Below, in pieces: positions 1-64,000 of a DNA stretch of 64,000 nucleotides. The translations under genes and the position numbers were made by a program. The stretch is from Psychromonas ossibalaenae ATCC BAA-1528. Lineage in GTDB: Bacteria > Pseudomonadota > Gammaproteobacteria > Enterobacterales > Psychromonadaceae. The stretch covers positions 1-64,000 of the forward strand of contig NZ_KB906978.1 in the NCBI RefSeq assembly GCF_000381745.1. Reading direction: 5' to 3'. The stretch's first letter is position 1; each line of letters begins with the position of its first letter. A model generated the notes under the pieces. It searched no databases. It saw only the letters and a list, made by a program, of their open reading frames with translations, and was not told where the DNA came from.

Positions 1-1
1 C

Positions 2-70
2 AAGGCGGCTACCCAGACTGGTGAAACAGTGCCTGGTAATGATAAGGAGGTATTTGAAAAATGCAGTTGA
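2..70 (+). pseudogene. 3' tail of a chitin-binding (CBM5/12-type) protein gene, cut by the window edge
   Basis: The frame beginning at base 2 reads KAATQTGETVPGNDKEVFEKCS and then stops at 68-70. The pattern (aromatic/Ala run, TQTGETVPG, acidic residues, F/W-E-K) matches the C-terminal half of the CBM5/12 chitin-binding modules seen complete in the chitinases downstream. Only 22 codons are visible, so the parent protein cannot be named; a chitinase continuing to the left is the natural guess. The last few codons overlap the truncated IS66 remnant on the other strand, so the original C-terminus may have been altered there. Confidence 0.45.
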
Positions 71-358
71 ATCGAATTTTTTGAAATCGGAACAGGTGCT
101 GAAGCGGATTGAACTTTAACAAAAGACAGCGCTTCTGAAAGCGTGGTTATTTTGATCCGCCAGTTATAAAAAGACTTGCTGTTAAGGCTGTTATCACGAC
201 AAAATTGAGCAACGGTTAAGCCGCTTTCTTGCTGCTCTGTAATTAATTTTGTCCATTTATCTTTAGCTGTCAGTTTCATTCCAATCTCCTCAATATGTTT
301 TAGAGGACTGTAATCAAGTTGGATATGAAATTGAACGTGTGGTTGGCCGGACGTTTAC
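61..358 (-). pseudogene. IS66-family TnpA (ORF1) remnant with its left end
   Basis: On the minus strand an ATG at 279 opens a frame starting MKLTAKDKWTKLI, followed by QESGLTVAQFCRDN and FYNWRIK, the typical helix-turn-helix start of the IS66 accessory protein TnpA; an IQLHF stretch near residue 70 also fits. An SD-like GAGGAGA lies just upstream. The frame then runs into the chitin-binding gene tail, so only about 73 codons are IS-derived and tnpB/tnpC are missing. On the minus strand the DNA between 358 and the ATG begins GTAAACGTCC, and a GTAA start is common for IS66 inverted repeats, so I place the element's end at 358. Non-functional. Confidence 0.65.
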
Positions 359-684
359 CTAATTTCAAGTTTTGCTTCCTGTGGTGTTTCGTAAGCCTTT
401 AAATATACCGCTTCATATTTCCAGCTCCACCAAAATCGTTCGATCATCACATTGTCTACCCAGCAGTCTTTTTCGTCCATACGAATCCGGATAGCGTGCG
501 CTTTTAATTTGGCGGTGAATTCATTGCTAATAAATTGACTACCTTAATCTGAGTTGAATATTTCAGGCTTACCATAGCGCTGTGCTGCTTCATCTAACAC
601 ACTTAAACAAAACTGACTATCCATCGTATTAGACAGTTTTGAAGGCAGTATTTTACGGCTGTACCAGTCAATTAAATTGCATCT
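359..684 (-). pseudogene. IS3-family OrfB (DDE integrase) fragment, interrupted by IS66 and carrying a stop
   Basis: The minus strand encodes NLIDWYSRKILPSKL, then DEAAQRYGKPEIFNSD, a stop, GSQFISNEF, then CWVDNVMIERFWWS and KYEAVYLKAYETPQEAKLEIR. These are the rve/DDE core of IS3-family transposases: the Asp in the NSD-x-GSQF motif and the Glu in the ERFWWS block are two of the three catalytic acids. The codon after NSD is TAA where Gln is expected, and the protein breaks off exactly where the IS66-like end begins at 358. This suggests an old IS3 copy killed first by mutation or by IS66 insertion. The N-terminal part and OrfA were not found. Confidence 0.7.
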
Positions 685-1037
685 CCACTAACTCTGATAA
701 AATTTTATCTTCCTTAGCAGCGATGCTAATTATTAAAACAGATTAATCACTTAAGATCGTGTCCTATTTTTGGGGACCATTTCTTTCTTTGGTTTCTTTA
801 TAAATGAGTCAATCTGGCCGAAAAGTGTGATCAATAATAGTTCATTATTTTTCCCTTTAGCATTGTCTGTTCAACAATATATTAAAATGATACCGTTCTT
901 TAACCATTTGATTTTAATGGTCTTGTTATTATTTAATGACAATGAAATAAGGTTGAAATATACCTTTTTCAATATTTTACCTCACTTTGTAAAATCGCGT
1001 ATGGCGCAGTAATTGTATATCTTTATAAGGAGTAAGC
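685..1037. other. Intergenic region: decayed IS3 flank and upstream region of the first chitinase
   Basis: The left part looks like further IS3 debris. Around 760-780 the sequence TGTCC...GGGGACCA resembles an IS3-type terminal repeat (GTCC and GGAC in inverted orientation). The rest is AT-rich. An open frame at 770-1012 has no recognisable domain and overlaps this IS-like end, so I do not call it a gene. A good ribosome binding site (AAGGAG at 1028-1033) serves the chitinase at 1038. The conserved block seen upstream of the other chitin genes was not recognised here. Confidence 0.4.
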
Positions 1038-3467
1038 ATGAAAGGTCACTTTAAATTAAGTGCTTTGACTATCGTATTATTTAGTACAAGTAGTTTTGCA
1101 ACAGTAGAATTGCCACTCAGTCAGGCTATGGCTGATAAGGATACTGAAATTGCAAAACAGAATGATTATTTTCAAGTTTCTCGTAATTCAGTAGAAACTC
1201 GGGACAACAGGATTGTTGAACAGATCACGAGCGGTGATGATTCTAACCCTGAAAACGTTAAACGTGTTGAAAGCATTATTTCCACGCAAGACTGGGAGTT
1301 TCTATTTCCAGAAAGAAATGCAGCTTATAGCTATGAAAACTTTTTAAAAGCGGTCGGAAAGTACCCTGCATTTTGTGATACCTATACTGGTGGCCAGAAT
1401 AGTGAAAGCATCTGTCGAGAGTCGTTAGCCACGGTATTTGCTCACTTTACTCAGGAAACAGGGGGAAATAATATTCACTCTGAAAACCCTAGATGGCGTC
1501 AAGGTTTATACCATCTACGTGAAATGACCTACACCGAAGAAACTCGAAATGCTTATACACAATGCACAGGATGGGCGGGTGAAGCTTATCCATGCGGCAA
1601 GTTTGCCGATGGTACAAATAAGAGCTATTTCGGGCGTGGAGCCAAACAGTTAAGCTACAACTATAACTACGGCCCTTTCTCACAGTCTATCTACGGTGAT
1701 GTGGAAACATTGCTGAATAGCCCAGAGTTAGTTGCAGATACTTGGTTAAACTTAGCAAGCTCTATTTTCTTCTTTATTTACCCTCAGCCGCCTAAACCGA
1801 GTATGCTGCATGTAATAGATGGGACATGGCAGCCTAATGAAAACGATAATCAAAATAATCTGACTCGTAGTTTTGGTGCAACGACTCAAATCATCAACGG
1901 TGGTATTGAGTGTGGTCAAGGGGCTGAAAAGCCACAGTCTGTGAACCGAATAGGCTACTTTAAAGAGTATGCAAACTATCTTGATGTAGATAGTGCTTCA
2001 CTAGAGCCGCTTGGCTGTAAAGATATGAAAGCATTTGATAAAGATGGTGCCGGTGCCATTAATCTATTTTGGGAGCAAAGCTGGGTAGGTAAAAATCAAT
2101 GTCACTTAGTCAGTTATCAACTGGGTCACTCCGCATTTGTTGAAGGTGACTACGTTAAATGTGTGGAAAAACACTTTGATGTAAAAGTGATTGATGATGG
2201 CGGCAATCCACCACCAGTGATCCCGTTGCAAGCAAACGCAGGTGTTGATCAACAAGTCAATGCAACGGAAGGTACTGAAGTAACTCTTTCGGCGGAGCTG
2301 TCGAAAGGGGATATTGCTTCTTATGAATGGAAACAGTTCTCTGGTCAGATGCAGCTAAAAATCGTTAACCAGCATAGTAAATATGCGACGGTTACTATTC
2401 CACCTATTGAAACGAATACACAATTTTCATTTGAATTGACAGTTGCCGACTCTGATGGCAAAACAGATAAAGATCAAGTATTGATTTCTGCTATGGTTGA
2501 TGATGCACCTGCAGCTCCAGTGGTATTGATGAATGCTCCAACCCATATTCAATCTGGTCAACAAGGTGTGAAAATTCAAGCCATCGTTGAAGATAGTGAT
2601 CTAAGTACCGTCGAATATGATTGGAGTGTATCAGATGATATTCCATTTAATGTGACCAGTGGTGGTGCAATTATTGAGTTCACAGCCCCTGTTGTCGACC
2701 GTGAAGATATGGTGAATGTATTCCTAACAGTGGAAAATAAACACGGTCTGAAGACAGAAAGTGCGAGTTCAATAAAGGTACTTGCTGATGATGGTGAGCA
2801 GTGTGTAAATGAATGGTCTGGCGAGCAAGTTTACACCGCGGGTGATCAGGCGACTTACCAAAATGGCCTGTGGAGTGCGAAGTGGTGGACACAAAATGAT
2901 GCCCCAGGTGCTGAGCAGTGGGGCCCATGGGAGAAGATTGGTAATGCTGAATGTGATGGTGAGCAGCCACCAATCGTAGCACCAACGATCTCTGTTTCTG
3001 GGATTGAAAAATCTTATGCATTAGAAGCAGGAGCAGTATCTATTCCGTTTAACGTCACAACAACGGGTGAAGTGACGCTGTTTGCGGAGCTTAAGCTGAG
3101 TGGTGAAGTATTGGCATCTAAAGAGAACCTAGTTAATGGTTCTGCGGCTATTGAATTGGCAGCTTCTAACCTCAATGCTGAAACATACATTATCGAAGTG
3201 TTTGGTAAGTTTGATGATGGTTCAGAACAGCAGTTTACCGAGAGGCAGGTGTTTAATGTTAAGTTGACTGAAGACGACAGTGGAACACCACCAGGCGGAG
3301 AATATCCACTTTATCAAGACAACTACCCGTATCAAACCGGTGATCGTGTAATTGGTGTTGATGGTGCCGCGTATGAATGTTTACAGGTTGGTTGGTGTGG
3401 TCAACCACACAATGCGCCAGGTACAGATTCAGTTCATTGGTGGAGTGCCGCCTGGGAAAGGTTATAA
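1038..3467 (+). CDS. Secreted GH19 chitinase with PKD-like, CBM5/12 and CBM73-like modules
   Basis: Predicted to hydrolyse chitin outside the cell. Residues 1-21 form a signal peptide. The GH19 catalytic domain spans about residues 80-370: FTQETGG contains the likely catalytic Glu140, YFGRG (197-201) and the IINGG motif (285-289) are family signatures, followed by ECG. Two PKD/Ig-like linkers follow (about 395-585), then a CBM5/12 module at about 590-640 (WSGEQVYTAGD...AKWWTQ...WEKIG), an Ig-like stretch, and a C-terminal module (756-809) with the ECLQVGWC...AWERL pattern of CBM73 chitin-binding domains. The start is supported by AAGGAG 5 bases upstream. At 809 residues it is a long multi-domain form. 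Isolated in the transposon-rich island. Confidence 0.88.
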   Translation: MKGHFKLSALTIVLFSTSSFATVELPLSQAMADKDTEIAKQNDYFQVSRNSVETRDNRIVEQITSGDDSNPENVKRVESIISTQDWEFLFPERNAAYSYENFLKAVGKYPAFCDTYTGGQNSESICRESLATVFAHFTQETGGNNIHSENPRWRQGLYHLREMTYTEETRNAYTQCTGWAGEAYPCGKFADGTNKSYFGRGAKQLSYNYNYGPFSQSIYGDVETLLNSPELVADTWLNLASSIFFFIYPQPPKPSMLHVIDGTWQPNENDNQNNLTRSFGATTQIINGGIECGQGAEKPQSVNRIGYFKEYANYLDVDSASLEPLGCKDMKAFDKDGAGAINLFWEQSWVGKNQCHLVSYQLGHSAFVEGDYVKCVEKHFDVKVIDDGGNPPPVIPLQANAGVDQQVNATEGTEVTLSAELSKGDIASYEWKQFSGQMQLKIVNQHSKYATVTIPPIETNTQFSFELTVADSDGKTDKDQVLISAMVDDAPAAPVVLMNAPTHIQSGQQGVKIQAIVEDSDLSTVEYDWSVSDDIPFNVTSGGAIIEFTAPVVDREDMVNVFLTVENKHGLKTESASSIKVLADDGEQCVNEWSGEQVYTAGDQATYQNGLWSAKWWTQNDAPGAEQWGPWEKIGNAECDGEQPPIVAPTISVSGIEKSYALEAGAVSIPFNVTTTGEVTLFAELKLSGEVLASKENLVNGSAAIELAASNLNAETYIIEVFGKFDDGSEQQFTERQVFNVKLTEDDSGTPPGGEYPLYQDNYPYQTGDRVIGVDGAAYECLQVGWCGQPHNAPGTDSVHWWSAAWERL

Positions 3468-3715
3468 TAATAACTTGGTTAAATCGGCTGGCTTAGCTTC
3501 TGCCGATATTATTCTCAGCCTGTGATACTTCAAGACACAAAATCAACAAGCCAAACTGCGTTTATCGTCTAAGCATAAAACATTAACATAGTCACTCTAC
3601 ATTAATGTTTTATAACAACGAAGATGAGTGCAGCTTGCCTTGCTCTGGCATCCGGGATAATGCTTGAAAGTATCTTGAGGCAACATAACTATAAGAGAGA
3701 GTCATTAGTCAACTA

Positions 3716-3734
3716 CCTCCGGCAAAGCCGGAGG
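3716..3734. repeat. Perfect hairpin (IS200/IS605 end-type or terminator-like)
   Basis: CCTCCGGC-AAA-GCCGGAGG is an 8-bp perfect stem with a 3-base loop, followed by CTTGATTTTTAT. It lies about 60 bases beyond the stop of the IS200/IS605 TnpA fragment, where the right-end recognition hairpin of such elements is found. It could also terminate transcripts. Confidence 0.5.
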
Positions 3735-3796
3735 CTTGATTTTTATGAGCAGCTCAAAGCGGATTAATTTGCATATCACCTAGAGGTGCTGTGGCA

Positions 3797-3985
3797 TTAC
3801 CGCAAATTTAGCTGATTTATTCTGAAATCCTCTTATTCCTGGTGCCTGATATAATTTCTGATTACTTCTTCATCCCGGACCACGATTGAAACGTGATAAT
3901 CTCTTACCCAGAAACCCTGCCCTGTGAAATTCTTTTTCATTGCGGGCTATTTATATGGCTCTTTTACCTTTTCTGAACCCAATAA
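3797..3985 (-). pseudogene. IS200/IS605-family TnpA (Y1 transposase) C-terminal fragment
   Basis: The minus strand reads KGKRAI-stop-IAR in one frame and then, after a frameshift, KKNFTGQGFWVRDYHVS, VVRDEEVIRNYIRHQE, a stop, EDFRINQLNLR and a final stop at 3797-3799. KGKSAIHIAR, FW-x-RGY-VSTVGRDE and YIR-x-Q-E are landmarks of IS200/IS605 TnpA; the Tyr in NYIRHQ is the presumed catalytic nucleophile of the Y-x-x-x-Q motif. About half of a normal 140-150 residue protein is missing, including the HUH motif, and there are two internal stops, so the copy is dead. Confidence 0.7.
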
Positions 3986-4000
3986 CTTAAGCTAGATAGT

Positions 4001-4019
4001 CCTCCAGCAGAGCAGGAGG
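4001..4019. repeat. Hairpin resembling the one at 3716-3734
   Basis: CCTCCAGC-AGA-GCAGGAGG is an imperfect stem with a 3-base loop, followed by CTTA. A third related fold (CCCTCCAG, CAG, then CTCTGGGGGG) lies at 4093-4112 and is followed by ATCACTTTTAATT. The three share the CCTCC/GGAGG arms and a short purine-containing loop, so they may be ends of different IS200-like relics. Confidence 0.35.
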
Positions 4020-4170
4020 CTTACTTATTTTTAATTACTCTTGGTCGAGCAAAGAAGATACCTACCGTTGTCACGGTTAAACCTATGCGAGTCCCTCCAG
4101 CAGCTCTGGGGGGATCACTTTTAATTAAGCTTACCCGCATCCAGGCCTGACTCCATTATTGCGTTTCTTA

Positions 4171-4200
4171 TCCCCCTTAAATAAGCGTAATTAAGGGGGA
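4171..4200. promoter_or_regulatory. Inverted repeat at the head of the conserved chitin-gene upstream block
   Basis: TCCCCCTTAA and TTAAGGGGGA form perfect 10-bp arms around a 10-base centre. It is followed directly by TTAATTTCCTTTAATTACG, which recurs with small changes at 9225 and 12645 upstream of two other chitin-binding protein genes. A related CCTCCTTA/TAAGGAGG repeat sits at the same relative place at 9187-9223. It could be an operator or a terminator of upstream transcription. Confidence 0.45.
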
Positions 4201-4240
4201 TTAATTTCCTTTAATTACGTTTTTTTATTAATTTTATCGC

Positions 4241-4276
4241 CACATACATTACGTGATGTATGTGATTTTAATCAAT
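4241..4276. promoter_or_regulatory. Palindrome and CRP-like site upstream of the GH18 chitinase
   Basis: CACATACAT and ATGTATGTG form perfect 9-bp arms around TACGTG (4241-4264). Overlapping its right arm, TGTGATTTTAATCAAT (4261-4276) matches the TGTGA-N6-TCACA consensus of CRP in the left half and TCA of the right half. The ATTTTAATCAA part is conserved upstream of the 9379 gene and, with one change, the 12773 gene. Binding is inferred, not shown. Confidence 0.4.
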
Positions 4277-4292
4277 AAAAAAGAGAATATAT

Positions 4293-7175
4293 ATGCTAAA
4301 TAAGAAACATAAACTAGCGATAGTATCTGCTTTCGTTATGTCTACACTAGGGACTGCTCAGTTTGCAATGGCGGAGTCTATTACAGGCAATTCCCAGTCC
4401 AATACAGGCAACTCTCTATTTAAAATAAACTCTACTAACTATGCAAAATACTCAAATAGTTATAAGAAAAATGAAGACCTTCCTAAGGTCAGTGCATACC
4501 TGTCTAACTGGACACAATACACGCAAGGTTTTGAACCTAACTTAGAAGAGTTAGCAAAAAATGATGTTGTATTACTTTCATTTTTTGGTTTATGTGGTAC
4601 TGAACTCGGCGACCCAACCGTACCGAGCGGTATCCAAGGTATAAAAATGGCATGTAATAAATTTGGATTGAAGAAGTATGAATTAACTTCAACAGATTTT
4701 TATGCAGATCTTCATAAACCATTTCTTGATCAGACTTATAATGAAGCTGATTGGTTAGACCCAAACCCTAACGGTATGCTCGGCGTGATGAAGTCATTGC
4801 ACGAAGAAAAAGGCACTCGTATTGGTATTAGTATTTTTGGATGGTCTTTATCTAATGTCGCATCTCAGGCAGTTCAACCTAAAAATCGTCAAATTTTCCT
4901 AGATAGTTTAATTGGATTTGTTAAAGCCTATCCGTTTATTGGCCAGCTTGACATTGACTGGGAATATCCAGGTATTAAAGGCGCGGAGTTAAATGTATTT
5001 GATCCGATCAACGACGCGCGCAACTATGCAGAGTTCGTTGCAGAATTACGTCAAGCACTAAATAAGATCGACCGTTCTGATGTAAAAATTGCTATCGCAT
5101 CTGGTGCACCACACGATAAAATTGACGCGGCTAAACTTGATAATTTAGTCGATGCAGGTGTAGATACGATTCACCTAATGACCTACGATTTCTTTGGCCA
5201 ATGGGATGCTACACTGAACCATCATACTAACCTATATTCATCAGCAGAGGGTAAGTGGTCAGCGGATCATGCTATCCAATATATGATTCATGATTTAGGA
5301 ATACCATCACAAAACATTCAACTTGGTTACGCTAACTATACACGTAATGCCATTGCGACTGGTGAGGTTCAACCTAGCCCATTATTAGGTTCATTTACAC
5401 CAAACCCTCGTACAGCAGGTACATTTGAATCTGCATCGTCTCAAATTAATGACGTAGTAGCTAACTATTTAGATGTTGATGAAAATACAAAATTAGCGGG
5501 TAAAAACGGCTACAAGCTTTATACAGATAAACTCGCTAATGCAGACTTTTTGTATAATGACAGCAATAACTTATTCCTATCACTTGATACACCTCGAACG
5601 GTATATACAAAAGCACAATATGTACTTAAGCATAACTTAGGTGGTATTTTTAACTGGATGGGTGACCCGGATGAAGGCCTGATGCTAAATGCTGCACGTG
5701 AAGGCCTTGGTTATGAAGTTGATAAGCAAGCTTTTGATATGACAAATATTATTGCTAGTTGTGGTGTTAATATCACTGAAGCTGAATGTTCAGAGTTAAC
5801 TTTCGATGACCAGCGTCCAATGATTATCATCTCTGATCAACAAGGCGTTTTTGTGCTTGAAGGTAATTATGACCTAGCAGCTAAAGTTTCAGGTATCGAA
5901 CCAGCTGATATAAAATCGACAACATGGACTGTAGTTAGTGCTGATGGCATAGACAAGAACGTTGTAGCGATTAAAGATGGTAATAATTTAGATACAACCT
6001 TTAGTATTGATGTTGCTGAAGAACCGGCTGCACATTTGAACATTACCTTCAAGTTGACTGTAGAATTAAATGAAGGTGACAACGTATCAGATACCTTAGA
6101 TTATACGCTGAAAGTCAATGAATCTGTTCCTGAAATTTCAGATATTACTTACAGCGAGAAGTATTACTTTGCTGATTTAGATAAAGAATTTAGCTTTACT
6201 GCAAACGCAGCAGATAAAGCGGATGAAAACCTTGAGTACCAGTGGACAACTTCATCTGAGTATGCAGAAATAATCGACGGCACTGACCTACAAAGCCAAT
6301 TAGTGATAGATACTTCATCTTTAGTCAATAAACCAGAATATCATGTTACGGCAGATGTTACGGTTACCAACAAGTTTGGTAATACAGACACCATGAGCGC
6401 TACAACAACGGTTATTGGTGATGCTGATCTTAATAAGGCCCCGGTTTCATCTTTTCAAGTATTAACTGATACTCCTGAAGCCGGTGCAACGGTTGAAATG
6501 AGGTCTACATCTACAGATGAATTGGTTGATGAGTTAATCCACGAGTGGCAGGTAACATTTGAAGGTGAAGAAGTACTTGTTAGTGATACTAGAGTCGTTA
6601 TGGCAACATTCGATGCTGATGAAGCTGGTGAGTATCAAGCAACGCTAAAAGTGACTGACGTATTTGGTGTTGAAAATACAATATCACAAACGATCACGGT
6701 AACAGAAGTTGAAACAACTTGGGATGCTGAGACTGTATATAACGCTAATGATACAGTTGTATACAAAAGTGTTCCTTATAAAGCGAAGTACTGGACAAAA
6801 GGTGACGTACCTGGCGAAGCTGATGTATGGGAAAGCTTAGAGGAAGATGATGGTGAAGCTAAAGAATGGAGCGCAACAAAAACCTACAACACAGGAGATT
6901 CAGTGACCTACGTTACAGAAGATTCTCGACAAACTCAAAGCACTAAATTCGCTGTTGGTGATACTTTCACTGCGAAGTACTGGACAAAGGGCGACGTACC
7001 TGGCAAAGCTGATGTATGGGAAGCTTTTGATGATGGATCAACTAAAGAATGGAGTGCATCTAAAGTCTATAACAGTGGTGATCAAGCGCTTTATAACGGT
7101 GTAACTTACACAGCTAAATGGTGGATTCAAGGTGAAAGACCAGATCAATCAGCTGCATGGGAAGAAGCAAAATAA
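4293..7175 (+). CDS. Secreted GH18 chitinase with three C-terminal CBM5/12 repeats
   Basis: Endo- or exo-acting chitin hydrolase exported through a 27-residue signal peptide ending AMA. The GH18 barrel spans about residues 66-475. The catalytic segment reads GQLDIDWEYPG with Asp220, Asp222 and the proton donor Glu224; the first Asp of the DxxDxDxE signature is replaced by Gly217, a mild oddity. HLMTYDFFG and GGIFNWMGD are further GH18 landmarks. Residues about 500-805 are Ig/PKD-like spacers. Three CBM5/12 modules follow (about 808-848, 860-915, 920-960), each with the Y-x-x-GD...AK(Y/W)W...W pattern; the middle one has a roughly 15-residue insertion. Followed by a strong terminator. Confidence 0.92.
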   Translation: MLNKKHKLAIVSAFVMSTLGTAQFAMAESITGNSQSNTGNSLFKINSTNYAKYSNSYKKNEDLPKVSAYLSNWTQYTQGFEPNLEELAKNDVVLLSFFGLCGTELGDPTVPSGIQGIKMACNKFGLKKYELTSTDFYADLHKPFLDQTYNEADWLDPNPNGMLGVMKSLHEEKGTRIGISIFGWSLSNVASQAVQPKNRQIFLDSLIGFVKAYPFIGQLDIDWEYPGIKGAELNVFDPINDARNYAEFVAELRQALNKIDRSDVKIAIASGAPHDKIDAAKLDNLVDAGVDTIHLMTYDFFGQWDATLNHHTNLYSSAEGKWSADHAIQYMIHDLGIPSQNIQLGYANYTRNAIATGEVQPSPLLGSFTPNPRTAGTFESASSQINDVVANYLDVDENTKLAGKNGYKLYTDKLANADFLYNDSNNLFLSLDTPRTVYTKAQYVLKHNLGGIFNWMGDPDEGLMLNAAREGLGYEVDKQAFDMTNIIASCGVNITEAECSELTFDDQRPMIIISDQQGVFVLEGNYDLAAKVSGIEPADIKSTTWTVVSADGIDKNVVAIKDGNNLDTTFSIDVAEEPAAHLNITFKLTVELNEGDNVSDTLDYTLKVNESVPEISDITYSEKYYFADLDKEFSFTANAADKADENLEYQWTTSSEYAEIIDGTDLQSQLVIDTSSLVNKPEYHVTADVTVTNKFGNTDTMSATTTVIGDADLNKAPVSSFQVLTDTPEAGATVEMRSTSTDELVDELIHEWQVTFEGEEVLVSDTRVVMATFDADEAGEYQATLKVTDVFGVENTISQTITVTEVETTWDAETVYNANDTVVYKSVPYKAKYWTKGDVPGEADVWESLEEDDGEAKEWSATKTYNTGDSVTYVTEDSRQTQSTKFAVGDTFTAKYWTKGDVPGKADVWEAFDDGSTKEWSASKVYNSGDQALYNGVTYTAKWWIQGERPDQSAAWEEAK

Positions 7176-7199
7176 CATAGTGTAATACTGTGTTTATCA

Positions 7200-7228
7200 A
7201 ACCGAGTATTTAATACTCGGTTTTTTTA
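7200..7228 (+). terminator. Rho-independent terminator after the GH18 chitinase
   Basis: AACCGAGTAT-TTA-ATACTCGGTT is a 10-bp stem with a short loop followed by seven T. It lies 25 bases after the chitinase stop, so the lipoprotein gene at 7281 probably has its own promoter or depends on read-through. Confidence 0.9.
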
Positions 7229-7280
7229 TAAATATTTCTGGGCGTGTATTGTCCATATCTCTAATCTAAAGGTATTATTT

Positions 7281-8528
7281 GTGTGTAAGAAAATACTATT
7301 ATTAACGACTGTGTGTTTGGCAGTAGTTGGATGTAATGATAACAATGAAGAAAAACCGCTTGAGCCGGCACCATCTATAGTCGAAATTAAGATTGAATGT
7401 GAAAACGACTTAATAATCAAAGGACTGTCTACGGTTTGTGAAAGCAATGCGGTTTATATTGATGGTTCGAGTGTCAATGTAACAAATGATACTGAATGGT
7501 CATCAGAAAAAGACAGTATTATTGATATTTCTTCGCTGTCAGATAAAAATCAAATCAAACTTGCAGGTTTATCTAATGGGTCTGATGCTTTGAACGCTAA
7601 ATACGGCAGTTTAACTACATCTAAATCTCTATCAGTTGAACCGGCGACACTGTACTCCCTATATATTGAAGCAGAAGGGGGCTATATTGAGCCAGTACAA
7701 CTTAAAGCGTATGAATCATTTAAGCTGAAAGCTATGGTAGACACGTCTATTGGAGAGTATAACGTTTCTCATTTGGCGGCTTGGGACTATAATGAGGCCG
7801 AACCTAAATTCGGCGAAGGTTCTACTAAAATAAACGAAGGTATTGTAACGGCGAGAGCACTTCCTTTGAATAGCTCGGTTAGTACTACTGTCACTGCTTC
7901 ATTGGAATATGAAGAAGAGATCTTTGAAAGTGATTTTTATTTCGATGTTTTAGGTTGGATTGAAATGTGTAATCACGCTGTTAACGATACTGTAAAAGGA
8001 AGTAACCAGGGGGAGTGTTTAAAAGTAGCTAGCTCACCTTCTAATACAGATCAACTACTTACCTCACCACCCAGTATTGCTGTAATGGATGCTTTAGGGT
8101 ATATCGAGGCGCCCTTAAGTGCAGGAAGAAAAACATATCGTGCGACACTAACTGAAGAAAATATTATCTACGCTGCAGTTCAGCAGAAAGAAAATGGCGG
8201 CATTGAACACGATTGGCTTCAGTATCAGGGCTGGTGCCAAGAATTAGCGGATGCTAAGTTTGCTGGAGTCTCTAGCTGGACGACGATTACTGATTGGCAG
8301 TCTCATTCCATTATCGCATCTCAGTTTGCCTGGCCAGTCTTGTCTGATTATTGGAGTGAAAGCATGCCTGCCGGTATCGGTGGATCTGTTTATAATATTA
8401 TGGATTTTCAGTCCGGCAATATAGAGCAAGAATATTATGATAAAGCACTGCTGGCTTCATGTACCGCTAGTGTAAGTGAACTTGAAAAAGTTGGTTTAGA
8501 GTACCTTCCATATCCCAAAAAAATCTAA
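7281..8528 (+). CDS. Secreted lipoprotein of unknown function with Ig-like repeats
   Basis: The product starts MCKKILLLTTVCLAVVGC from a GTG codon with AAAGG upstream. The VVGC lipobox puts the lipidated Cys at residue 18, so it should be anchored in the outer or inner membrane. Residues about 30-230 are Ser/Thr-rich and resemble bacterial Ig-like (Big2-type) repeats. The C-terminal part contains DWLQYQGWCQELADAKFAGVSSW, which loosely recalls the W-x-x-YQ-x-WC-DL...G-x-S-x-W pattern of DUF1566/invasin-lectin domains; this is a weak match. Its position directly after a chitinase suggests a role in attachment to chitin or a surface, which is inference. Confidence 0.7.
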   Translation: MCKKILLLTTVCLAVVGCNDNNEEKPLEPAPSIVEIKIECENDLIIKGLSTVCESNAVYIDGSSVNVTNDTEWSSEKDSIIDISSLSDKNQIKLAGLSNGSDALNAKYGSLTTSKSLSVEPATLYSLYIEAEGGYIEPVQLKAYESFKLKAMVDTSIGEYNVSHLAAWDYNEAEPKFGEGSTKINEGIVTARALPLNSSVSTTVTASLEYEEEIFESDFYFDVLGWIEMCNHAVNDTVKGSNQGECLKVASSPSNTDQLLTSPPSIAVMDALGYIEAPLSAGRKTYRATLTEENIIYAAVQQKENGGIEHDWLQYQGWCQELADAKFAGVSSWTTITDWQSHSIIASQFAWPVLSDYWSESMPAGIGGSVYNIMDFQSGNIEQEYYDKALLASCTASVSELEKVGLEYLPYPKKI

Positions 8529-8822
8529 CTATTCAGCCTCATCGATAGCAAGAAGGTGAGGTATTGACCGCATTTCTAGTGCCTGGCCTGCAGAAACGTC
8601 CAGTTTTCTGCAGGCCGACAGATAACTGCAGAGCAAACAAACATTTGTGCCCTGCATACTTGCGAAAGCAATCTGAAATTTTCTGTTGACCTTTGCTCAT
8701 CCAGATATAGTTGTCGCCTTAGTCATTGGTAAACAGCACAGCAATATCTGTCATAAAGCGCAATACATCATTTGGCTAGTCTCGTCATTGTTCCAATAAC
8801 GCCTAAATTTCGTGCAGTTCAA
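8529..8822 (-). pseudogene. IS66-family TnpC transposase, degenerate C-terminal fragment
   Basis: On the minus strand, in pieces separated by stops and frameshifts: TARNL, then LLEQ-stop-RD, PNDVLRFMTDIAVLFTND, a stop, GDNYIWMSKGQQKISDCFRKYAG, and after a frameshift YLSACRKLDVSAGQALEM to a stop at 8529-8531. The expected IS66 sequence is roughly DDVLRFMTD-x-x-VPF-TNNQAE-x-DIRM-x-KVQQKISGCFR...YLSTCRKLDVSAGQALEM, so identity is clear. The catalytic Glu region (NNQAERD) is mutated and contains the stop. It begins immediately after the lipoprotein stop codon. It cannot be the missing half of the IS66 copy at 61-358, given order and orientation. Confidence 0.7.
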
Positions 8823-9186
8823 CCGTCCATGTAGACCTTGTACAGGATGATTATACCAAGAGAATTTAATTTATGATCTTTGCGGTATTCTTTCTTAATT
8901 ATTAAATAACAGCTTACCATATGAAAAATATTACCGAATAATCCCCCTCGCAAAATACAAGAAATTGAAAATCCACATTGAAAGCATGCTTGCCCACGCA
9001 TGCTCAATTTATAATGCTCCTGCCGTGTGGATGCTAACCTCGTTTTGATTTTGTAATTGCAATAGCGGGTTACTGAAGTTAATTCCTTGCTTTCATCCGT
9101 TTTTCTCCGCCTGAATAATTCAGTCTGTTAATCCTTATCTAAGCAGAGATAAAGAAAACTATATTTCAGAATAATGGCAAGACCCA
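8823..9186. other. Intergenic region without recognised genes
   Basis: Between the IS66 relic and the conserved promoter block of the next gene. A short minus-strand open frame (8819-9007) has no recognisable domain and no convincing ribosome binding site. Nothing further was recognised. Confidence 0.4.
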
Positions 9187-9378
9187 CCTCCTTAATTTTA
9201 TTAAATAAGATTAAATAAGGAGGCTTAATTTCCTTTAATCGCTTGTTTTCATTATCTTTGCCTTTGTAATTACATAAATACATTTGTAATTACATGTATG
9301 TATATATGCATAAATATAATTTTAATCAAACAGCCAAAATAAAAACTTTTCGTTGTTTAACCAAGGATCTAATAAACT
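9187..9378 (+). promoter_or_regulatory. Conserved upstream block with inverted repeat and tandem palindromes
   Basis: CCTCCTTA and TAAGGAGG (9187-9194, 9216-9223) form an inverted repeat. From about 9208 to the start codon the DNA is almost the same as 12626-12772 upstream of the next gene: TTAATTTCC-TTTAATCGCTTG, the ATAATTTTAAT stretch, AACAGCCAAAATAA and AAGGATCTAATAAACTATG. This copy has about 30 extra bases that duplicate TGTAATTACA (9265-9274 and 9285-9294), placing the two 10-bp palindromes 20 bp apart, on the same helix face. AAGGA at 9363-9367 is the ribosome binding site. Confidence 0.55.
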
Positions 9379-12351
9379 ATGAAGTTTAAACTTAGTTTAG
9401 CCAAAAAAGCAGTGTCAACCGCTTTGCTTTCTTCAGCCGTCGCAATGTCAGTCAGCAGTGGCGCATTGGCAGACGACAGTTCAGTGACCCCTTTTGTGCC
9501 TGGACAAACCAAAATTGAAAACGGTGATATGACCTCTTATGCGGGTGAGTGCTATATTGCTCAAAATAACCCCGGTGTATGGGAAACCCCAAGTCCACAA
9601 GCCACTTGGTTCTGGGCTGAAACAGATTGCCCTGATGATACTGACCCTGAAGAACCAGACCCTGATCCTGATCCTGAAGAACCTGGTGATGTTATTCCCT
9701 TTATACCAGGACAAACCAAAGTAGAAAATGGTGAAATGGTTTCTTATAAAGGCGAATGCTTCATAGCTAAAAACAGCCCGGGTGCATGGGAAACCCCAAG
9801 TGCAAACTCCTGGTTCTGGGATGCATCAGAGTGCCCTTCTAATCCACCGGTTGATGACCCAGATGGTCCAAGCACTGGACTACCACCACAAATTGATCCG
9901 CCACCGGTTGATGATCCAAGCACTGGACCACAACCACAAATTGATCCGCTTCCGCCAGTGGTAGTAGACCCAGGAAAACCTGGAACACCAATAACAGATC
10001 CTGATGATCCTGACTATCCTGGAAGACCAAATAATCCAGGTGAACCAGATGTACCACTGGAACCAGGAACCCCGCCAACAGACCCAGAAGTACCGAGGGA
10101 CTTATGTGATGAGTTCAACGTTTACCCTGACTGGACTAACGAGACACATGCAGGTACCGGCGATATCATGGTTCATGATAACATAGCGCATTCTGCAAAG
10201 TACTGGACGACTTCAGTTCCAGGTAGTGATGATAGTTGGCAGCATCACCTAAACTGTGATGGTACAGACCCAGGTACAGCTCCGCTTCTTTCGTTACCAA
10301 ACCCTATGGATCCCGTGGATTTGCAGGTCAACGGTTGGCCGAGTGATTTTGTTGCAGCCGGCCCGTCTTCAGACGCGCCTGATATGGCTACATTAGAGGC
10401 TCTCAATAGTGAAGAGCTGTCTGATGACAGAAAATTAACCACTGCTTTTGTCGAATTGATTGAGACAGCAGAAAATGCCGGCTCTTCATCGGTAATTATC
10501 AGCAGCAATGTACTTGATAATATAACCGAAGATAAAGGCGCCTCTTTGGGCACCATTGCTGTTATAAAAGCCTTAACTGAAGCTGTAGACTTCACAGGCA
10601 GCCGCATCGACATCGACGATATCAATGCACTAAGCGACGATGCGCAAGGCTGGGTTCAAGCTCATAACTTAGTAATGTCTACGCTTGCTCCTAAAGCGAC
10701 TTTCGGGTGGTCTTTAAGCATTGGTAATTTTGCTTACGGAACTCACTCAGGCAAAAGGTCTGTATGGGAGGCTGCATCTAAAGCAACGGCAGACCTGCTT
10801 GGCAGTTTCGATCTTTATGAAGGTAAAACAAAAGCTGACTTTATTGCATTCTCTAAGTCAAGTGATTCTGCCGCCTTATCAAGCGGCCAGTGGCACAACG
10901 CTTTGGAATATGTAAAACAAGTTACAGACTATGTTGAGGCACCTGCAATGTTGTCTTCAGTGCCAACGGAACAAGCTGCCGCTTACTTTATGGGCAATAC
11001 TGCTGGTGAGAGTAATATACGTAAAGCGGCTCACAGCAATATATTCGCGATTTTGTTCGACACTGATACTGTAGACTTAACAGATAAAATTAAACGCTAT
11101 CAAAGCGCTAAAGTACCGCTGTATTATGTCGGAGAGAATGTACACGATGGTCCATTAACTGTTATTGAATCACTGAACCGTGAATTAGCTGATGCAGAAG
11201 AAATCATGAATAACGATGCTTTCCTTTTCGAAACGCCGACATCAGGGTGGATTCCATCAACAGTCTATAAATGGGCAGATTTTTTAACCGGCTTAAACTC
11301 TATGCACAACATTGGTGTAGCTGGAGATACATTCTGGTTAATAGATGAAAGTGCTGACGATCAAACAAATGCTAAATACGCAAAAGTGGCTATTGCTGCA
11401 TTTTTAGCACAAAGCATGCAGGAAACTATTCGTTACAATGCCTGTGACGAGAATAACTGGGCTGAAGTAAAATACGGCGCACCAACAGACTACCCGATGA
11501 CAGCAAGTTGCGGGCAGTTAGATCAGAAATATGCTGATTACGGATTTAATCCAGAAACAGGTAGAGACCACCCTTACTCCTGCCCTCGCGACGAGAAGAT
11601 GGAAGTAAGTGCATTGACTCATGCTCAATGGTACGGCGCACCGGCTCCAATTTTTGCAGCCCCGGATGCAGTACTTGATGAGCAGGGCCTGCTTGTTAAC
11701 GGTCACGTTGGGCGCTGGACGAACAATGGTCACTGTAATGACGTGCCAACTGCAGTAGATACTTCTAAGCAGGTCTACGAACGTAATGAATGTCAAGTAT
11801 ATGAAGGTCAAAAGGCCGGCAGCTTTATCTGGGACGGCAGTAGTCAAGATAGCGTTCAAGGCTGTGGCTGGTGGGGCCGTGGTGTTATTCAAACCACAGG
11901 TCGTCAAAACTTCGGTACGCTTAACCACTTCATGGGACGCTCACACGTTGACCCTGATACTATAGGAAAAACGATTGACGGAATTACCGTTGGCGCTCCA
12001 CCTGAGAGCCCGTTATATGCTCAGTTAGATTTCTGTTCAAACCCGGGGCTAATTTGCAGCTCTGAAGAAAATAGAGAAATAAAGTGGATTGCAGGCTTGT
12101 TCTTCTGGGTAAATTCAGTGCAGGCTTACGATAATGAAAGCGGCCAACACCCAGGCTGGGATTACTACGAAGAACTTAAAAAGTATGTAGACGGCGGCAT
12201 GAAAGGTAGTCAATTTATTGATGACGTATCTGGTATCGTTAACCGCGGCTGTCCAGATTTGACTTGTGATACAGGTGACGTTCATAACGTTAAAGAGCGT
12301 CGTGATAACTTCATGAAAGTCTTGAGAAATTTAGGCCTTAATCCGCAGTAA
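9379..12351 (+). CDS. Secreted GH19-like protein with three chitin-binding-type modules and an unassigned middle domain
   Basis: Signal peptide to about residue 31 (SGALA). Two paralogous modules (about 35-85 and 103-152) share the pattern PF-x-PGQTK-x-ENG-(D/E)M-x-SY...C(Y/F)IA-x-N-x-PG-x-WE and end WFW-x-x-x-x-CP; they resemble CBM5/12. A Pro/Asp-rich linker (about 153-240) contains repeats of QIDP and DDPSTG. A third module follows (about 243-293, HSAKYWTTSVPG...W). Residues about 295-660 match nothing I recognise. The C-terminal part is GH19-like: SMQETIR with Glu682 in the catalytic position, WWGRGVIQTT (831-840), and FFWVNSVQ. It may be a chitinase or a peptidoglycan/chitosan-active relative. 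It ends at a good terminator. Confidence 0.78.
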   Translation: MKFKLSLAKKAVSTALLSSAVAMSVSSGALADDSSVTPFVPGQTKIENGDMTSYAGECYIAQNNPGVWETPSPQATWFWAETDCPDDTDPEEPDPDPDPEEPGDVIPFIPGQTKVENGEMVSYKGECFIAKNSPGAWETPSANSWFWDASECPSNPPVDDPDGPSTGLPPQIDPPPVDDPSTGPQPQIDPLPPVVVDPGKPGTPITDPDDPDYPGRPNNPGEPDVPLEPGTPPTDPEVPRDLCDEFNVYPDWTNETHAGTGDIMVHDNIAHSAKYWTTSVPGSDDSWQHHLNCDGTDPGTAPLLSLPNPMDPVDLQVNGWPSDFVAAGPSSDAPDMATLEALNSEELSDDRKLTTAFVELIETAENAGSSSVIISSNVLDNITEDKGASLGTIAVIKALTEAVDFTGSRIDIDDINALSDDAQGWVQAHNLVMSTLAPKATFGWSLSIGNFAYGTHSGKRSVWEAASKATADLLGSFDLYEGKTKADFIAFSKSSDSAALSSGQWHNALEYVKQVTDYVEAPAMLSSVPTEQAAAYFMGNTAGESNIRKAAHSNIFAILFDTDTVDLTDKIKRYQSAKVPLYYVGENVHDGPLTVIESLNRELADAEEIMNNDAFLFETPTSGWIPSTVYKWADFLTGLNSMHNIGVAGDTFWLIDESADDQTNAKYAKVAIAAFLAQSMQETIRYNACDENNWAEVKYGAPTDYPMTASCGQLDQKYADYGFNPETGRDHPYSCPRDEKMEVSALTHAQWYGAPAPIFAAPDAVLDEQGLLVNGHVGRWTNNGHCNDVPTAVDTSKQVYERNECQVYEGQKAGSFIWDGSSQDSVQGCGWWGRGVIQTTGRQNFGTLNHFMGRSHVDPDTIGKTIDGITVGAPPESPLYAQLDFCSNPGLICSSEENREIKWIAGLFFWVNSVQAYDNESGQHPGWDYYEELKKYVDGGMKGSQFIDDVSGIVNRGCPDLTCDTGDVHNVKERRDNFMKVLRNLGLNPQ

Positions 12352-12380
12352 AGGGTAATAGGAATAATATTTTCACTTGA

Positions 12381-12417
12381 AAATGCCAGTCAGTTTATAC
12401 TGACTGGCATTTTTTTA
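12381..12417 (+). terminator. Rho-independent terminator
   Basis: AATGCCAGTCAG-TTTATA-CTGACTGGCATT followed by a run of T. A long perfect stem about 30 bases after the stop of the GH19-like gene. Confidence 0.9.
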
Positions 12418-12625
12418 TAAAATATTAGTTATAACAAATAATTATCTGTAAATATCAATTTAGTCATTTTTCAGCTGCTTCTGAATTAGGCAGTCATTCT
12501 AAAATTACCGCTTTCTAACAAATACACAGGCAGCTGCTTTATCACTTGCCCCCCTTGATAAAAACGCTAAGACAGCGGTTGGTTAGCCCAGTTCAGATAC
12601 CCCAACGCCCGTATCTTTTTCTTAA

Positions 12626-12772
12626 ATAAGCTTAAATAAGGAGACTTAATTTCCATTAATCGCTTGTTTTCATTACCTTTGCTTTTGTAATTACATACAT
12701 GCATAAATATAATTTTAATTAAACAGCCAAAATAAACACTTTTCGTTGTTTAACGCAAGGATCTAATAAACT
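12626..12772 (+). promoter_or_regulatory. Second copy of the conserved chitin-gene upstream block
   Basis: Nearly identical to 9208-9378 but with one TGTAATTACA palindrome (12686-12695) instead of two and without the left arm of the CCTCC/GGAGG repeat. The similarity continues through the start codon into the first roughly 150 codons of the gene, so promoter and N-terminal modules were duplicated together. The preceding stretch 12418-12625 shows nothing recognisable. Confidence 0.55.
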
Positions 12773-15046
12773 ATGACGTTTACCCAAAAAGTAGTGTCAA
12801 TCGCTTTGCTTTCTTCAGCCGTCACTATATCAGTCAGCAGCTGCGCATCTGCAGACGACAATTCAGTGACACCTTTTGTGCCTGGACAAACCAAAATTGA
12901 AAATGGTGATATGACCTCTTATGCGGGGGTGTGCTATATTGCTCAAAATAACCCCGGCGTATGGGAAACCCCAAGTCCCCAGTCTACCTGGTTCTGGACT
13001 GAAACAGAATGCCCAGACGCCCTCCCCGCTCCTGAACCTGGTGATGTTATTCCCTTTATACCAGGGCAAACCAAAGTAGAAAATGGTGAAATGGTTTCTT
13101 ATCAAGACGAATGCTTCATAGCCAAAAACAGTCCGGGAATATGGGAAATCCCAAATGCAAACTCCTGGTTCTGGGATGAGGCAGAGTGCCCTTCTGAACC
13201 ACCTGTTGATCCTAAGCCTATCCATAGTAAAACATATACCCCTCTTTATCGTTCTTATATCGACGGTTTATCTATTGATGGTGCTTACCTGCTCAATGAT
13301 TGGAGTCAAACTGGTTATCAGAATGGGGGCAATATTCCAAAAGAAATCGACCTTCCCGTTTTTAATGTCAATGATTTTGGGGCAAACCCAAACGATGGTA
13401 ATGATGACCTACCTGCTATACAAGCAGCAATAAATAAAGCTCAAGATAATGGTGGTGGTATTGTCCAGTTTAAGGAAGGTCAATATGATTTAAATATTCA
13501 TGATGACGGAAGTGATTTTTCCCTTCGACATGCGATAGAAGTTAGTCATAGTAATATAGTACTTCAAGGAGTAGGAAGTGGATCTAATGGAACAACAATA
13601 AAGCAATGGAAGAAAGCGAATAAAAGCAGCGAGCTGCACGATAGCGTACGCAGCCCTCATACTGTCAATTTTCGTGGGGAATACTCAACATCTAGAGTTA
13701 ATTGGTTAACATCAGATATAGAAGCAGGAGACACTTATATCCCATTGAGTTTTCTCAGCGAACCTGTGGTGGGGGATAGTATAGTAATATTAATGCATGC
13801 TTGGGAAGTACCTAGAGTACCTAGTGATAATGATTTCGATCTTGAGAGAGAAGCTTTATACCCGCTTTATAGTGATGGACTGGATGAGCTAAATAGACCC
13901 GGTCCAGCTTATCAGCCAATTAAGATTAATCGCAAAATCGCAGCTGTTCATGATGACGCTATTGAAATAGATATCCCGGTCCCTAGAGCATTTACCGTTA
14001 AAAATAGAGCCGCGGTATACATTGATAACTATACAACTAAAGAGTGTGGTATTCGCGATGTTCGCATAGAGAGTATACATGACGGATCATATACCGAGGG
14101 TGGGTATGACACTGGTGGAGTGCAGTTCTCTGCAGTTGAAGATTGTTGGGCAGAAAACATTACCATAGAAAATACAGTATTAGACATAAGTGTTAACCGC
14201 TCTCGAAATGTAACAATAAGAGATATTGATGTCTATGGTACAATTGGACACCATAGCATGGGGCTATATAACTCTTTTAATTCATTAATTGAAGATGTCA
14301 ACAATTATGCAGGACGTAATCATTTACTTTCATTCAACACTTATTCTTCTGGCAATGTAGTTCGCAACATCTCAAACCTTTCTGATTACAATAGAGTAAT
14401 TGGTGCTGGCATTGACTTTCACAGTGGATTCTCAACTTTTAATTTAGTAGAAAATATATCAAATACAAAAATAGCCAGTTCAGGAGGAAAAAGTGGTAAC
14501 GCATCTTCAGGTCAATATAATGTATTATGGAATGTTTCAAAAGGAAATGACCAAGGTGAAGGTAATGGGTTATATCATTATTGCTGGTATACAAGTAGTG
14601 CCTATAATGGTCCCTTTGAAAAGCATACCGATTGTTATCGACGCCATCCCAAAATGTTATATGTTGGTATAACAAGCTACGATAAAAATGAGCAGGTTAC
14701 AATCAATAACTCACCAGAAGATATCATTGATGAATGGCGATATATTGAAGGTATAAATAACGATAATGTATACCCTCGTTCATTATATGAAGCTCAAAAA
14801 AATAAAGACTATAGCTCTTATCCTGTTATTAATGGTGCTAACGCCATCACAATCAGCGTTGGAGCAGAATTTGACCCTCTATATAATGTAACAGTAAGTA
14901 GTGAACGTTATGGTGATATTACGGATAAGCTCGTTGTGTCAGGAGAGGTCGATACTCAAAAGCCGAATACTACTGAGATTGAATATCAAGTCATAGATAA
15001 CTTAGGATTAACGACTACATTAAAACGCCGTATCATTGTGAATTGA
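12773..15046 (+). CDS. Exported beta-helix (pectate-lyase-3-like) protein with two chitin-binding-type modules
   Basis: The first about 150 residues are a paralogue of the preceding protein: signal sequence and two modules of the PF-x-PGQTK...WFW type. Instead of the linker and GH19 part it then has FNVNDFGANPNDGNDDLPAIQ (from about 195), the start of the right-handed beta-helix domain of the pectate-lyase-3 superfamily, with GGGIVQFKEGQYDL and repeated N-(I/V)-x-(I/L) strands to about residue 560. The last about 200 residues are unassigned. The substrate could be a polysaccharide that occurs with chitin. VSSC at 21-24 is a lipobox not present in its sister (VSSG), so it may be a lipoprotein. 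Confidence 0.75.
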   Translation: MTFTQKVVSIALLSSAVTISVSSCASADDNSVTPFVPGQTKIENGDMTSYAGVCYIAQNNPGVWETPSPQSTWFWTETECPDALPAPEPGDVIPFIPGQTKVENGEMVSYQDECFIAKNSPGIWEIPNANSWFWDEAECPSEPPVDPKPIHSKTYTPLYRSYIDGLSIDGAYLLNDWSQTGYQNGGNIPKEIDLPVFNVNDFGANPNDGNDDLPAIQAAINKAQDNGGGIVQFKEGQYDLNIHDDGSDFSLRHAIEVSHSNIVLQGVGSGSNGTTIKQWKKANKSSELHDSVRSPHTVNFRGEYSTSRVNWLTSDIEAGDTYIPLSFLSEPVVGDSIVILMHAWEVPRVPSDNDFDLEREALYPLYSDGLDELNRPGPAYQPIKINRKIAAVHDDAIEIDIPVPRAFTVKNRAAVYIDNYTTKECGIRDVRIESIHDGSYTEGGYDTGGVQFSAVEDCWAENITIENTVLDISVNRSRNVTIRDIDVYGTIGHHSMGLYNSFNSLIEDVNNYAGRNHLLSFNTYSSGNVVRNISNLSDYNRVIGAGIDFHSGFSTFNLVENISNTKIASSGGKSGNASSGQYNVLWNVSKGNDQGEGNGLYHYCWYTSSAYNGPFEKHTDCYRRHPKMLYVGITSYDKNEQVTINNSPEDIIDEWRYIEGINNDNVYPRSLYEAQKNKDYSSYPVINGANAITISVGAEFDPLYNVTVSSERYGDITDKLVVSGEVDTQKPNTTEIEYQVIDNLGLTTTLKRRIIVN

Positions 15047-15186
15047 CATAAACTATTTGCGAGCGCCGGCACCAATACCTCTTTTATTTTTTCGTTTATT
15101 ACAAGCATAGACAGGTCCCTTCCAGTCTATGCCTCCAGACGGCCTTGTTTGTAAGTAATGATTACAATCTGGGTACGGCAAGATCA

Positions 15187-15779
15187 TTATAAATTGAACT
15201 TTTCCTGCAAGTAGCATAATTTGCTCGACATTCTTTTATTGGCAATCAGTGCTGTTATGTCTGACTCAGAAGGCTGAGAAGATATTGAAAACTTCGGACA
15301 AATAAAACTCGATTGGCTTCGCCAGTATCGCCCGTTTGAAGCAGGGATACCTCGGCATGACACAATTGCTCGTGTAATTTGTCGTTTAAAAGCAGATGAA
15401 ATTGAACAAGCTTTTCAAGCATGAATTTCCTCTCTTGTGGAAAAAACAGACTGTAGTGACATTGCGGTTGATGGTAAAACTGCGAGATGCTCTTTCTCAA
15501 CAAAAGAGGGAAAAGCGCACTTCAGACGGTTAGCGTCTTGAAGTTGTCAACACCAGCTTGTTTTAGGGCAAGTTACTGTTGATACTAAAACGAATGAAAT
15601 CACTGCTGTTCCTGAACAATTAACCATGCTTGATATAGAAAATAGCATTATTGAACTCGATGCAATGGATTGCCAAAAAATAGCAAAGCAAATAATTGAG
15701 CAAAAAGCGGATTATATATTAGCTCTGTGAAAGGTAATCATTCAGGTATGAAAACTGAGTTAGAGGCTTGGTACACAAG
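15187..15779 (+). pseudogene. ISAs1-family transposase, degenerate and truncated
   Basis: The plus strand reads DILLLAISAVMSDSEG, stop, EDIENFGQIKLDWLRQYRPFEAGIPRHDTIARV, ... FQA, stop, ISSLVE, ... DIAVDGKTARCS, ... VNTS-like region, LGQVTVDTKTNEITAVPE, LTMLDIENSIIELDAMDCQ, QKADYILAL, then a frameshift to KGNHSGMKTELEAWYT. These are the standard ISAs1 motifs in order, including VDGKT and IELDAMDCQ with their Asp residues. At least three stops and one frameshift make it non-functional. The 3' end is lost where it meets the PTS fragment at about 15780, so this copy may have caused the truncation of that gene. Confidence 0.8.
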
Positions 15780-15781
15780 AG

Positions 15782-16009
15782 GTAGATGATATTCTGCAGG
15801 CTATAGGCGGGCTAGAAAATATCTCTGATGCCGGCGCTTGTGCAACAAGACTAAGATTAACCTTGCTGAATGCAGAGATCATTGACACAGCAGCGCTGAA
15901 AAGAAATGGAGCAATTGAGGTTGTGCCCGTCGATAAGAATCACATTCAGATTATCTATGGAATGAAAGCCAACAGTTATTATCAGCTGATCGATCAACGC
16001 TTAAACTGA
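15782..16009 (+). pseudogene. PTS EIIB domain stub (glucose/N-acetylglucosamine type), 5' part lost
   Basis: The frame reads VDDILQAIGGLENISDAGACATRLRLTLLNAE, ... ALKRNGAIEVVPVDKNHIQIIYG, then stops. This is the whole EIIB module of the glucose family: GG-x-ENI, the phosphorylated Cys in ACATRLR, the LGA-x-G-V region and VQ-x-I-x-G. The upstream EIIC membrane part is gone, replaced by ISAs1 remains, so it is a remnant of an EIICB transporter. Given the surrounding chitin genes a NagE-type GlcNAc transporter is the best guess, but a glucose or maltose homologue fits the sequence as well. There is no start codon in a sensible place. Confidence 0.65.
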
Positions 16010-16071
16010 GTTCGTTCAAGCGGATTTTCCTATTTCCAAGAAGCGAGTTACAGCACTAAGCCCCCCCTTTG

Positions 16072-16713
16072 TTAAAGGAACTGCTCAACATCCGCTAGAC
16101 TGGCGACCACAGCTACTGCCCGCTCGGCAACATCTGCATCCGGCGGCAGCAGATCTGGAACCATAACAGCATAACAGCCGGCATCCAGCGCTGCCCGCAT
16201 GCCGTTATTGGAGTCTTCCAGCACCAGGCATTCAGCAGCAGCAATACCAAGCTGTTCACTGGCCATCAAATAACAGTCCGGAGCCGGTTTGCCGTTTTCC
16301 ACTTTTTCTGCAGTAATAAGCGCATCAAACTGAGATATATAACCGCTGCCGGCAAAGTGATGTTCAGCCTTTGGCAAAGCTGAGGAGGTAACCAGAGCAC
16401 ATTTCAGCTGTGCGCTTTTAAGCACGGCAAATAATTCTTTAAAGCCGTTTTTATATGCAATACCCTTGTCCATTTCGGCCTCTAGCATCCTGTCCCGGGC
16501 CAGCCTGAAGCGAGGCATATCAAGCTGCTGTGCAAATTTCATCTGCAGCAGACGTTCACAGCCGGCGTCCTGCACGCCGATAAACTTTTTATAATACTCA
16601 TCGCTCAGCTGTAATCCCTGCTCGCTGACGGCATGCTGCCAGCTTTTTTTGTACAGGCCTTCCGTATCAAATATCAGACCGTCCATATCAAATAGTACTG
16701 CTTTAATGTTCAT
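16072..16713 (-). CDS. HAD-superfamily phosphatase / beta-phosphoglucomutase-like
   Basis: Cytosolic phosphatase or phosphomutase acting on small phosphorylated metabolites. The N-terminus AVLFDMDGLIFDTE contains the HAD motif I nucleophile Asp9 and general acid Asp11, with a cap domain of the HAD-IA type (about residues 17-85). Motif II is VTSS, motif III Lys lies in EKVENGKPAPD, and motif IV is LEDSNNGMRAA. The length of 213 residues is typical. It is the last of three genes on the minus strand (26 bases after the previous stop). The substrate cannot be told from sequence. Confidence 0.85.
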   Translation of the reverse strand: MNIKAVLFDMDGLIFDTEGLYKKSWQHAVSEQGLQLSDEYYKKFIGVQDAGCERLLQMKFAQQLDMPRFRLARDRMLEAEMDKGIAYKNGFKELFAVLKSAQLKCALVTSSALPKAEHHFAGSGYISQFDALITAEKVENGKPAPDCYLMASEQLGIAAAECLVLEDSNNGMRAALDAGCYAVMVPDLLPPDADVAERAVAVVASLADVEQFL

Positions 16714-16739
16714 TTTATCTCCATTGCTGATAATTGAGT

Positions 16740-17171
16740 TTAAAGTTTTTTAATGGTCATCTGGTATTCACCGTAAGGGTAAGCATAAACGGCGATGCTG
16801 AAAAAGGTTTCCATCACTTCTATTTCAACTATCTTTTCATTGCTTTCAGGCGCTGCGGATACCCTGATTCCATCGCCAGAAATAGAGAAACTCGGGTGGT
16901 CCTCTTTCTCGATCAAAGAGACCGAATACCTGTCCCCCGTAAAGCCAATCACATTGATAAAGGTCTGATGTTCACCGCCGATAATCCCCTGAAGGCGACA
17001 GGGCTGCGGGTTGCGGTAAAATTCAAGATAAGTGTAATCCCGGCTGACTTCTTCATAACGATGGATAATATGAGAACGACAGGCAGGCTCAAATGAAACC
17101 AGATCCGATGCACCGGCAGGTGCAGTCCATAACAAAGCAACAGTCGCCAGTGTAGATAACAACTTATTCAT
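16740..17171 (-). CDS. Small exported protein of unknown function
   Basis: 143 residues with a clear signal peptide (MNKLLSTLATVALLWTAPAGAS, cleavage after about residue 21). The mature part is predicted beta-rich, with two Cys (about residues 31 and 58) that could form a disulfide in the periplasm. I recognise no family. Its start lies 3 bases after the stop of the upstream gene, indicating co-transcription in a three-gene unit ending with the HAD phosphatase. Confidence 0.65.
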   Translation of the reverse strand: MNKLLSTLATVALLWTAPAGASDLVSFEPACRSHIIHRYEEVSRDYTYLEFYRNPQPCRLQGIIGGEHQTFINVIGFTGDRYSVSLIEKEDHPSFSISGDGIRVSAAPESNEKIVEIEVMETFFSIAVYAYPYGEYQMTIKKL

Positions 17172-17174
17172 GAT

Positions 17175-17501
17175 TTAAACCTCACGACGCAGAAACAATA
17201 GACGCCCAAGATGCGCCATCTCCTCTTCTCTGGACATAACCAGGTATTCCCCGTCGACCTTTGCGTGCCAGTAGAATATTCCCTGCAGCCTGCCCTGGAT
17301 CTCCTCAAGCGGCGGCCTGTCCTGCTTCATCGACTGATAGCTTTCAAAAATACAGCGCCAGCGTACCCGATCCCCCTGCACTTCGGTCGACACGGATCTC
17401 ACGCCAGGCCCGATAGCTCCAATTAACAGCTCATCGGCAAAACGAACCAGGTCGTCAGGCTCCACAAGGCGTCGATGGGGATTATTCTCTCTGTTTATCA
17501 T
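17175..17501 (-). CDS. Conserved-looking hypothetical protein, 108 residues
   Basis: Soluble, no signal peptide or membrane segment. The sequence begins MINRENNPHRRLVEPDDLVRFADELLIG and contains aromatic and charged residues in a mixed alpha/beta pattern; no known domain was recognised. It is the first gene of a tight minus-strand unit (3-base gap to the exported protein). The 220 bases upstream contain AGCGGC-GACC-GCCGCT, a short hairpin without a T run. Confidence 0.55.
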   Translation of the reverse strand: MINRENNPHRRLVEPDDLVRFADELLIGAIGPGVRSVSTEVQGDRVRWRCIFESYQSMKQDRPPLEEIQGRLQGIFYWHAKVDGEYLVMSREEEMAHLGRLLFLRREV

Positions 17502-17722
17502 ACTGTTTAGTTCCGCCCTGCTTGTTCAAAAGAAGAAAAGCATATCAGCTTCAGGCACAAGTATCCTGTTGAAGGCAAGAAATTGAGAAGCGGCGACCGC
17601 CGCTGTATTAAACAACGACGACATTAACAGAAGCGAAATCCTCTGCGAATTGAATATTGCTTGTGCTGATGGATTAAGCTTTAATAGAAGTTAGAAGTTA
17701 CATCAAATTCATAGGACTGGCC

Positions 17723-19054
17723 ATGTCAGAAAACCTTGTTACTGCCTACCATCTGTCTCACTCTGAGGTTCCAGAAGTAGACTCGCAGGGACTATTCAAA
17801 GCGTTAACGGCAGAGTTTGTTTTTAATCACTGGCAGCCCGGGCAAATATACCTGCATCGGGTTAGCTATCCGCAGGAAGCGGTCGTTGATTATTGCGAAG
17901 ACGGTCATCATGATTTCGTTTCCAGTTTCAGCTGGGATGAATTTGTCATGGTTGATAATCTAACGAGTCGACAGTGCTGGCAGCTTGATAACCGAGAATC
18001 ATTGTTTTCTCTGCTGGAATCTGAATTTATAACAGACTTAGGCTCATCTATTTTCTGCAGTCGAGATACGCTGCACCGCACTATATTTACACTTGCCGGA
18101 GTCGACCTGGCTGTCGATTATATTCGCCGTGCACAGTTAAGTGCAGAAGAACTGCTGCGCTGCCTGACGATAGAACACACTCAACTGATGAAGGAACTGC
18201 TGAAATCTGGTTTATTCACTGAAAAAGACTTATGCACAGGCTCTCTTGCAAATATCAACTGGAAAAAACTAACTAACGAGAAAGACAGCTTTATGGGGGA
18301 TACTTTGGAAAGCCAGCTTGGATTGAGTGATGAATTCAAGACACTATTGCGGGCTCTTTACATCGAATCACCTCCGCCTGATACTGAGAAGTTAAGAGCA
18401 GTTATGGTTGCCTTATCGCTAATAGACGGGCTTCCCTGGCTGCATTATATTACACCTGCTGAAAGAGTTATTTTACCCTCAGGGTTAGTGCTTATGCTAT
18501 TACGCCTAAAGCAGCCGACCAGTATCGAAGCGATCTTCCAGCATCCAGATATTGAACTTGAATACAGCAGCGCTGAAAATAGTTTAGATGCTTTAATCGA
18601 TCGTCTGGCTGTCTACCAGCACTTTGATCTGCTCAAATCACTGCACAATAAATTAGGCGGGTTCGATAAACAGCAGTCTATCCGGTGCGCCTCCAGTCTC
18701 ACCGCAGCGGGGGCAAGTAAATTTCAAACTGCTGCTTTTAACACCGTAGAAGAGCAGGAAATCCTTAACTGGCAGCTGAGTTCTGACAGTTCACTCGAGC
18801 AGGCAGCCGGCTGCGGTTATTTACTCTTATGTAAAAAGCTGCTGGAGAATAAAACTGCCGCTAAAACGGATCTGGATTCAGCTTTATTATCGGCTGCGGA
18901 GCAGGGTTACTGCGAAATTGTAAAACTTCTACATCAACACGGCGGCTCTCTGGAGGCGGGTGGACGCTGGCCTATTAGATATGCCAATAAATTTAGCTAC
19001 CAGCTGCTGAAAAACTATCTGCTTGAGCAGGGGCAGGAAGATCTTTGTTTTTAA
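17723..19054 (+). CDS. Hypothetical protein with degenerate ankyrin-type repeats near the C-terminus
   Basis: 443 residues, no signal peptide or membrane segment, so probably cytosolic. The N-terminal half (residues 1-150) has HHDFVSSFSWDEFV and other stretches I cannot assign. From about residue 340 the helical pattern AAGCGYLLLCKKLLE, LLSAAEQGYCEIVKLLHQHGG fits two ankyrin-like repeats (AA-x-x-G-x-x-x-(I/L)-V-x-x-LL), typical of protein-protein contact. It stands alone between convergent or divergent neighbours. No toxin or effector motif is visible. Confidence 0.6.
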   Translation: MSENLVTAYHLSHSEVPEVDSQGLFKALTAEFVFNHWQPGQIYLHRVSYPQEAVVDYCEDGHHDFVSSFSWDEFVMVDNLTSRQCWQLDNRESLFSLLESEFITDLGSSIFCSRDTLHRTIFTLAGVDLAVDYIRRAQLSAEELLRCLTIEHTQLMKELLKSGLFTEKDLCTGSLANINWKKLTNEKDSFMGDTLESQLGLSDEFKTLLRALYIESPPPDTEKLRAVMVALSLIDGLPWLHYITPAERVILPSGLVLMLLRLKQPTSIEAIFQHPDIELEYSSAENSLDALIDRLAVYQHFDLLKSLHNKLGGFDKQQSIRCASSLTAAGASKFQTAAFNTVEEQEILNWQLSSDSSLEQAAGCGYLLLCKKLLENKTAAKTDLDSALLSAAEQGYCEIVKLLHQHGGSLEAGGRWPIRYANKFSYQLLKNYLLEQGQEDLCF

Positions 19055-19119
19055 CCAGAATCTGATTGAGGCTGTATTTAATTTAATAGAGCCTCAATAA
19101 CGATTAGACAACTAACAAA

Positions 19120-20037
19120 TTAAATACTGCGTTTCAAGGGAATACAAATATCAAATATACACTTACCTTCAGCGTGCTCTTCTGGGGTATTGTGGTACAG
19201 CTCATAACATGGCTGGTCATTACATTCGTACCCACTGTCGCAAAACCATATAAATGCATCCTCCCACGCCTGCTGAAAGCTGTCAGGCTTCATCTCAAAA
19301 TGACATACGGCATAGGGGCCGCCGTTAATGGTCTGGGTAAAAATAGGTCCTTCTGGAACAGTCCCTTCTGGAACAACGATACATGCATCAAAACGGCACT
19401 TTTCTACAGGAGTAACATCAGGATTATCCCAATAGATAGCCAGTACCTTGCCCGGCCCCGTATAGTTCCTTGGACCAGCCCACTGCATCAGTTCACGGAA
19501 TGCAGGTTCGCATGTTTCTTTACTATAAAGACCAAGCTTGCGTATATAGGCAACATTATATTCCGGCATTTCTTTGATTTCAGCGTTCATTGTATTTCTC
19601 CTTTCATTGTTTAACAAATTCATTAAAACAGTGTCTGAATCATATGTTGCCTGAAGGGATAATGCGTGTTCATTTTTGCTGTCTCTGTTTCCAATCTTGC
19701 TTTTACGATACTCTGAAGGTGTCATCCCGAAATGCTGGCGGAATGCCTTAGCGAAGTTTTGTGAGCTAGAAAAACCGCAATCCACTGCTATCGTAGTGAT
19801 ATCATCAAGTTGTTTGGATAAAAGACGGTTGGCAGCCAGCTCAAGACGCAGCCTCCTTGTGAAGCCGGCAGCCGTTTCACCAACAACAGCCTTGAAAATT
19901 CTGTGAAAATGAAACATAGAAAAAGAAGCTGATTCAGCAATTTCTTCCAAAGACAGCTCTCGCTCTAGATTCTGGCTAATAAAATTCATAGCACGGCAAA
20001 CGCGCTTTTTATAATCAATAGTGGTGCAGCGCATCAT
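19120..20037 (-). CDS. AraC-family regulator with GyrI-like effector-binding domain
   Basis: Transcription factor of the Rob/MarA-like architecture. Two helix-turn-helix units lie in residues about 10-110 (SLEEIAESASFSMFHFHRIFKAVVGE and ITTIAVDCGFSSSQNFAKAFRQHFGMTPSEYRKS). A GyrI-like small-molecule-binding domain follows (about 150-305; NVAYIRKLGLYSKE, NGGPYAVCHFE, CIFDICIPL). Such proteins usually sense hydrophobic or cationic compounds and control efflux or stress genes. AAGGAA precedes the start; a second ATG follows immediately (20034). It is monocistronic and its targets are not evident. Confidence 0.85.
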   Translation of the reverse strand: MMRCTTIDYKKRVCRAMNFISQNLERELSLEEIAESASFSMFHFHRIFKAVVGETAAGFTRRLRLELAANRLLSKQLDDITTIAVDCGFSSSQNFAKAFRQHFGMTPSEYRKSKIGNRDSKNEHALSLQATYDSDTVLMNLLNNERRNTMNAEIKEMPEYNVAYIRKLGLYSKETCEPAFRELMQWAGPRNYTGPGKVLAIYWDNPDVTPVEKCRFDACIVVPEGTVPEGPIFTQTINGGPYAVCHFEMKPDSFQQAWEDAFIWFCDSGYECNDQPCYELYHNTPEEHAEGKCIFDICIPLKRSI

Positions 20038-20151
20038 ATTTCCTTATGTCGCATTAATTTTTTATAGTGTAAAAAGCAAACATCCATACCTTTTAGTTTA
20101 GATTTTTCAGGGAATAATTTAATAACCAGCCCCCGAAATAAGCAGAATCAT

Positions 20152-21945
20152 TTAATCTTCAGACCAGACATCCTGAATAACCGGCCAGCCCCAGACATTC
20201 ATAGAAACCCCTTTTAGGATCCCCTCAAAACGCAGCGTCTGTCTGTGGTGAAACATCGGTAATAACCAGTGTTCACTGATCATGGCAGTAGCAAGAGGCT
20301 CTAGTTCACGCAGATAGTTTGTCAAAAGGCTTTTCTGTCGGATATTGATTAACTCAGTCTGCAGCCAGGTGCTTCCGTCAGAGGTTAAGCTCTGGTGCAG
20401 TACAGGATTAGACAGCAGCCAGCGAAATGCAGAGGTAGGATAATTATCGTCTAAACTCAGACTGGTCAGGATAAGATCTTCATTAAGCTCGTTTACACTG
20501 GCCTTTTGATGAAACTCATCGAAAGAATAAACATTAACCTGACAGTTAACACCCGCTTGTTTAAGCAGCGCAATTATCGCTTCGGCGCATTCCAGCAAAG
20601 CTTGATGCTGAAATACTGCAATAGCTAGCTTTCTCGGCAACGGTTGTTCTGTTTTTGTTGTATTAATGGTTCTTAGCCATCCTGGAAACAAATTGTAAGC
20701 AGGAACAGCCTCGACCTGATTATTTGATCTGCTTAATTGAGCCATCAGCTTATCAGCAGCAACAAGTTGACTTAGATATTTACGCTGTGCCAGGGAAAGG
20801 TCAGCTTGATGGTTTATCAGCATAAGCAGACAGCCGTCTTCTATTTTCGTCTGTTGACCATTTTCAGTTTTCTTATGTTCACCGCTAATCGAGAGGTAAT
20901 TCGAACAAGTAATACTTTTTCTAAGATCAATATTCGCCTGAATAGCCGCTTTGCCATATGAGCTAGGGTCTGCTGAAGGTACCTGCCAAACAGTGACACT
21001 ATCAGTGAGCGCACGACAGCCGTAATAATTATCGTATGCCTGTAACCGCAGCCGTTTCTCAGAACACTCTTGAACCTGAAATGCGCCGCTCCCGGCTATT
21101 ACTGTTGATGATAAAATTTGAGAAACCGGCTGAATAGAATACCTTATATCAGCAAGGAGTCCGGCAAACCCCGGGTCCGGCTGGTTTAACTGAAAAGCCA
21201 CACAAAGAGAGTTTAAGACTGAAACAGCTGTCAGATGCGCCAGCTCTTTCTTGTATCCCGCTAATTCTTTTAGCTGACTAAATAATTCAGCTATCTGCAC
21301 AGCATTAATTTCACTTCCGTTATGAAAAGAAAGCTGCGGGCGCAGGTAGAAACGCCAAGAATAGTCTTCTTCATTATAATCCCAGTGATGTGCAAGCTGT
21401 GCTGTAACATGGCCATTAACATCACACTGAGTTAGACAGCAGTATACCTGCCGCAATAGGAAGCGTTCACTATTCCGCAGCAGGCTATGAGGCAGTAATG
21501 CTGAAAAAGGACGACCGTAGGTTAATTGAATATGCAGACGCCCTTCGCGCCGGCTTGTTCCTGAGGTACTCTGCAGCAGCCGCCCAAACAAAGTTTGGTC
21601 GTTGTCGATAAGTCTCAATGCCTTTTCATATTTTCCAGTTGAGATCATATCCCGGGCCAGATCTGCTTTCAGTGTATCCAGACTGTATTTCAGATAGAGC
21701 CTGGAGCGTTGATTACGACCAGCTTTGGGAGCCCACTCTAACCAGCCAAGGCTGTGCATCTCCTTTAACAGGGTTCGACAATGCCTTGTACTGGTAAACA
21801 TAACCTCCGCCACTTCTGGCAGAGTAATAAGTATTTCTTTTTTTATACCCAGCTTAGTTACCCAAGCGTAATAACGAAGTAACTTATCCTTAATCAAAAC
21901 CGGCACCTTTCTACAATTAACACTTCCGTGTTTCAGCTCAATCAT
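20152..21945 (-). CDS. sgrR: SgrR-type transcriptional regulator with solute-binding domain
   Basis: SgrR senses sugar-phosphate stress in Escherichia coli. Here the N-terminal winged helix (about residues 15-115: LPEVAEVMFTSTRHCRTLLKEMHSLGWL, then GRNQRSRLYL) is followed by a peptide-binding-protein-like domain (from about 140: YGRPFSALLPHSLLRNSE, HWDYNEEDYSWRFYLRPQLSFHNGSE, GSGAFQVQ, DNYYGCRALTDSVTVWQVP) and ends NVWGWPVIQDVW, close in layout to E. coli SgrR. I chose the ATG at 21945; a longer frame from TTG at 21996 adds 17 mostly hydrophobic residues without a good ribosome site. Transcribed divergently from a VOC protein across a long inverted repeat. Confidence 0.82.
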   Translation of the reverse strand: MIELKHGSVNCRKVPVLIKDKLLRYYAWVTKLGIKKEILITLPEVAEVMFTSTRHCRTLLKEMHSLGWLEWAPKAGRNQRSRLYLKYSLDTLKADLARDMISTGKYEKALRLIDNDQTLFGRLLQSTSGTSRREGRLHIQLTYGRPFSALLPHSLLRNSERFLLRQVYCCLTQCDVNGHVTAQLAHHWDYNEEDYSWRFYLRPQLSFHNGSEINAVQIAELFSQLKELAGYKKELAHLTAVSVLNSLCVAFQLNQPDPGFAGLLADIRYSIQPVSQILSSTVIAGSGAFQVQECSEKRLRLQAYDNYYGCRALTDSVTVWQVPSADPSSYGKAAIQANIDLRKSITCSNYLSISGEHKKTENGQQTKIEDGCLLMLINHQADLSLAQRKYLSQLVAADKLMAQLSRSNNQVEAVPAYNLFPGWLRTINTTKTEQPLPRKLAIAVFQHQALLECAEAIIALLKQAGVNCQVNVYSFDEFHQKASVNELNEDLILTSLSLDDNYPTSAFRWLLSNPVLHQSLTSDGSTWLQTELINIRQKSLLTNYLRELEPLATAMISEHWLLPMFHHRQTLRFEGILKGVSMNVWGWPVIQDVWSED

Positions 21946-22003
21946 GAGAATCAAGCGTGAAAACAGGAGAAAACAGATATAATAGGAAGAAAACAATAAT
22001 ACA

Positions 22004-22062
22004 CCCTCTGTTTTTTTATACCTTATTTACAGTAATAATTTAACTATAAATACAACAGAGGG
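22004..22062. promoter_or_regulatory. Inverted repeat in the sgrR/VOC divergent promoter region
   Basis: CCCTCTGTT (22004-22012) and AACAGAGGG (22054-22062) are perfect 9-bp arms 41 bases apart, flanking the AT-rich region between the two divergent starts. The right arm lies 7 bases before the ATG at 22070 and also supplies its GAGGG ribosome site. It is a candidate SgrR operator or looping site. Confidence 0.4.
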
Positions 22063-22069
22063 CATACTT

Positions 22070-22633
22070 ATGTTACAAGCAGTTAAAAATATATTTAATC
22101 TTAAGCCGGGTAATGCATTAACGAAGCATTATTCGTCACGGGCACTCACAGCAAAAAACCGAATTGAGGCAGAAGCCATTCTCTATATGAACTCATTATT
22201 ATCACTTTACGATAGAGATTCACAAACAAATGCGGAGCTGGGAATGAAAATTGAACATGTAGCTATTTGGTGTAAGAAACTGGAAACCATGAAGTATTTT
22301 TACGAACACTATTTCGATGCTAAAAGTAATGAAAAATATGAAAATCCAGCTAAGGGTTTTTCATCCTATTTTTTAACTCTGCCGGACGGACCGCGTATAG
22401 AGCTAATGAACATGGATTCAGTATTAATGCTGCCGGTGAATGTCTACAGCCAGTTTATCGGAATGGCACATTTAGCATTCTCGGTTGGCTCTGAAGATAA
22501 GGTAAATCAGATAACAGAAAAATTTATCTCCGACGGCTATGAGGTTCTAGACGGCCCCCGCTGGACTGGAGACGGTTATTACGAAAGCCTGATCCTCGAT
22601 CCAGAAGGAAATCGACTTGAAATTACCGTGTAA
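22070..22633 (+). CDS. VOC-superfamily (glyoxalase-like) protein with N-terminal extension
   Basis: The vicinal-oxygen-chelate fold occupies residues about 60-187: MKIEHVAIWCKKLE carries the first metal-ligand His, GPRIELMNM the first Glu, GMAHLAFSVGS a His, and DPEGNRLEITV the last Glu. So the full four-ligand set of a glyoxalase I/bleomycin-resistance-type enzyme seems present. The first 58 residues (KHYSSRALTAKNRIEAEAILYMNSLL) are helical and not part of the VOC domain; I do not recognise them. Beside sgrR, a role in removing toxic sugar-derived aldehydes is plausible but inferred. Gene 22680 follows after 46 bases. Confidence 0.75.
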   Translation: MLQAVKNIFNLKPGNALTKHYSSRALTAKNRIEAEAILYMNSLLSLYDRDSQTNAELGMKIEHVAIWCKKLETMKYFYEHYFDAKSNEKYENPAKGFSSYFLTLPDGPRIELMNMDSVLMLPVNVYSQFIGMAHLAFSVGSEDKVNQITEKFISDGYEVLDGPRWTGDGYYESLILDPEGNRLEITV

Positions 22634-22679
22634 ACCAAGAAAAACCAGTATGACTTACAAATAAATCAAAGGCTGCGAA

Positions 22680-23252
22680 ATGAAAACAGAAAAAGAGAAG
22701 ATGTTGGCGGGTAAACCTTACCTGGCACGGGATAAAGAACTGCTTGAAGAGCGCACACAATGCCGTAAAACACTGCAGAAACTGAATAAGTCACTGCCCA
22801 ACAGTGATCAGTGGAAAGAGGCAATTAAAACTCTGCTTCCTAACGCCAGAGGTCAGGCCAGCTTAAAACCACCGTTTCACTGTGATTACGGCAGCAATAT
22901 AATCGTCGGTGAAAACTTCTACGCCAACTTTAACTGCACAGTACTGGACGTCAACACCGTCGAAATTGGTGATAACGTCATGTTTGCGCCGAATGTGCAG
23001 GTCTATACCGCAGGTCATCCGCTAGACGTAAAAAGCCGGGTTGAAGAAGGAGTCGAATTCGGCCTGCCGATTAAAATCGGCAATAACGTCTGGGTCGGCG
23101 GCGGTGCGATTATCTGCCCCGGTGTCACCATTGGTGATAACACGGTGATCGGTGCAGGCGCTGTGGTGACAAAGGACGTTCCAGCTAACGTGCTTGCTGC
23201 CGGTAACCCGTGCCGAGTGATCAAAGCAATAGATAATGAAGTAGAGAGTTAG
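22680..23252 (+). CDS. Sugar O-acetyltransferase (Maa/LacA/NodL type)
   Basis: Transfers acetyl from acetyl-CoA to a sugar hydroxyl in the cytosol. Residues 1-60 hold the Maa-specific helical cap (EKEKMLAGKPYLARDKEL). From about 65 the left-handed beta-helix of hexapeptide repeats follows (DYGSNIIVGENFYANFN, VEIGDNVMFAPNV), with the catalytic His in TAGHPLD and the loop FGLPIKIGNNVWVGGGAII, ending GNPCRVI. Its length of 190 residues is typical. It probably acts on glucose or maltose to detoxify or export excess sugar, which fits its place in an sgrR neighbourhood. Probable operon with the VOC gene. Confidence 0.88.
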   Translation: MKTEKEKMLAGKPYLARDKELLEERTQCRKTLQKLNKSLPNSDQWKEAIKTLLPNARGQASLKPPFHCDYGSNIIVGENFYANFNCTVLDVNTVEIGDNVMFAPNVQVYTAGHPLDVKSRVEEGVEFGLPIKIGNNVWVGGGAIICPGVTIGDNTVIGAGAVVTKDVPANVLAAGNPCRVIKAIDNEVES

Positions 23253-23659
23253 ACGAGTAATCTCCTTTGCTGGTTTGGCCTGTCGGGAGCCGTGATATGT
23301 TAGGCGGCAGAACCGACAAGCTGAAATCAAATAATAGCAGCAGATATCAGCGCAAAAGTTACAAGACGGTTATATCCCGAAGCACGCTCAAATAACAAAA
23401 GCAGCTAACCCTATAAAATATTGCATCGATCAAAATACTGGGAATATAAGCCCATTTCAATTTATAAAACTAACTGGAAAAGACCCTAAGCGAGTTAGAA
23501 GCAAAAGTAAGACGCTAGTCTATCTACCTTTAATTCCTCTGTGAGCCGCATTGTTGTTTAATTTAATTTTGAATAACGGATTTCCAGCAGCAATTTTGTT
23601 CAATAACTTCTATTGTTCACTGTGTATATTGTCAGGCTTCTAATTGATACGAGGTGTTT
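23253..23659. other. Intergenic region, nothing recognised
   Basis: About 400 bases between the acetyltransferase and the LysE exporter. No hairpin with a T run, no open frame with a recognisable product and no repeat shared with other parts of the window were seen. Confidence 0.4.
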
Positions 23660-24265
23660 ATGATAACAGTGATTATGCCTATGTTTATTTTTGCTTTGAT
23701 TGGTGCGATATCTCCCGGCCCGGTTAATATTATTGCTGCCGGCTCAGGAGCTAACTTTGGTTTTCGACGAACTATTCCTCATATACTTGGCGCAGCCATC
23801 GCTTATACCTTGATAGTACTTCTGGCTGGTCTTGGATTAAATCAATGGTTAACCCTGTTCCCTGAAATAGGTAATACACTGCAGTATGCAGGCAGTGCAT
23901 TTCTACTTTACATGTCTTATAAAATTGCAGCAGCGGTGCCGCTGAGATCAGAGAAGATGACAGAGACAAAACAGCCCCCCTCATTAATTGAAGGAGCATT
24001 AGCACAAGGTTTAAATCCTAAAGCCTGGTTAGTTTCAATGTCGGGGATTAGCTTATTTGTCACAGTTCATGCACAATCTATGCTTTATTTATTAATTTTT
24101 TGTATCATTTCTTTTACGCTATGCTTGTTTGGTGTCTCGACTTGGGCCGCTGCCGGCCATAGTATTCGAAGTCTTTTATCAACGACAAGGCGTCAGATAG
24201 GTTTTAATATTTTGATGGGATTGATGTTGAGCGGAACAGTGGTTTCAATACTATTCATTCAATAA
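23660..24265 (+). CDS. LysE/RhtB-family amino-acid exporter
   Basis: Inner-membrane exporter of the LysE family, which moves amino acids or their derivatives out of the cell. About six hydrophobic segments over 201 residues. The N-terminal signature FALIGAISPGPVNIIAAGSGANFGFRR (SPGP plus GxxxG-rich helix) and the central EGALAQGLNPKAW (N-PK-x-x) motif are characteristic. ACGAGG at 23649-23654 fits the ATG at 23660 better than the in-frame GTG at 23654. The next gene, an AraC-type regulator, starts 12 bases after the stop, so the pair is likely an operon in which the regulator senses the exported compound. Confidence 0.83.
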   Translation: MITVIMPMFIFALIGAISPGPVNIIAAGSGANFGFRRTIPHILGAAIAYTLIVLLAGLGLNQWLTLFPEIGNTLQYAGSAFLLYMSYKIAAAVPLRSEKMTETKQPPSLIEGALAQGLNPKAWLVSMSGISLFVTVHAQSMLYLLIFCIISFTLCLFGVSTWAAAGHSIRSLLSTTRRQIGFNILMGLMLSGTVVSILFIQ

Positions 24266-24277
24266 TAGAGGCAGTTA

Positions 24278-25081
24278 ATGAAACAAGATAAAACCGTATT
24301 TTTCAAAAAAAGTGAGGTGCTGCCTTTTGTTGAAATTCGTCAAGCTTCTTTATCAACGGCTTGTTATCACGCGCATTCTCATGATGAGTTTTCATTTGGT
24401 GTGATTGATTCAGGTATTGCAGACTATCATAATTTAAATCAACGTAATCGAATTGGTGCTGGTGATACTGTCACCATCAATCCTGCGGATATTCATTCAT
24501 GTAACCCCATGGCCGGTGACTGGTCATATCGAATGTTGTTTGTGCAGACAAACTGGATTGGTCAGTTACAGTCCGAAATGCTGAATATTGATAGTATAGA
24601 TTACCAGCCGTTTTCGGAGGTTTTAAACCGCTCTCCACAATCCTATCAGCAATTTCAACTTTTATTTACCAGCCTGCTGAATGAGGCAAATCCGCTCGCA
24701 GCAGAAAGTCTGCTGATTCAATATCTGCAGCAGTATTTTTTAATTAAAAATCCCGAAAAAAATGATTCAGTGAATATCCGTAAAGTAAAAGAACTTATAT
24801 CGGATCAGCTAAATATAAATCATTCGTTAAAAGACTTAGCAAAAGAATCAGGTTTAAGCCGCTGTCACCTAATACGCAGTTTCAAACAAAGCTATGGTTT
24901 ATCTCCACATGCTTACCAGTTAGATGAACGCATTAAGCAGGCTAAAAGATTGCTTAAATCAGGCCATTCACTAATAGATACCTCCCATTTACTAGGTTTT
25001 GCAGACCAAAGTCATCTGCAGAGAAACTTCAAAAAACGATTAGCCGTCACACCTAAGCAGTATCAAGCCTTTTTTATTTAG
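24278..25081 (+). CDS. AraC-family regulator with N-terminal cupin sensor
   Basis: The N-terminal half is a cupin-type effector-binding domain (HAHSHDEFSFGVIDSG; GAGDTVTINPADIHSCNP). The C-terminal half (about 165-267) has the two AraC helix-turn-helix units (SLKDLAKESGLSRCHLIRSFKQSYGLSPHAY and LIDTSHLLGFADQSHLQRNFKKRLAVTPKQY). It follows the LysE-type exporter by 12 bases, an arrangement seen often in proteobacteria where the regulator controls the exporter. No terminator was recognised after it; the 250 bases to hflX show nothing clear. Confidence 0.85.
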   Translation: MKQDKTVFFKKSEVLPFVEIRQASLSTACYHAHSHDEFSFGVIDSGIADYHNLNQRNRIGAGDTVTINPADIHSCNPMAGDWSYRMLFVQTNWIGQLQSEMLNIDSIDYQPFSEVLNRSPQSYQQFQLLFTSLLNEANPLAAESLLIQYLQQYFLIKNPEKNDSVNIRKVKELISDQLNINHSLKDLAKESGLSRCHLIRSFKQSYGLSPHAYQLDERIKQAKRLLKSGHSLIDTSHLLGFADQSHLQRNFKKRLAVTPKQYQAFFI

Positions 25082-25331
25082 TGTCGCTCCTAAAAATCTA
25101 AGGCACTTTATGCCTCTTTCCGACTTAGAAAACCAACTCGCCCCCCATAGCAGCTCACTGACCTGCAGCAAGGAATTATGACTCTACCATTACATTTCCT
25201 AGTTGCGCCATGCGGCCAATAAACTGTGGATAAAAGCAGCTGTAAAGCACCGCTTGCTGGTAATAGATATTCGAAATGCGTATATAAGCTAAGCACAAAC
25301 GCGTAGGATGCATCTCATATTACTTTAAGCA

Positions 25332-26702
25332 ATGAGCACCGATATGCCGATCACAACAACAGAAGAGTCTGTTACCCGCGCTTTATTAATTTCTATTCGC
25401 ACGCCTGATGTTAGCCAGCAGGAAGTGGATGAATCATTATCTGAATTAGGCCGTTTAGTGAATACCTTAGGTTTTTCTGTGCTGGCGGCTAAAACACAGC
25501 GGCAAAGATCGACCAAACAGCTGTCAGTATTAGGCTCTGGCAAACTAGAAGAGTTAGCGGCGTTAACGGGTGAGTATGAGCCACCTTTGCAGGATGAAGC
25601 GCAGATTGAATTTGACTCCGAAGAATTTGATCAGGCCGAATTAAGCGAGTTATTAGCAATACCAGAAGCTCAAGAACAGGCTAATGTGGTGGTATTTGAC
25701 TGCGAACTGAGTCCAACTCAATTACGTAATGTTGAAGCGTCATTAGGGGTAGAAGTTTACGATCGTACCCGCGTTATTATCGAAATATTTAGTAAACATG
25801 CACGTACCCGCACCGCTAAGCTGCAGGTCGAGATCGCGCGGCTTAATTACTTAACCCCTAGATTACGTGATGAAAACAGCGGCGATCGCGAACGCCAGAA
25901 AGGCCGCTGGATAGGTGAAAGTGCCTTTGAGATTAACCGCCGCCGTATTCGCGATAAAATCGCCGACCTAAAACGTGAACTGAAAAAATTGCAGAAAGAG
26001 ATGCAGGGTCGACGCAGTGGCCGTGTCGAGCAGTTGTGCGTGGCCTTAGTGGGTTATACCAATGCCGGTAAATCATCCTTAATGCGCGCCCTAACGGACT
26101 CAGAAGTTTTAGTTGAAGATAAATTATTTGCTACTTTAGATACCACGGTACGTACCCTGCAGCCGCCGACACAACCACGAATTTTAATCTCAGACACCGT
26201 TGGTTTTATCAAAAAGCTGCCTCATGATTTAGTCGCATCATTTCATTCAACCTTAGAAGAAGCAAAAGATGCGACCTTATTACTCTACGTGGTTGATGCA
26301 TCGGACGAAAACTTTACCTCTCAATTAACCGTTGTTGACCATGTATTGCAGCAGTTAAATATCGATTTTAGTAACAAACTATTACTGCTGAATAAGGTAG
26401 ACTGTTTAAGCGAAGAGCAGCAGTTAACACTGTTAGAGCAATACCCTGATGCGCTGCAGATCAGTACGCGTGACAAAAATGATATCGCGTTAGTGCATCA
26501 GGAAATTCAAAATTTCCTGGAAAAGAAAATGTGCCCAGCCTGTTTTCATATACCTTATACAGCAAGTGGTATTATGGGCGAAATTCACAGTAAAATGCAG
26601 GTGATAGATGAGCAGTATCATGAAGATGGTATGCGCATAACACTAAAAGCGAGTCCGATTGCCTTAGAGCGGTTACATAAAATGCTGCAGACCTCTTTTT
26701 AA
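25332..26702 (+). CDS. hflX: Ribosome-associated GTPase HflX
   Basis: HflX binds the large ribosomal subunit and splits stalled ribosomes. The protein has the N-terminal HflX domain (about 1-200; LSVLGSGKLEEL, VVFDCELSPTQLRN, VYDRTRVIIEIFSKHARTRTAKLQVEIARLNYLTPRL) and a GTPase domain with P-loop GYTNAGKSS (241-249), switch II DTVGFI, NKVD. 456 residues is somewhat long because of an acidic insert near residue 85 (EAQIEFDSEEFDQAE). It stands alone, not next to hfq, so it may be a second copy or a relocated gene. No strong ribosome site; an in-frame ATG four codons later (25344) is an alternative start. Confidence 0.9.
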   Translation: MSTDMPITTTEESVTRALLISIRTPDVSQQEVDESLSELGRLVNTLGFSVLAAKTQRQRSTKQLSVLGSGKLEELAALTGEYEPPLQDEAQIEFDSEEFDQAELSELLAIPEAQEQANVVVFDCELSPTQLRNVEASLGVEVYDRTRVIIEIFSKHARTRTAKLQVEIARLNYLTPRLRDENSGDRERQKGRWIGESAFEINRRRIRDKIADLKRELKKLQKEMQGRRSGRVEQLCVALVGYTNAGKSSLMRALTDSEVLVEDKLFATLDTTVRTLQPPTQPRILISDTVGFIKKLPHDLVASFHSTLEEAKDATLLLYVVDASDENFTSQLTVVDHVLQQLNIDFSNKLLLLNKVDCLSEEQQLTLLEQYPDALQISTRDKNDIALVHQEIQNFLEKKMCPACFHIPYTASGIMGEIHSKMQVIDEQYHEDGMRITLKASPIALERLHKMLQTSF

Positions 26703-26893
26703 TATTCGGTTTCAAAAAAATGGTAATAGTTTGATGCCTATGCATTTTATTATTTTAAATAATAATATTAAAGAAAACATCAGACTCTAGAAATATGGCA
26801 CTACATAACGTTCAGACATAAGGAATCAAGGCAGACTTACGAAGTTGGGATTAGACAGGCGTTCGATGCCCTTTGCGATATAATTTGACGGGC

Positions 26894-26928
26894 CAAAAAA
26901 AATGGCAAACCCGCAAAGGTTTACCATT
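26894..26928 (-). terminator. Rho-independent terminator of the cold-shock gene
   Basis: Read on the minus strand: ATGGTAAACC, loop TTTGCG, GGTTTGCCAT, then a run of eight T. It lies about 50 bases after the stop of the cold-shock gene. Confidence 0.85.
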
Positions 26929-26978
26929 CTATTAAATCTTAATTCAGCTCTGTTTAGGAGCTAAAATATCACAGCAGA

Positions 26979-27185
26979 TTAAAGTGCTACGATATTTTCT
27001 GCGTTCGGGCCTTTTTGACCTTGGCTTACAGTAAATTCTACTTTTTGGCCTTCAGCTAGAGTTTTGAAACCTTCGCTAGCGATAGCGCTGAAGTGAGCAA
27101 ATACGTCTGGACCATTTTCTTGCTCGATGAAACCAAAACCTTTAGATTCGTTGAACCACTTAACTGTACCTTGAACTTTAGACAT
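26979..27185 (-). CDS. Cold-shock protein, CspA family
   Basis: 68-residue single cold-shock domain that binds single-stranded RNA/DNA and melts RNA secondary structure. RNP1 KGFGFI (about 15-20) and RNP2 VFAHF (about 28-32) carry the aromatic binding residues; the rest ([18 protein letters not shown]) is canonical. The gene has an ATG preceded by AGGAT and ends with its own terminator. The roughly 200 bases upstream contain no gene and could be the long thermosensing leader typical of cspA-type genes; I did not find a clear cold-box. Confidence 0.95.
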
Positions 27186-27647
27186 TATATTATCCTGAAA
27201 TTTTAATGTTAGATTGCCTTGATAGGCCTGAATAGCGTAAAAACAGACTGGAACTTAAAAACTACAAAGCGAGGTATTAGTAATAATACAACGGAATGAA
27301 GAATGTAAACAAAAGGCTTTCTTTCCTGCTGGTGAGCACTTTATAGAATCTATATTGTAAGTCAAGCGTTGTTCGAAAAATAAACAGCCAAAATTTCTTA
27401 AACATACACTCGTGTTTAAAGACATTTTTCCGTATTTTTAGGCGTCTAAGAAAAAGTAGATAAGGTGCTTTCGTCTCCTAACTGCCTTAGAACAGATGCT
27501 GCTTATTTAAAAAGAAAATCCTTCACCTCTAGAAGCTGTTTACCTCACACAGGGTGATTTTTGCATCCGGAATGATAACGAGTATAAACCTAGAAAAAAT
27601 ATGATCTTCTCCTAAACTTGATGGTACGTTTTAGGGAAATGACAAAC
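27186..27647. other. Intergenic region: cold-shock leader and a solo MITE end
   Basis: The left part is the probable 5' leader and promoter of the minus-strand cold-shock gene. At 27555-27587 the sequence from GATTTTTGCAT through AATGATAACG to GTATA closely matches the terminal inverted repeat of the MITE-like element at 47824-48088, as a single end without its partner. ATG at 27648 has AGGGAA nine bases upstream. Confidence 0.45.
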
Positions 27648-30065
27648 ATGCTAGAAAACGATGAAATTTTCGCTTTGAGCGATGAAAATGAAAGTGAAAC
27701 AAAAAACAAAAAATCCACATTACCACCATGGAGAATAATGCTGGTTGATGATGAACCGTCTGTTCATCAGGTAACATTACTTGCTTTACGATCTTTAACA
27801 TTTGAAGGAAGAGGGCTTGAGTTTCTACATTGTTACACAGGTGGTGAAGCTAAATTGATGCTCACGGAGGAAAAAGACATTGCCCTGGTTTTTCTAGATG
27901 TCGTCATGGAAACAGAAAATGCGGGATTAGAAGTTGCCCAGTACATTCGCGAAGATCTAAAAAACAAACAAGTACGCATCATTTTACGCACCGGACAGCC
28001 AGGGAGCTTTGCTGAATCAGAAATGATGACGAGCTACGATATCAATGACTATAAAACCAAAACAGAGTTAACCAGTAAAAAATTAAAAACAACTATCATT
28101 TCTGCTCTACGTTCCTATCAGGAGTTAGATAACTCTGAGTCTTTGCGGGTAGCATTAGATAAAATGCTTAAATGTTCTTCTGAGTTAATGAGCGAAAAAT
28201 CGACGACTGAATTAATTGCAGAAATATCAGCAAGTACCGAACAGATGCTGCCGTTAGTACAAAAGTTTGAAAGCACTCCAACAGTAGTAAATATTGTCTG
28301 TTTTAACAGCGAAGACTTAAGCTGCCGTCAATCTTTTATGGAAAAAAACAACGCCAGCAGTATTTCCCCACAACTCCATCAAAAACTTAGCGATAGTTTT
28401 GCTATTGAAAATCCCCCCAGCTTTATTGATGGACAATATGCACTCTTATATATAGGCAAAACTGATCAAAAGCAGCATTATTATTTATTGTTAACATACA
28501 ACAACCCCATTGAAGAGAAAGAAACGCTGCTGCTGTTCAATTTACGAACTAATATCGAGATTATTTTTAATAATATCAGCTTAAAAGAATCATTAGAAAA
28601 TGTGAATGCTGGTTTAGAAGAGAAGGTAAAACAGCGTACTCTTGATTTTCAACAAGCTTGTGAGCGGGCAGAGCAGGCCAATCAGGCTAAAAGTAGTTTC
28701 CTCTCAAATATGAGCCATGAAATACGCACACCAATGAATGCAATATTAGGGTTCACGCAGATACTGACACGCAGTACGGATATTTCCAGTCAGCAGAAAA
28801 CAACCCTGGATAAAATAGCCAAAGCAGGTCAGCATCTATTAGGAATTATTAATGATATTCTTGAGATATCAAAAATAGAAGCGGGCGCAGCGCAGCTGAA
28901 ATTAATCGATTTTGAACTAGTGACACTATTAACAGATATAGGACAAATGTTTCAGTTTCGCTGTGAACAAAAACAGCTTAACTGGAATTTCATCAACCAC
29001 ACTGATCAATCTGTCTATGTACGCGCAGACGAGGGAAAGCTCCGCCAGATCTTAATTAATCTGCTGGGAAATTCAGTCAAATTTACCGACCAGGGTTCAA
29101 TTACATTAGTTTTAAATCAACCGTCAGCAAATATTTACCAGTTTGAAATTATCGACACAGGCGCGGGTATATCTGATGAAGAGCAGAAAAAATTGTTTCG
29201 CAATTTTTCTCAGGGAGCCGCCGGTGAAGAAAAAGGCGGAACAGGTTTAGGGCTGACTATTTCCACCAAACATATTGAAATGATGGGGGGAAAATTAACA
29301 CTGCAGTCGGAGCTAGGCAAAGGATCAACATTTTCCTTCAGCATCGAGTTAGAACGCGGTAATGAAGAAAACGCACGACAAAGTGTTCCTGAAATAGAAC
29401 AGATTAGATTAATTAAAAATCGAAAATTCAGCGCGTTATGTGTTGATGATATTGCTGAAAACCGTGAACTATTAGGGAGCGTACTCACTTCTTGCGGCAT
29501 TGACGTCACCTATGCTGAAGACGGCCTGCAGGCTGTTGAGTTAATCAAAAAACAAACATTTGACATTGTTTATATGGATCTGCTAATGCCGGTCATGCGT
29601 GGTGATGATGCGATAAAAATTATTCGAGAAGAGCTCAATCACGACAAGCTAACCTGTATTGCAGTTTCCGCTTTTAGTTTATCTCATGAAATTCAGCACT
29701 ATTTAACCATTGGTTTTGACCTTTTTATTGCCAAACCATTTTCATTTTCAGAAGTATTCAATAGTTTAATAACTTTTTTTCCTGACGATTTTGTTAAAGA
29801 AGAGCAGCAGACACCAGCTAAAAAGGTTGATAAAAAACAGGAAGATATTAATTTGTCAGAATTTATATTGTCCAGAAAAATGTTAGATGATTTAAAGTTA
29901 TCAGCCTCAATCAATCGTTCATCATATATTAAACAGCTTTTATCGGACATTGCTGTACAAAGACCGCAAAACAAAATTTATACTGATTATCTTATCCTGT
30001 TTATAGATAATTTCGATATGGCAGGCCTTGTTAAAGCATTAGAGGAAATTGAATATGAACAATAA
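27648..30065 (+). CDS. Hybrid sensor kinase: REC-DUF3369-HisKA-HATPase-REC
   Basis: Cytosolic signalling kinase, no membrane segment. An N-terminal receiver (RIMLVDDEPSVHQVT; phospho-acceptor Asp84 in FLDVVME) is followed by a DUF3369-like sensor region (about 175-310), a coiled coil (about 315-345), HisKA with SHEIRTP (His357), an HATPase domain (NLLGNSVKFTDQG; DTGAGI; GGTGLGL), and a second receiver (about 590-715; Asp644 in VYMDLLMP). A tail of about 90 residues follows. The start at 27648 has AGGGAA nine bases upstream; an in-frame TTG at 27618 is less likely. The next gene starts 11 bases before this one ends, so the two kinases are probably translated together. Confidence 0.87.
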   Translation: MLENDEIFALSDENESETKNKKSTLPPWRIMLVDDEPSVHQVTLLALRSLTFEGRGLEFLHCYTGGEAKLMLTEEKDIALVFLDVVMETENAGLEVAQYIREDLKNKQVRIILRTGQPGSFAESEMMTSYDINDYKTKTELTSKKLKTTIISALRSYQELDNSESLRVALDKMLKCSSELMSEKSTTELIAEISASTEQMLPLVQKFESTPTVVNIVCFNSEDLSCRQSFMEKNNASSISPQLHQKLSDSFAIENPPSFIDGQYALLYIGKTDQKQHYYLLLTYNNPIEEKETLLLFNLRTNIEIIFNNISLKESLENVNAGLEEKVKQRTLDFQQACERAEQANQAKSSFLSNMSHEIRTPMNAILGFTQILTRSTDISSQQKTTLDKIAKAGQHLLGIINDILEISKIEAGAAQLKLIDFELVTLLTDIGQMFQFRCEQKQLNWNFINHTDQSVYVRADEGKLRQILINLLGNSVKFTDQGSITLVLNQPSANIYQFEIIDTGAGISDEEQKKLFRNFSQGAAGEEKGGTGLGLTISTKHIEMMGGKLTLQSELGKGSTFSFSIELERGNEENARQSVPEIEQIRLIKNRKFSALCVDDIAENRELLGSVLTSCGIDVTYAEDGLQAVELIKKQTFDIVYMDLLMPVMRGDDAIKIIREELNHDKLTCIAVSAFSLSHEIQHYLTIGFDLFIAKPFSFSEVFNSLITFFPDDFVKEEQQTPAKKVDKKQEDINLSEFILSRKMLDDLKLSASINRSSYIKQLLSDIAVQRPQNKIYTDYLILFIDNFDMAGLVKALEEIEYEQ

Positions 30066-31284
30066 TCTCGTCACTATTAAAGGCAGTAAAATATTAATTG
30101 TTGACGACAAACAAGAAAACCTGGAGCTGTTAACTCAAATACTAGAAGCAGAGGGCTTTGAAATTGCCTTTGCAGTAGACGGTGAGCAGGCAATTAAAAT
30201 CGCCAACCTGTTTTTACCGCACCTTATTCTGCTGGATGTCATGATGCCGGGCATTGACGGCTTCGAAACCTGCCGACGTTTAAAATCGCTGAATGATGTC
30301 AAAGAAATTCCGGTTATTTTTGTAACAGGCAAAGCCGGCATTAGTGATGTCGTTGAGGCATTTAATGCAGGAGGGGTTGACTACGTAACAAAACCAATAC
30401 GACACGAAGAAATTTTAGCTCGTGTCAATACGCATCTGCAGCTGCAGGCACTTATATCTTTGCGTGACGAACTTATCAGCACCTTAAGAGATCAAAATAT
30501 TGAATTAGAAAAAATGAGCAGTCTAAAAGATGAGCAGCTGGAAACCGCTGTACAATTTAACCATATTGGAGAGTTAGTGGGCGAACTCACTCATGAAGTG
30601 GCTACACCGCTCGGCATAATGAATACAGCGATGAGTACCTTAGATGAACAACGTTTAACCATGGTGAAACAGCTCGACGAGAATCGTCTTTCCAAAAAAA
30701 ATCTTACCGATTTCATTGAAATGTCAGGAGAAGTTTCTGATATTGTTAATTCCAATTTAAGTCACGCTATTGATCTGGTTAACAGCTTTAAAAAGATCGT
30801 TGTCGGAGAATTCAGCCACACTAAAACTGAGTTTGTAATAAGTACATATTTAAATGATATCAAGCATATTTTACTTCCCAAGTTTAAACGCAGCGCGCAT
30901 ACACTGAAGATTGAATGCGCAAAACCAATCGTGTTTACTGCTGAAACAGGCGCCTTATCTCAGGTACTAATTAACTTAATCAGTAATGCTTTAATACATG
31001 CCTTTTCAGAAGGGCAAAACGGCAGTATTCAACTCGTTGCCAGCGAAACAGATGACGCAGTTATTCTAAATGTGATAGATGACGGCAAAGGGCTCGACGA
31101 ATCATCACTCAATAAAATTTTTGACAAGTATTATTCAACTAGAAGTGGTCAAGGTGGCAGCGGTTTAGGGCTCTACATAGTTAAGAAGCTCATAGAGAAT
31201 AATTTAAACGGGACTATAAGTGTCAAAAGTTCATTGGGTAACGGCACGCATTTTTCAATATCCATGGCCAAAAACAGCAGTTAG
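30055..31284 (+). CDS. Response-regulator/histidine-kinase fusion (REC-coiled coil-HisKA-HATPase)
   Basis: 409 residues, cytosolic. Receiver at about 5-125 (ILIVDDKQENLELL; Asp61 in LLDVMMPGIDGFE; Lys in VTKPI), a short coiled coil (about 130-165), a diverged HisKA with GELTHEVATPLG (His180), and an HATPase domain (LINLISNALIHAF; DDGKGLDE; GGSGLGLYIVKKL). It overlaps the upstream hybrid kinase, with AGAGGA as ribosome site inside that gene and ATG at 30055. This suggests a phosphorelay where the REC of one protein may receive phosphate from the other's HisKA. No output domain is visible, so the final target lies elsewhere. Confidence 0.86.
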   Translation: MNNNLVTIKGSKILIVDDKQENLELLTQILEAEGFEIAFAVDGEQAIKIANLFLPHLILLDVMMPGIDGFETCRRLKSLNDVKEIPVIFVTGKAGISDVVEAFNAGGVDYVTKPIRHEEILARVNTHLQLQALISLRDELISTLRDQNIELEKMSSLKDEQLETAVQFNHIGELVGELTHEVATPLGIMNTAMSTLDEQRLTMVKQLDENRLSKKNLTDFIEMSGEVSDIVNSNLSHAIDLVNSFKKIVVGEFSHTKTEFVISTYLNDIKHILLPKFKRSAHTLKIECAKPIVFTAETGALSQVLINLISNALIHAFSEGQNGSIQLVASETDDAVILNVIDDGKGLDESSLNKIFDKYYSTRSGQGGSGLGLYIVKKLIENNLNGTISVKSSLGNGTHFSISMAKNSS

Positions 31285-31536
31285 ATTAGTCTCAGTTATT
31301 TACAGGTATCATTTCACGCTCACTGTCTTTATTGCGTATAAAGGCAATTATATCAATTCGAATAAAATAAACGTTTTACAGCAAAACTTAATAAAACGAC
31401 GGGCAATGTAGAGAATAGCTGATCATAAAACAGAGCTACTATTCAATTTATCCCTGATTCTATTTTATAAAGTCACCTCTCAGTTAAAAAAAACAAAAAA
31501 TGATAAGCTGGCTAAAAATTAAAATTCGGTTAAACA

Positions 31537-32526
31537 ATGGAAATTATATTTTTAGGAACCTCAGCAGGTACACCGACAAAATCAAGAAATGTATCCGCAG
31601 TAGCAGTAAAAAAGGCTAACTCCAAATTATGGAGTTTAATCGATTGTGGAGAAGCAACTCAGCATCAAATTTTGCATACAAAACTCAGTTTAAATAAGCT
31701 TGAATCTATTTTTATCACCCATGTTCATGGAGATCATTGCTATGGACTGCCCGGGTTATTAGCCAGCGCATCTTTGGCGGGAAGAACCACTGCCCTCACC
31801 ATAATCGCTCCCGCACTCATACAAGATTTTGTCGAAAATACGCAAAGAATTTCTAAGTCCAGTTTATCTTATAAGATCAATTTTATACGTGTAGAAGAGT
31901 GCAAAGAATATACCGCCGGCAATGATTTCGATGTTGAGTTCGTAGAGCTGTCTCATTGTGTTCCATCCTACGCTTATGTTTTTTGCGAAAAGAAAATCCA
32001 AGGCAAATTAGATATAGCCCAACTGCAGAAAGACGGTATCAAGGCGGGTCCATGTTGGGGAGAAATTCACAAAGGTATAAACCAAATGCTTCCTGATGGA
32101 AGGAAAATAAATGCTTCTGACTATATATTAGCAGATAGAAAACCAAGAAAGATTATTGTATCTGGAGATAATGATGCACCAAACCTTTTGACTGATGTAG
32201 CCAGCTGTGCAGATCTGCTTATACATGAAGCCACCTATACTGAAGATATTTCGTTGAAAGTTGGCAAGGCCCCCCAGCATAGTACAGCTAAGATTATCGC
32301 TCAGTTTGCCGAAGAAGTTTTGATAAATAACTTAATCCTCACACATTTTAGTCCCAGATACTGTAGAAATAAGAGTTCATCACCATCAATTGCTGATATT
32401 GAAAATGAGGCGGCAAACTACTATAGTGGCAGCCTGTTTTTAGCAAATGACTTTGATCTGTACTTATTAAACAAAGACGGGAAGTTACAACTTTTTTCGA
32501 ATAAGAATAAGCCTGTGAAGCAGTAG
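31537..32526 (+). CDS. Ribonuclease Z-like metallo-beta-lactamase-fold hydrolase
   Basis: Probable tRNA 3'-processing endonuclease or related phosphodiesterase, cytosolic. The zinc-binding HVHGDH motif covers residues 62-67, preceded by the ElaC/RNase Z start IIFLGTSAGTPT-x-x-RN. Further ligand regions are ELSHCVPSYAY (His), IVSGDN (Asp), LIHEATY and THFSPRY (last His). 329 residues is usual for short-form RNase Z. There is no good Shine-Dalgarno; the start was chosen because MEIIFLGTSAG aligns with the family N-terminus. Neighbouring gaps are AT-rich without clear signals. Confidence 0.82.
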   Translation: MEIIFLGTSAGTPTKSRNVSAVAVKKANSKLWSLIDCGEATQHQILHTKLSLNKLESIFITHVHGDHCYGLPGLLASASLAGRTTALTIIAPALIQDFVENTQRISKSSLSYKINFIRVEECKEYTAGNDFDVEFVELSHCVPSYAYVFCEKKIQGKLDIAQLQKDGIKAGPCWGEIHKGINQMLPDGRKINASDYILADRKPRKIIVSGDNDAPNLLTDVASCADLLIHEATYTEDISLKVGKAPQHSTAKIIAQFAEEVLINNLILTHFSPRYCRNKSSSPSIADIENEAANYYSGSLFLANDFDLYLLNKDGKLQLFSNKNKPVKQ

Positions 32527-32908
32527 GCTTGTAGCCATATGGCTTTAATTTCATGACTCGGACGAATTAGAGAATAGTCTAGTGTTATGCTTACGATATG
32601 TTGCAGCCCTGCCACAGATACACGCTTTCTCCCATGAAGCTAGCCATATAAATTACCGTGCGGCATCTCGCAATGTACTCCATTGCGCCTCAGAAACCTA
32701 CAAATTTATGGCCAATATTACTCAGCCATAACAGATACATGAAGTAAGAGCCCGGCTGCTTTTTAAAAGCCTAAGGACAATGCGCTATAGTTAGTGCGAC
32801 CGTTATCACTGAACTCTTTGTTTTTATCTTTATTATTGCCTTATCAAAGGATAGGCTCCGTTTGAAACTGGAGTCATTAATAGCGACAGTAATAAGGAAG
32901 TGGAAATA
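32527..32908. other. Intergenic region with a short palindrome-like repeat
   Basis: No gene recognised. GGCCAATATTACTCAGCC at 32710-32727 is the reverse complement, with one change, of GGCTAAGTAATATTGGCC at 44801-44818 in another gap. AAGGAAG at 32894-32900 serves the chemoreceptor start. Confidence 0.35.
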
Positions 32909-34312
32909 ATGAAAGAAGTTGCGTTTCGTTGGATTGATAAATACTTGGTAAATGTAAAAATAAAAGAAAATTTTTTATTCCTCTTTTTTACCCCCCTCCT
33001 CGCAATCATCATGGTCAGCTTAGCATTAATGGATGCTTCAGAGCGTCAGCAGGAGCAGCTGTTACAACAGAACATGAATACGATTGCCAACTTGATTTCA
33101 CAGTCCAACCTGACTGAAAGCGATGTTACACGCATCCTTGCCGGCAGCAGTATTCAGGCTGGCTCAAAGGGTGTTAATACAACTGTGATAGCGGATGCCG
33201 GCTACAGTTTAACAACTCAGGAACAGCCAAACTTACTCAGTACGCTTAATATTGGTCATGCCAGTATTATCATAGTGTCATGTTTACTCATATCGCTATC
33301 CCTTTATTACATTATGACCTTTATGGGCGGAGCACTGTTTAACATCTACGATGCATTACGCCGTCTTGCCGATGGCGATCTGGTTTCCCGTATTGGTTAT
33401 GCGCCGGCCCGAAATGAATTTAATCTAATCGCACAGACGATTGACCGTGTATCTGAACGTGAACAACAGCTGGTGAAGGCAACGCAGGAAGCAATCGCAC
33501 TGATCCAGCAAATTAGTTCGCAGCTGCGTCAACGCAGTAACGAAAATGAAGCGCTGTCTAACCAGCAGCAGGAACGCATAGATTCCCTAGCCAGTGCAAC
33601 CGAGCAGATGGCAAGCTCAATTCGTGAAGTCGCAAGTCACGCACAAAGCACCTCCAGCCAAACCAGCGAAGCCACGCAGACAACAACACAGAGTCTGACG
33701 CATGTCGACCAAACGCTTGATGCGATAAAGCTGTTAGCTTCTGAAATCAGCTCAGCTGCCGATGCAGTAGAAAAACTGGATAACGATGCTGCACAGATTG
33801 ATAATGTCGTGACGACCATTAACTCTATCTCTGAACAAACAAACCTGCTGGCATTAAATGCAGCCATCGAAGCAGCGCGTGCTGGTGAGCAAGGTCGTGG
33901 TTTCGCGGTTGTCGCCGATGAAGTGCGTACACTAGCGGGTAGAACGCAGGAAGCAACGGTTGAAATCCAGAAAATGATAGAGTCACTGCAGGGCAATAGC
34001 CAGGGGTTAATGAAGGTAATGCATCAAACCGTCAATAATTCTGAATCGAGTGAACAACATATGGGTACCGTAAGCACTGACATTAGGCAGATATCAGAGC
34101 AGAATCAATACATTGCGGATCGCAGCACTGAAATTGCAGCTTCAGCAGAAGAGCAGGGAGCGGTTGCTGATAATATCGCCTCCGATGTCGAGCAGGTTCG
34201 CAGTCAGTCGCGTTTAGTTGCTGAAATGATCACTCAGTCAGCTTCAGAGGTACAGCAGCTTAATAAGCAGGCTGATGTGCTTGAAGACTTAATGAAAGAT
34301 TTAACAGCATAA
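32909..34312 (+). CDS. Methyl-accepting chemotaxis protein
   Basis: Inner-membrane chemoreceptor that signals to CheA/CheW. Transmembrane segment 1 lies at about residues 20-42 ([18 protein letters not shown]), a short periplasmic loop of about 65 residues follows, and segment 2 is at about 112-135. HAMP covers about 140-185 ([13 protein letters not shown]). The signalling tip is conserved: [38 protein letters not shown]. The short periplasmic part means no classic ligand domain is visible. I start at ATG 32909, which has AAGGAAG eight bases upstream, rather than the in-frame GTG at 32900. No cheW-type gene is nearby. Confidence 0.9.
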
Positions 34313-34664
34313 ACTGGATGATTTAGAGCTTCCGTCGGGTCACACTTTCGCCCCGAAACGTGAAGCTCTGCTAAAATCAATAACTCTGAGTTTAACTAAG
34401 TGGAATATAATCCGGCAGGTAACGGCTGGGTTAGAAAATTGAATTTCAAAGGTATTTGGTTTGCTTTTACAATATAAAATAATGGTTAAGACATATCACT
34501 AAAACGCCTCAGAAAACTTCAATTTACAGCGGCTGTCACTCAACGATTACATAACCAGGCTTTACATTTAAAAATGTATAAATAATCAGCTTGGGATTAT
34601 GATTATTTCTGTGTGGAAACTATTTTTTAGCTAGAGTGCACTTTATTAATTTTGTAATATAGCC
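34313..34664. other. Intergenic region before the repeat tract
   Basis: AGAGCTTCCGT and ACGTGAAGCTCT (about 34325-34371) form an imperfect long-loop hairpin after the chemoreceptor, without a T run. The rest is AT-rich; no gene was recognised. Confidence 0.3.
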
Positions 34665-34727
34665 GTTTTAGTGTTTTTAGTATTTTTAGTGTTTTTAGTA
34701 TTTTTAGTATTTTTAGTATTTTTAGAC
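34665..34727 (+). repeat. Seven tandem 9-bp repeats (TTTTTAGTR) directly upstream of a LysR gene
   Basis: Seven contiguous 9-bp units from 34665: GTTTTAGTG, TTTTTAGTA, TTTTTAGTG, TTTTTAGTA three times, and TTTTTAGAC. The tract ends 15 bases before the ATG at 34743 and just before its ribosome site. Such tracts can change copy number by slippage and so alter promoter spacing or leader length. Confidence 0.85.
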
Positions 34728-34742
34728 TTTAAGGAATCGAAT

Positions 34743-35681
34743 ATGCAAAGTAGAGCTAATCAGATGCTTATCTTGCACACTTTAAAAATGAGCGGCAGTT
34801 TCACCAAAGCAGCTGAAAAACTATGCGTTTCTACTTCTTATGTCAGTAAACAACTAACTCTATTAGAATCTGAGCTTAAGGTTCAACTTGTACAAAGAAC
34901 CACTCGCAACTTGGCATTGACTGATGCTGGTATTGAATATGCAGAATATTGCGCACAGTTACATTCAACCATTCAAAATGCTGAAGTAGCAATGATGGAT
35001 GCCACTGCGCAGATGTCGGGCACCATACGCCTCGCCCTGCCTCGCTCTTTCGGCACACTGCATGTCATTCCGGTATTAGACAAACTGCAGGAAAAACATC
35101 CCGAAATCAATTTTGAGATCAGCCTCACAGATCGGAAGATTGATATGTTAGATGAAGATATTCATTTATGGATTACCACTTATGAGAATATAAATGAAGG
35201 CTATATTGCACAGCGGGTAGCCGATGGTCACTTTGTGCTGGCGGCATCTCCTAAATACCTTGAAAAACACCCGACGCCCGTACACCCCAAAGACTTGCTG
35301 AATCATAATTGTGTTACTTATCACAGCAATACACGAGACTATAGCCACTGGCCGTTTATTAAAAATAATGAAAAATTAACGGTTCATGTCTCGGGGAACT
35401 ACTGCGTTGACCTTTCTGAAGCCGTAAGGGATGCGGTTATTGCCGACCACGGTATCGGCTATATTGCGACTTACTTGTTATCAGACGAGCTTGAAACAGG
35501 CAGACTAGTCCAGTTACTGCCTGACTGGAAAGCTAATTTAGAATTACCTGTATATGCCGTTTATCCCCGCAAAAAACACCTTCCTGAAAAGCTCAATGCC
35601 GTGATTTCTTTCTTAAAAGAGAGTATTGAATGCCCCCCCTACTGGGATGTCTCGCTGGCCCCTTGGCTTAAAAACAGTTAA
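34743..35681 (+). CDS. LysR-family transcriptional regulator
   Basis: DNA-binding winged helix at residues about 3-62 (MLILHTLKMSGSFTKAAEKLCVSTSYVSKQLTLLESEL) and a LysR substrate-binding domain (about 90-295) resembling the group that controls single neighbouring genes (IRLALPRSFG, FEISLTDRKIDML, HGIGYIATYLL). I start at ATG 34743 with AAGGAA seven bases upstream. A longer frame through the 9-bp repeats would add FLVFLVF-type repeats and is very unlikely to be protein. It ends with a terminator, so it is monocistronic; its target is not evident. Confidence 0.87.
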   Translation: MQSRANQMLILHTLKMSGSFTKAAEKLCVSTSYVSKQLTLLESELKVQLVQRTTRNLALTDAGIEYAEYCAQLHSTIQNAEVAMMDATAQMSGTIRLALPRSFGTLHVIPVLDKLQEKHPEINFEISLTDRKIDMLDEDIHLWITTYENINEGYIAQRVADGHFVLAASPKYLEKHPTPVHPKDLLNHNCVTYHSNTRDYSHWPFIKNNEKLTVHVSGNYCVDLSEAVRDAVIADHGIGYIATYLLSDELETGRLVQLLPDWKANLELPVYAVYPRKKHLPEKLNAVISFLKESIECPPYWDVSLAPWLKNS

Positions 35682-35691
35682 TCAGTGAATA

Positions 35692-35722
35692 AAAGGCTCA
35701 AATAGTAAATTGAGCCTTTATG
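35692..35722 (+). terminator. Terminator after the LysR gene
   Basis: AAAGGCTCAA, loop ATAGTAAA, TTGAGCCTTT, then ATGTTTTT. A perfect 10-bp stem placed 10 bases after the LysR stop; the T tract is interrupted by ATG. Confidence 0.7.
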
Positions 35723-35853
35723 TTTTTCAGCCTTTCAGCTTCTTTTTTTCTCCCACCTTTTCCATACAGCAACAATGCTTTTACAAAACCCTATATATCG
35801 ACTGGTTATCCGGGCGTAGTATTAATCACATCATTTATTCTATACACATTATC

Positions 35854-35869
35854 ATCTACAAACGTAGAT
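35854..35869. promoter_or_regulatory. Inverted repeat in the deoC leader
   Basis: ATCTAC-AAAC-GTAGAT has perfect 6-bp arms and sits just before the AGGAG ribosome site of deoC. It may be an operator or a small hairpin. It does not match the DeoR operator of Escherichia coli that I know. Confidence 0.3.
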
Positions 35870-35883
35870 ACAGGAGCCAATTA

Positions 35884-36660
35884 ATGTCTGATTTAAAAGC
35901 AGCTGCTTTACGCGCACTTAAACTAATGGATTTAACTACACTAAATGACGATGACACGGATCAAAAAGTAATTGATCTTTGCCATAACGCAAAAACAGCA
36001 GCAGGCACAACGGCAGCCGTCTGTATTTACCCGCGCTTTATCCCTATCGCTAAAAAAACACTAGCAGCACAAGGTACGCCGGAAGTACGTATTGCAACTG
36101 TTACTAACTTTCCTCACGGTAACGATGATATCGATATCGCAGTTGCTGAAACTAAAGCGGCTATTGCTTACGGTGCAGATGAAGTGGATGTGGTTTTCCC
36201 ATACCGCGCACTAATCGCCGGTAATGAGGAAGTAGGTTTTGAGCTGGTTAAACAGTGTAAAGCCGCGTGTGGTGACACTCTGCTTAAAGTGATTATTGAA
36301 ACAGGCGAGCTGAAAGAGCCGGCATTAATTAAACTTGCTTCAGAACTTTGTATTAAAGCAGGCGCAGATTTCATTAAAACCTCTACGGGTAAAGTTGCCG
36401 TTAACGCAACTCCAGAAGCGGCTGAAATTATGCTGAACGTAATTCGTGAAATGGATGTCGCAAAAACCGTTGGTTTTAAACCTGCTGGCGGCGTAAAAAC
36501 CAGCGAAGATGCTGCGCAGTACTTAGCCATGGCAGATAAGATTTTAGGCAGTGAATGGGCAGATAACATGCATTATCGTTTTGGTGCATCAAGCCTGCTT
36601 ACTAACCTGCTTAACACGTTGGAGTTAACATCTGAAAAAGCGGATTCAGCAGCTTACTAG
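35884..36660 (+). CDS. deoC: Deoxyribose-phosphate aldolase
   Basis: Cleaves 2-deoxyribose 5-phosphate to acetaldehyde and glyceraldehyde 3-phosphate, the last step of deoxynucleoside catabolism. 258 residues, very close to Escherichia coli DeoC throughout ([37 protein letters not shown]). The Schiff-base Lys165 lies in DFIKTSTGK; the second active-site Lys is in [10 protein letters not shown] start at ATG 35884, which has AGGAG upstream and aligns with the family; a longer frame from 35710 begins inside the LysR terminator region. deoA follows after 116 bases, giving the usual deoC-deoA order. Confidence 0.97.
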
Positions 36661-36776
36661 GCAGCTGCTTTAGATAGAAATTCCAATATTTCCCGTTTAC
36701 CCTCTTTTTAAACGAAGAGGGAAATCAACAACACATATTCTACAATTAAAACTCAATGAAGAGTTTGGAGATACGC

Positions 36777-38108
36777 ATGTTTTTACCACAAGAAATTATT
36801 CGTAAAAAACGTGACGGTCAAGTACTGACCGCCGAAGAGATCAACTTTTTTATTCAGGGAGTTGCAAACGACACCATTTCAGAAAGTCAGACTGGTGCTT
36901 TTGCGATGACTGTTTTCTTCAATGAAATGACCATGCCTGAGCGTATTGCCCTTACTTGTGCGATGCGTGATTCTGGTATGGTGATTAATTGGGACCATAT
37001 GAATTTTGGCGGTCCGATTGTAGATAAGCATTCAACGGGTGGTGTTGGTGATGTAACCTCTTTAATGTTAGGTCCAATGGTTGCTGCTTGTGGTGGTTTT
37101 GTTCCTATGATTTCTGGTCGTGGACTTGGTCATACGGGCGGTACTTTAGACAAACTAGAGTCGATCCCAGGTTATAACATTACCCCGACTAATGACGTTT
37201 TTGGTGACGTGACTAAAGACGCAGGTGTCGCGATTATCGGCCAGACAGGCGACCTCGCACCTGCTGATAAACGTGTTTATGCAATTCGTGATATTACGGC
37301 GACTGTTGACAGTATCTCACTGATCACTTCTTCGATTCTTTCTAAGAAACTGGCTGCTGGACTTGATTCATTAGTGATGGATGTAAAAGTGGGGTCAGGC
37401 GCCTTTATGCCTACTTTTGAAGCATCTGAAGAACTTGCTAAATCAATTGTTGGTGTAGCAAATGGTGCAGGCACAAAAACCACTGCAATTCTAACTGACA
37501 TGAACCAAGTATTAGCTTCTTCTGCGGGTAATGCGCTAGAAGTACGTGAAGCGGTACAGTTTTTAACGGGTGAATATAGAAACCCGCGTCTATTTGAAAT
37601 TACCATGGCACTTTGTGCTGAAATGCTGGTATTAGGCAACTTAGCAACAGACAGTGCTGATGCACGTGAAAAACTGCAGACTGTATTAGATAACGGCAGC
37701 GCGGCACAATGTTTTGGTAAAATGGTTGCTGGCCTTGGCGGACCAAAAGACTTTATTGAAAACTATGCCGATTATTTAGAAAAAGCACCTATCGCTAAGC
37801 CAGTTTACGCAAGTAACAGCGGCATCGTTTCTGCAATGGATACCAGAGCGATTGGTATGGCAGTGGTCAGCATGGGCGGCGGTCGTCGTGTTGCAACTGA
37901 TGAGATTGATTATGCCGTTGGTTTTGATCAGTTCATCCGTTTAGGTGAAACAGCAGACAGCCAGAAGCCATTAGCAGTTATTCATGCGCGTAATGAAGAA
38001 CAGTGGCAAGAAGCTGCAGATGCCCTGCTTGAAGCGATTAAAGTCGGCAGTGAGCCTTACGTTGCAACACCTGATGTTTACCGTCAGATTCGTGCTGAAG
38101 ATATTTAA
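36777..38108 (+). CDS. deoA: Thymidine phosphorylase
   Basis: Phosphorolysis of thymidine and deoxyuridine to the base and deoxyribose 1-phosphate. 443 residues, close to E. coli DeoA from [14 protein letters not shown] onward. Signature [23 protein letters not shown] and [16 protein letters not shown]; phosphate-binding [10 protein letters not shown] start at ATG 36777 (TTTGGAG six bases before) because that aligns with family starts; a longer frame begins at 36756. The mutase deoB and phosphorylase deoD that complete the pathway are not in the window. A terminator follows, so the unit ends here. Confidence 0.97.
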
Positions 38109-38118
38109 GCTAAAAACC

Positions 38119-38152
38119 TAAAGAGCTGATATTTTTCTCAGCTCTTTAGATA
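38119..38152 (+). terminator. Terminator after deoA
   Basis: CTAAAGAGCTGA, loop TATTTTTC, TCAGCTCTTTAG. A perfect 12-bp stem 10 bases after the deoA stop; no long T run follows the stem on the plus strand, but T residues are present in the loop and stem end. Confidence 0.65.
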
Positions 38153-38162
38153 TAAGCACCAA

Positions 38163-38197
38163 ACAGATCATACAATCCCCTCCTCCGTATGATCTGT
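38163..38197. promoter_or_regulatory. Stem-loop with pyrimidine-rich loop upstream of the DUF1097 gene
   Basis: ACAGATCATAC and GTATGATCTGT form perfect 11-bp arms around AATCCCCTCCTCC. The C-rich loop is complementary to Shine-Dalgarno-like GGAGG sequences. It lies about 40 bases before the next gene; it may be a second terminator stem, an operator, or a translational control element. Confidence 0.4.
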
Positions 38198-38235
38198 CTC
38201 ACTACCTCTCATCTAAATAATTTCAGGACTCTCCT

Positions 38236-38736
38236 ATGAGCTTACTTTTAGCATTATCCATAAGCACAGGTATCCTTTCCGGTTTGTTAGTCTGGTTTAC
38301 AGGCCTGTTTGATATCGCAAGCTGGCTGGCTTTTTTAGGGGCAACCAGCTATTTTGCTTCTACAGATAAAGGCAGAAAAGGACTTGTCCAGGTTTGGTTA
38401 ACCAATTTTAGCGGTGCAGTCTGGGCAATATTAATTATTGCAGCTTCCACTTATATTGATACAGATTTTGCAAGTTATGCAGCCACCGCTGTTTTTGCGT
38501 TTTGTATGTGTATACAGGCTAAGTTTAGTCTCCTTAAATTTATACCGGGTACCTTTTTAGGTGCGGCAGCGATCTTTTCTGCCGATGGGCAATGGTCTTC
38601 AGCATTTTTGGGATTATTTATCGGAGCTGTTTTTGGATTTTTAATGAATTATACAGGAGAATTATTACATAGATTCTGTGCAGCTCGTTTACCAGAGGCC
38701 CCCGTCAACAACATTAAACAAGAGCCGCCTAACTAG
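38236..38736 (+). CDS. DUF1097-family inner-membrane protein
   Basis: 166 residues with about five hydrophobic segments (LLALSISTGILSGLLVWFTGLF; VWAILIIAASTYI; ATAVFAFCMCIQAKF; GTFLGAAAIF; FLGLFIGAVFGFLMNYTGELL). The spacing and the GATSYFASTDKG loop match DUF1097 proteins (YcdZ/YahH-like) of unknown function. No partner gene is adjacent; the Mrp operon starts 143 bases later, probably from its own promoter. Confidence 0.75.
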   Translation: MSLLLALSISTGILSGLLVWFTGLFDIASWLAFLGATSYFASTDKGRKGLVQVWLTNFSGAVWAILIIAASTYIDTDFASYAATAVFAFCMCIQAKFSLLKFIPGTFLGAAAIFSADGQWSSAFLGLFIGAVFGFLMNYTGELLHRFCAARLPEAPVNNIKQEPPN

Positions 38737-38879
38737 CGCTAAGTTCAAGTGACAAAACAAATATATGAATTAATCAGTAACTTATGTAGACTAGACTTAT
38801 CAACGTATTGATATTTATTCAATTAATTACTGCTCTTGTTCAGAAACACCAACTAATTAGCTAACGGAGTTTTGCTGAA

Positions 38880-41675
38880 ATGCATTATTTTTGGGTACCA
38901 TTTCTACCCATGTTAGGGATTCTTGTTCCCTTACTAACCAATAAATTCAGCCGCAGTGTGTGTACGCTGGCGACCGCGATACTGCCGGCTTTAGCCCTTT
39001 GCTTCATTCTGCTTGACTTGCCCGCGGTATTTGCAGGACAGTCTTTTAGCCGGAGCATTGAGTGGATCCCGCAGTTAGGTTTGGCGCTGTCGTTTCGCCT
39101 TGACGGCTTGTCTGCATTATTCAGTTTACTGATTTTGGGCATTGGTTTGCTGGTCATTTTATATGCTCGCTACTACTTGTCTAAAAAAGACCATATGGGG
39201 CGTTTTTACTGCTACTTAATTATGTTTATGACCGCAATGCTCGGCATTGTTATGTCAAACAACATGCTGCAGCTATGGTTTTTCTGGGAATTAACCAGTA
39301 TCAGCTCGTTCTTGCTGATTGGTTTTTGGTCACACAATAGTGATGCGCGTAAAGGCGCCAGAATGGCGCTTACCATCACAGGTGCCGGCGGTTTAGCGCT
39401 ATTAGCCGGGATAATATTGTTAGGCCAGGTCGTGGGCAGTTACGATTTAGACGTCGTACTAAATAGTGGGGAACTGGTCAAACAACACCCTTATTACTTA
39501 GCTATTTTAGGTTTATTTTTAATTGGCGCATTTACTAAATCCGCACAATTCCCATTCCATTTTTGGTTACCCCACGCGATGGCGGCACCTACGCCAGTAA
39601 GTGCCTATTTGCACTCGGCCACCATGGTGAAAGCGGGCATCTTCTTACTGGCTCGTTTTTACCCGGTATTAGCGGGTACGGAAGTGTGGTTTGTGGTAGT
39701 CTCGCTAACTGGTTTATTCACCTTGTTACTGGGTGCTTATTCCGCATTATTTAAACATGATTTAAAAGGCTTGTTAGCCTACTCGACAATTAGTCATCTT
39801 GGCTTGATTGTCTTATTACTGGGTTTAAATACCCAATTAGCAGCTATTGCCGCGGTGTTTCACATCATGAACCATGCCGTTTTTAAAGCATCTTTATTTA
39901 TGGCGGCTGGTATTATTGACCATGAATCAGGCTCTCGAGATATGCGTAAGCTCAACGGCTTATGGAAATACATGCCTATCACTGCCACGTTAGCGATGGT
40001 GGCATCGGCGTCGATGGCTGGTGTGCCTTTACTCAATGGCTTTTTATCTAAAGAAATGTTCTTTGCTGAAACCTTAGATCAAAGCATTTTAGGGGCGATG
40101 TCTTGGTTAATTCCAGTATTAGCTACGATTGCAGGTGCTTTTGCAGTCGCTTACTCACTGCGTTTTATTCATGATGTTTTCTTTAACGGTGAGCCTAAGG
40201 GGTTAACCAAAACACCGCACGAGCCGCCGCGGTATATGCGTGTTCCCGTTGAAGTATTAGTCGCGATTTGTTTGTTAGTCGGTATATTTCCTAATTACAC
40301 TATTGGTCCACTGCTCAGTAGTGCGTCATTGGCGGTGCTAAATCATCCTCTACCTGAGTATAATTTGTCCCTTTGGCATGGATTTAACATTCCATTGATG
40401 ATGAGCGGGTTGGCGATTGTTGGTGGTTTAGCCATTTACCTGAACCGTAAACATTTATTTAAATTTGCAGGTAAGTTCCCGGATATTGACGCGAAAGTTG
40501 AATTTGAAGGTTATATTCAGAGCAGCGTGAAGTGGGCGCAGAAAGTAACTGCAAAATTGGAGACGGGATCCTTACAACGCTATGCTTTTCTTCTGTGTTT
40601 CTTCGCCTTACTGCTAATAGCTCCTCCCTTGTTAGAGCTAGATACCACGAGAGGAAGCCTGCCAGGCACCCCAGTAAACGGCGCAGTCATTGTAGCTGCT
40701 GTTTTATTAATAGCAGGTTCGCTAGCAACCGTAATTTGGAGCCATTACCGGCTGATTGCTTTATTAATGTTGTCGTTAGTCGGCTTAGTTGTGTCGATAA
40801 CCTTTGCTTACTTCTCGGCACCCGACTTAGCCCTTACCCAGCTCTCGGTAGAAATTGTAACGGTGATTTTGTTATTACTGGCGCTGTATTTCTTCCCTCA
40901 ACATACCCCCACCGATAAAAGTCGTCCTAATCACTTTGTTCGCGACTTGGCGGTAGCCTCTTTCATCGGCTGTATTATCGGCAGTATTTGTTTTGCCTTA
41001 ATGACCCATCCTTTGGATAGTATCTCTGAGTTCTTCCTAGCAAATGCTAAAACAGGCGGCGGCGGTACTAACGTGGTTAACGTTATTTTGGTCGATTTCC
41101 GTGGTTTTGATACCTTTGGTGAAATTACGGTACTTGGCATTGCCGCATTAGGTATTCACAAGCTAATTGCCGGCATGCGTTTGTCGATGCGCACTAAAGA
41201 TCATGATGGGCGCCCATGGGCAACAGATAAATACCCTGTATTACTCTCGGTTGTATCGCAAAGCCTGCTGCCGCTGTTCCTGCTCATTTCTGCTTATATC
41301 TTTATGCGCGGGCATAACTTACCAGGCGGTGGTTTTATTGCCGGTTTGATTACATCAATTGCTTTAATTCAGCAATACCTTGCACATGGTGTTGACTGGA
41401 TGGTTAAACGTGTGAGTGTTAGATACCACTATATGATCGCCATTGGATTAGTGACCGCCGGATTAACCGGCTTAGGCAGCTGGATGTTTGGCCGCCCGTT
41501 CTTAACCTCTTGGTTTGAATATGTATCGCTGCCCTGGATAGGTAAATTTGAACTCACCAGTGCATTGCTATTTGACCTAGGAGTTTACTTTACAGTAATC
41601 GGCGCAACCCTGCTTATATTAGCCAGCCTAGGCAAGCTAACCACTAAAGAAAGAATCAGAGAAGGAGAAAGGTAA
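38880..41675 (+). CDS. mrpA: Mrp-type Na+/H+ antiporter subunit A fused to subunit B
   Basis: Largest subunit of the hetero-oligomeric Mrp antiporter, related to NuoL of complex I. Residues about 1-760 carry the many transmembrane helices of MrpA, with the conserved proton-path pieces WELTSISSFLLIGFW (Glu), FTKSAQFPFHFWLPHAMAAPTPVSAYLHSATMVKAG, and FHIMNHAVFKASLF. The last about 150 residues (LLPLFLLISAYIFMRGHNLPGGGFIAGLI) are the MrpB domain, making a fused AB protein of 931 residues as in group 2 operons. ACGGAG precedes the start. The stop overlaps the start of mrpC, so subunits are probably translationally coupled. Confidence 0.95.
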   Translation: MHYFWVPFLPMLGILVPLLTNKFSRSVCTLATAILPALALCFILLDLPAVFAGQSFSRSIEWIPQLGLALSFRLDGLSALFSLLILGIGLLVILYARYYLSKKDHMGRFYCYLIMFMTAMLGIVMSNNMLQLWFFWELTSISSFLLIGFWSHNSDARKGARMALTITGAGGLALLAGIILLGQVVGSYDLDVVLNSGELVKQHPYYLAILGLFLIGAFTKSAQFPFHFWLPHAMAAPTPVSAYLHSATMVKAGIFLLARFYPVLAGTEVWFVVVSLTGLFTLLLGAYSALFKHDLKGLLAYSTISHLGLIVLLLGLNTQLAAIAAVFHIMNHAVFKASLFMAAGIIDHESGSRDMRKLNGLWKYMPITATLAMVASASMAGVPLLNGFLSKEMFFAETLDQSILGAMSWLIPVLATIAGAFAVAYSLRFIHDVFFNGEPKGLTKTPHEPPRYMRVPVEVLVAICLLVGIFPNYTIGPLLSSASLAVLNHPLPEYNLSLWHGFNIPLMMSGLAIVGGLAIYLNRKHLFKFAGKFPDIDAKVEFEGYIQSSVKWAQKVTAKLETGSLQRYAFLLCFFALLLIAPPLLELDTTRGSLPGTPVNGAVIVAAVLLIAGSLATVIWSHYRLIALLMLSLVGLVVSITFAYFSAPDLALTQLSVEIVTVILLLLALYFFPQHTPTDKSRPNHFVRDLAVASFIGCIIGSICFALMTHPLDSISEFFLANAKTGGGGTNVVNVILVDFRGFDTFGEITVLGIAALGIHKLIAGMRLSMRTKDHDGRPWATDKYPVLLSVVSQSLLPLFLLISAYIFMRGHNLPGGGFIAGLITSIALIQQYLAHGVDWMVKRVSVRYHYMIAIGLVTAGLTGLGSWMFGRPFLTSWFEYVSLPWIGKFELTSALLFDLGVYFTVIGATLLILASLGKLTTKERIREGER

Positions 41676-42028
41676 TGGAACTAGTCTACGCCGTGTGTGT
41701 CGGCTTCATGAGTGCCTGCGGCATCTTTTTAATGCTGCGCGGCCATACCTTTACCTTGGTAATTGGTCTCACTTTGTTGTCCTACGCTGTTAACCTGTTT
41801 CTTTTTGCCAGCGGCGGATTAACCATAGGTGCACCAGCGGTACTTAACGGCAGTGAAAATTACGCAGATCCTTTACCGCAAGCCCTGGTGCTTACTGCTA
41901 TTGTTATCGGCTTTGCCATGACTGCCTTTGCGGTAATTCTAGCAATGCGCGGACGCTCAGACATGGGGAATGACCACGTAGACGGTACGGAACCTTTCGA
42001 CCGCCTGGCTGCGGAGGAAAAATCCTAA
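41675..42028 (+). CDS. mrpC: Mrp antiporter subunit C
   Basis: 117-residue membrane protein related to NuoK, with three transmembrane helices (AVCVGFMSACGIFLML; VIGLTLLSYAVNLFLF; ALVLTAIVIGFAMTAFAVIL). The motif DPLPQALVLTAIVIG is characteristic for MrpC/MnhC. Its ATG overlaps the mrpA stop by one base and its stop overlaps the mrpD start by one base, consistent with a tightly coupled operon. Confidence 0.95.
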   Translation: MELVYAVCVGFMSACGIFLMLRGHTFTLVIGLTLLSYAVNLFLFASGGLTIGAPAVLNGSENYADPLPQALVLTAIVIGFAMTAFAVILAMRGRSDMGNDHVDGTEPFDRLAAEEKS

Positions 42029-43545
42029 TGGGTTTGTTTGATCATTTAGTTATTTTTCCGGTTTTAATACCGTTTTTCGTGGCTGTTGCTCTGCTTTTCC
42101 CAAGCTTAAATAACTCGTTAGCCAGACAAAGAGTACTGACCATTGCCGCCAGTATTTTAATGGTTGTTGTTGCGTTTGTACTGCTGTTCAAAATTAAAGA
42201 CCAAGGTATTCAAGTATATGCTCTTGGAGACTGGTCCGCGCCTTTTGGTATTATATTAGTGGCAGATGCCTTCTCGGTGTTAATGGTCTGCTTAAGTGCT
42301 GTTTTGGGCTTAGCGGTCACACTGTATGCCAGCGCCGGCGAAGATAAAAACGGCGCCTTTTTTCACCCGCTGATTATGTTCCAGTTGATGGGGATTAATG
42401 GTGCATTTTTAACTGGCGATGCGTTTAATCTATTTGTGTTTTTCGAGGTGCTGCTGATTGCCTCCTACTCACTAATGATGCATGGTGGAGGTAAACAGCG
42501 AATACAGGTTAACATCCATTATGTATTTCTTAACTTAATTGGCTCGTCGCTGTTCTTGTTTGCGTTAGGTACCTTATACGGCACTTTAGGCACACTTAAC
42601 TTCGCCGATATGGCCGATAGAATTCCGCTGCTTTCGAGTAACGAATTACTGATTACCAAATCAGGGGCATTATTGTTACTGGCTGTTTTTGGTCTGAAAG
42701 CAGCAATGCTGCCTCTACATTTCTGGCTGCCAAAAGCTTACGCGAGTACGAGTGCTCCAGTGGCCGCGCTATTCGCAATTATGACCAAAGTCGGTATTTA
42801 TAGTATTTGGCGGGTGCATGGCGTTATGTTTGGCGACCAGGCCGGTGAGCTGGCTAATATCGCCTTGCCGTGGTTATGGCCTATAGCTTTATTAACCATT
42901 GCTATTGGCGCTGTTTCTGTATTGGCTAGCAAAAGTTTGCGGGTGCTTTGTAGTAACTTGGTGATTGTATCAGTAGGTACTCTGCTGGTGACCATCAGCT
43001 TGAATACGGTACAGGCCGCTGCAGCTGGTATTTATTACTTACTGCATAGTACTGTAGCTTGTGCCGCTATGTTCTTGCTGGCGGGGGTTATTCAGCAGCA
43101 GCGCGGTAAAGCGGAAGACCGGTTTGTCACCACAAGAACAATGCCGCAGGCAGGAATTTTGGGCTTTATCTTTATCTTGCTGGCGATAGGTTTAATTGGT
43201 ATGCCGCCGCTGTCAGGCTTTGTAGGTAAAGCTTTAATTTTGCAGTCAGTGACCAAAGCAAGCCAGGCAGTTTGGGTCTGGCCGCTAATATTAGGCGCAG
43301 GACTGATTGCTTTAATCGCTTTATCACGGGCCGGCACTGCATTGTTCTGGCGAACCAACGGCGAAAACAACACCGCCTTACAAGGTCAGCCCGTTCAATA
43401 TTTAGCTATTGGCTTACTGGTAGGGATCCTGCCTTTGATGGTGATTTTTGGAGGGGCAGTGAGCGATTTTGCGCAATTGGCGGCAGAGCAGCTTAAAGCT
43501 GGTTTAAGCCTGCAGCAACTTAATGAGGTAGCCAATAATGGATAA
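42028..43545 (+). CDS. mrpD: Mrp antiporter subunit D
   Basis: 505-residue NuoM/NuoN-related antiporter-like subunit with about fourteen helices. Conserved segments include DAFNLFVFFEVLLIASYSLMM (Glu in FFEV), GLKAAMLPLHFWLPKAYASTSAPVAALFAIMTKVGIYSI and YYLLHSTVACAAMFLLAG, holding the Glu/Lys/His residues of the proton path. With subunit A it is thought to carry ion transport. Overlaps mrpE by 8 bases. Confidence 0.95.
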   Translation: MGLFDHLVIFPVLIPFFVAVALLFPSLNNSLARQRVLTIAASILMVVVAFVLLFKIKDQGIQVYALGDWSAPFGIILVADAFSVLMVCLSAVLGLAVTLYASAGEDKNGAFFHPLIMFQLMGINGAFLTGDAFNLFVFFEVLLIASYSLMMHGGGKQRIQVNIHYVFLNLIGSSLFLFALGTLYGTLGTLNFADMADRIPLLSSNELLITKSGALLLLAVFGLKAAMLPLHFWLPKAYASTSAPVAALFAIMTKVGIYSIWRVHGVMFGDQAGELANIALPWLWPIALLTIAIGAVSVLASKSLRVLCSNLVIVSVGTLLVTISLNTVQAAAAGIYYLLHSTVACAAMFLLAGVIQQQRGKAEDRFVTTRTMPQAGILGFIFILLAIGLIGMPPLSGFVGKALILQSVTKASQAVWVWPLILGAGLIALIALSRAGTALFWRTNGENNTALQGQPVQYLAIGLLVGILPLMVIFGGAVSDFAQLAAEQLKAGLSLQQLNEVANNG

Positions 43546-44038
43546 AGTGCGTAAGTTTATTTGGTTCCCCACTCCTTACCACAGTATATTGCTATGGTTA
43601 GTGTGGCAGATTCTGCATGATTTTAGTCGTGGTCACATGGTGTTAGGCGCGGTGTTTGCCATTGTTATCCCCTGGATTGTCGCACCGCTCAGTGAGAAAG
43701 AACCGGTAGCAAAAAATCCTCTCACAGTTTTGAGGTATACGTTTCGTTTACTCTTTGACATTGTGCTGTCTAATTACGACGTAGCGAAGCGCGTACTGCA
43801 GAGTAACCGTAGTTTAAGGCCGGCTTTTATTGCGGTGCCGTTAGCCATTAATGAGCCTTTGCCACTCACCATCTTTACCAGCAGTGTATCATTAACTCCT
43901 GGTACAGTGAGTGTAGAATTGTCGGATGACAGGCAATGGCTGTATGTACACGTGCTGCATCTTGAAGACGAGCAGCAGTTAATTAACCTTATCAAACGTC
44001 GTTATGAAGCGCCTTTGAAGGAGATTTTCGGATGTTAA
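43538..44038 (+). CDS. mrpE: Mrp antiporter subunit E
   Basis: 166 residues. Two N-terminal helices, then the soluble MnhE domain: DIVLSNYDVAKRVL, RPAFIAVPLAINEPLPLTIFTSSVSLTPGTVSVELS and LYVHVLHLED, which are family hallmarks (SLTPGT). Starts inside mrpD and overlaps mrpF by 7 bases. Needed for assembly of the complex in studied systems. Confidence 0.95.
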   Translation: MDKVRKFIWFPTPYHSILLWLVWQILHDFSRGHMVLGAVFAIVIPWIVAPLSEKEPVAKNPLTVLRYTFRLLFDIVLSNYDVAKRVLQSNRSLRPAFIAVPLAINEPLPLTIFTSSVSLTPGTVSVELSDDRQWLYVHVLHLEDEQQLINLIKRRYEAPLKEIFGC

Positions 44039-44301
44039 GTTACGCTATACTGACTGCCTGCGGCTTCATTTGCTGTGCTTTAGCCCTAAATGCCTGGCGC
44101 TTGATCATTGGCCCTACTACACCTGACAGAATTATTGCCGTTGATACCATGTACATTAACAGTATTGCACTGATCATCTTGTTAGGGCTTTACCAAGGCT
44201 CGGCCAGTTACTACGAAGGTGCGTTATTGATCGCACTGCTTGGCTTTGTAAGTACTTCGGCCTTTTGTAAGTATTTATTGCGCGGCGATATTATCGAATA
44301 A
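44032..44301 (+). CDS. mrpF: Mrp antiporter subunit F
   Basis: 89 residues with three transmembrane helices; the family motif GPTTPDRIIAVDTM lies at about residues 23-36, followed by a hydrophobic run and ALLGFVSTSAFCKYLLRGDIIE. Starts 7 bases before mrpE ends. Implicated in Na+ and bile-salt transport in other bacteria; this copy's substrate is unknown. Confidence 0.93.
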   Translation: MLSYAILTACGFICCALALNAWRLIIGPTTPDRIIAVDTMYINSIALIILLGLYQGSASYYEGALLIALLGFVSTSAFCKYLLRGDIIE

Positions 44302-44310
44302 GGAAGATAG

Positions 44311-44676
44311 ATGACTGTATTTTTAGAAGCGGTGGTGAGTGTTTTATTGGTGCTGGGCAGTATTGTTATGCTAGTTGGCTCTATCGGCTTAGCAAAATTC
44401 CCTGATTATTTTACCCGCCTGCATGCGCCGGCTAAATCCAGCACCTTAGGAGTCGGCTGTATCCTGATCGCTTCGATGATATTTTTCAGCGTTCAACTTG
44501 GCCATGTAAACTTTAAAGAAGCATTGATAAGCATGTTTTTGTTGATCACCGCTCCCGTAGCAGCACATATGCTGGCGAAAGCAGGCTTACACTATAAAGT
44601 AAACATGAAAGATAACACACAAAATCAACAATTGGCTAAAAAGGCTTACTTACACCAAAGTCCAGATGAAAAGTAG
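44311..44676 (+). CDS. mrpG: Mrp antiporter subunit G
   Basis: 121 residues with three helices and the MnhG motif LAKFPDYFTRLHAPAKSSTLGVGCIL (about 26-51). It is the last subunit of the six-gene A(B)CDEFG set; AAGGAAG precedes the start. The polar C-terminal tail (KDNTQNQQLAKKAYLHQ) is somewhat long. No terminator was recognised in the 258 bases that follow. Confidence 0.94.
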   Translation: MTVFLEAVVSVLLVLGSIVMLVGSIGLAKFPDYFTRLHAPAKSSTLGVGCILIASMIFFSVQLGHVNFKEALISMFLLITAPVAAHMLAKAGLHYKVNMKDNTQNQQLAKKAYLHQSPDEK

Positions 44677-44934
44677 GCATCACTATTGAGAGCTTGAACC
44701 TCCCGGCAGATAACTACAAAAAAGATTAGACAACCATAATCTTTGATTGAATGATAAATATGATCCGCCTGCAATCGTATTTTTATGTGCGGACTGTAGT
44801 GGCTAAGTAATATTGGCCACATATATCTAGGGGGATGGGCTGCTATGGGGCGTTTTCGACTTAGCCTTCTAGCTCGGAGTAGGGAAAAAGTGAGCATGGG
44901 ACTTTTACTAGCAGAGGCATTCTGAGGCACATAT

Positions 44935-45282
44935 TTATTTTATGTTTGTATTCTCACCAGCCTGTCGACGTTTTACAGCAGCCGAAATGTAGATATTCTG
45001 CGCTTTATCAATAGCCTCTTGGGATTGGCGGGCAACACGATATGCCTGATGGTATTTGTTACCGCGCCATAAACTTTTAGCTTGATGTAAAAGTTTGTGA
45101 GATGTATCAATTTGAGCTTTCATGCCGAATGGATAAGATGAGCGGGTGTGAGCCCAGTCCAGGCGGCCTTCAATATCAATAATGGCTTCTTGATAAAACT
45201 CTTCGACTGCCTCTTGCCGGACAAACTGAATTAAGTAGTAGGTAATTGTAACAATAAATCCAATTGTAAAAAGGATGCTCAT
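44935..45282 (-). CDS. Small membrane-anchored protein of unknown function
   Basis: 115 residues with one N-terminal transmembrane helix (ILFTIGFIVTITYYLIQFV) and a basic, helical cytosolic part (AKSLWRGNKYHQAYRVARQSQEAIDKAQNIY) that looks like a TPR-like or coiled-coil helix pair. AAGGAGAG lies 6 bases before the ATG, supporting the start. No family was recognised. It converges with the mrp operon and has no co-oriented neighbour. Confidence 0.65.
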   Translation of the reverse strand: MSILFTIGFIVTITYYLIQFVRQEAVEEFYQEAIIDIEGRLDWAHTRSSYPFGMKAQIDTSHKLLHQAKSLWRGNKYHQAYRVARQSQEAIDKAQNIYISAAVKRRQAGENTNIK

Positions 45283-45666
45283 GACTGCTCTCCTTAATTT
45301 ATACTAATATAGAGCCTGAGTTGTATGTACAGAGAGTATAGGAAGGATAAATGCCCTTTACCAAAAACTATTTATTTGATGAAGGGGTTCCATATATGCC
45401 CCTTTGCGAGTTAGTTTTCATATATTTCTCTTCATTTTTATCGTTAAATATGCCCCTCTATGGTAAACATCAAAAAACGCTGCAAGTCCTGCTGCGGCTT
45501 GGATTATCCGGTCTTAGCGGGGAAACCTGTGTCGATAAATCCGGCTGTACTTTTAGTCATATCTTTAAGTCGGCTCGTGTCCCGAAACGACTCAGCAGTA
45601 TGTCGTAAAAGGAAATATCTGTTGTCATAACAGCAACTCGCAGATAGACGGCTTCACTGCTAGTAT
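45283..45666. other. Intergenic region upstream of mdtL
   Basis: An 85-codon open frame (45351-45608) shows no domain and no ribosome site, and an overlapping frame reads KKRCKSCCGLDYPV; I call neither a gene. ATATGCCCCT occurs twice (about 45394 and 45451). GGAAATATCTGTTG and CAGCAACTCGCAGATA (about 45611-45652) form a partial inverted repeat. In Escherichia coli this position is taken by tnaB; no trace of it was seen. Confidence 0.35.
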
Positions 45667-45692
45667 CCCCGCATCACTTTAACGGGGTTTTT
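45667..45692 (+). terminator. Terminator-like hairpin abutting the mdtL start codon
   Basis: CCCCG, loop CATCACTTTAA, CGGGG, then TTTTT ending one base before ATG at 45693. The GGGG of the stem also provides the only Shine-Dalgarno-like sequence, so folding would hide the ribosome site or end transcription just before the gene. It is a short stem and may be chance. Confidence 0.35.
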
Positions 45693-46907
45693 ATGTTTCG
45701 ATATCTTCTCTGCAGCTTTGCACTTGTTCTTCTCTATCCCACGGCTATCGACCTATATCTTGTCGGTTTACCACAAATTGCGCTGGATTTGAATGCAAGT
45801 GAATCTCAACTCCACATGGCATTTTCTATCTATCTTGCAGGTATGGCGGCTACTATGCTGTTTGCGGGTAAACTTGCTGATGCAATAGGTCGTAAACCTA
45901 TTGCTGTTGTCGGAGCTGCAATATTTCTGTTAGCGTCCCTGCTTGGTGGTTCAGCAGAAAACAGTCAAACCTTTTTCATTGCTCGATTCATTCAGGGAAT
46001 TGGAGCCGGCTCCTGCTACGTTACAGCGTTTGCAATTCTACGTGATACGCTCGACGACCAGCGCCGTGCAAAAGTACTGTCGATGCTTAATGGTATTACC
46101 TGCATCATTCCGGTTATCGCACCAGTAATCGGCCATTTAATCATGCTTAAATTCCCGTGGCCAAGTCTATTCACGACAATGGCCGGCATGGGGCTGCTGG
46201 TCTGTATATTGTCAATTTTCATTTTAAAAGAAAGCAAACCACATCAACCGGTAACATTTAATAAGAAAGAACATAAGCATTCAACGGCCGGGAAAGAAAG
46301 GCCTCAAGAATCGTTTTTTGAAACATTTTTCATCAGCCGACTGATTATCACAGCAATAGGTGTAACGACTATTCTCACTTACGTCAACGTTTCTCCGATG
46401 CTCATTATGGGCACGATGGACTTTAGTCGAGCAGAGTATTCATCGATTATGGCTTTAACTGCTTTAGTAAGTATGCTTGCCTCATTTTCAGCACCCTTTG
46501 CTTTGTCATTGTTTAAGCAGCGAACATTGATGTTTTCTGCACAGCTATTATTTGCCCTTGCGGCCGCTGTATTAGGGTTCTCTGATTTGTTTGAATTTAG
46601 TAACTCATTAAAATTAACTGGTTTTGGATTGTTGTGCGCCGGATTCTCTATCGGCTTCGGCGTAGCTATGAGTCAGGCTCTCGGCCCATTCTCTCTTCGC
46701 GCCGGCATGGCGAGTTCAGTACTTGGAATTGCTCAGGTGTGCAGTTCAGGTTTTTACATTTGGCTGATGGGTCTGCTTGGCGTTAGCGCTTTGCATATGT
46801 TGATCATTATATTGGCTGTCGGTGGTATTATTAGTCTTGCTCTAATACAATTAATAAACTCTCCAATACGTAGTAATTTAAATGAAGAAATCGCTAGCAC
46901 GCCTTGA
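45693..46907 (+). CDS. mdtL: MFS multidrug transporter MdtL
   Basis: Twelve-helix drug/H+ antiporter of the DHA1 (Bcr/CflA) family in the inner membrane. 404 residues, close to Escherichia coli MdtL from the first residues ([37 protein letters not shown] with the MFS motif [46 protein letters not shown]). In E. coli it confers resistance to chloramphenicol. It overlaps the LysR-type gene yidZ by 26 bases, the same gene pair as in E. coli. Confidence 0.93.
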
Positions 46908-47871
46908 TCTGAATTTATTATTCACCCTGCAGCTTTTATTGAAAGAGCTGAGCGTATCGAAAACCGCCAAAAAGTTAAATGTGACGCCTTCAACGGTGAG
47001 CAAATCACTCAACAAGCTTAGAGACTGGTTTGATGATCCTTTGTTTGTCAAAACTCCTCAAGGTTTCAGGGCGACACCCCTTGCCCAAAGTATGGAGCAG
47101 GAACTTTCAGACTGGCTGCAGATAGGCAACCAGATCCTCAGCAAACATGGTGATGATGCCCCCAAAGGCATTCACTTCAATTTAGCAATGGAGTCACCGC
47201 TGCTGCTGATCATGTTTAATGAACTAACACAGCGTATTTACCAGAAATATCCAGATGCGAAAGTGACAGTACGCAACTGGGATTACGACTCGCTAGATTC
47301 TATTATTTGCGGACAAGCGGATATAGGTTTTACCGGTCGAGAGAGTCATCCCCGCTCTAAAGAGTCACTAGACTTATTGCCGTATTTTATTGACTTTGAA
47401 GTGTTGTTCTCCGATTTACCTATGGTATACCTGCACAAGGATCATCCTGCGTTGAAGGAAGAATGGAACATAGATACTTTTCTTAAATACCCTCATATTA
47501 ATATTATCTGGGAAAAGAGTGAGACATGGGCTCTGGATGAAGTTCTGATGGAACGAGGGCAGACTCGCGAAATAGCCCTGACCATGGCAAGCTTTGAACA
47601 GTCCCTGTTTATGGCTGCTCAATCCGGACACAAAATGATAGCTACAGCTCCCCAATATTGTCAGCATTACATCCGTCACATGCATCCGGATTTAGTCAGC
47701 CTGCCGATTCCTGTAGATAAAGAGCTCCAGGAAAAGCTGATCATTCCTTTCACTATGATCTGGCACAAACGCAATAGTCACAACCCCAAAATAAAATGGC
47801 TCAAAGAAATCATTAAATGCCTTTATACCCGTTACCATCCAAAATGCAAAAATCAGCAAGCCGGTAAGTGA
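46882..47871 (+). CDS. yidZ: LysR-family regulator YidZ, C-terminus altered by a MITE-like insertion
   Basis: Regulator linked to anaerobic nitric oxide protection in Escherichia coli. Winged helix at about 5-65 ([27 protein letters not shown]), then a substrate-binding domain with near-identical blocks to E. coli YidZ ([31 protein letters not shown]). Homology ends at KCLY (Tyr315); from there the codons are the left inverted repeat of the element at 47824-48088, giving the unrelated tail [14 protein letters not shown]. The E. coli protein, as I recall it, ends only a few residues after the same Tyr, so function is probably kept. Overlaps mdtL by 26 bases. Confidence 0.92.
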
Positions 47872-48088
47872 GCAGATTCTAGGCATGAAACTGAAGATCT
47901 AACGGGTTAAATCGAAGTTTTATAACAACGAAGATGCTTACTTACCCCCTTGCCCTATGGGGAATTCGCTCGAAAACCAGCACTGCGTTGTAACAATCGT
48001 CAAGGGAGCAACCATTCACTCATATTACGCCTTGTTCTGGTGTCCGAGTGAGCTCCTGATAAATGCATTTTGAATGATAACGGGTATA
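47824..48088. mobile_element. MITE-like element, 265 bp, with 25-bp terminal inverted repeats
   Basis: The left end (47824-47848) starts TATACCCGTTA and ends CAAAATGCA; the right end (48064-48088) is its reverse complement with 2 mismatches in 25. No open frame inside encodes a recognisable protein, so it would need a transposase in trans. A solo end occurs at 27555-27587 and an internal 20-mer (GTTTTATAACAACGAAGATG, at 47919) recurs near 3605. It has landed in the 3' end of yidZ. The target duplication is not clear; a TA at each border is possible. Confidence 0.7.
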
Positions 48089-48235
48089 CAGCCCGGAACA
48101 TTGATAGTTATTTAGCCCGAAGAAATGTGCTTGGTATAAAGTTTGTCGGCAGTGAGAAGATGTCCAGGCACCTTATATAACACAATTTTACGGCGAAACT
48201 GACTGTGCGGCCGTACCGCCGCGACAGCAGATCAC

Positions 48236-48712
48236 TTAATCCAGCGGCAGTTCGGTCTTTTTGACTACCTCTCTCAATACAAAACTGGAATGTACACCGG
48301 TAACCCCTTCTAACTTGGTTAAATGCCCGAGTAGAAACTTCTCGTAATGTTCCATATCGCGCACCACCACTTTTAATAAAAAATCAGCCGTCTGTCCGGT
48401 TACAATCAAACATTCCAGTACCTCGGGTAAAGCGGCAATCGCACGTTCAAAGTTATCAAAACGATCCGGCGTATGACGGTCCATTGAAATACCAATCATG
48501 GCAGTCAATTTTAAGCCTAGTACCGCGGGCTTCAATAAAGTGACATGTTTATCGATTAATCCTGACTCCTCCAGACGTTTAACACGACGTGAACAGGGGG
48601 TTGGTGATAAACCAACACTATCAGCTAACTCCAGATTACTGATACGCGCATTCCCCTGCATCAGCTTAAGAATTTTCTTATCAGTACGGTCTAATTTGAT
48701 TACTTCCTGCAT
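48236..48712 (-). CDS. Lrp/AsnC-family transcriptional regulator
   Basis: 158 residues. N-terminal helix-turn-helix (about 5-65: LDRTDKKILKLMQGNARISNLELADSVGLSPTPCSRRVKRLEESG) followed by the RAM ligand-binding domain (about 75-150; MERHTPDRFDNFE-like stretch, VLECLIVTGQTADFLLKVVVRDMEHYEKFL). It is too diverged at the N-terminus to be certain whether it is Lrp itself or a paralogue; global Lrp usually starts differently. Divergent from leuA with 247 bases between, so control of leuA and of itself is the natural hypothesis, since Lrp-type proteins respond to leucine. Confidence 0.85.
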   Translation of the reverse strand: MQEVIKLDRTDKKILKLMQGNARISNLELADSVGLSPTPCSRRVKRLEESGLIDKHVTLLKPAVLGLKLTAMIGISMDRHTPDRFDNFERAIAALPEVLECLIVTGQTADFLLKVVVRDMEHYEKFLLGHLTKLEGVTGVHSSFVLREVVKKTELPLD

Positions 48713-48762
48713 ACTATTTCACCTACATGGTCATTTTCACCAACAATAGCACATTTACTAGT

Positions 48763-48783
48763 GAGTTGTTGCATAAACAACTC
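48763..48783. promoter_or_regulatory. Inverted repeat in the lrp-like/leuA divergent region
   Basis: GAGTTGTT-GCATA-AACAACTC has perfect 8-bp arms. It lies 51 bases upstream of the regulator's start and about 180 bases before leuA, a good place for a shared operator of the Lrp-type protein. Confidence 0.4.
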
Positions 48784-48843
48784 GAAATTAGAGTTACTTT
48801 GCAACCACTCTCTACGCCGTTCGTTCTATAGTTAACACATGGA

Positions 48844-48908
48844 TAGCGAGCGAAGTTTCTAACCGGAAACGGGCGGTAATACCCTTACAATGGTGAACCA
48901 ACTCGCTA
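48844..48908 (+). ncRNA. Possible structured leader of leuA (four-way junction fold)
   Basis: TAGCGAG (48844-48850) pairs with CTCGCTA (48902-48908). Inside, three small hairpins can form: GTTTC/GAAAC (48855-48870), GGG/CCC (48871-48884) and TGG/CCA (48891-48900). The layout is a compact multi-branched fold 50 bases before the leuA start. It is not a tRNA by arm sizes and matches no riboswitch class I know. It could be a leader element or chance pairing. Confidence 0.35.
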
Positions 48909-48959
48909 ATTCACTCCTCTAAACATCTCCGCTGCCAAGGCTCTAAAAGGAAATGACTC

Positions 48960-50705
48960 GTGTCTAATATCGCTAACATCCACGCTAGTTTTAATCATAA
49001 AAAATACCGCGCCTATGCTCCAGTCCAGAAAACAGACAGACGCTGGCCTAATCAAATTATTGAAGCGGCACCTCAGTGGTGCAGTGTTGATCTGCGCGAT
49101 GGTAACCAGGCTCTTATTGAACCTATGAGTCCAAGCCAGAAGCTTGATATGTTTAAACTGTTAGTTGATGTGGGCTTTAAGGAGATTGAAGTCGGTTTTC
49201 CCGCGGCATCGGCACCTGACTTTGATTTTGTTCGTCAGTTAATTGAACAGGATTTAATTCCAGACGATGTCACTATCCAGGTATTAACGCAGGCACGCGA
49301 GCCGTTAATCGCACGCAGCTTTGAAGCTTTAAAAGGTGCGAAAAAAGCCATAATGCACTTATATAACTCTACCTCAACGGTGCAGCGTGAGCAGGTATTT
49401 AAAAAATCCCGCGATGAAATTAAAGCCATCGCCGTACAAGGTGCACAATGGGTGCGAAATTTTGCTGCCGCGCAGCCAGATACAAAGTGGTTCTTCCAGT
49501 ATTCACCGGAAAGCTTTACCGGCACCGAAATGGATTATGCACTAGAAGTCTGTGATGCCGTTATTAACGTCTGGCAGCCGACACCTGACAACAAGGTCAT
49601 TATCAATTTACCCGCAACGGTTGAAACATCAACACCTAACGTCTATGCCGACCAGATTGAATGGGTGTGTGACAATATTAGTCATCGTCAGTCAGTGACT
49701 ATCAGCCTGCATACTCACAACGATCGCGGCTGCGGCGTGGCGGCTGCAGAGCTGGGCGTATTAGCCGGTGCGGATCGAATCGAAGGTACATTACTGGGCA
49801 ACGGCGAGCGTACCGGTAATATGGATATAGTCACCATGGCGATGAACATATACAGTCAGGGCATTGATCCGAAACTAAATTTTTCTGATATGGACCGTAT
49901 TATTGCAACCGTTGAGCGATGCACACAATTAGCAGTACACCCTCGTCATGCCTATGCAGGTGAATTAGTTTTTGCAGCTTTCTCCGGCAGTCACCAGGAT
50001 GCAATTAACAAATGTATGGCGATTGATGCAGCACAACGAATCGAAGATCCGCAGGCACACTGGCAGGTTGCTTATCTGCCGATCGACCCGCGTGATTTAG
50101 GGCGAACTTATCAGCAGGTTATTCGTATCAACAGCCAGTCCGGAAAAGGTGGTGTGGCCTATGTACTGGAGCAGGACTACGGTATTCAGATGCCTCGCTG
50201 GATGCAGGTTGATTTTAGTCCGCATGTACAAGAGCATGCCGAAAATAGTGAAAGTGAAGTTTCATCAGCTGTTATTCACAATATTTTTTCTAAGACTTAT
50301 TTAGCACCACAGACAGCAGCTGCTGTCGACAGCTACAGCCTTAACCGCCAAGGTAATAAAGATATATTACAGGCACAGATCCAGGGGATTAAGGGTTCGG
50401 TGACAATTGATGGTCAAGGTAAGGGTGTACTGGATGCTTTTGTCAGAGGGTTAAGTGCATCAATCGACACTGATATTGTATTAATCGACTATAACGAACA
50501 TGCATTACCGAGCAGAAAGGGCGCTGAAAATGAACAGGCCGAAGCGATTGCTTATGTACAGCTCAGCATTCAAGGTGCGCGCTACTGCGCAGCCGCCAAG
50601 TGTGATGATATAGTCAGCGCCTCTCTACAGGCAGTTCTTAATGCCGTTAGTCGAAGCGGAGCCAGCATTTCCGAGCACAGCCGTCTGAAATTAGCGGCCG
50701 TGTAA
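48960..50705 (+). CDS. leuA: 2-isopropylmalate synthase (LeuA type 2)
   Basis: First committed step of leucine synthesis: acetyl-CoA plus 2-oxoisovalerate to 2-isopropylmalate. 581 residues. HMGL-like TIM barrel (about 30-310) with VDLRDGNQALIEPM, EVGFPAASAPDFDF, and HTHNDRGCGVAAAELG (metal-ligand His residues); LLGNGERTGN is another signature. A C-terminal regulatory LeuA domain (about 440-575) suggests leucine feedback control. The sequence is of the stand-alone long type, not the leuABCD-operon type, and no leuB/C/D follows. It starts with GTG; AAGGAA lies eight bases upstream. Divergent from an Lrp-type regulator. Confidence 0.93.
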   Translation: MSNIANIHASFNHKKYRAYAPVQKTDRRWPNQIIEAAPQWCSVDLRDGNQALIEPMSPSQKLDMFKLLVDVGFKEIEVGFPAASAPDFDFVRQLIEQDLIPDDVTIQVLTQAREPLIARSFEALKGAKKAIMHLYNSTSTVQREQVFKKSRDEIKAIAVQGAQWVRNFAAAQPDTKWFFQYSPESFTGTEMDYALEVCDAVINVWQPTPDNKVIINLPATVETSTPNVYADQIEWVCDNISHRQSVTISLHTHNDRGCGVAAAELGVLAGADRIEGTLLGNGERTGNMDIVTMAMNIYSQGIDPKLNFSDMDRIIATVERCTQLAVHPRHAYAGELVFAAFSGSHQDAINKCMAIDAAQRIEDPQAHWQVAYLPIDPRDLGRTYQQVIRINSQSGKGGVAYVLEQDYGIQMPRWMQVDFSPHVQEHAENSESEVSSAVIHNIFSKTYLAPQTAAAVDSYSLNRQGNKDILQAQIQGIKGSVTIDGQGKGVLDAFVRGLSASIDTDIVLIDYNEHALPSRKGAENEQAEAIAYVQLSIQGARYCAAAKCDDIVSASLQAVLNAVSRSGASISEHSRLKLAAV

Positions 50706-50846
50706 CAGCAGGAAGAATAAGTACCTGAGCTCTGATGCAGGTTAAAATTGAACCATTCTTTTATTACGGGTTCATTTTTTGCCGGCGTTTAACACGGAGC
50801 TTGAAGCGCAGAAAAGCCTTTCTCCATTCAGCGAAAGGCACCACCT

Positions 50847-51377
50847 CTAAATATCATCCTCATCAACCTCGATTTCAAGCTGATCTTCACTCTCTTCAAC
50901 GGCTGCTAACTCAAGGTCTTCAAACATATCAATTAACAGCTCATGAGCATTACCTCTTTTTGCATCTAATAATGCACTGAAACTAATCAGGCCGACGGCC
51001 GTTTTTATCTGCTCATTCGGTATACTGTTTGTGGTCTTATCAGCGGTCTGCATGAAATGCTGCATCTCTCCTACATCCCCGTCCATTAGCGAGTAAAGAG
51101 AGCGGTAGCAGTGTACTAACAGCAGGCTAAGTTCACCTGCTTTAGATTTAGGATCTATACCGCAGCAGGAGAGGGTCGTAAAGTCTTTACCTATAATATC
51201 AGCTATAACTTCCCTCGAAAGACCAAGACTCTCACCAGCGTTTAACACTGCCTTAGCCAGCACTGTCTGCACATCTGTCTTTTTATGATTATCACACATG
51301 AATTCAGCCGTATCAGCATTCATGCCCTGCATATCAACAACAAAGTGCTCCGGACGCTCGAACTCGTTTTGCGACAT
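50847..51377 (-). CDS. DUF2384-like (Xre/MbcA/ParS toxin-binding type) protein without a toxin partner
   Basis: 176 residues, soluble and acidic at the C-terminus (EDQLEIEVDEDDI). The central block (about 40-140; LGLSREVIADIIGKDFTTLSC, KSKAGELSLLLVHCYRSLYSLMDGD, MQTADKTTNSIPNEQIKTAVGLISFSALLDAKRG) follows the pattern of the C-terminal toxin-binding domain of Xre/MbcA/ParS antitoxins, including a residue run like AL-LLVRLYRSLDAL-x-GG. The usual adjacent RES-domain toxin gene was not found on either side. CGGAGG precedes the start. It could be an orphan antitoxin or a regulator; its nearest co-oriented neighbour is a secreted protein 53 bases upstream. Confidence 0.6.
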   Translation of the reverse strand: MSQNEFERPEHFVVDMQGMNADTAEFMCDNHKKTDVQTVLAKAVLNAGESLGLSREVIADIIGKDFTTLSCCGIDPKSKAGELSLLLVHCYRSLYSLMDGDVGEMQHFMQTADKTTNSIPNEQIKTAVGLISFSALLDAKRGNAHELLIDMFEDLELAAVEESEDQLEIEVDEDDI

Positions 51378-51429
51378 ATTAACCTCCGTTTCATGCCTTG
51401 TTTACAGCTTTATTAGAGGAGTTCTCCAT

Positions 51430-52365
51430 CTATTTTCCCGGATACCAGAATACTGACTTGCCGCTTGCGGTACGACCGGAATACATTCCCCCGCTGGATA
51501 ACGTGCCTCGAGAACCATAGGACGAACCGTATCCATGAGTGACCGAACCACTAGGCTGCTGCTGTTGTGCTGCTTGTATGGCATTAACAATATTAACAAT
51601 GGCATAGCCACCGATCGGCCCCAGGTTTCCCTGAGCATCCAGCCAGTAATAACCTTTATAGGTTACGCCAAAGAGCTGCTGCAGACCGCGCTGATCCATG
51701 GGATGAATCTCACGACCGTTAATGAAAATACCTGTTCCACCCTGTGAGATATCAGCCGGCATCGGCCCGGGAAGATCCAGTCCGGCCAGAATAAATCCTG
51801 TTGTCGGTCCGCCTTCTACCCCCCAGGCTCCACAAATATTATCATACCAGTAACGGCCGCTCTGAATGCGGGTTTGATATGCAGACTCCAGTGCATTTCG
51901 CTTATCAGGTGAGAGTTTTTTCCGGTTTATGTAAACTGCCCCGGTATCACTTTTGGGGACGGCGGCGCCCTGCTCTGAAGAAGAATCAGGACTTGCGTAT
52001 GCACCAGCACGGGGTTGCCCTCGAGGCCTGAATATCAGTGATTCTCCATCCTCATCGGTGAAAAGAAATGAACCATCTGCCCGCGATACAACGGTAAACT
52101 GATATATATCGCCATAATCATTGATCGTACCGACCAGAAACTTTCCTGACTTATTGGCCGTCAGCGGTATTTTTTCACCGTCAATACTTATTGTTCCATG
52201 ATAGTAGCCGTTTACCGGTGTTTTAATTGTTATAGAATAATTATCGTCATCAGCATAGGAAGAAAACTCTCCAACAAACGGATCTGCTGCGGACGCGGCG
52301 GCAAAAAACAGGGTCATAAATAAAATGACTATCAATGAACTTACTCTTGAATTAACCCAAAACAT
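51430..52365 (-). CDS. Secreted protein with RYWYD/YYWLD repeat domains, function unknown
   Basis: 311 residues with a signal peptide (about 1-26: SLIVILFMTLFFAAASA). Residues about 30-115 form a beta-rich domain of unknown family. Two related stretches follow: VYINRKKLSPDKRNALESAYQ...SGRYWYDNICGAWGVEGGPTTGF (about 147-193) and IFINGREIHPMDQRGLQQLFG...KGYYWLDAQGNLGPIGGYAI (about 212-255), which recur in many exported proteins of unknown function. The C-terminus is Gly/Ser/Tyr-rich. AAGGAGGG lies just before the ATG. It may be co-transcribed with the DUF2384-like gene. Confidence 0.65.
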   Translation of the reverse strand: MFWVNSRVSSLIVILFMTLFFAAASAADPFVGEFSSYADDDNYSITIKTPVNGYYHGTISIDGEKIPLTANKSGKFLVGTINDYGDIYQFTVVSRADGSFLFTDEDGESLIFRPRGQPRAGAYASPDSSSEQGAAVPKSDTGAVYINRKKLSPDKRNALESAYQTRIQSGRYWYDNICGAWGVEGGPTTGFILAGLDLPGPMPADISQGGTGIFINGREIHPMDQRGLQQLFGVTYKGYYWLDAQGNLGPIGGYAIVNIVNAIQAAQQQQPSGSVTHGYGSSYGSRGTLSSGGMYSGRTASGKSVFWYPGK

Positions 52366-52885
52366 ATTTCAGCCCTCCTTTAATTTAAATTGAAGAGGCG
52401 TTTGAGTTGAGTATAGGATCAAAAGCCTTTGCTTGAGCTTTTTTATTCATCTAATCCCAGTCGAGGAGATCCTCGCCAATGATTCAAACTCCAGCTAAAC
52501 AGGTACTGTACTTCTCAGGCAGGGGGATTGTTTCTGTACTCTGCTGCCGAACACTGTTGTTCTACTCATATAAATACGGCCTGTTATCCGAATATAAATT
52601 CATACCGATAAGAATCTCTTCTTTAAGATGACAGCATAAAGAAACGGGAACAATATTAGCAGCGGCTTCGTCTATCAGCCAAAGATAAAGAACAGTTTAT
52701 TAACAGAACAAAGGAAAAGTACAGCATTTATCATCTTGATTTGATGGATAAAACAGCATAAAAATCCGACCTCCAAAATGTCTAGTTATAAGTTACTGGC
52801 GGATCACATAATATTGAATCAATTAAATTGATTTCTTACAGAAAAATCAACATCATATAAAATCCAATAATAATAAGGTTTTTTT
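52366..52885. other. Intergenic region upstream of dcuC
   Basis: About 520 bases without a recognisable gene. CGAGG-AGAT-CCTCG (52458-52471) is a short hairpin. AAAAGC and GCTTTTTT (about 52420-52445) could make a weak stem. AAGG and a T run precede the dcuC ATG. No FNR or NarL site was clear. Confidence 0.35.
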
Positions 52886-54253
52886 ATGTTAGAACTATTA
52901 ATTGGCCTGGTGGTCACAATAGTCGTCGGCTATTTCATCGTTAAAGAGTATAAACCGGCAGGAGTCCTGCTGAGTGCAGGTATGCTTTTATTAATCATCA
53001 CAGGATTTATGGGGCATACGGTTTTGCCGGAAAATGTCGCATCGACGGGTAGCGCCTTCTTAGATACGCTGGAGTTTGTAAAATACATGCTGCAGTACCG
53101 CGGCGGCGGCTTAGGTATGCAGATCATGCTGTTATGCGGTTTTGCAACCTACATGACACATATCGGTGCAAACAATGTTGTGGTGAAACAATTCTCACAT
53201 CCACTGGCATTTATTAAATCCCCCTATGTATTATTAGTCGCGGCTTACATCGTTGCCTGCCTAATGTCTTTAGCAGTGAGTTCAGCAACGGGTCTTGGTG
53301 TGCTGTTAATGGCGACTTTATTCCCGATGATGACCGCGATGGGCATATCACGCCCGGCAGCCGTAGCAGTATGTGCCTCACCAGCGGCGATTATACTTTC
53401 TCCCACATCGGGTGACGTGGTTATCGCGGCTGAGAAATCGGGTATACCGCTGCATGTATTCTCGGTGGAAACGGTACTGCCGGTATCAATCAGTGCAATT
53501 ATCGTGATGGCGGCGGCAGCCTTCTTCTGGAATAAGTATTTAGATAAAAAAGAAAATACACCAATGGAGAAACTGGATGTTTCTCATATAAAAATAACGG
53601 CACCAGCTTACTACTCTATTCTGCCGTTTCTGCCGATCGTCGGCGTTTTTGTTTTCAATGGTAAAACGATTCCCGGCCTTGAATTAGATATCTACACAAT
53701 TGTTGTACTGTCTATTTTCATCGGCGTAGTTGTTGAATACTTCAGCAGACGCTTTAACGGTAAAGAAACACTCGAGGGGTTAGAAGTGTGTTACGAAGGC
53801 ATGGCTGATGCCTTTAAAGGTGTGGTAATGCTGCTGATCGGAGCCGGTGTGTTTGCACAGGGCTTAATGTCAATCGGCGCAATTGATAACCTGATAGGTC
53901 TGGCTGAGTCAGCCGGGGCTGGCGGTTTTGCATTAATGATTCTACTGACATTAATAACGGTTGTCGCGGCGATAGCAACGGGCTCAGGTAACGCGCCGTT
54001 TTATGCATTTGTAGAACTTGCACCGACTCTGGCCACGAAATTAGGCCTCAGTCCGGCTTACCTTATTATTCCTATGCTCCAGGCATCAAATCTGGGCCGT
54101 ACTATTTCTCCGGTATCCGGGGTTATCGTCGCAACAGCAGGTATGGCTAAAATAAGTCCCTTTGAAGTGGTCAAACGTACTTCCGTTCCTGTCTTGTTCG
54201 GTTTAATCACTGTTGTTTTAGGTACTATGCTGCTTGTGCCTATGTACACTTAA
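52886..54253 (+). CDS. dcuC: C4-dicarboxylate transporter DcuC family
   Basis: Inner-membrane transporter for succinate, fumarate or related dicarboxylates, in Escherichia coli used mainly for succinate efflux during fermentation. 455 residues with about 12 hydrophobic segments. Family blocks are RGGGLGMQIMLLCGFATYMTHIGANN, ASPAAIILSPTSGDVVIAAEKSG, GSGNAPFYAFVELAPTLA and ASNLGRTISPVSGVIVA. Monocistronic: a long terminator follows. The large upstream gap fits a regulated promoter. Confidence 0.9.
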   Translation: MLELLIGLVVTIVVGYFIVKEYKPAGVLLSAGMLLLIITGFMGHTVLPENVASTGSAFLDTLEFVKYMLQYRGGGLGMQIMLLCGFATYMTHIGANNVVVKQFSHPLAFIKSPYVLLVAAYIVACLMSLAVSSATGLGVLLMATLFPMMTAMGISRPAAVAVCASPAAIILSPTSGDVVIAAEKSGIPLHVFSVETVLPVSISAIIVMAAAAFFWNKYLDKKENTPMEKLDVSHIKITAPAYYSILPFLPIVGVFVFNGKTIPGLELDIYTIVVLSIFIGVVVEYFSRRFNGKETLEGLEVCYEGMADAFKGVVMLLIGAGVFAQGLMSIGAIDNLIGLAESAGAGGFALMILLTLITVVAAIATGSGNAPFYAFVELAPTLATKLGLSPAYLIIPMLQASNLGRTISPVSGVIVATAGMAKISPFEVVKRTSVPVLFGLITVVLGTMLLVPMYT

Positions 54254-54266
54254 TAAGAAAACATCG

Positions 54267-54315
54267 CAAGACAGCGGCTGCAGAGCAATCCTGCAGCCGC
54301 TGTCTTGTTATTTTT
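54267..54315 (+). terminator. Terminator after dcuC
   Basis: CAAGACAGCGGCTGCA, loop, TGCAGCCGCTGTCTTG, then TTATTTTT. A perfect 16-bp stem; the clearest terminator of the window. Confidence 0.92.
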
Positions 54316-54382
54316 CTATCACTTGTAAGCAGAGTATTAAATAAGGAAACTCCAATCTGCCATTAACAACCAGAGACTACAA

Positions 54383-55213
54383 ATGAAAAACTGGATTCAT
54401 TCACCTAAAAACCCGAACGTAGCCAAGTATGTTGACTGCTACTGGTTTATACAGAAAAAACACAGCGGCGACAGTCATCAATATCCTAAATTGAACCCAG
54501 ATCCGGCTGCTCATTTGATTATTGCGCCCCCCGAACAGAGCTATCAATATGAGCAGGCGGCAATGTCTGCAAGCGGAAAAGGGAGTCACTGGTTATTCCC
54601 TCACTGTCAGACATTTAAAATGGATCATTGCCGGCCGTTTTTAATATTAGGCATCAAATTTCACATCGGTGCACTGTATTCATTAAATATCACACCGCAG
54701 CAGCCCGTTGTGGATCAGGTAACAGATGTTGATATAAATGCCCTGCTTAACTCCGAGTTATTTAGTACGGCAGAGATACTGGCTAAGGCAGAGCTTCAAC
54801 CTGAAAGCTGTCGTGATACTCTGGATGAACTATTAATGCCCTGGCTGCTGAACAGGCCTCAAGATAAACACAGCAGACTATGCCGTAATGCGCTTTCCTT
54901 GTTAGCGGACACACCTATTTCCAATCTAGGCGAATTACTGCACTGCTCACAACGAACTCTAGAACGAAGTTTTTTACGTGTCACCGGACTTACCTTAAAA
55001 CAGTGTCAGTCCATGAATAAACTGGAAGCGATGCTGGAGTCTTTATATCAAAAAAAGGATATAGACTGGCTAAATGTCGCTTACGAATTCGGCTTTAGTG
55101 ATCAGCCGCATTTAATTCGTTATCTTAAAAGCACCATTGGTTCAACACCTGGAGAATATGCCAAGCAGCGCGATTTAGTCATTGATATTTATGGCGATTT
55201 TGAACAAAACTAG
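54383..55213 (+). CDS. AraC-family transcriptional regulator with DUF6597-like N-terminus
   Basis: 276 residues. The N-terminal half (HSPKNPNVAKYVDCYWFIQKKH, PDPAAHLIIAPPE, ILGIKFHIGALYSL) fits the DUF6597/AraC effector-binding type (FHPGG-like region is FHIGALY here). The C-terminal half has a diverged helix-turn-helix pair (ISNLGELLHCSQRTLERSFLRVTGLTLKQCQ and WLNVAYEFGFSDQPHLIRYLKSTIGSTPGEYAK). It stands alone; the following acetyltransferase is 138 bases further. Confidence 0.82.
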   Translation: MKNWIHSPKNPNVAKYVDCYWFIQKKHSGDSHQYPKLNPDPAAHLIIAPPEQSYQYEQAAMSASGKGSHWLFPHCQTFKMDHCRPFLILGIKFHIGALYSLNITPQQPVVDQVTDVDINALLNSELFSTAEILAKAELQPESCRDTLDELLMPWLLNRPQDKHSRLCRNALSLLADTPISNLGELLHCSQRTLERSFLRVTGLTLKQCQSMNKLEAMLESLYQKKDIDWLNVAYEFGFSDQPHLIRYLKSTIGSTPGEYAKQRDLVIDIYGDFEQN

Positions 55214-55351
55214 AATCAGCCCCTAACAAATAAGCTCTGAAAACTGTCGTTTTTTTTCAATCAATTCTATAGAACTATCATTAATATCTATCTTCAGAGT
55301 TAAGGTATTTAACTGCCAGTTAAACGTATAAATGAAAGAGAACAATTAACC

Positions 55352-55789
55352 ATGAAAGCAGAAATAAGACAGTATCAGAAACAAGATTTATCAGATTTAC
55401 TTACTATATGGGAGAGTGCTTCAAGAATAGCGCACTCTTTTATGGCAGAGAGTTTTTTTGAACAAGGACTCCGTGAGATCCCTACTATATACATCCCTAA
55501 TGCTGATACATGGATCGCAGTTATTGATCAAAAAATGGTCGGCTTTATTGCTTTAATCAATAATGAAGTCGGCGGCCTTTTTGTTGATCCAAATCACCAT
55601 GGAAATGGTATCGGCAGAGCATTAATGGATAAAGCTCAAGAACTGCATGGCGATTTAGAAGTTGACGTCTTTAAGGAAAATCCAATAGGCCGTCGTTTTT
55701 ATGATCGTTATGGTTTTAAGTTCAAACATGAAAAAATATGGCCGGACAGCGGAGATATAATGTTAAGAATGGCTTTTACTGCTAAATAA
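55352..55789 (+). CDS. GNAT-family N-acetyltransferase
   Basis: 145 residues, a single GNAT fold that transfers acetyl from acetyl-CoA to an amine. Motif A for CoA binding is VDPNHHGNGIGRALMDKA (HHGNGIG), preceded by GLF; motif B is NPIGRRFYDRYGFK. The N-terminus (IRQYQKQDLSDLLTIWESAS) and overall layout resemble YjaB-like proteins. Substrate unknown. Starts 138 bases after the AraC gene with an AAGAGA ribosome site. Confidence 0.85.
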   Translation: MKAEIRQYQKQDLSDLLTIWESASRIAHSFMAESFFEQGLREIPTIYIPNADTWIAVIDQKMVGFIALINNEVGGLFVDPNHHGNGIGRALMDKAQELHGDLEVDVFKENPIGRRFYDRYGFKFKHEKIWPDSGDIMLRMAFTAK

Positions 55790-55864
55790 GCTTACTAAAT
55801 TTGATATCGTAAAGCAGCTTCGACCAGCCCTTACAATATCTATAACGTTCCTAGGAATCGCATT

Positions 55865-56905
55865 ATGAATTCAATACCGTCATTAGCTCAACTGGGATGG
55901 CGCCCATTTTTTCAACAGCAGCTGACTTTAGATGAACTCACTGAGCTGCGTATCGGCCGGGTGGTTGAACAGCACCGCAGCGGCGTGGTGGTGCTCAGCG
56001 AACAGGGACAGTTCAGCCTGATTCAGTCCTCCAATGCCGAGCGTCTCTGTGTGGGTGACTGGGTATTGTTCGATGATCTGCTCAAACTGCACCGCAGTCT
56101 GGAACGTCAGTCCCTGTTTCAGCGTAAAGCGCCGGGATCGAAAATTGCTACTCAGTTGATTGCTGCCAACGTCGATACCCTGCTGGTAGTATGCTCGCTC
56201 AATCACGACTTCAATCTAAGCCGCATAGAGCGCTATCTCGCCTTAGCCAAAGAAGCGCAGGTTGAACCAGTGATCGTGCTCAGCAAAGCCGATCAATGTG
56301 ACGATGTAGAGACTAAACGCAGCCAGGTTCAGGCTTTAGATCCGCTAATAATGGTGCATGCCGTTAATGCTTTAGATCCAGATCAGAATCAGGAATTGGC
56401 CGGTTACTGCAGTCAAGGGAAAACACTGGCATTTCTAGGCTCATCAGGTGTAGGAAAATCAACCCTGGTTAACGGCCTGATGGGCTTTGAAGCTCAGCTG
56501 ACCTTTGCTGTTCGCGAAGACGACAGCAAAGGACGTCACACCACCACTTCCAGAGCACTAAAATGGCTGCCTCAAGGGGGTCTGCTGCTGGATACGCCTG
56601 GCATGCGTGAACTGCAGCTAAGCAGCTGTGAGAGAGGTGTCAGTGATACCTTCAGCGAAATCACTGAACTGGCAGAACGCTGCCGATTTAGCAACTGCAG
56701 CCACAACAGTGAACCAGGGTGTGCTGTGCATCAGGCTATTGAAGAAGGGGCATTAACAGCGCGCCGTTTAAACAGCTATCAAAAGCTGATGCGTGAACAG
56801 GCGTTAAACAGCGCTACCCTTGCAGAAAAACGCGCCAAAGACAAAGCTTTCGGCAAGATGGTTAACAGGATCCAGAATGAATCACGTCAGTATAAAAAAT
56901 ATTAA
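55865..56905 (+). CDS. rsgA: Small ribosomal subunit biogenesis GTPase RsgA
   Basis: Circularly permuted GTPase that helps mature the 30S subunit. Order of motifs: N-terminal OB-fold (about 28-80), G4 VLSKAD, P-loop GSSGVGKST (192-200), switch RHTTTSR, G3 DTPGMREL, then the zinc-binding region CRFSNCSHNSEPGC (Cys, Cys, His, Cys). 346 residues is typical. The N-terminal LGW-x-PFFQQQL start is typical of the variant found as a second RsgA-like gene in gammaproteobacteria, so another copy next to psd/orn may exist elsewhere. Monocistronic. Confidence 0.9.
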   Translation: MNSIPSLAQLGWRPFFQQQLTLDELTELRIGRVVEQHRSGVVVLSEQGQFSLIQSSNAERLCVGDWVLFDDLLKLHRSLERQSLFQRKAPGSKIATQLIAANVDTLLVVCSLNHDFNLSRIERYLALAKEAQVEPVIVLSKADQCDDVETKRSQVQALDPLIMVHAVNALDPDQNQELAGYCSQGKTLAFLGSSGVGKSTLVNGLMGFEAQLTFAVREDDSKGRHTTTSRALKWLPQGGLLLDTPGMRELQLSSCERGVSDTFSEITELAERCRFSNCSHNSEPGCAVHQAIEEGALTARRLNSYQKLMREQALNSATLAEKRAKDKAFGKMVNRIQNESRQYKKY

Positions 56906-56946
56906 GCCATATGAAGGCCGGACGTGATTACAACAGTTCGGCTATC

Positions 56947-57709
56947 CTAATCACTTGATTCTGCAGCGCTGTAGGATTTAACCAGTGCCTTATATTCTGC
57001 TGAAGCACGTATATTACCAACGGCATTCCAGATACACTCCGTCAACTCTGCGTGCTTAAAATAGAACTTTTTAGAGAACATAAGATAACCGTGCTTTGAC
57101 TTCAGCGGCGGCTGCAGTATTTCAATCTGACGTGCCAGCAGCGGGTGCTGATTCATCACTGCTTTAGCGTTACCTTCAATAGCTGCCATGCCGTCCACCC
57201 GCCTGGCGGATAACATCTGCAGCATCTGATGTTCATTATTAAACTCAATAGGCTTCAAACCGAGGTTTTTCACGATATCAACACCTGCCGAGCCCCGCTC
57301 TACTGCTATTTTTTTACTCGCCCCGGTTATCTCTTTACCATCCCATTTTAAATCGCTTACCTTATGAGTAAATAACAGGTAAAAGTAACCTCTAATAGCC
57401 CTATAGGTATCGGGTTTTCCGTCCTTCATTGGATAAGCGCCATAAACAGCCCGCTCTGTATTATAACTGGAAGAAAATGCGGCATCTGCACCGCCGTGCT
57501 CAACAAGATGAAGCGCCCTCTTCCAGGGAACTAAAATAAATTTAATATCAACATCGCACAGTTCACCAGCCTGCGGCTGCAGATCCGGCTGCAAGTGTAG
57601 TGGCAATAACAATGGTTATATTGTTACCGCTTTTTACGCTGCTTAATAACAGAGTAATAAGCAGTACGATATAAGTCATACTGCTTATAGTGCTGTTTAA
57701 CCCTTTCAT
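56947..57709 (-). pseudogene. Periplasmic amino-acid/solute-binding protein (family 3 type), frameshifted
   Basis: The main frame (to a stop at 56947) has VPWKRALHLVEHGGADAAFS (typical for family 3 binding proteins), VERGSAGVDIV and MLSARRVDGMAAIEGNA. It has no signal peptide and only a TTG start. Upstream, in another minus-strand frame, an ATG at 57709 gives MKGLNSTISSMTYIVLLITLLLSS and NITIVIATTL, a signal peptide and first strand, before a stop at 57563. The two together look like one gene broken by a frameshift near 57580; the region between IATTL and CDVDIKF is also about 25 residues shorter than usual, so a deletion is likely. Probably non-functional. Confidence 0.65.
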
Positions 57710-57787
57710 TAACTGTTCCCTTTTTCTGCTGAGTCATAGCAAGGCCGAACAGCCAAACCTTTCAGCAGAACTTAATGTCAGCGGTGT

Positions 57788-58021
57788 TCAACTTGGAAAT
57801 GTGCTACGTATTTCAGTATAGATCTCAAAGGGTGCCTTGTGATCAATATGTTTTGCTGCTCTTAATATAATAAGTGCAGAAAAAACGGCGAAGAAAATAT
57901 AATAAACAATGTCAGCGTTTACATCCGCCAACGATTTATCGCCACAGCGATTCAAGTCACTATAAGCAAAGCCTTTTACCCTGCCAGAAAGAACGCTTAA
58001 ATTGTTTATTAAAGGCTTCAT
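57788..58021 (-). CDS. Possible small membrane protein, 77 residues
   Basis: ATG at 58021 has GAGG five bases upstream. One transmembrane segment lies at about residues 37-56 (DIVYYIFFAVFSALIILRAA), the rest is polar. No family recognised. It may be a real small gene beside the broken binding protein or chance. It is transcribed away from the GH31 gene. Confidence 0.35.
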   Translation of the reverse strand: MKPLINNLSVLSGRVKGFAYSDLNRCGDKSLADVNADIVYYIFFAVFSALIILRAAKHIDHKAPFEIYTEIRSTFPS

Positions 58022-58067
58022 TTAAGCCTCACAGTGAGCATTCTGTATATAACCACCAGCACCACAC

Positions 58068-58085
58068 GGGGTAAACGTTTACCCC
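58068..58085. promoter_or_regulatory. Perfect 18-bp palindrome, LacI-family operator-like, upstream of GH31
   Basis: GGGGTAAACGTTTACCCC reads the same on both strands. The central AAACGTTT with a CG centre is typical for operators of LacI/GalR-family sugar repressors. It lies 155 bases before the GH31 start and 46 bases beyond the start of the 57788-58021 frame. No LacI-type gene is in the window. Confidence 0.65.
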
Positions 58086-58240
58086 TTTATAGGCCTTTTC
58101 CACAAGAGCAAAGCCAGCTCACAACTATCTTTAAAAACATGATGATAGAGCCAAATTATCTTGAACCCCAGGTGCAAAAACATTATCTTTTCGACGTATA
58201 ACATTTAATAAATAAACAAAATTTTAACAGGGAATGTGTC

Positions 58241-60754
58241 ATGCGTATTTTTGTATTATTTTTAACCTTATTATTCAGCGCCCAGAGCTGGGCTGATATT
58301 CAATGGCTGGCTAAAGAACAGACATATAAACTTAATGGTGCGACTTTATTCAAACTGCGCAAGCAGTTAAACAAAGAAGAGCAGAATAGTTTAAAAACAC
58401 TGCGTAATGTTGTATTTAATAACCGCGCCGAGTTTGAAGGTGCGTTAGAAACAGCAATAGGCAAGCAGCATGCAATGACAGAGACATTAACCGGCAAAGC
58501 CGAAATGCCGGCTGTCAGCTACGGCATTGAAGCAAGAAACCCGCTGTTAAGTCTGGTTATCAGTGACGGCGATTATCAGCAGGATGAGAATGCATTTACT
58601 CAACAAAGCTGGCTGCAGTTACCAGAGCTTAATAAAACCCCGCAGCTGAAAACCACTTTTAGTAACCAGTGCCTGCAGGTAGCATCACAAAATGTGCAGC
58701 TGTTTGAGTTATGCTCCGGTTCACAGAACGGTGAAAGTAAAAGTGCTTATTTAAAAACCGATGCTGACTCAATACTTGGCCTGGGGCAGGAGTTTGTCAA
58801 TCCGGGTGTCACTACGGCAAACCGCCTGGGTGATACACGTAACGGTAAAAATACCATGAGCGGATTTAACCGCGGCTACAATGGTAATACACTATTCCCG
58901 ATTGCATATTTTGATTTTCCTGAAAGCGCACATAAGCAGCCTTTTGCACTTATTCTCGATAACCGCTACCCGCAAAGCTGGGACTTTAGTGAAGCGCCTT
59001 ATAAGCTCAGCGTAGAAGGCGGTGATTTTAAAATACACGTACTTACCGGTAAGACCCTTGCCGATATTCGCCGCAGCTACATGTTGATGGCGGGCACTCC
59101 TCTGCTTCCGCCGAAATCTGCATTTGGTTTATGGGTGTCAGAATACGGCTATGAAAACTGGGCCGAACTTGATGATAAAATAGCGACACTAAAACAGAAC
59201 AACTTTCCGGTCAGCGGTGCGGTACTGGACCTGCAGTGGTTCGGCGGCATTACTGAAGATGCGAACAGCCAGATGGGCAGCCTTACCTGGGATTTGAAAA
59301 ACTTTCCTAAACCTGCCGATAAAATTGCAGCCTATAAGAAAGCTGATATCGACATGATAGTGATCGAAGAATCCTATATCAGTAAGGGCCTGGATGAATA
59401 TAAGGAGCTGGATAAACGCGGTTTTCTTGCTCATGATAATAAGGGTAACAGCCTGGATGTAACCGAGGAAGGTGCTTGGTGGGGACACGGCGGCATGATG
59501 GACTGGAGCAACAAGGAAGGCCGTAACTTCTGGCATGACTACCGCCGCCAGGCGCTGGTTGATGCTGGCGTAACGGGTCACTGGACCGATCTTGGTGAGC
59601 CGGAAATGCATAACCCTGATTTCAAATACGGTGACGGACTGGATCATGAGATGATTCATAATTCATTTAACATGATCTGGCTGCAGAGTATTTATGACGG
59701 TTATCAGCGTAATAATCCTGAAAAACGTCCGTTTATGATGTCCCGCTCAGGCGGCATCGGTATGCAGGCATTAGGCGCGGTTATCTGGTCTGGCGATATC
59801 GGCAGTGATTATGCATCTCTAGCGGCACAAATGCCGCAGCAGACACACATGATGTGGTCAGGTTTAGATTATTACGGCTCTGACATCGGCGGTTTCCACC
59901 GCAAAGCACTGCTCAACTCAGATATGGAGCAGACTAAAGAGCAGGCCATGGATGAGCTGTATACGCAGTGGTTTGCCTATTCAAGCCTGTATGAAGTGCC
60001 GGTACGAGCACACACTGAAAACCTGTGTAACTGCAAAGAAACGACGCCGGATCGTATCGGTGATATGGACAGTAACCGTGCCAGCATTAAACTACGTTAT
60101 GAGCTGCTGCCGTATTATTATTCATTAGCTTACCGTGCTTATTCGCAGGCAGAGCCGCTTTTCCCGTCTCTAGAGTACTACTACCCTAATGATCAGCAGG
60201 CTAAAAACCTAGGTCATATAAAAATGGTCGGTCCGTTCCTGGTTGGTTCATCGGTTGCTGAACAAGGACAGAAAGACAGCTCCACCTACCTGCCTAAAGG
60301 CACCTGGTATGACTTCCGTTCAGGAAAGCGCGTAGTTTCTCAAGGAGAATGGTTCAAACAGGAACTATATATTAATAAGATTCTCACTCTGCCGTTATTT
60401 GCCAAAGAAGGTGCGCTGATTCCGCAGAGCATCAATAAAGAAAACAGCTTAAAAATATTCGGTTTTGGTGAGCAGCAGTTTACCTGGTATGACGATGACG
60501 GTGCCAGCAGTGCTTATCAGCAGGGAAAATACCAGCAGATTCAGCTGCACAGTAAAAACAAACAAGTGCTTCTTTCGCGCACGGCAGGCAGTAAATTAAC
60601 CATCAATACTATCAACTGGATATTGCCTTCAGATAAGAAAATTAAGAGGGTTAGTTCAAACTTAGGCGATCTGAAATTTGAACAGCGAGGTACACAGCTG
60701 CACATCAAACTTCCTGATTTCGATAAGCAGCTTAACCTGGAGTTAAAGCTTTAA
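58241..60754 (+). CDS. Secreted GH31 glycoside hydrolase (alpha-glucosidase-like)
   Basis: 837 residues with a signal peptide ending QSWA (about 19), so periplasmic or secreted. N-terminal beta domain (about 30-280), then the GH31 barrel: WVSEYGYENWAELDDK, VLDLQWFGGI, nucleophile Asp450 in WTDLGEPE, acid/base Asp519 in WSGDIGSD, MWSGLDYYGSDIGGF, and ELLPYYYSLA. A distal beta domain closes the protein. Substrate among alpha-glucosides, alpha-xylosides or related sugars cannot be fixed from sequence. Control by a LacI-type repressor is suggested by the upstream palindrome. Ends with a terminator. Confidence 0.9.
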   Translation: MRIFVLFLTLLFSAQSWADIQWLAKEQTYKLNGATLFKLRKQLNKEEQNSLKTLRNVVFNNRAEFEGALETAIGKQHAMTETLTGKAEMPAVSYGIEARNPLLSLVISDGDYQQDENAFTQQSWLQLPELNKTPQLKTTFSNQCLQVASQNVQLFELCSGSQNGESKSAYLKTDADSILGLGQEFVNPGVTTANRLGDTRNGKNTMSGFNRGYNGNTLFPIAYFDFPESAHKQPFALILDNRYPQSWDFSEAPYKLSVEGGDFKIHVLTGKTLADIRRSYMLMAGTPLLPPKSAFGLWVSEYGYENWAELDDKIATLKQNNFPVSGAVLDLQWFGGITEDANSQMGSLTWDLKNFPKPADKIAAYKKADIDMIVIEESYISKGLDEYKELDKRGFLAHDNKGNSLDVTEEGAWWGHGGMMDWSNKEGRNFWHDYRRQALVDAGVTGHWTDLGEPEMHNPDFKYGDGLDHEMIHNSFNMIWLQSIYDGYQRNNPEKRPFMMSRSGGIGMQALGAVIWSGDIGSDYASLAAQMPQQTHMMWSGLDYYGSDIGGFHRKALLNSDMEQTKEQAMDELYTQWFAYSSLYEVPVRAHTENLCNCKETTPDRIGDMDSNRASIKLRYELLPYYYSLAYRAYSQAEPLFPSLEYYYPNDQQAKNLGHIKMVGPFLVGSSVAEQGQKDSSTYLPKGTWYDFRSGKRVVSQGEWFKQELYINKILTLPLFAKEGALIPQSINKENSLKIFGFGEQQFTWYDDDGASSAYQQGKYQQIQLHSKNKQVLLSRTAGSKLTINTINWILPSDKKIKRVSSNLGDLKFEQRGTQLHIKLPDFDKQLNLELKL

Positions 60755-60777
60755 GCTAAAAACACCGTTAAATCCAA

Positions 60778-60806
60778 TGACCGCCCAAGAGGCGGTCTTT
60801 TTTTTG
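60778..60806 (+). terminator. Terminator after the GH31 gene
   Basis: GACCGCC, loop CAAGA, GGCGGTC, then eight or more T. A 7-bp GC-rich stem about 25 bases after the stop. Confidence 0.9.
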
Positions 60807-60943
60807 TACAACACGCAGCAGCTTCCCCATACCCGTTAGCAGCTCCATAATAAATGGGCCGGCTAAGTATCTGACAGTTCCCTCTCAATCCGTCAATCTG
60901 ACCTATACTCGACAAGTCTCCACTAAATTTTTTGGGAGGTTAA

Positions 60944-61612
60944 ATGTTTTTTAACCGCAGCCTGAAGCTGCTAAGCAAAGTATTAACTGTTTTTTTCTGC
61001 TTTACTGTCGGTGGCCCGGTCGAGGCGGCAGTATTAAAGATTCAGGCGATCGATCAACAGAACAAACCCGTGGAAAATGCGGTTATTACTGCAACTCCGT
61101 TGTTTTCTAAAGTTGAAATCGTTAAACAGACAAAAATTATCGATCAGATCAATAAAGAATACGTTCCCCGTGTAGTCATAATCAGCAAAGGCTCGTCAGT
61201 CAAATTTCCCAATAAAGACAATATAAGGCATCACGTTTATTCATTTTCTAAAGCGAAACAGTTTGAGCTGCCGTTATATGAAGGCAGTACGGCACCACCG
61301 GTCGAATTTAACAGCGAAGGCACGGTTACTTTAGGCTGTAATATTCACGACTGGATGCGCGGTTACGTTTATATCAGTGAGACTCCTTTCGCCGCGTTAA
61401 CCGACAAAAAAGGGGCTGCTGTAATTCAGGAGCTAACGGAAGAAACCTATCGAGTTGATTTCTGGCATCCGCGCTTAAAAAAAACACTTATCTCCCGTGA
61501 GATTAAACTGCAGCAGGATTCTATTGAAACCGTCAAAATCAGACTACAGCTCAAGCAGTTAATCAAGAAAAGACAAAAAATGAAAACGCGCTTCGGCCGC
61601 TACTCCGATTAA
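60944..61612 (+). CDS. Periplasmic cupredoxin-like (methylamine-utilisation type) protein
   Basis: 222 residues with a signal peptide (about 1-28, VEAA). The middle (about 75-145) is a type 1 copper fold: IISKGSSVKFPNKD, HHVYSF with His96/His97, and GCNIHDWM with Cys132, His135 and Met138 as copper ligands. The C-terminus (AALTDKKGAAVIQELTEETYRVDFWHP) resembles a carboxypeptidase-like/Ig regulatory fold. Such proteins are annotated as methylamine utilisation proteins but no such pathway is present here. GGGAGG precedes the start. The nucleotide cyclase gene starts 12 bases after it, so the two form an operon. Confidence 0.85.
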   Translation: MFFNRSLKLLSKVLTVFFCFTVGGPVEAAVLKIQAIDQQNKPVENAVITATPLFSKVEIVKQTKIIDQINKEYVPRVVIISKGSSVKFPNKDNIRHHVYSFSKAKQFELPLYEGSTAPPVEFNSEGTVTLGCNIHDWMRGYVYISETPFAALTDKKGAAVIQELTEETYRVDFWHPRLKKTLISREIKLQQDSIETVKIRLQLKQLIKKRQKMKTRFGRYSD

Positions 61613-61624
61613 TCATGCCCCGAT

Positions 61625-63535
61625 ATGACTATGCAGTTTAAACGCTTCCAAACCCGTCTGATTGTCTTCTTTGTTGCGCTGCTGGCACTGCTGCAGCTGA
61701 CCGTCTTTTTAGCAGTTAATGATGCGAACATTCGTAATGCCAGGCAGGTTATTAAAGAAAACCTGCAGGTCGGCTCAAGTGTATTTAACCGGCTGATTGA
61801 AGAAAGAACACGTAACCTGTTCCAGCACGCCAGGCTGATTTCTTCTGATTATGCTTTTAAACCGGCATTTTATTCTGATGACCGGCCTACAATTTTATCC
61901 GCCCTGGAGAATCACCTACAGCGCATAGAAGATGCCGACATTATGTTACTGGTCGATTTAGATTTAAAAATCATCGCCGATACCCGCAGTCCTGAAATAA
62001 CAAGCGAAACAGTCGCCTGGCCGGCGCTGATTGAAAGAGCAGAGCAGAATGATTACGCCGAAGCGACCGCTGTTGTTCTGATCGAGAATCTGCCTTTTCA
62101 GATAATCGTTGTGCCTTACCTCTCCCCTGATATTAACGCCTGGATATTATTAGGTTTTGCGATCGACCAGCAGGTGGCAGATGACCTTAAGCAGATGATC
62201 AACAGCGAAATTTCATTTTTTGTTTCCTCCGACAGTAAGCAGTGGAGACTTACCCGGAGCACGCTTGATAAAGATAAAGCCGGCAGCTTAATGCGTAAAA
62301 ACAAACAGCAGGAACTGTCTTTTAATCAGGGGCAGACTTTCACTCTTGATGACGAAGAATATATCGTTTTATACACACAGCTGGCAGAAAATAAAACCGT
62401 TTTCGCCATGCTGCAGCGATCGCTGGATCAAGCATTAAAACCTTACTTAAGGCTCAGACAGACATTACAGATATTAATGCTGTTCGGACTGCTTCTCTCT
62501 TTGCTGGGCGCACTGTTTATTGCCAGGAAAGTAACCAAGCCGGTTAAGGCCCTAACGCTTAGCGTGCAGAAGATTGAACAGGGTGATTACCATACAAAAA
62601 TCATCACTGAGCAGAAAGATGAAATCGGCCAGCTGGCCGGCTCCTTTAACCAGATGGCAAAAGGACTCGAAGAAAAAGAAAAAGTCAGAAACCTGCTTGG
62701 AAAAGTTGTCTCCAAAGAAGTTGCAGAGGAGCTTCTGTGTAGAAAAATAGAATTAGGCGGTGAAGAAAAACAAGCGACCATACTGTTTTCCGATATTCGG
62801 GACTTTACCAGCCTTTGTGAAGGTGCGCCAGCACAGGAAATATTAACAATGTTAAATGTTTATTTAACCAAAATGAGTGCCGTTATCGAGATTAATCATG
62901 GAGTTATTGATAAATATATCGGTGATGCCATTATGGCGCTTTTCGGTGTCCCCGTTAACCACGGTAATGACGCACATAATGCCGTTGCCACGGCAATAGC
63001 AATGAATCAGGCACTGCAGAAACTAAATAAAGATAAATTCGGCAAGGCAATAAAAATTGGCATCGGCTTAAATACCGGCCGGGTCGTTGCGGGAAATATG
63101 GGATCGCCGGACCGCCTCAACTACACCGTTATCGGTGATGATGTTAATCTAGCTTCAAGACTAGAAGGTCTGACTAAATTTTATGATTTACCGGTTTTAG
63201 TCAGTGAATCAACCCGAACTGCCGCCGACAGCTTTGTTTATCAGGAGATTGACCGGGTTCGGGTAAAAGGTAAACAAAATGCCGTTGCCATTTACAGACC
63301 AGTCGCTCTATTATCACAAATCAGCCAGCCACAGTGGCTAGAAGTTGAAATATGCAGCACTATGTTAAGCGCTTACCGGGCTCAGAAATGGGAGAAAGCG
63401 CTTGAACAGCTGGATCAATTAGCGCTAATCGAAGACAGTGAATTTTGTCAAATATACCGGCAGCGTATCGCTATTTTCCAAGTGTCGCCGCCCCCACAGG
63501 ACTGGGATTTTACTTTTGAATTTACAGAAAAATAA
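61625..63535 (+). CDS. Membrane class III adenylate/guanylate cyclase with HAMP domain
   Basis: 636 residues. Transmembrane segment 1 at about 8-30, a periplasmic sensor region (about 31-280; double-Cache-like, containing ADIMLLVDLDLKIIADT), segment 2 at about 282-305 (LMLFGLLLSLLGALFIAR), HAMP at about 306-360 (VQKIEQGDYHTKI, GQLAGSFNQMAKGLEEKE), and a cyclase catalytic domain (about 380-550): metal-binding Asp390 in LFSDIRDFT, Asp434 in YIGDAIMALFG, and GIGLNTGRVVAGNMGSPDRLNYTVIGDDVNLASRLE. The product is probably cAMP. Operon with the cupredoxin upstream, suggesting a copper or redox signal sensed in the periplasm. Confidence 0.9.
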   Translation: MTMQFKRFQTRLIVFFVALLALLQLTVFLAVNDANIRNARQVIKENLQVGSSVFNRLIEERTRNLFQHARLISSDYAFKPAFYSDDRPTILSALENHLQRIEDADIMLLVDLDLKIIADTRSPEITSETVAWPALIERAEQNDYAEATAVVLIENLPFQIIVVPYLSPDINAWILLGFAIDQQVADDLKQMINSEISFFVSSDSKQWRLTRSTLDKDKAGSLMRKNKQQELSFNQGQTFTLDDEEYIVLYTQLAENKTVFAMLQRSLDQALKPYLRLRQTLQILMLFGLLLSLLGALFIARKVTKPVKALTLSVQKIEQGDYHTKIITEQKDEIGQLAGSFNQMAKGLEEKEKVRNLLGKVVSKEVAEELLCRKIELGGEEKQATILFSDIRDFTSLCEGAPAQEILTMLNVYLTKMSAVIEINHGVIDKYIGDAIMALFGVPVNHGNDAHNAVATAIAMNQALQKLNKDKFGKAIKIGIGLNTGRVVAGNMGSPDRLNYTVIGDDVNLASRLEGLTKFYDLPVLVSESTRTAADSFVYQEIDRVRVKGKQNAVAIYRPVALLSQISQPQWLEVEICSTMLSAYRAQKWEKALEQLDQLALIEDSEFCQIYRQRIAIFQVSPPPQDWDFTFEFTEK

Positions 63536-63558
63536 ATAAAAGCCGGCCCATATCTTCA

Positions 63559-64000
63559 TTAATCACAGCGGGTAAGTACTGCAGTCTTTTTCGCCAGCTC
63601 CTCCAACCATAGATAGCGCCGGCGATGTTGAGCACGCCGGCTGCGTTTAACCTCTTCAATTGCGCGTAACTGCAGAGATGTCGGCAGCGTCATCATAGTC
63701 TGGTCAAAATGTCTGCCGTCATGCTCCTGCCACAAGGCATTATAATCAAATTTTATCTGCAAAAACTTCTTACGGTATTTTCGACAATTATAAACATGCG
63801 CATGGCTTTATAAGGCGTATATTTCCTCACTTCCCAGCGCTTTAGCAATAACTTTCATCACTGTAATAAGCAGCGGTTTTGGCCTTAAACCATGTGCAGC
63901 TTTTGTTAAGTCACGAACAACAGCCATCGGCTCTTCAATACTGGGCTCAGGGCCCTGGATTGCCGTCATAATAATTGAACACTGCCGCCGGCTGCCGCTA
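63559..64000 (-). pseudogene. VirK/YbjX-type (DUF535) gene with an in-frame stop, cut by the window edge
   Basis: On the minus strand one frame reads from the window end: CSIIMTAIQGPEPS, VVRDLTKAAHGLRPKPLLITVM, AKALGSEEIYAL, then TAA at 63808-63810, then SHAHVYNCRKYRKKF, FDYNALWQEHDG, FDQTMMTLPTS, KRSRRAQHRRRYLWLEEL, and a stop at 63559. The blocks TKA-x-HGLRPK, HVY-x-x-x-RYR, DYN-x-LW-E-x-GG, LP and KR-x-x-RRRY are the DUF535 pattern in order. Only the TAA interrupts it, where AV(S/N) is usual. The segment after the stop is the part that would remain as a 67-codon frame with a TTG start. The 5' end lies beyond the window. Confidence 0.7.

Follow-up and report, generated by a model that had tools for sequence, protein, structure and literature searches.

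A small exported protein resembling the blue copper proteins is encoded just ahead of a membrane-bound nucleotide cyclase in the window (the whole stretch of 64,000 nucleotides that was analysed). Proteins with a type 1 copper site are familiar as carriers of electrons and are not, to our knowledge, established as inputs to signalling. The locus raises the question of whether the two proteins form a functional pair and, if so, what the first reports to the second. The earlier note had proposed that the state of the copper protein is passed to the cyclase, and the arrangement on which it built is as described: the open reading frame for the copper protein (P0001, 222 aa) occupies positions 60944-61612, that for the cyclase (P0002, 636 aa) occupies positions 61625-63535, both lie on the + strand, and 12 bases separate the stop of the first from the start of the second. 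The features of the locus are as follows.

60779 to 60797, + strand: intrinsic-terminator-like hairpin followed by a T run, 3' of the GH31 gene and between that gene and the pair.
60891 to 60923, + strand: block GTCAATCTGxCCTATACTCGACAxGTCTCCA, 5' of the P0001 gene and kept in genome G023.
60944 to 61612, + strand: P0001, cupredoxin-like exported protein, 222 aa (open reading frame, AlphaFold2 model, Foldseek).
61028 to 61099, + strand: putative first half (aa 29-52) of a split CarboxypepD_reg/transthyretin-like sandwich (model strands 29-36 and 47-52; nesting deduced).
61106 to 61381, + strand: predicted cupredoxin domain (about aa 55-146), inserted in the sandwich (NCBIfam, amicyanin alignment, model, Foldseek).
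61229 to 61231, + strand: codon of His96, predicted first copper ligand (amicyanin alignment, conservation).
61337 to 61357, + strand: Cys132-N-I-His135-D-W-Met138, the other predicted type 1 copper ligands (sequence, conservation).
61382 to 61549, + strand: putative CarboxypepD_reg-like second half (aa 147-202) with a Trp174-His175-Pro176 motif (sub-cut-off Pfam match, model, conservation).
61625 to 63535, + strand: P0002, membrane sensor cyclase, 636 aa (open reading frame, Pfam).
61751 to 62386, + strand: periplasmic dCache_3-like sensor (aa 43-254; Pfam), the part common to GGDEF-EAL and histidine-kinase partners elsewhere.
62516 to 62674, + strand: HAMP domain (aa 298-350; Pfam).
62768 to 63283, + strand: class III nucleotide cyclase domain (aa 382-553; Pfam, residue alignment).

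The hairpin upstream and the placement of the next gene downstream, DUF535, on the opposite strand make the pair resemble a two-gene unit. A similar hairpin is present in the printed intergenic sequence of the sister genome G023, which belongs to the same genus and carries both genes again behind the same GH31 gene. The conserved block at 60891-60923 is a possible promoter, though it is absent from the list produced by the promoter scanner. Comparison of the window with G023 gives dN/dS values of 0.20 (copper protein) and 0.11 (cyclase), indicating that both genes are under purifying selection.

Elsewhere the window holds a chitin-related cluster with GH19 and GH18 chitinases and a CBM_5_12_2 protein (1038-12351), a DUF3369 hybrid histidine kinase followed by a receiver-HATPase protein with a metallo-hydrolase and a chemotaxis receptor nearby (27618-31284), and genes for an Mrp/Mnh-type cation/proton antiporter (38880-44038). 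A Pfam scan covered 36 of the 56 window open reading frames of at least 100 aa, many of the 56 overlapping. Neither a methylamine family, as the earlier note had said of the neighbourhood, nor a copper-resistance family was found among those 36.

P0001 has a single hydrophobic segment (aa 13-31) that is consistent with a signal peptide. Its Pfam matches are all below threshold, the best being CarboxypepD_reg over aa 147-202, and its one NCBIfam match is a weak one to amicyanin (20.2 bits; cut-off 110.2). The AlphaFold2 model, built from a 39-row alignment, has a mean pLDDT of 90 and a pTM of 0.82. When used as a Foldseek query, it retrieves amicyanin, pseudoazurin, and plastocyanin at E-values of 1e-5 to 2e-4, and matches NirK too. 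The modelled fold is that of a cupredoxin. Because strands 29-36 and 47-52 and those after residue 150 flank this domain, we read it as an insertion in a CarboxypepD_reg/transthyretin-like sandwich, a nesting suggested by the list of structural elements and the partial Pfam match.

The copper ligands can be assigned from conservation. Cys132, His135, and Met138 are retained in 15/15 rows of alignment A1, which was collected without a motif and comprises 15 of 18 places (the three excluded were one near-duplicate, one small cupredoxin of another kind, and one truncated copy). They also occur in 80/80 named relatives, the best 80 of at least 572, although the scan patterns had partly selected for these regions. 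The earlier note chose these three residues correctly, and its description of a type 1 copper protein agrees with the predicted fold and the conserved ligand set, but its first ligand, His97, should be His96. Residue 96 is His in 15/15 motif-free relatives and in all of the best 80 of at least 572 named ones, whereas residue 97 is His in 62 of these 80. In an alignment with amicyanin, moreover, His96 falls on the His of the shared motif, a residue that we take to be a ligand in that protein. Thus, a complete predicted type 1 set, His-Cys-His-Met, appears to be present in P0001, and copper is presumably held there. Trp174, within the putative second half of the sandwich, is likewise Trp in 80/80 named relatives (best 80 of at least 572).

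P0002 proves to be a membrane cyclase with a periplasmic part and a HAMP domain, as had been claimed. It has transmembrane segments at about 7-36 and 279-304, a borderline third hydrophobic window (148-167) that lies within the Cache domain, and Pfam matches to dCache_3 (42.8 bits; cut-off 25.7), HAMP (51.9 bits; cut-off 25), and the class III cyclase family. Asp390 and Asp434 presumably bind metal and Lys430 and Thr501 the purine, and we likewise take Asn508 and Arg512 to have their usual cyclase roles. In an alignment of the window cyclase with 21 of the 24 named cyclase partners (A7), D390, D434, N508, and R512 are found in 22/22 sequences, K430 in 21/22, and T501 in 20/22. The catalytic residues of P0002 are intact by this comparison. 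The Lys430/Thr501 pair equals that of Pseudomonas aeruginosa CyaB (3r5g), although the top-scoring adenylate cyclase, 6fht, does not have Thr at the corresponding position. Such a Lys/Thr pair marks adenylate rather than guanylate cyclases, and on these residues the product is probably cAMP. Besides P0002, the genome encodes one class I adenylate cyclase and yields five further class III-type and two CRP-type matches, which makes cAMP signalling plausible in this organism.

The survey of gene neighbours that the earlier note had suggested, in which the pairing was expected to break down if the idea were wrong, shows the opposite. Among 60 sampled relatives, 15 carry the copper protein in addition to the window genome; within the genus, it occurs in 6 of 24 genomes, a count that includes the window genome and one genome with a different, small cupredoxin. 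In 14 of the 18 regions from the window genome and its relatives, the copper protein has a P0002 sensor homologue no more than about 60 bases away; none was found in the other 4 within the stretch examined. Of the 14 sensor proteins, 3 are cyclases and 11 are of the GGDEF-EAL type.

A scan of named genomes yielded at least 572 copper-protein relatives, of which the best-scoring 80, many from Pseudomonas, were analysed. The same dCache-HAMP sensor accompanies 73 of these best 80, and no sensor was found in the stretch examined at the other 7. Nine phyla are named among the best 80, eight of them with the sensor; Pseudomonadota account for 64 of the 80, and metagenome bins supply many of the records. 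Sensors were counted with a profile derived from these same loci, following a first BLASTP search with P0002. The outputs attached to the sensors of the best 80 loci are GGDEF-EAL (43), class III cyclase (24), histidine kinase (2), and unreadable because split or truncated (4). Most partner output types were assigned by homology to P0002, L045, or L073, and Pfam confirmed the outputs of P0002, L045, L073, L178, L054, and L105, including the histidine-kinase domains of the kinase partners. The idea in the earlier note is thus supported in part; it survives the check that the note had set, and it is extended by the GGDEF-EAL and kinase versions and by the barrel and globin partners of other genomes, none of which the note had included.

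Gene order also varies among the 80 loci (copper protein then sensor; barrel, copper protein, sensor; sensor, barrel, copper protein; sensor then copper protein; and divergent sensors), which identifies the copper protein and the periplasmic sensor as the core of the module. No fusion of the copper protein to a sensor or to a barrel was found in the fetched loci, and none of 18 viral stretches that matched the pattern encodes a copper-protein relative.

The link was also approached from the sensor side, by searching 274 genomes of the class with the sensor part lacking HAMP (E <= 1e-15). This gave 24 matches in 23 genomes. For 18 of the 24, a copper protein (E <= 1e-10) adjoins the sensor or lies no more than ~2.4 kb away on that contig. 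A further match has a weaker copper protein (E 8e-9), bringing the total to 19/24; four have no copper protein on the same contig, and one match starts at a contig end. Conversely, among 22 copper-protein places of at least 100 bits in the 274 genomes, the sensor is alongside in 18 and was not found alongside in 4. Weaker cupredoxin matches in these genomes occur mostly in other settings, so the link between copper protein and sensor is strong, not absolute. Given that the pairing recurs in relatives, in named loci, and in this reverse test, and that dN/dS is 0.20 and 0.11, we reject the reading of the two genes as chance neighbours. It is well supported that the pair is a real, widely conserved module.

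Trees were built for 81 of 98 loci, those in which both proteins were found and the output was readable. A careful tree of the 81 sensor domains requires 4 output changes, versus a shuffled mean of 24.7, and places the window sensor with three other cyclases (support 100/99) and one kinase with two GGDEF-EAL rows (support 99/98). Its well-supported branches alone force fewer changes (GGDEF-EAL 2, cyclase 1, kinase 2), such that a single origin of the cyclases is possible. A quick tree of the copper proteins gives 10 changes, and we relied on the careful sensor tree instead. The other alignments comprised 40 chosen rows (A2), 39 chosen rows (A6), and 34 sensors (A8).

The aligned sensors bear on where a metal might reside. 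Among the 34, no Cys, His, Met, or Trp is invariant, the commonest being Trp173 (29/34) and His97 (23/34). This makes a metal of the sensor's own unlikely, and the partner would be the likelier source of metal or redox information. The sensor does have conserved polar residues: Asp75 and Arg100 are invariant, and Thr89, Ser92, and Asn96 are nearly so.

Further partners join the pair in many species. At 72 of the best 80 of at least 572 named loci, a predicted outer-membrane beta-barrel is also encoded, and it falls into one of three families: a family of ~300 aa in 41 (two members tested have no Pfam match), DUF3034 in 29, and a ~420-aa family in 2. The last of these is found in 10 of the 18 regions. 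Comparison of the three families with hhalign revealed no convincing relationship (probabilities 1.3, 2.6 and 0.2%). The model of the ~300-aa family has a signal helix and 12 long strands (pLDDT 87.6) and resembles outer-membrane channels, best 4rl8; the sole match under 0.001 in a PDB profile search is the autotransporter EstA (E 1.2e-4). A PDB profile search with the ~420-aa family gave no informative match. The DUF3034 and ~420-aa families are less surely barrels, a prediction from their aromatic C-termini.

A truncated globin is encoded in 28 of the best 80 of at least 572 named loci. All 28 belong to the DUF3034 type, and Pseudomonas stands in the title of 21. PF01152 was confirmed in five members. 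Among 30 globin rows, a loose lipobox pattern occurs in 27, and one His and two Cys are kept in all 30; the His is presumably the proximal haem ligand. Truncated globins are usually thought to be cytoplasmic. The globins of L063, L028, L178, and others, encoded with DUF3034 and the copper protein, have export or lipoprotein-like signals as well as the two conserved Cys.

Comparable gene sets occur on plasmids of Caballeronia and Novosphingobium. On a further plasmid from Caballeronia, the annotation gives the sensor gene as a short fragment, and a Comamonas plasmid carries the pair with no globin in the stretch. Of 51 plasmid records with a match, 15 are listed, and 9 of these 15 bear the annotation "methylamine utilization protein."

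No third gene lies beside the window pair. The ~300-aa and ~420-aa barrel families are absent from the window genome under searches that matched 2/2 and 3/3 control genomes, and the globin is absent under a search that matched 4/14 controls. A DUF3034 search of the window genome gave no match, and its control genomes were equally silent. The window copy is a minimal two-gene form of the module.

Two other arrangements were encountered. In L164 and L166, a lipoprotein-like copper protein with a linker of ~130 residues before the cupredoxin adjoins a sensor gene and looks tethered. In L041 (1783-5421, from the window's genus), L174, and L175, a different small plastocyanin-like protein (~104-108 aa) clusters with a MauG-type di-haem peroxidase and/or c-type cytochromes, and also with a PAS-GGDEF protein in L041 and a chemotaxis receptor in L175. 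These clusters are perhaps a second, independent arrangement of copper protein and signalling.

What, then, might pass between the two proteins? We consider it fairly probable that they form a relay across the envelope, in which the metal or redox state of the copper protein sets the Cache sensor and, here, alters cAMP, the window pair being a minimal form of the widespread module. Exported P0001 would hold copper at a type 1 site formed by His96, Cys132, His135, and Met138, and would dock on or leave the periplasmic double-Cache region of P0002 according to whether copper is present and whether it is oxidised or reduced. The change in the Cache region would pass via HAMP to the class III cyclase and thereby alter cAMP. 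Elsewhere, this combination of copper protein and sensor would act on GGDEF-EAL or histidine-kinase outputs; an outer-membrane beta-barrel accompanies it there, and one large group adds an exported truncated haemoglobin. In this account, we infer the binding of copper, the contact between the proteins, the nature of the signal (redox or copper), the sign of regulation, and the cAMP product. The copper protein has an invariant ligand set and is the usual companion of the sensor, and the simplest account is that the Cache region reads its state by contact. That this state is what is passed on is plausible given the invariant ligands, the exported globin at 28/80 loci, and the sensors without an invariant Cys, His, Met, or Trp. 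Counting against the relay, no copper protein is fused to a sensor among the loci fetched, some copper proteins and sensors were found without each other (7/80 loci, 4/18 regions, 4/22 copper-protein places, and 4/24 sensor matches), weaker cupredoxin relatives turn up in other settings, and the copper protein is present in just 15/60 sampled relatives.

The barrel and exported globin partners suggest a cue in the chemistry of the periplasm, either redox or gas (O2/NO), or else in copper supply. The exported globin, present at roughly one locus in three, favours redox or gas over copper loading. A broader form of the relay, possible but less likely than not, is that these loci define a class of envelope sensor in which a blue copper protein, with an exported haem globin in many species, reads redox, O2, or NO together with the barrel and a Cache sensor conveys the reading to cAMP, c-di-GMP, or a phosphorelay; the window would then hold a stripped-down cAMP version.

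Two alternatives dispense with parts of the relay. In one, which we judge unlikely, the copper protein is an electron carrier, or serves in an NO or O2 chain with the barrel and globin, while the Cache domain independently binds a small molecule of the pathway, with no direct relay; the two genes would then be co-transcribed as parts of a shared process. Other small cupredoxins do adjoin MauG-type peroxidases and cytochromes c, and the conserved polar sensor residues (Asp75 and Arg100; Thr89, Ser92, and Asn96) could form a ligand pocket. However, the ~300-aa and ~420-aa barrel families and the globin were not found in the window genome, leaving the pair alone, and elsewhere the sensor is retained while outputs and other partners change.

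In the other, which overlaps with the relay and also strikes us as improbable, the module senses copper availability, such that P0001 reports its own copper loading (apo versus holo) rather than redox or gas. The copper ligands are invariant, and a metal load linked to the sensor needs no electron partner. Nevertheless, type 1 copper sites are electron-transfer sites, the exported globin partners suggest redox or gas, and no copper-resistance family was found among the 36 window open reading frames scanned. Finally, it is extremely improbable, and we reject, that P0001 is an ordinary amicyanin of methylamine metabolism beside an unrelated cyclase, a reading that draws on its similarity to amicyanin and the annotated name of its relatives but conflicts with the sub-cut-off score (20.2 versus 110.2 bits), the predicted extra split domain, the conserved signalling partner, and the lack of a methylamine family among the same 36.

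DUF3034, the exported truncated globins, and the proteins commonly annotated "methylamine utilization protein" would all gain a function from a conserved core of copper protein and Cache sensor, one that would stand in common behind cAMP, c-di-GMP, and kinase outputs. The recurrence of this core with differing inner enzymes suggests that copper, gases, or redox can be sensed across the envelope by a route not described in the open-licence literature searched. With two genes, the reading of periplasmic redox or copper by cells would become directly testable.

P0001 resembles amicyanin, pseudoazurin, and plastocyanin in its predicted cupredoxin fold and His-Cys-His-Met ligand set. It differs from them in that its cupredoxin is apparently nested in a CarboxypepD_reg-like domain and in that its conserved neighbour is a signalling protein. 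The use of a separate periplasmic protein to feed a membrane sensor is known from NspS-MbaA and LuxPQ, where the periplasmic proteins are ligand-binding proteins of the transporter type, not copper proteins.

The closest likeness in outline is to YfiBNR and HmsCDE. In these, redox-responsive periplasmic proteins, YfiR (PMC3375315) and HmsC (PMC5550408), act on inner-membrane second-messenger enzymes, with a HAMP domain and the outer-membrane protein YfiB in the former system. The module likewise pairs a periplasmic protein with an inner-membrane second-messenger enzyme, and shares with YfiBNR the HAMP domain and, elsewhere but not in the window, an outer-membrane partner. In contrast, its periplasmic part is a predicted type 1 copper protein, its outer-membrane part is a beta-barrel (or none, as in the window) rather than a lipoprotein such as YfiB, its sensor is dCache_3-like rather than PAS as in YfiN, and its output is a cyclase, a GGDEF-EAL protein, or a histidine kinase. 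P0001 is not YfiR-like, having no Pfam match over the cut-off and a modelled cupredoxin fold, and the third partner elsewhere is not a YfiB-type lipoprotein but a 12-strand beta-barrel in the one family modelled. Because the proteins belong to other families, the module is not a member of the YfiBNR group.

As for the output, P0002 resembles CyaC of Shewanella oneidensis, which is described as a membrane-bound adenylate cyclase and the main source of cAMP for Crp (PMC4412017); the product of P0002 is predicted from sequence. We found no description of the pair of copper protein and Cache sensor in the open-licence literature. The accessible text of a review of c-di-GMP stimuli (PMC8846402) mentions neither copper, cupredoxin, nor plastocyanin, but it does not mention YfiR either, so its silence says little.

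Cache sensors were previously thought to be cofactor-independent, and a report on haem-binding Cache domains of the DUF3365 type places haem within the Cache domain itself (PMC12889525). The module would be like these in linking a Cache domain to a redox or gas cofactor and unlike them in that the cofactor would sit in a separate protein.
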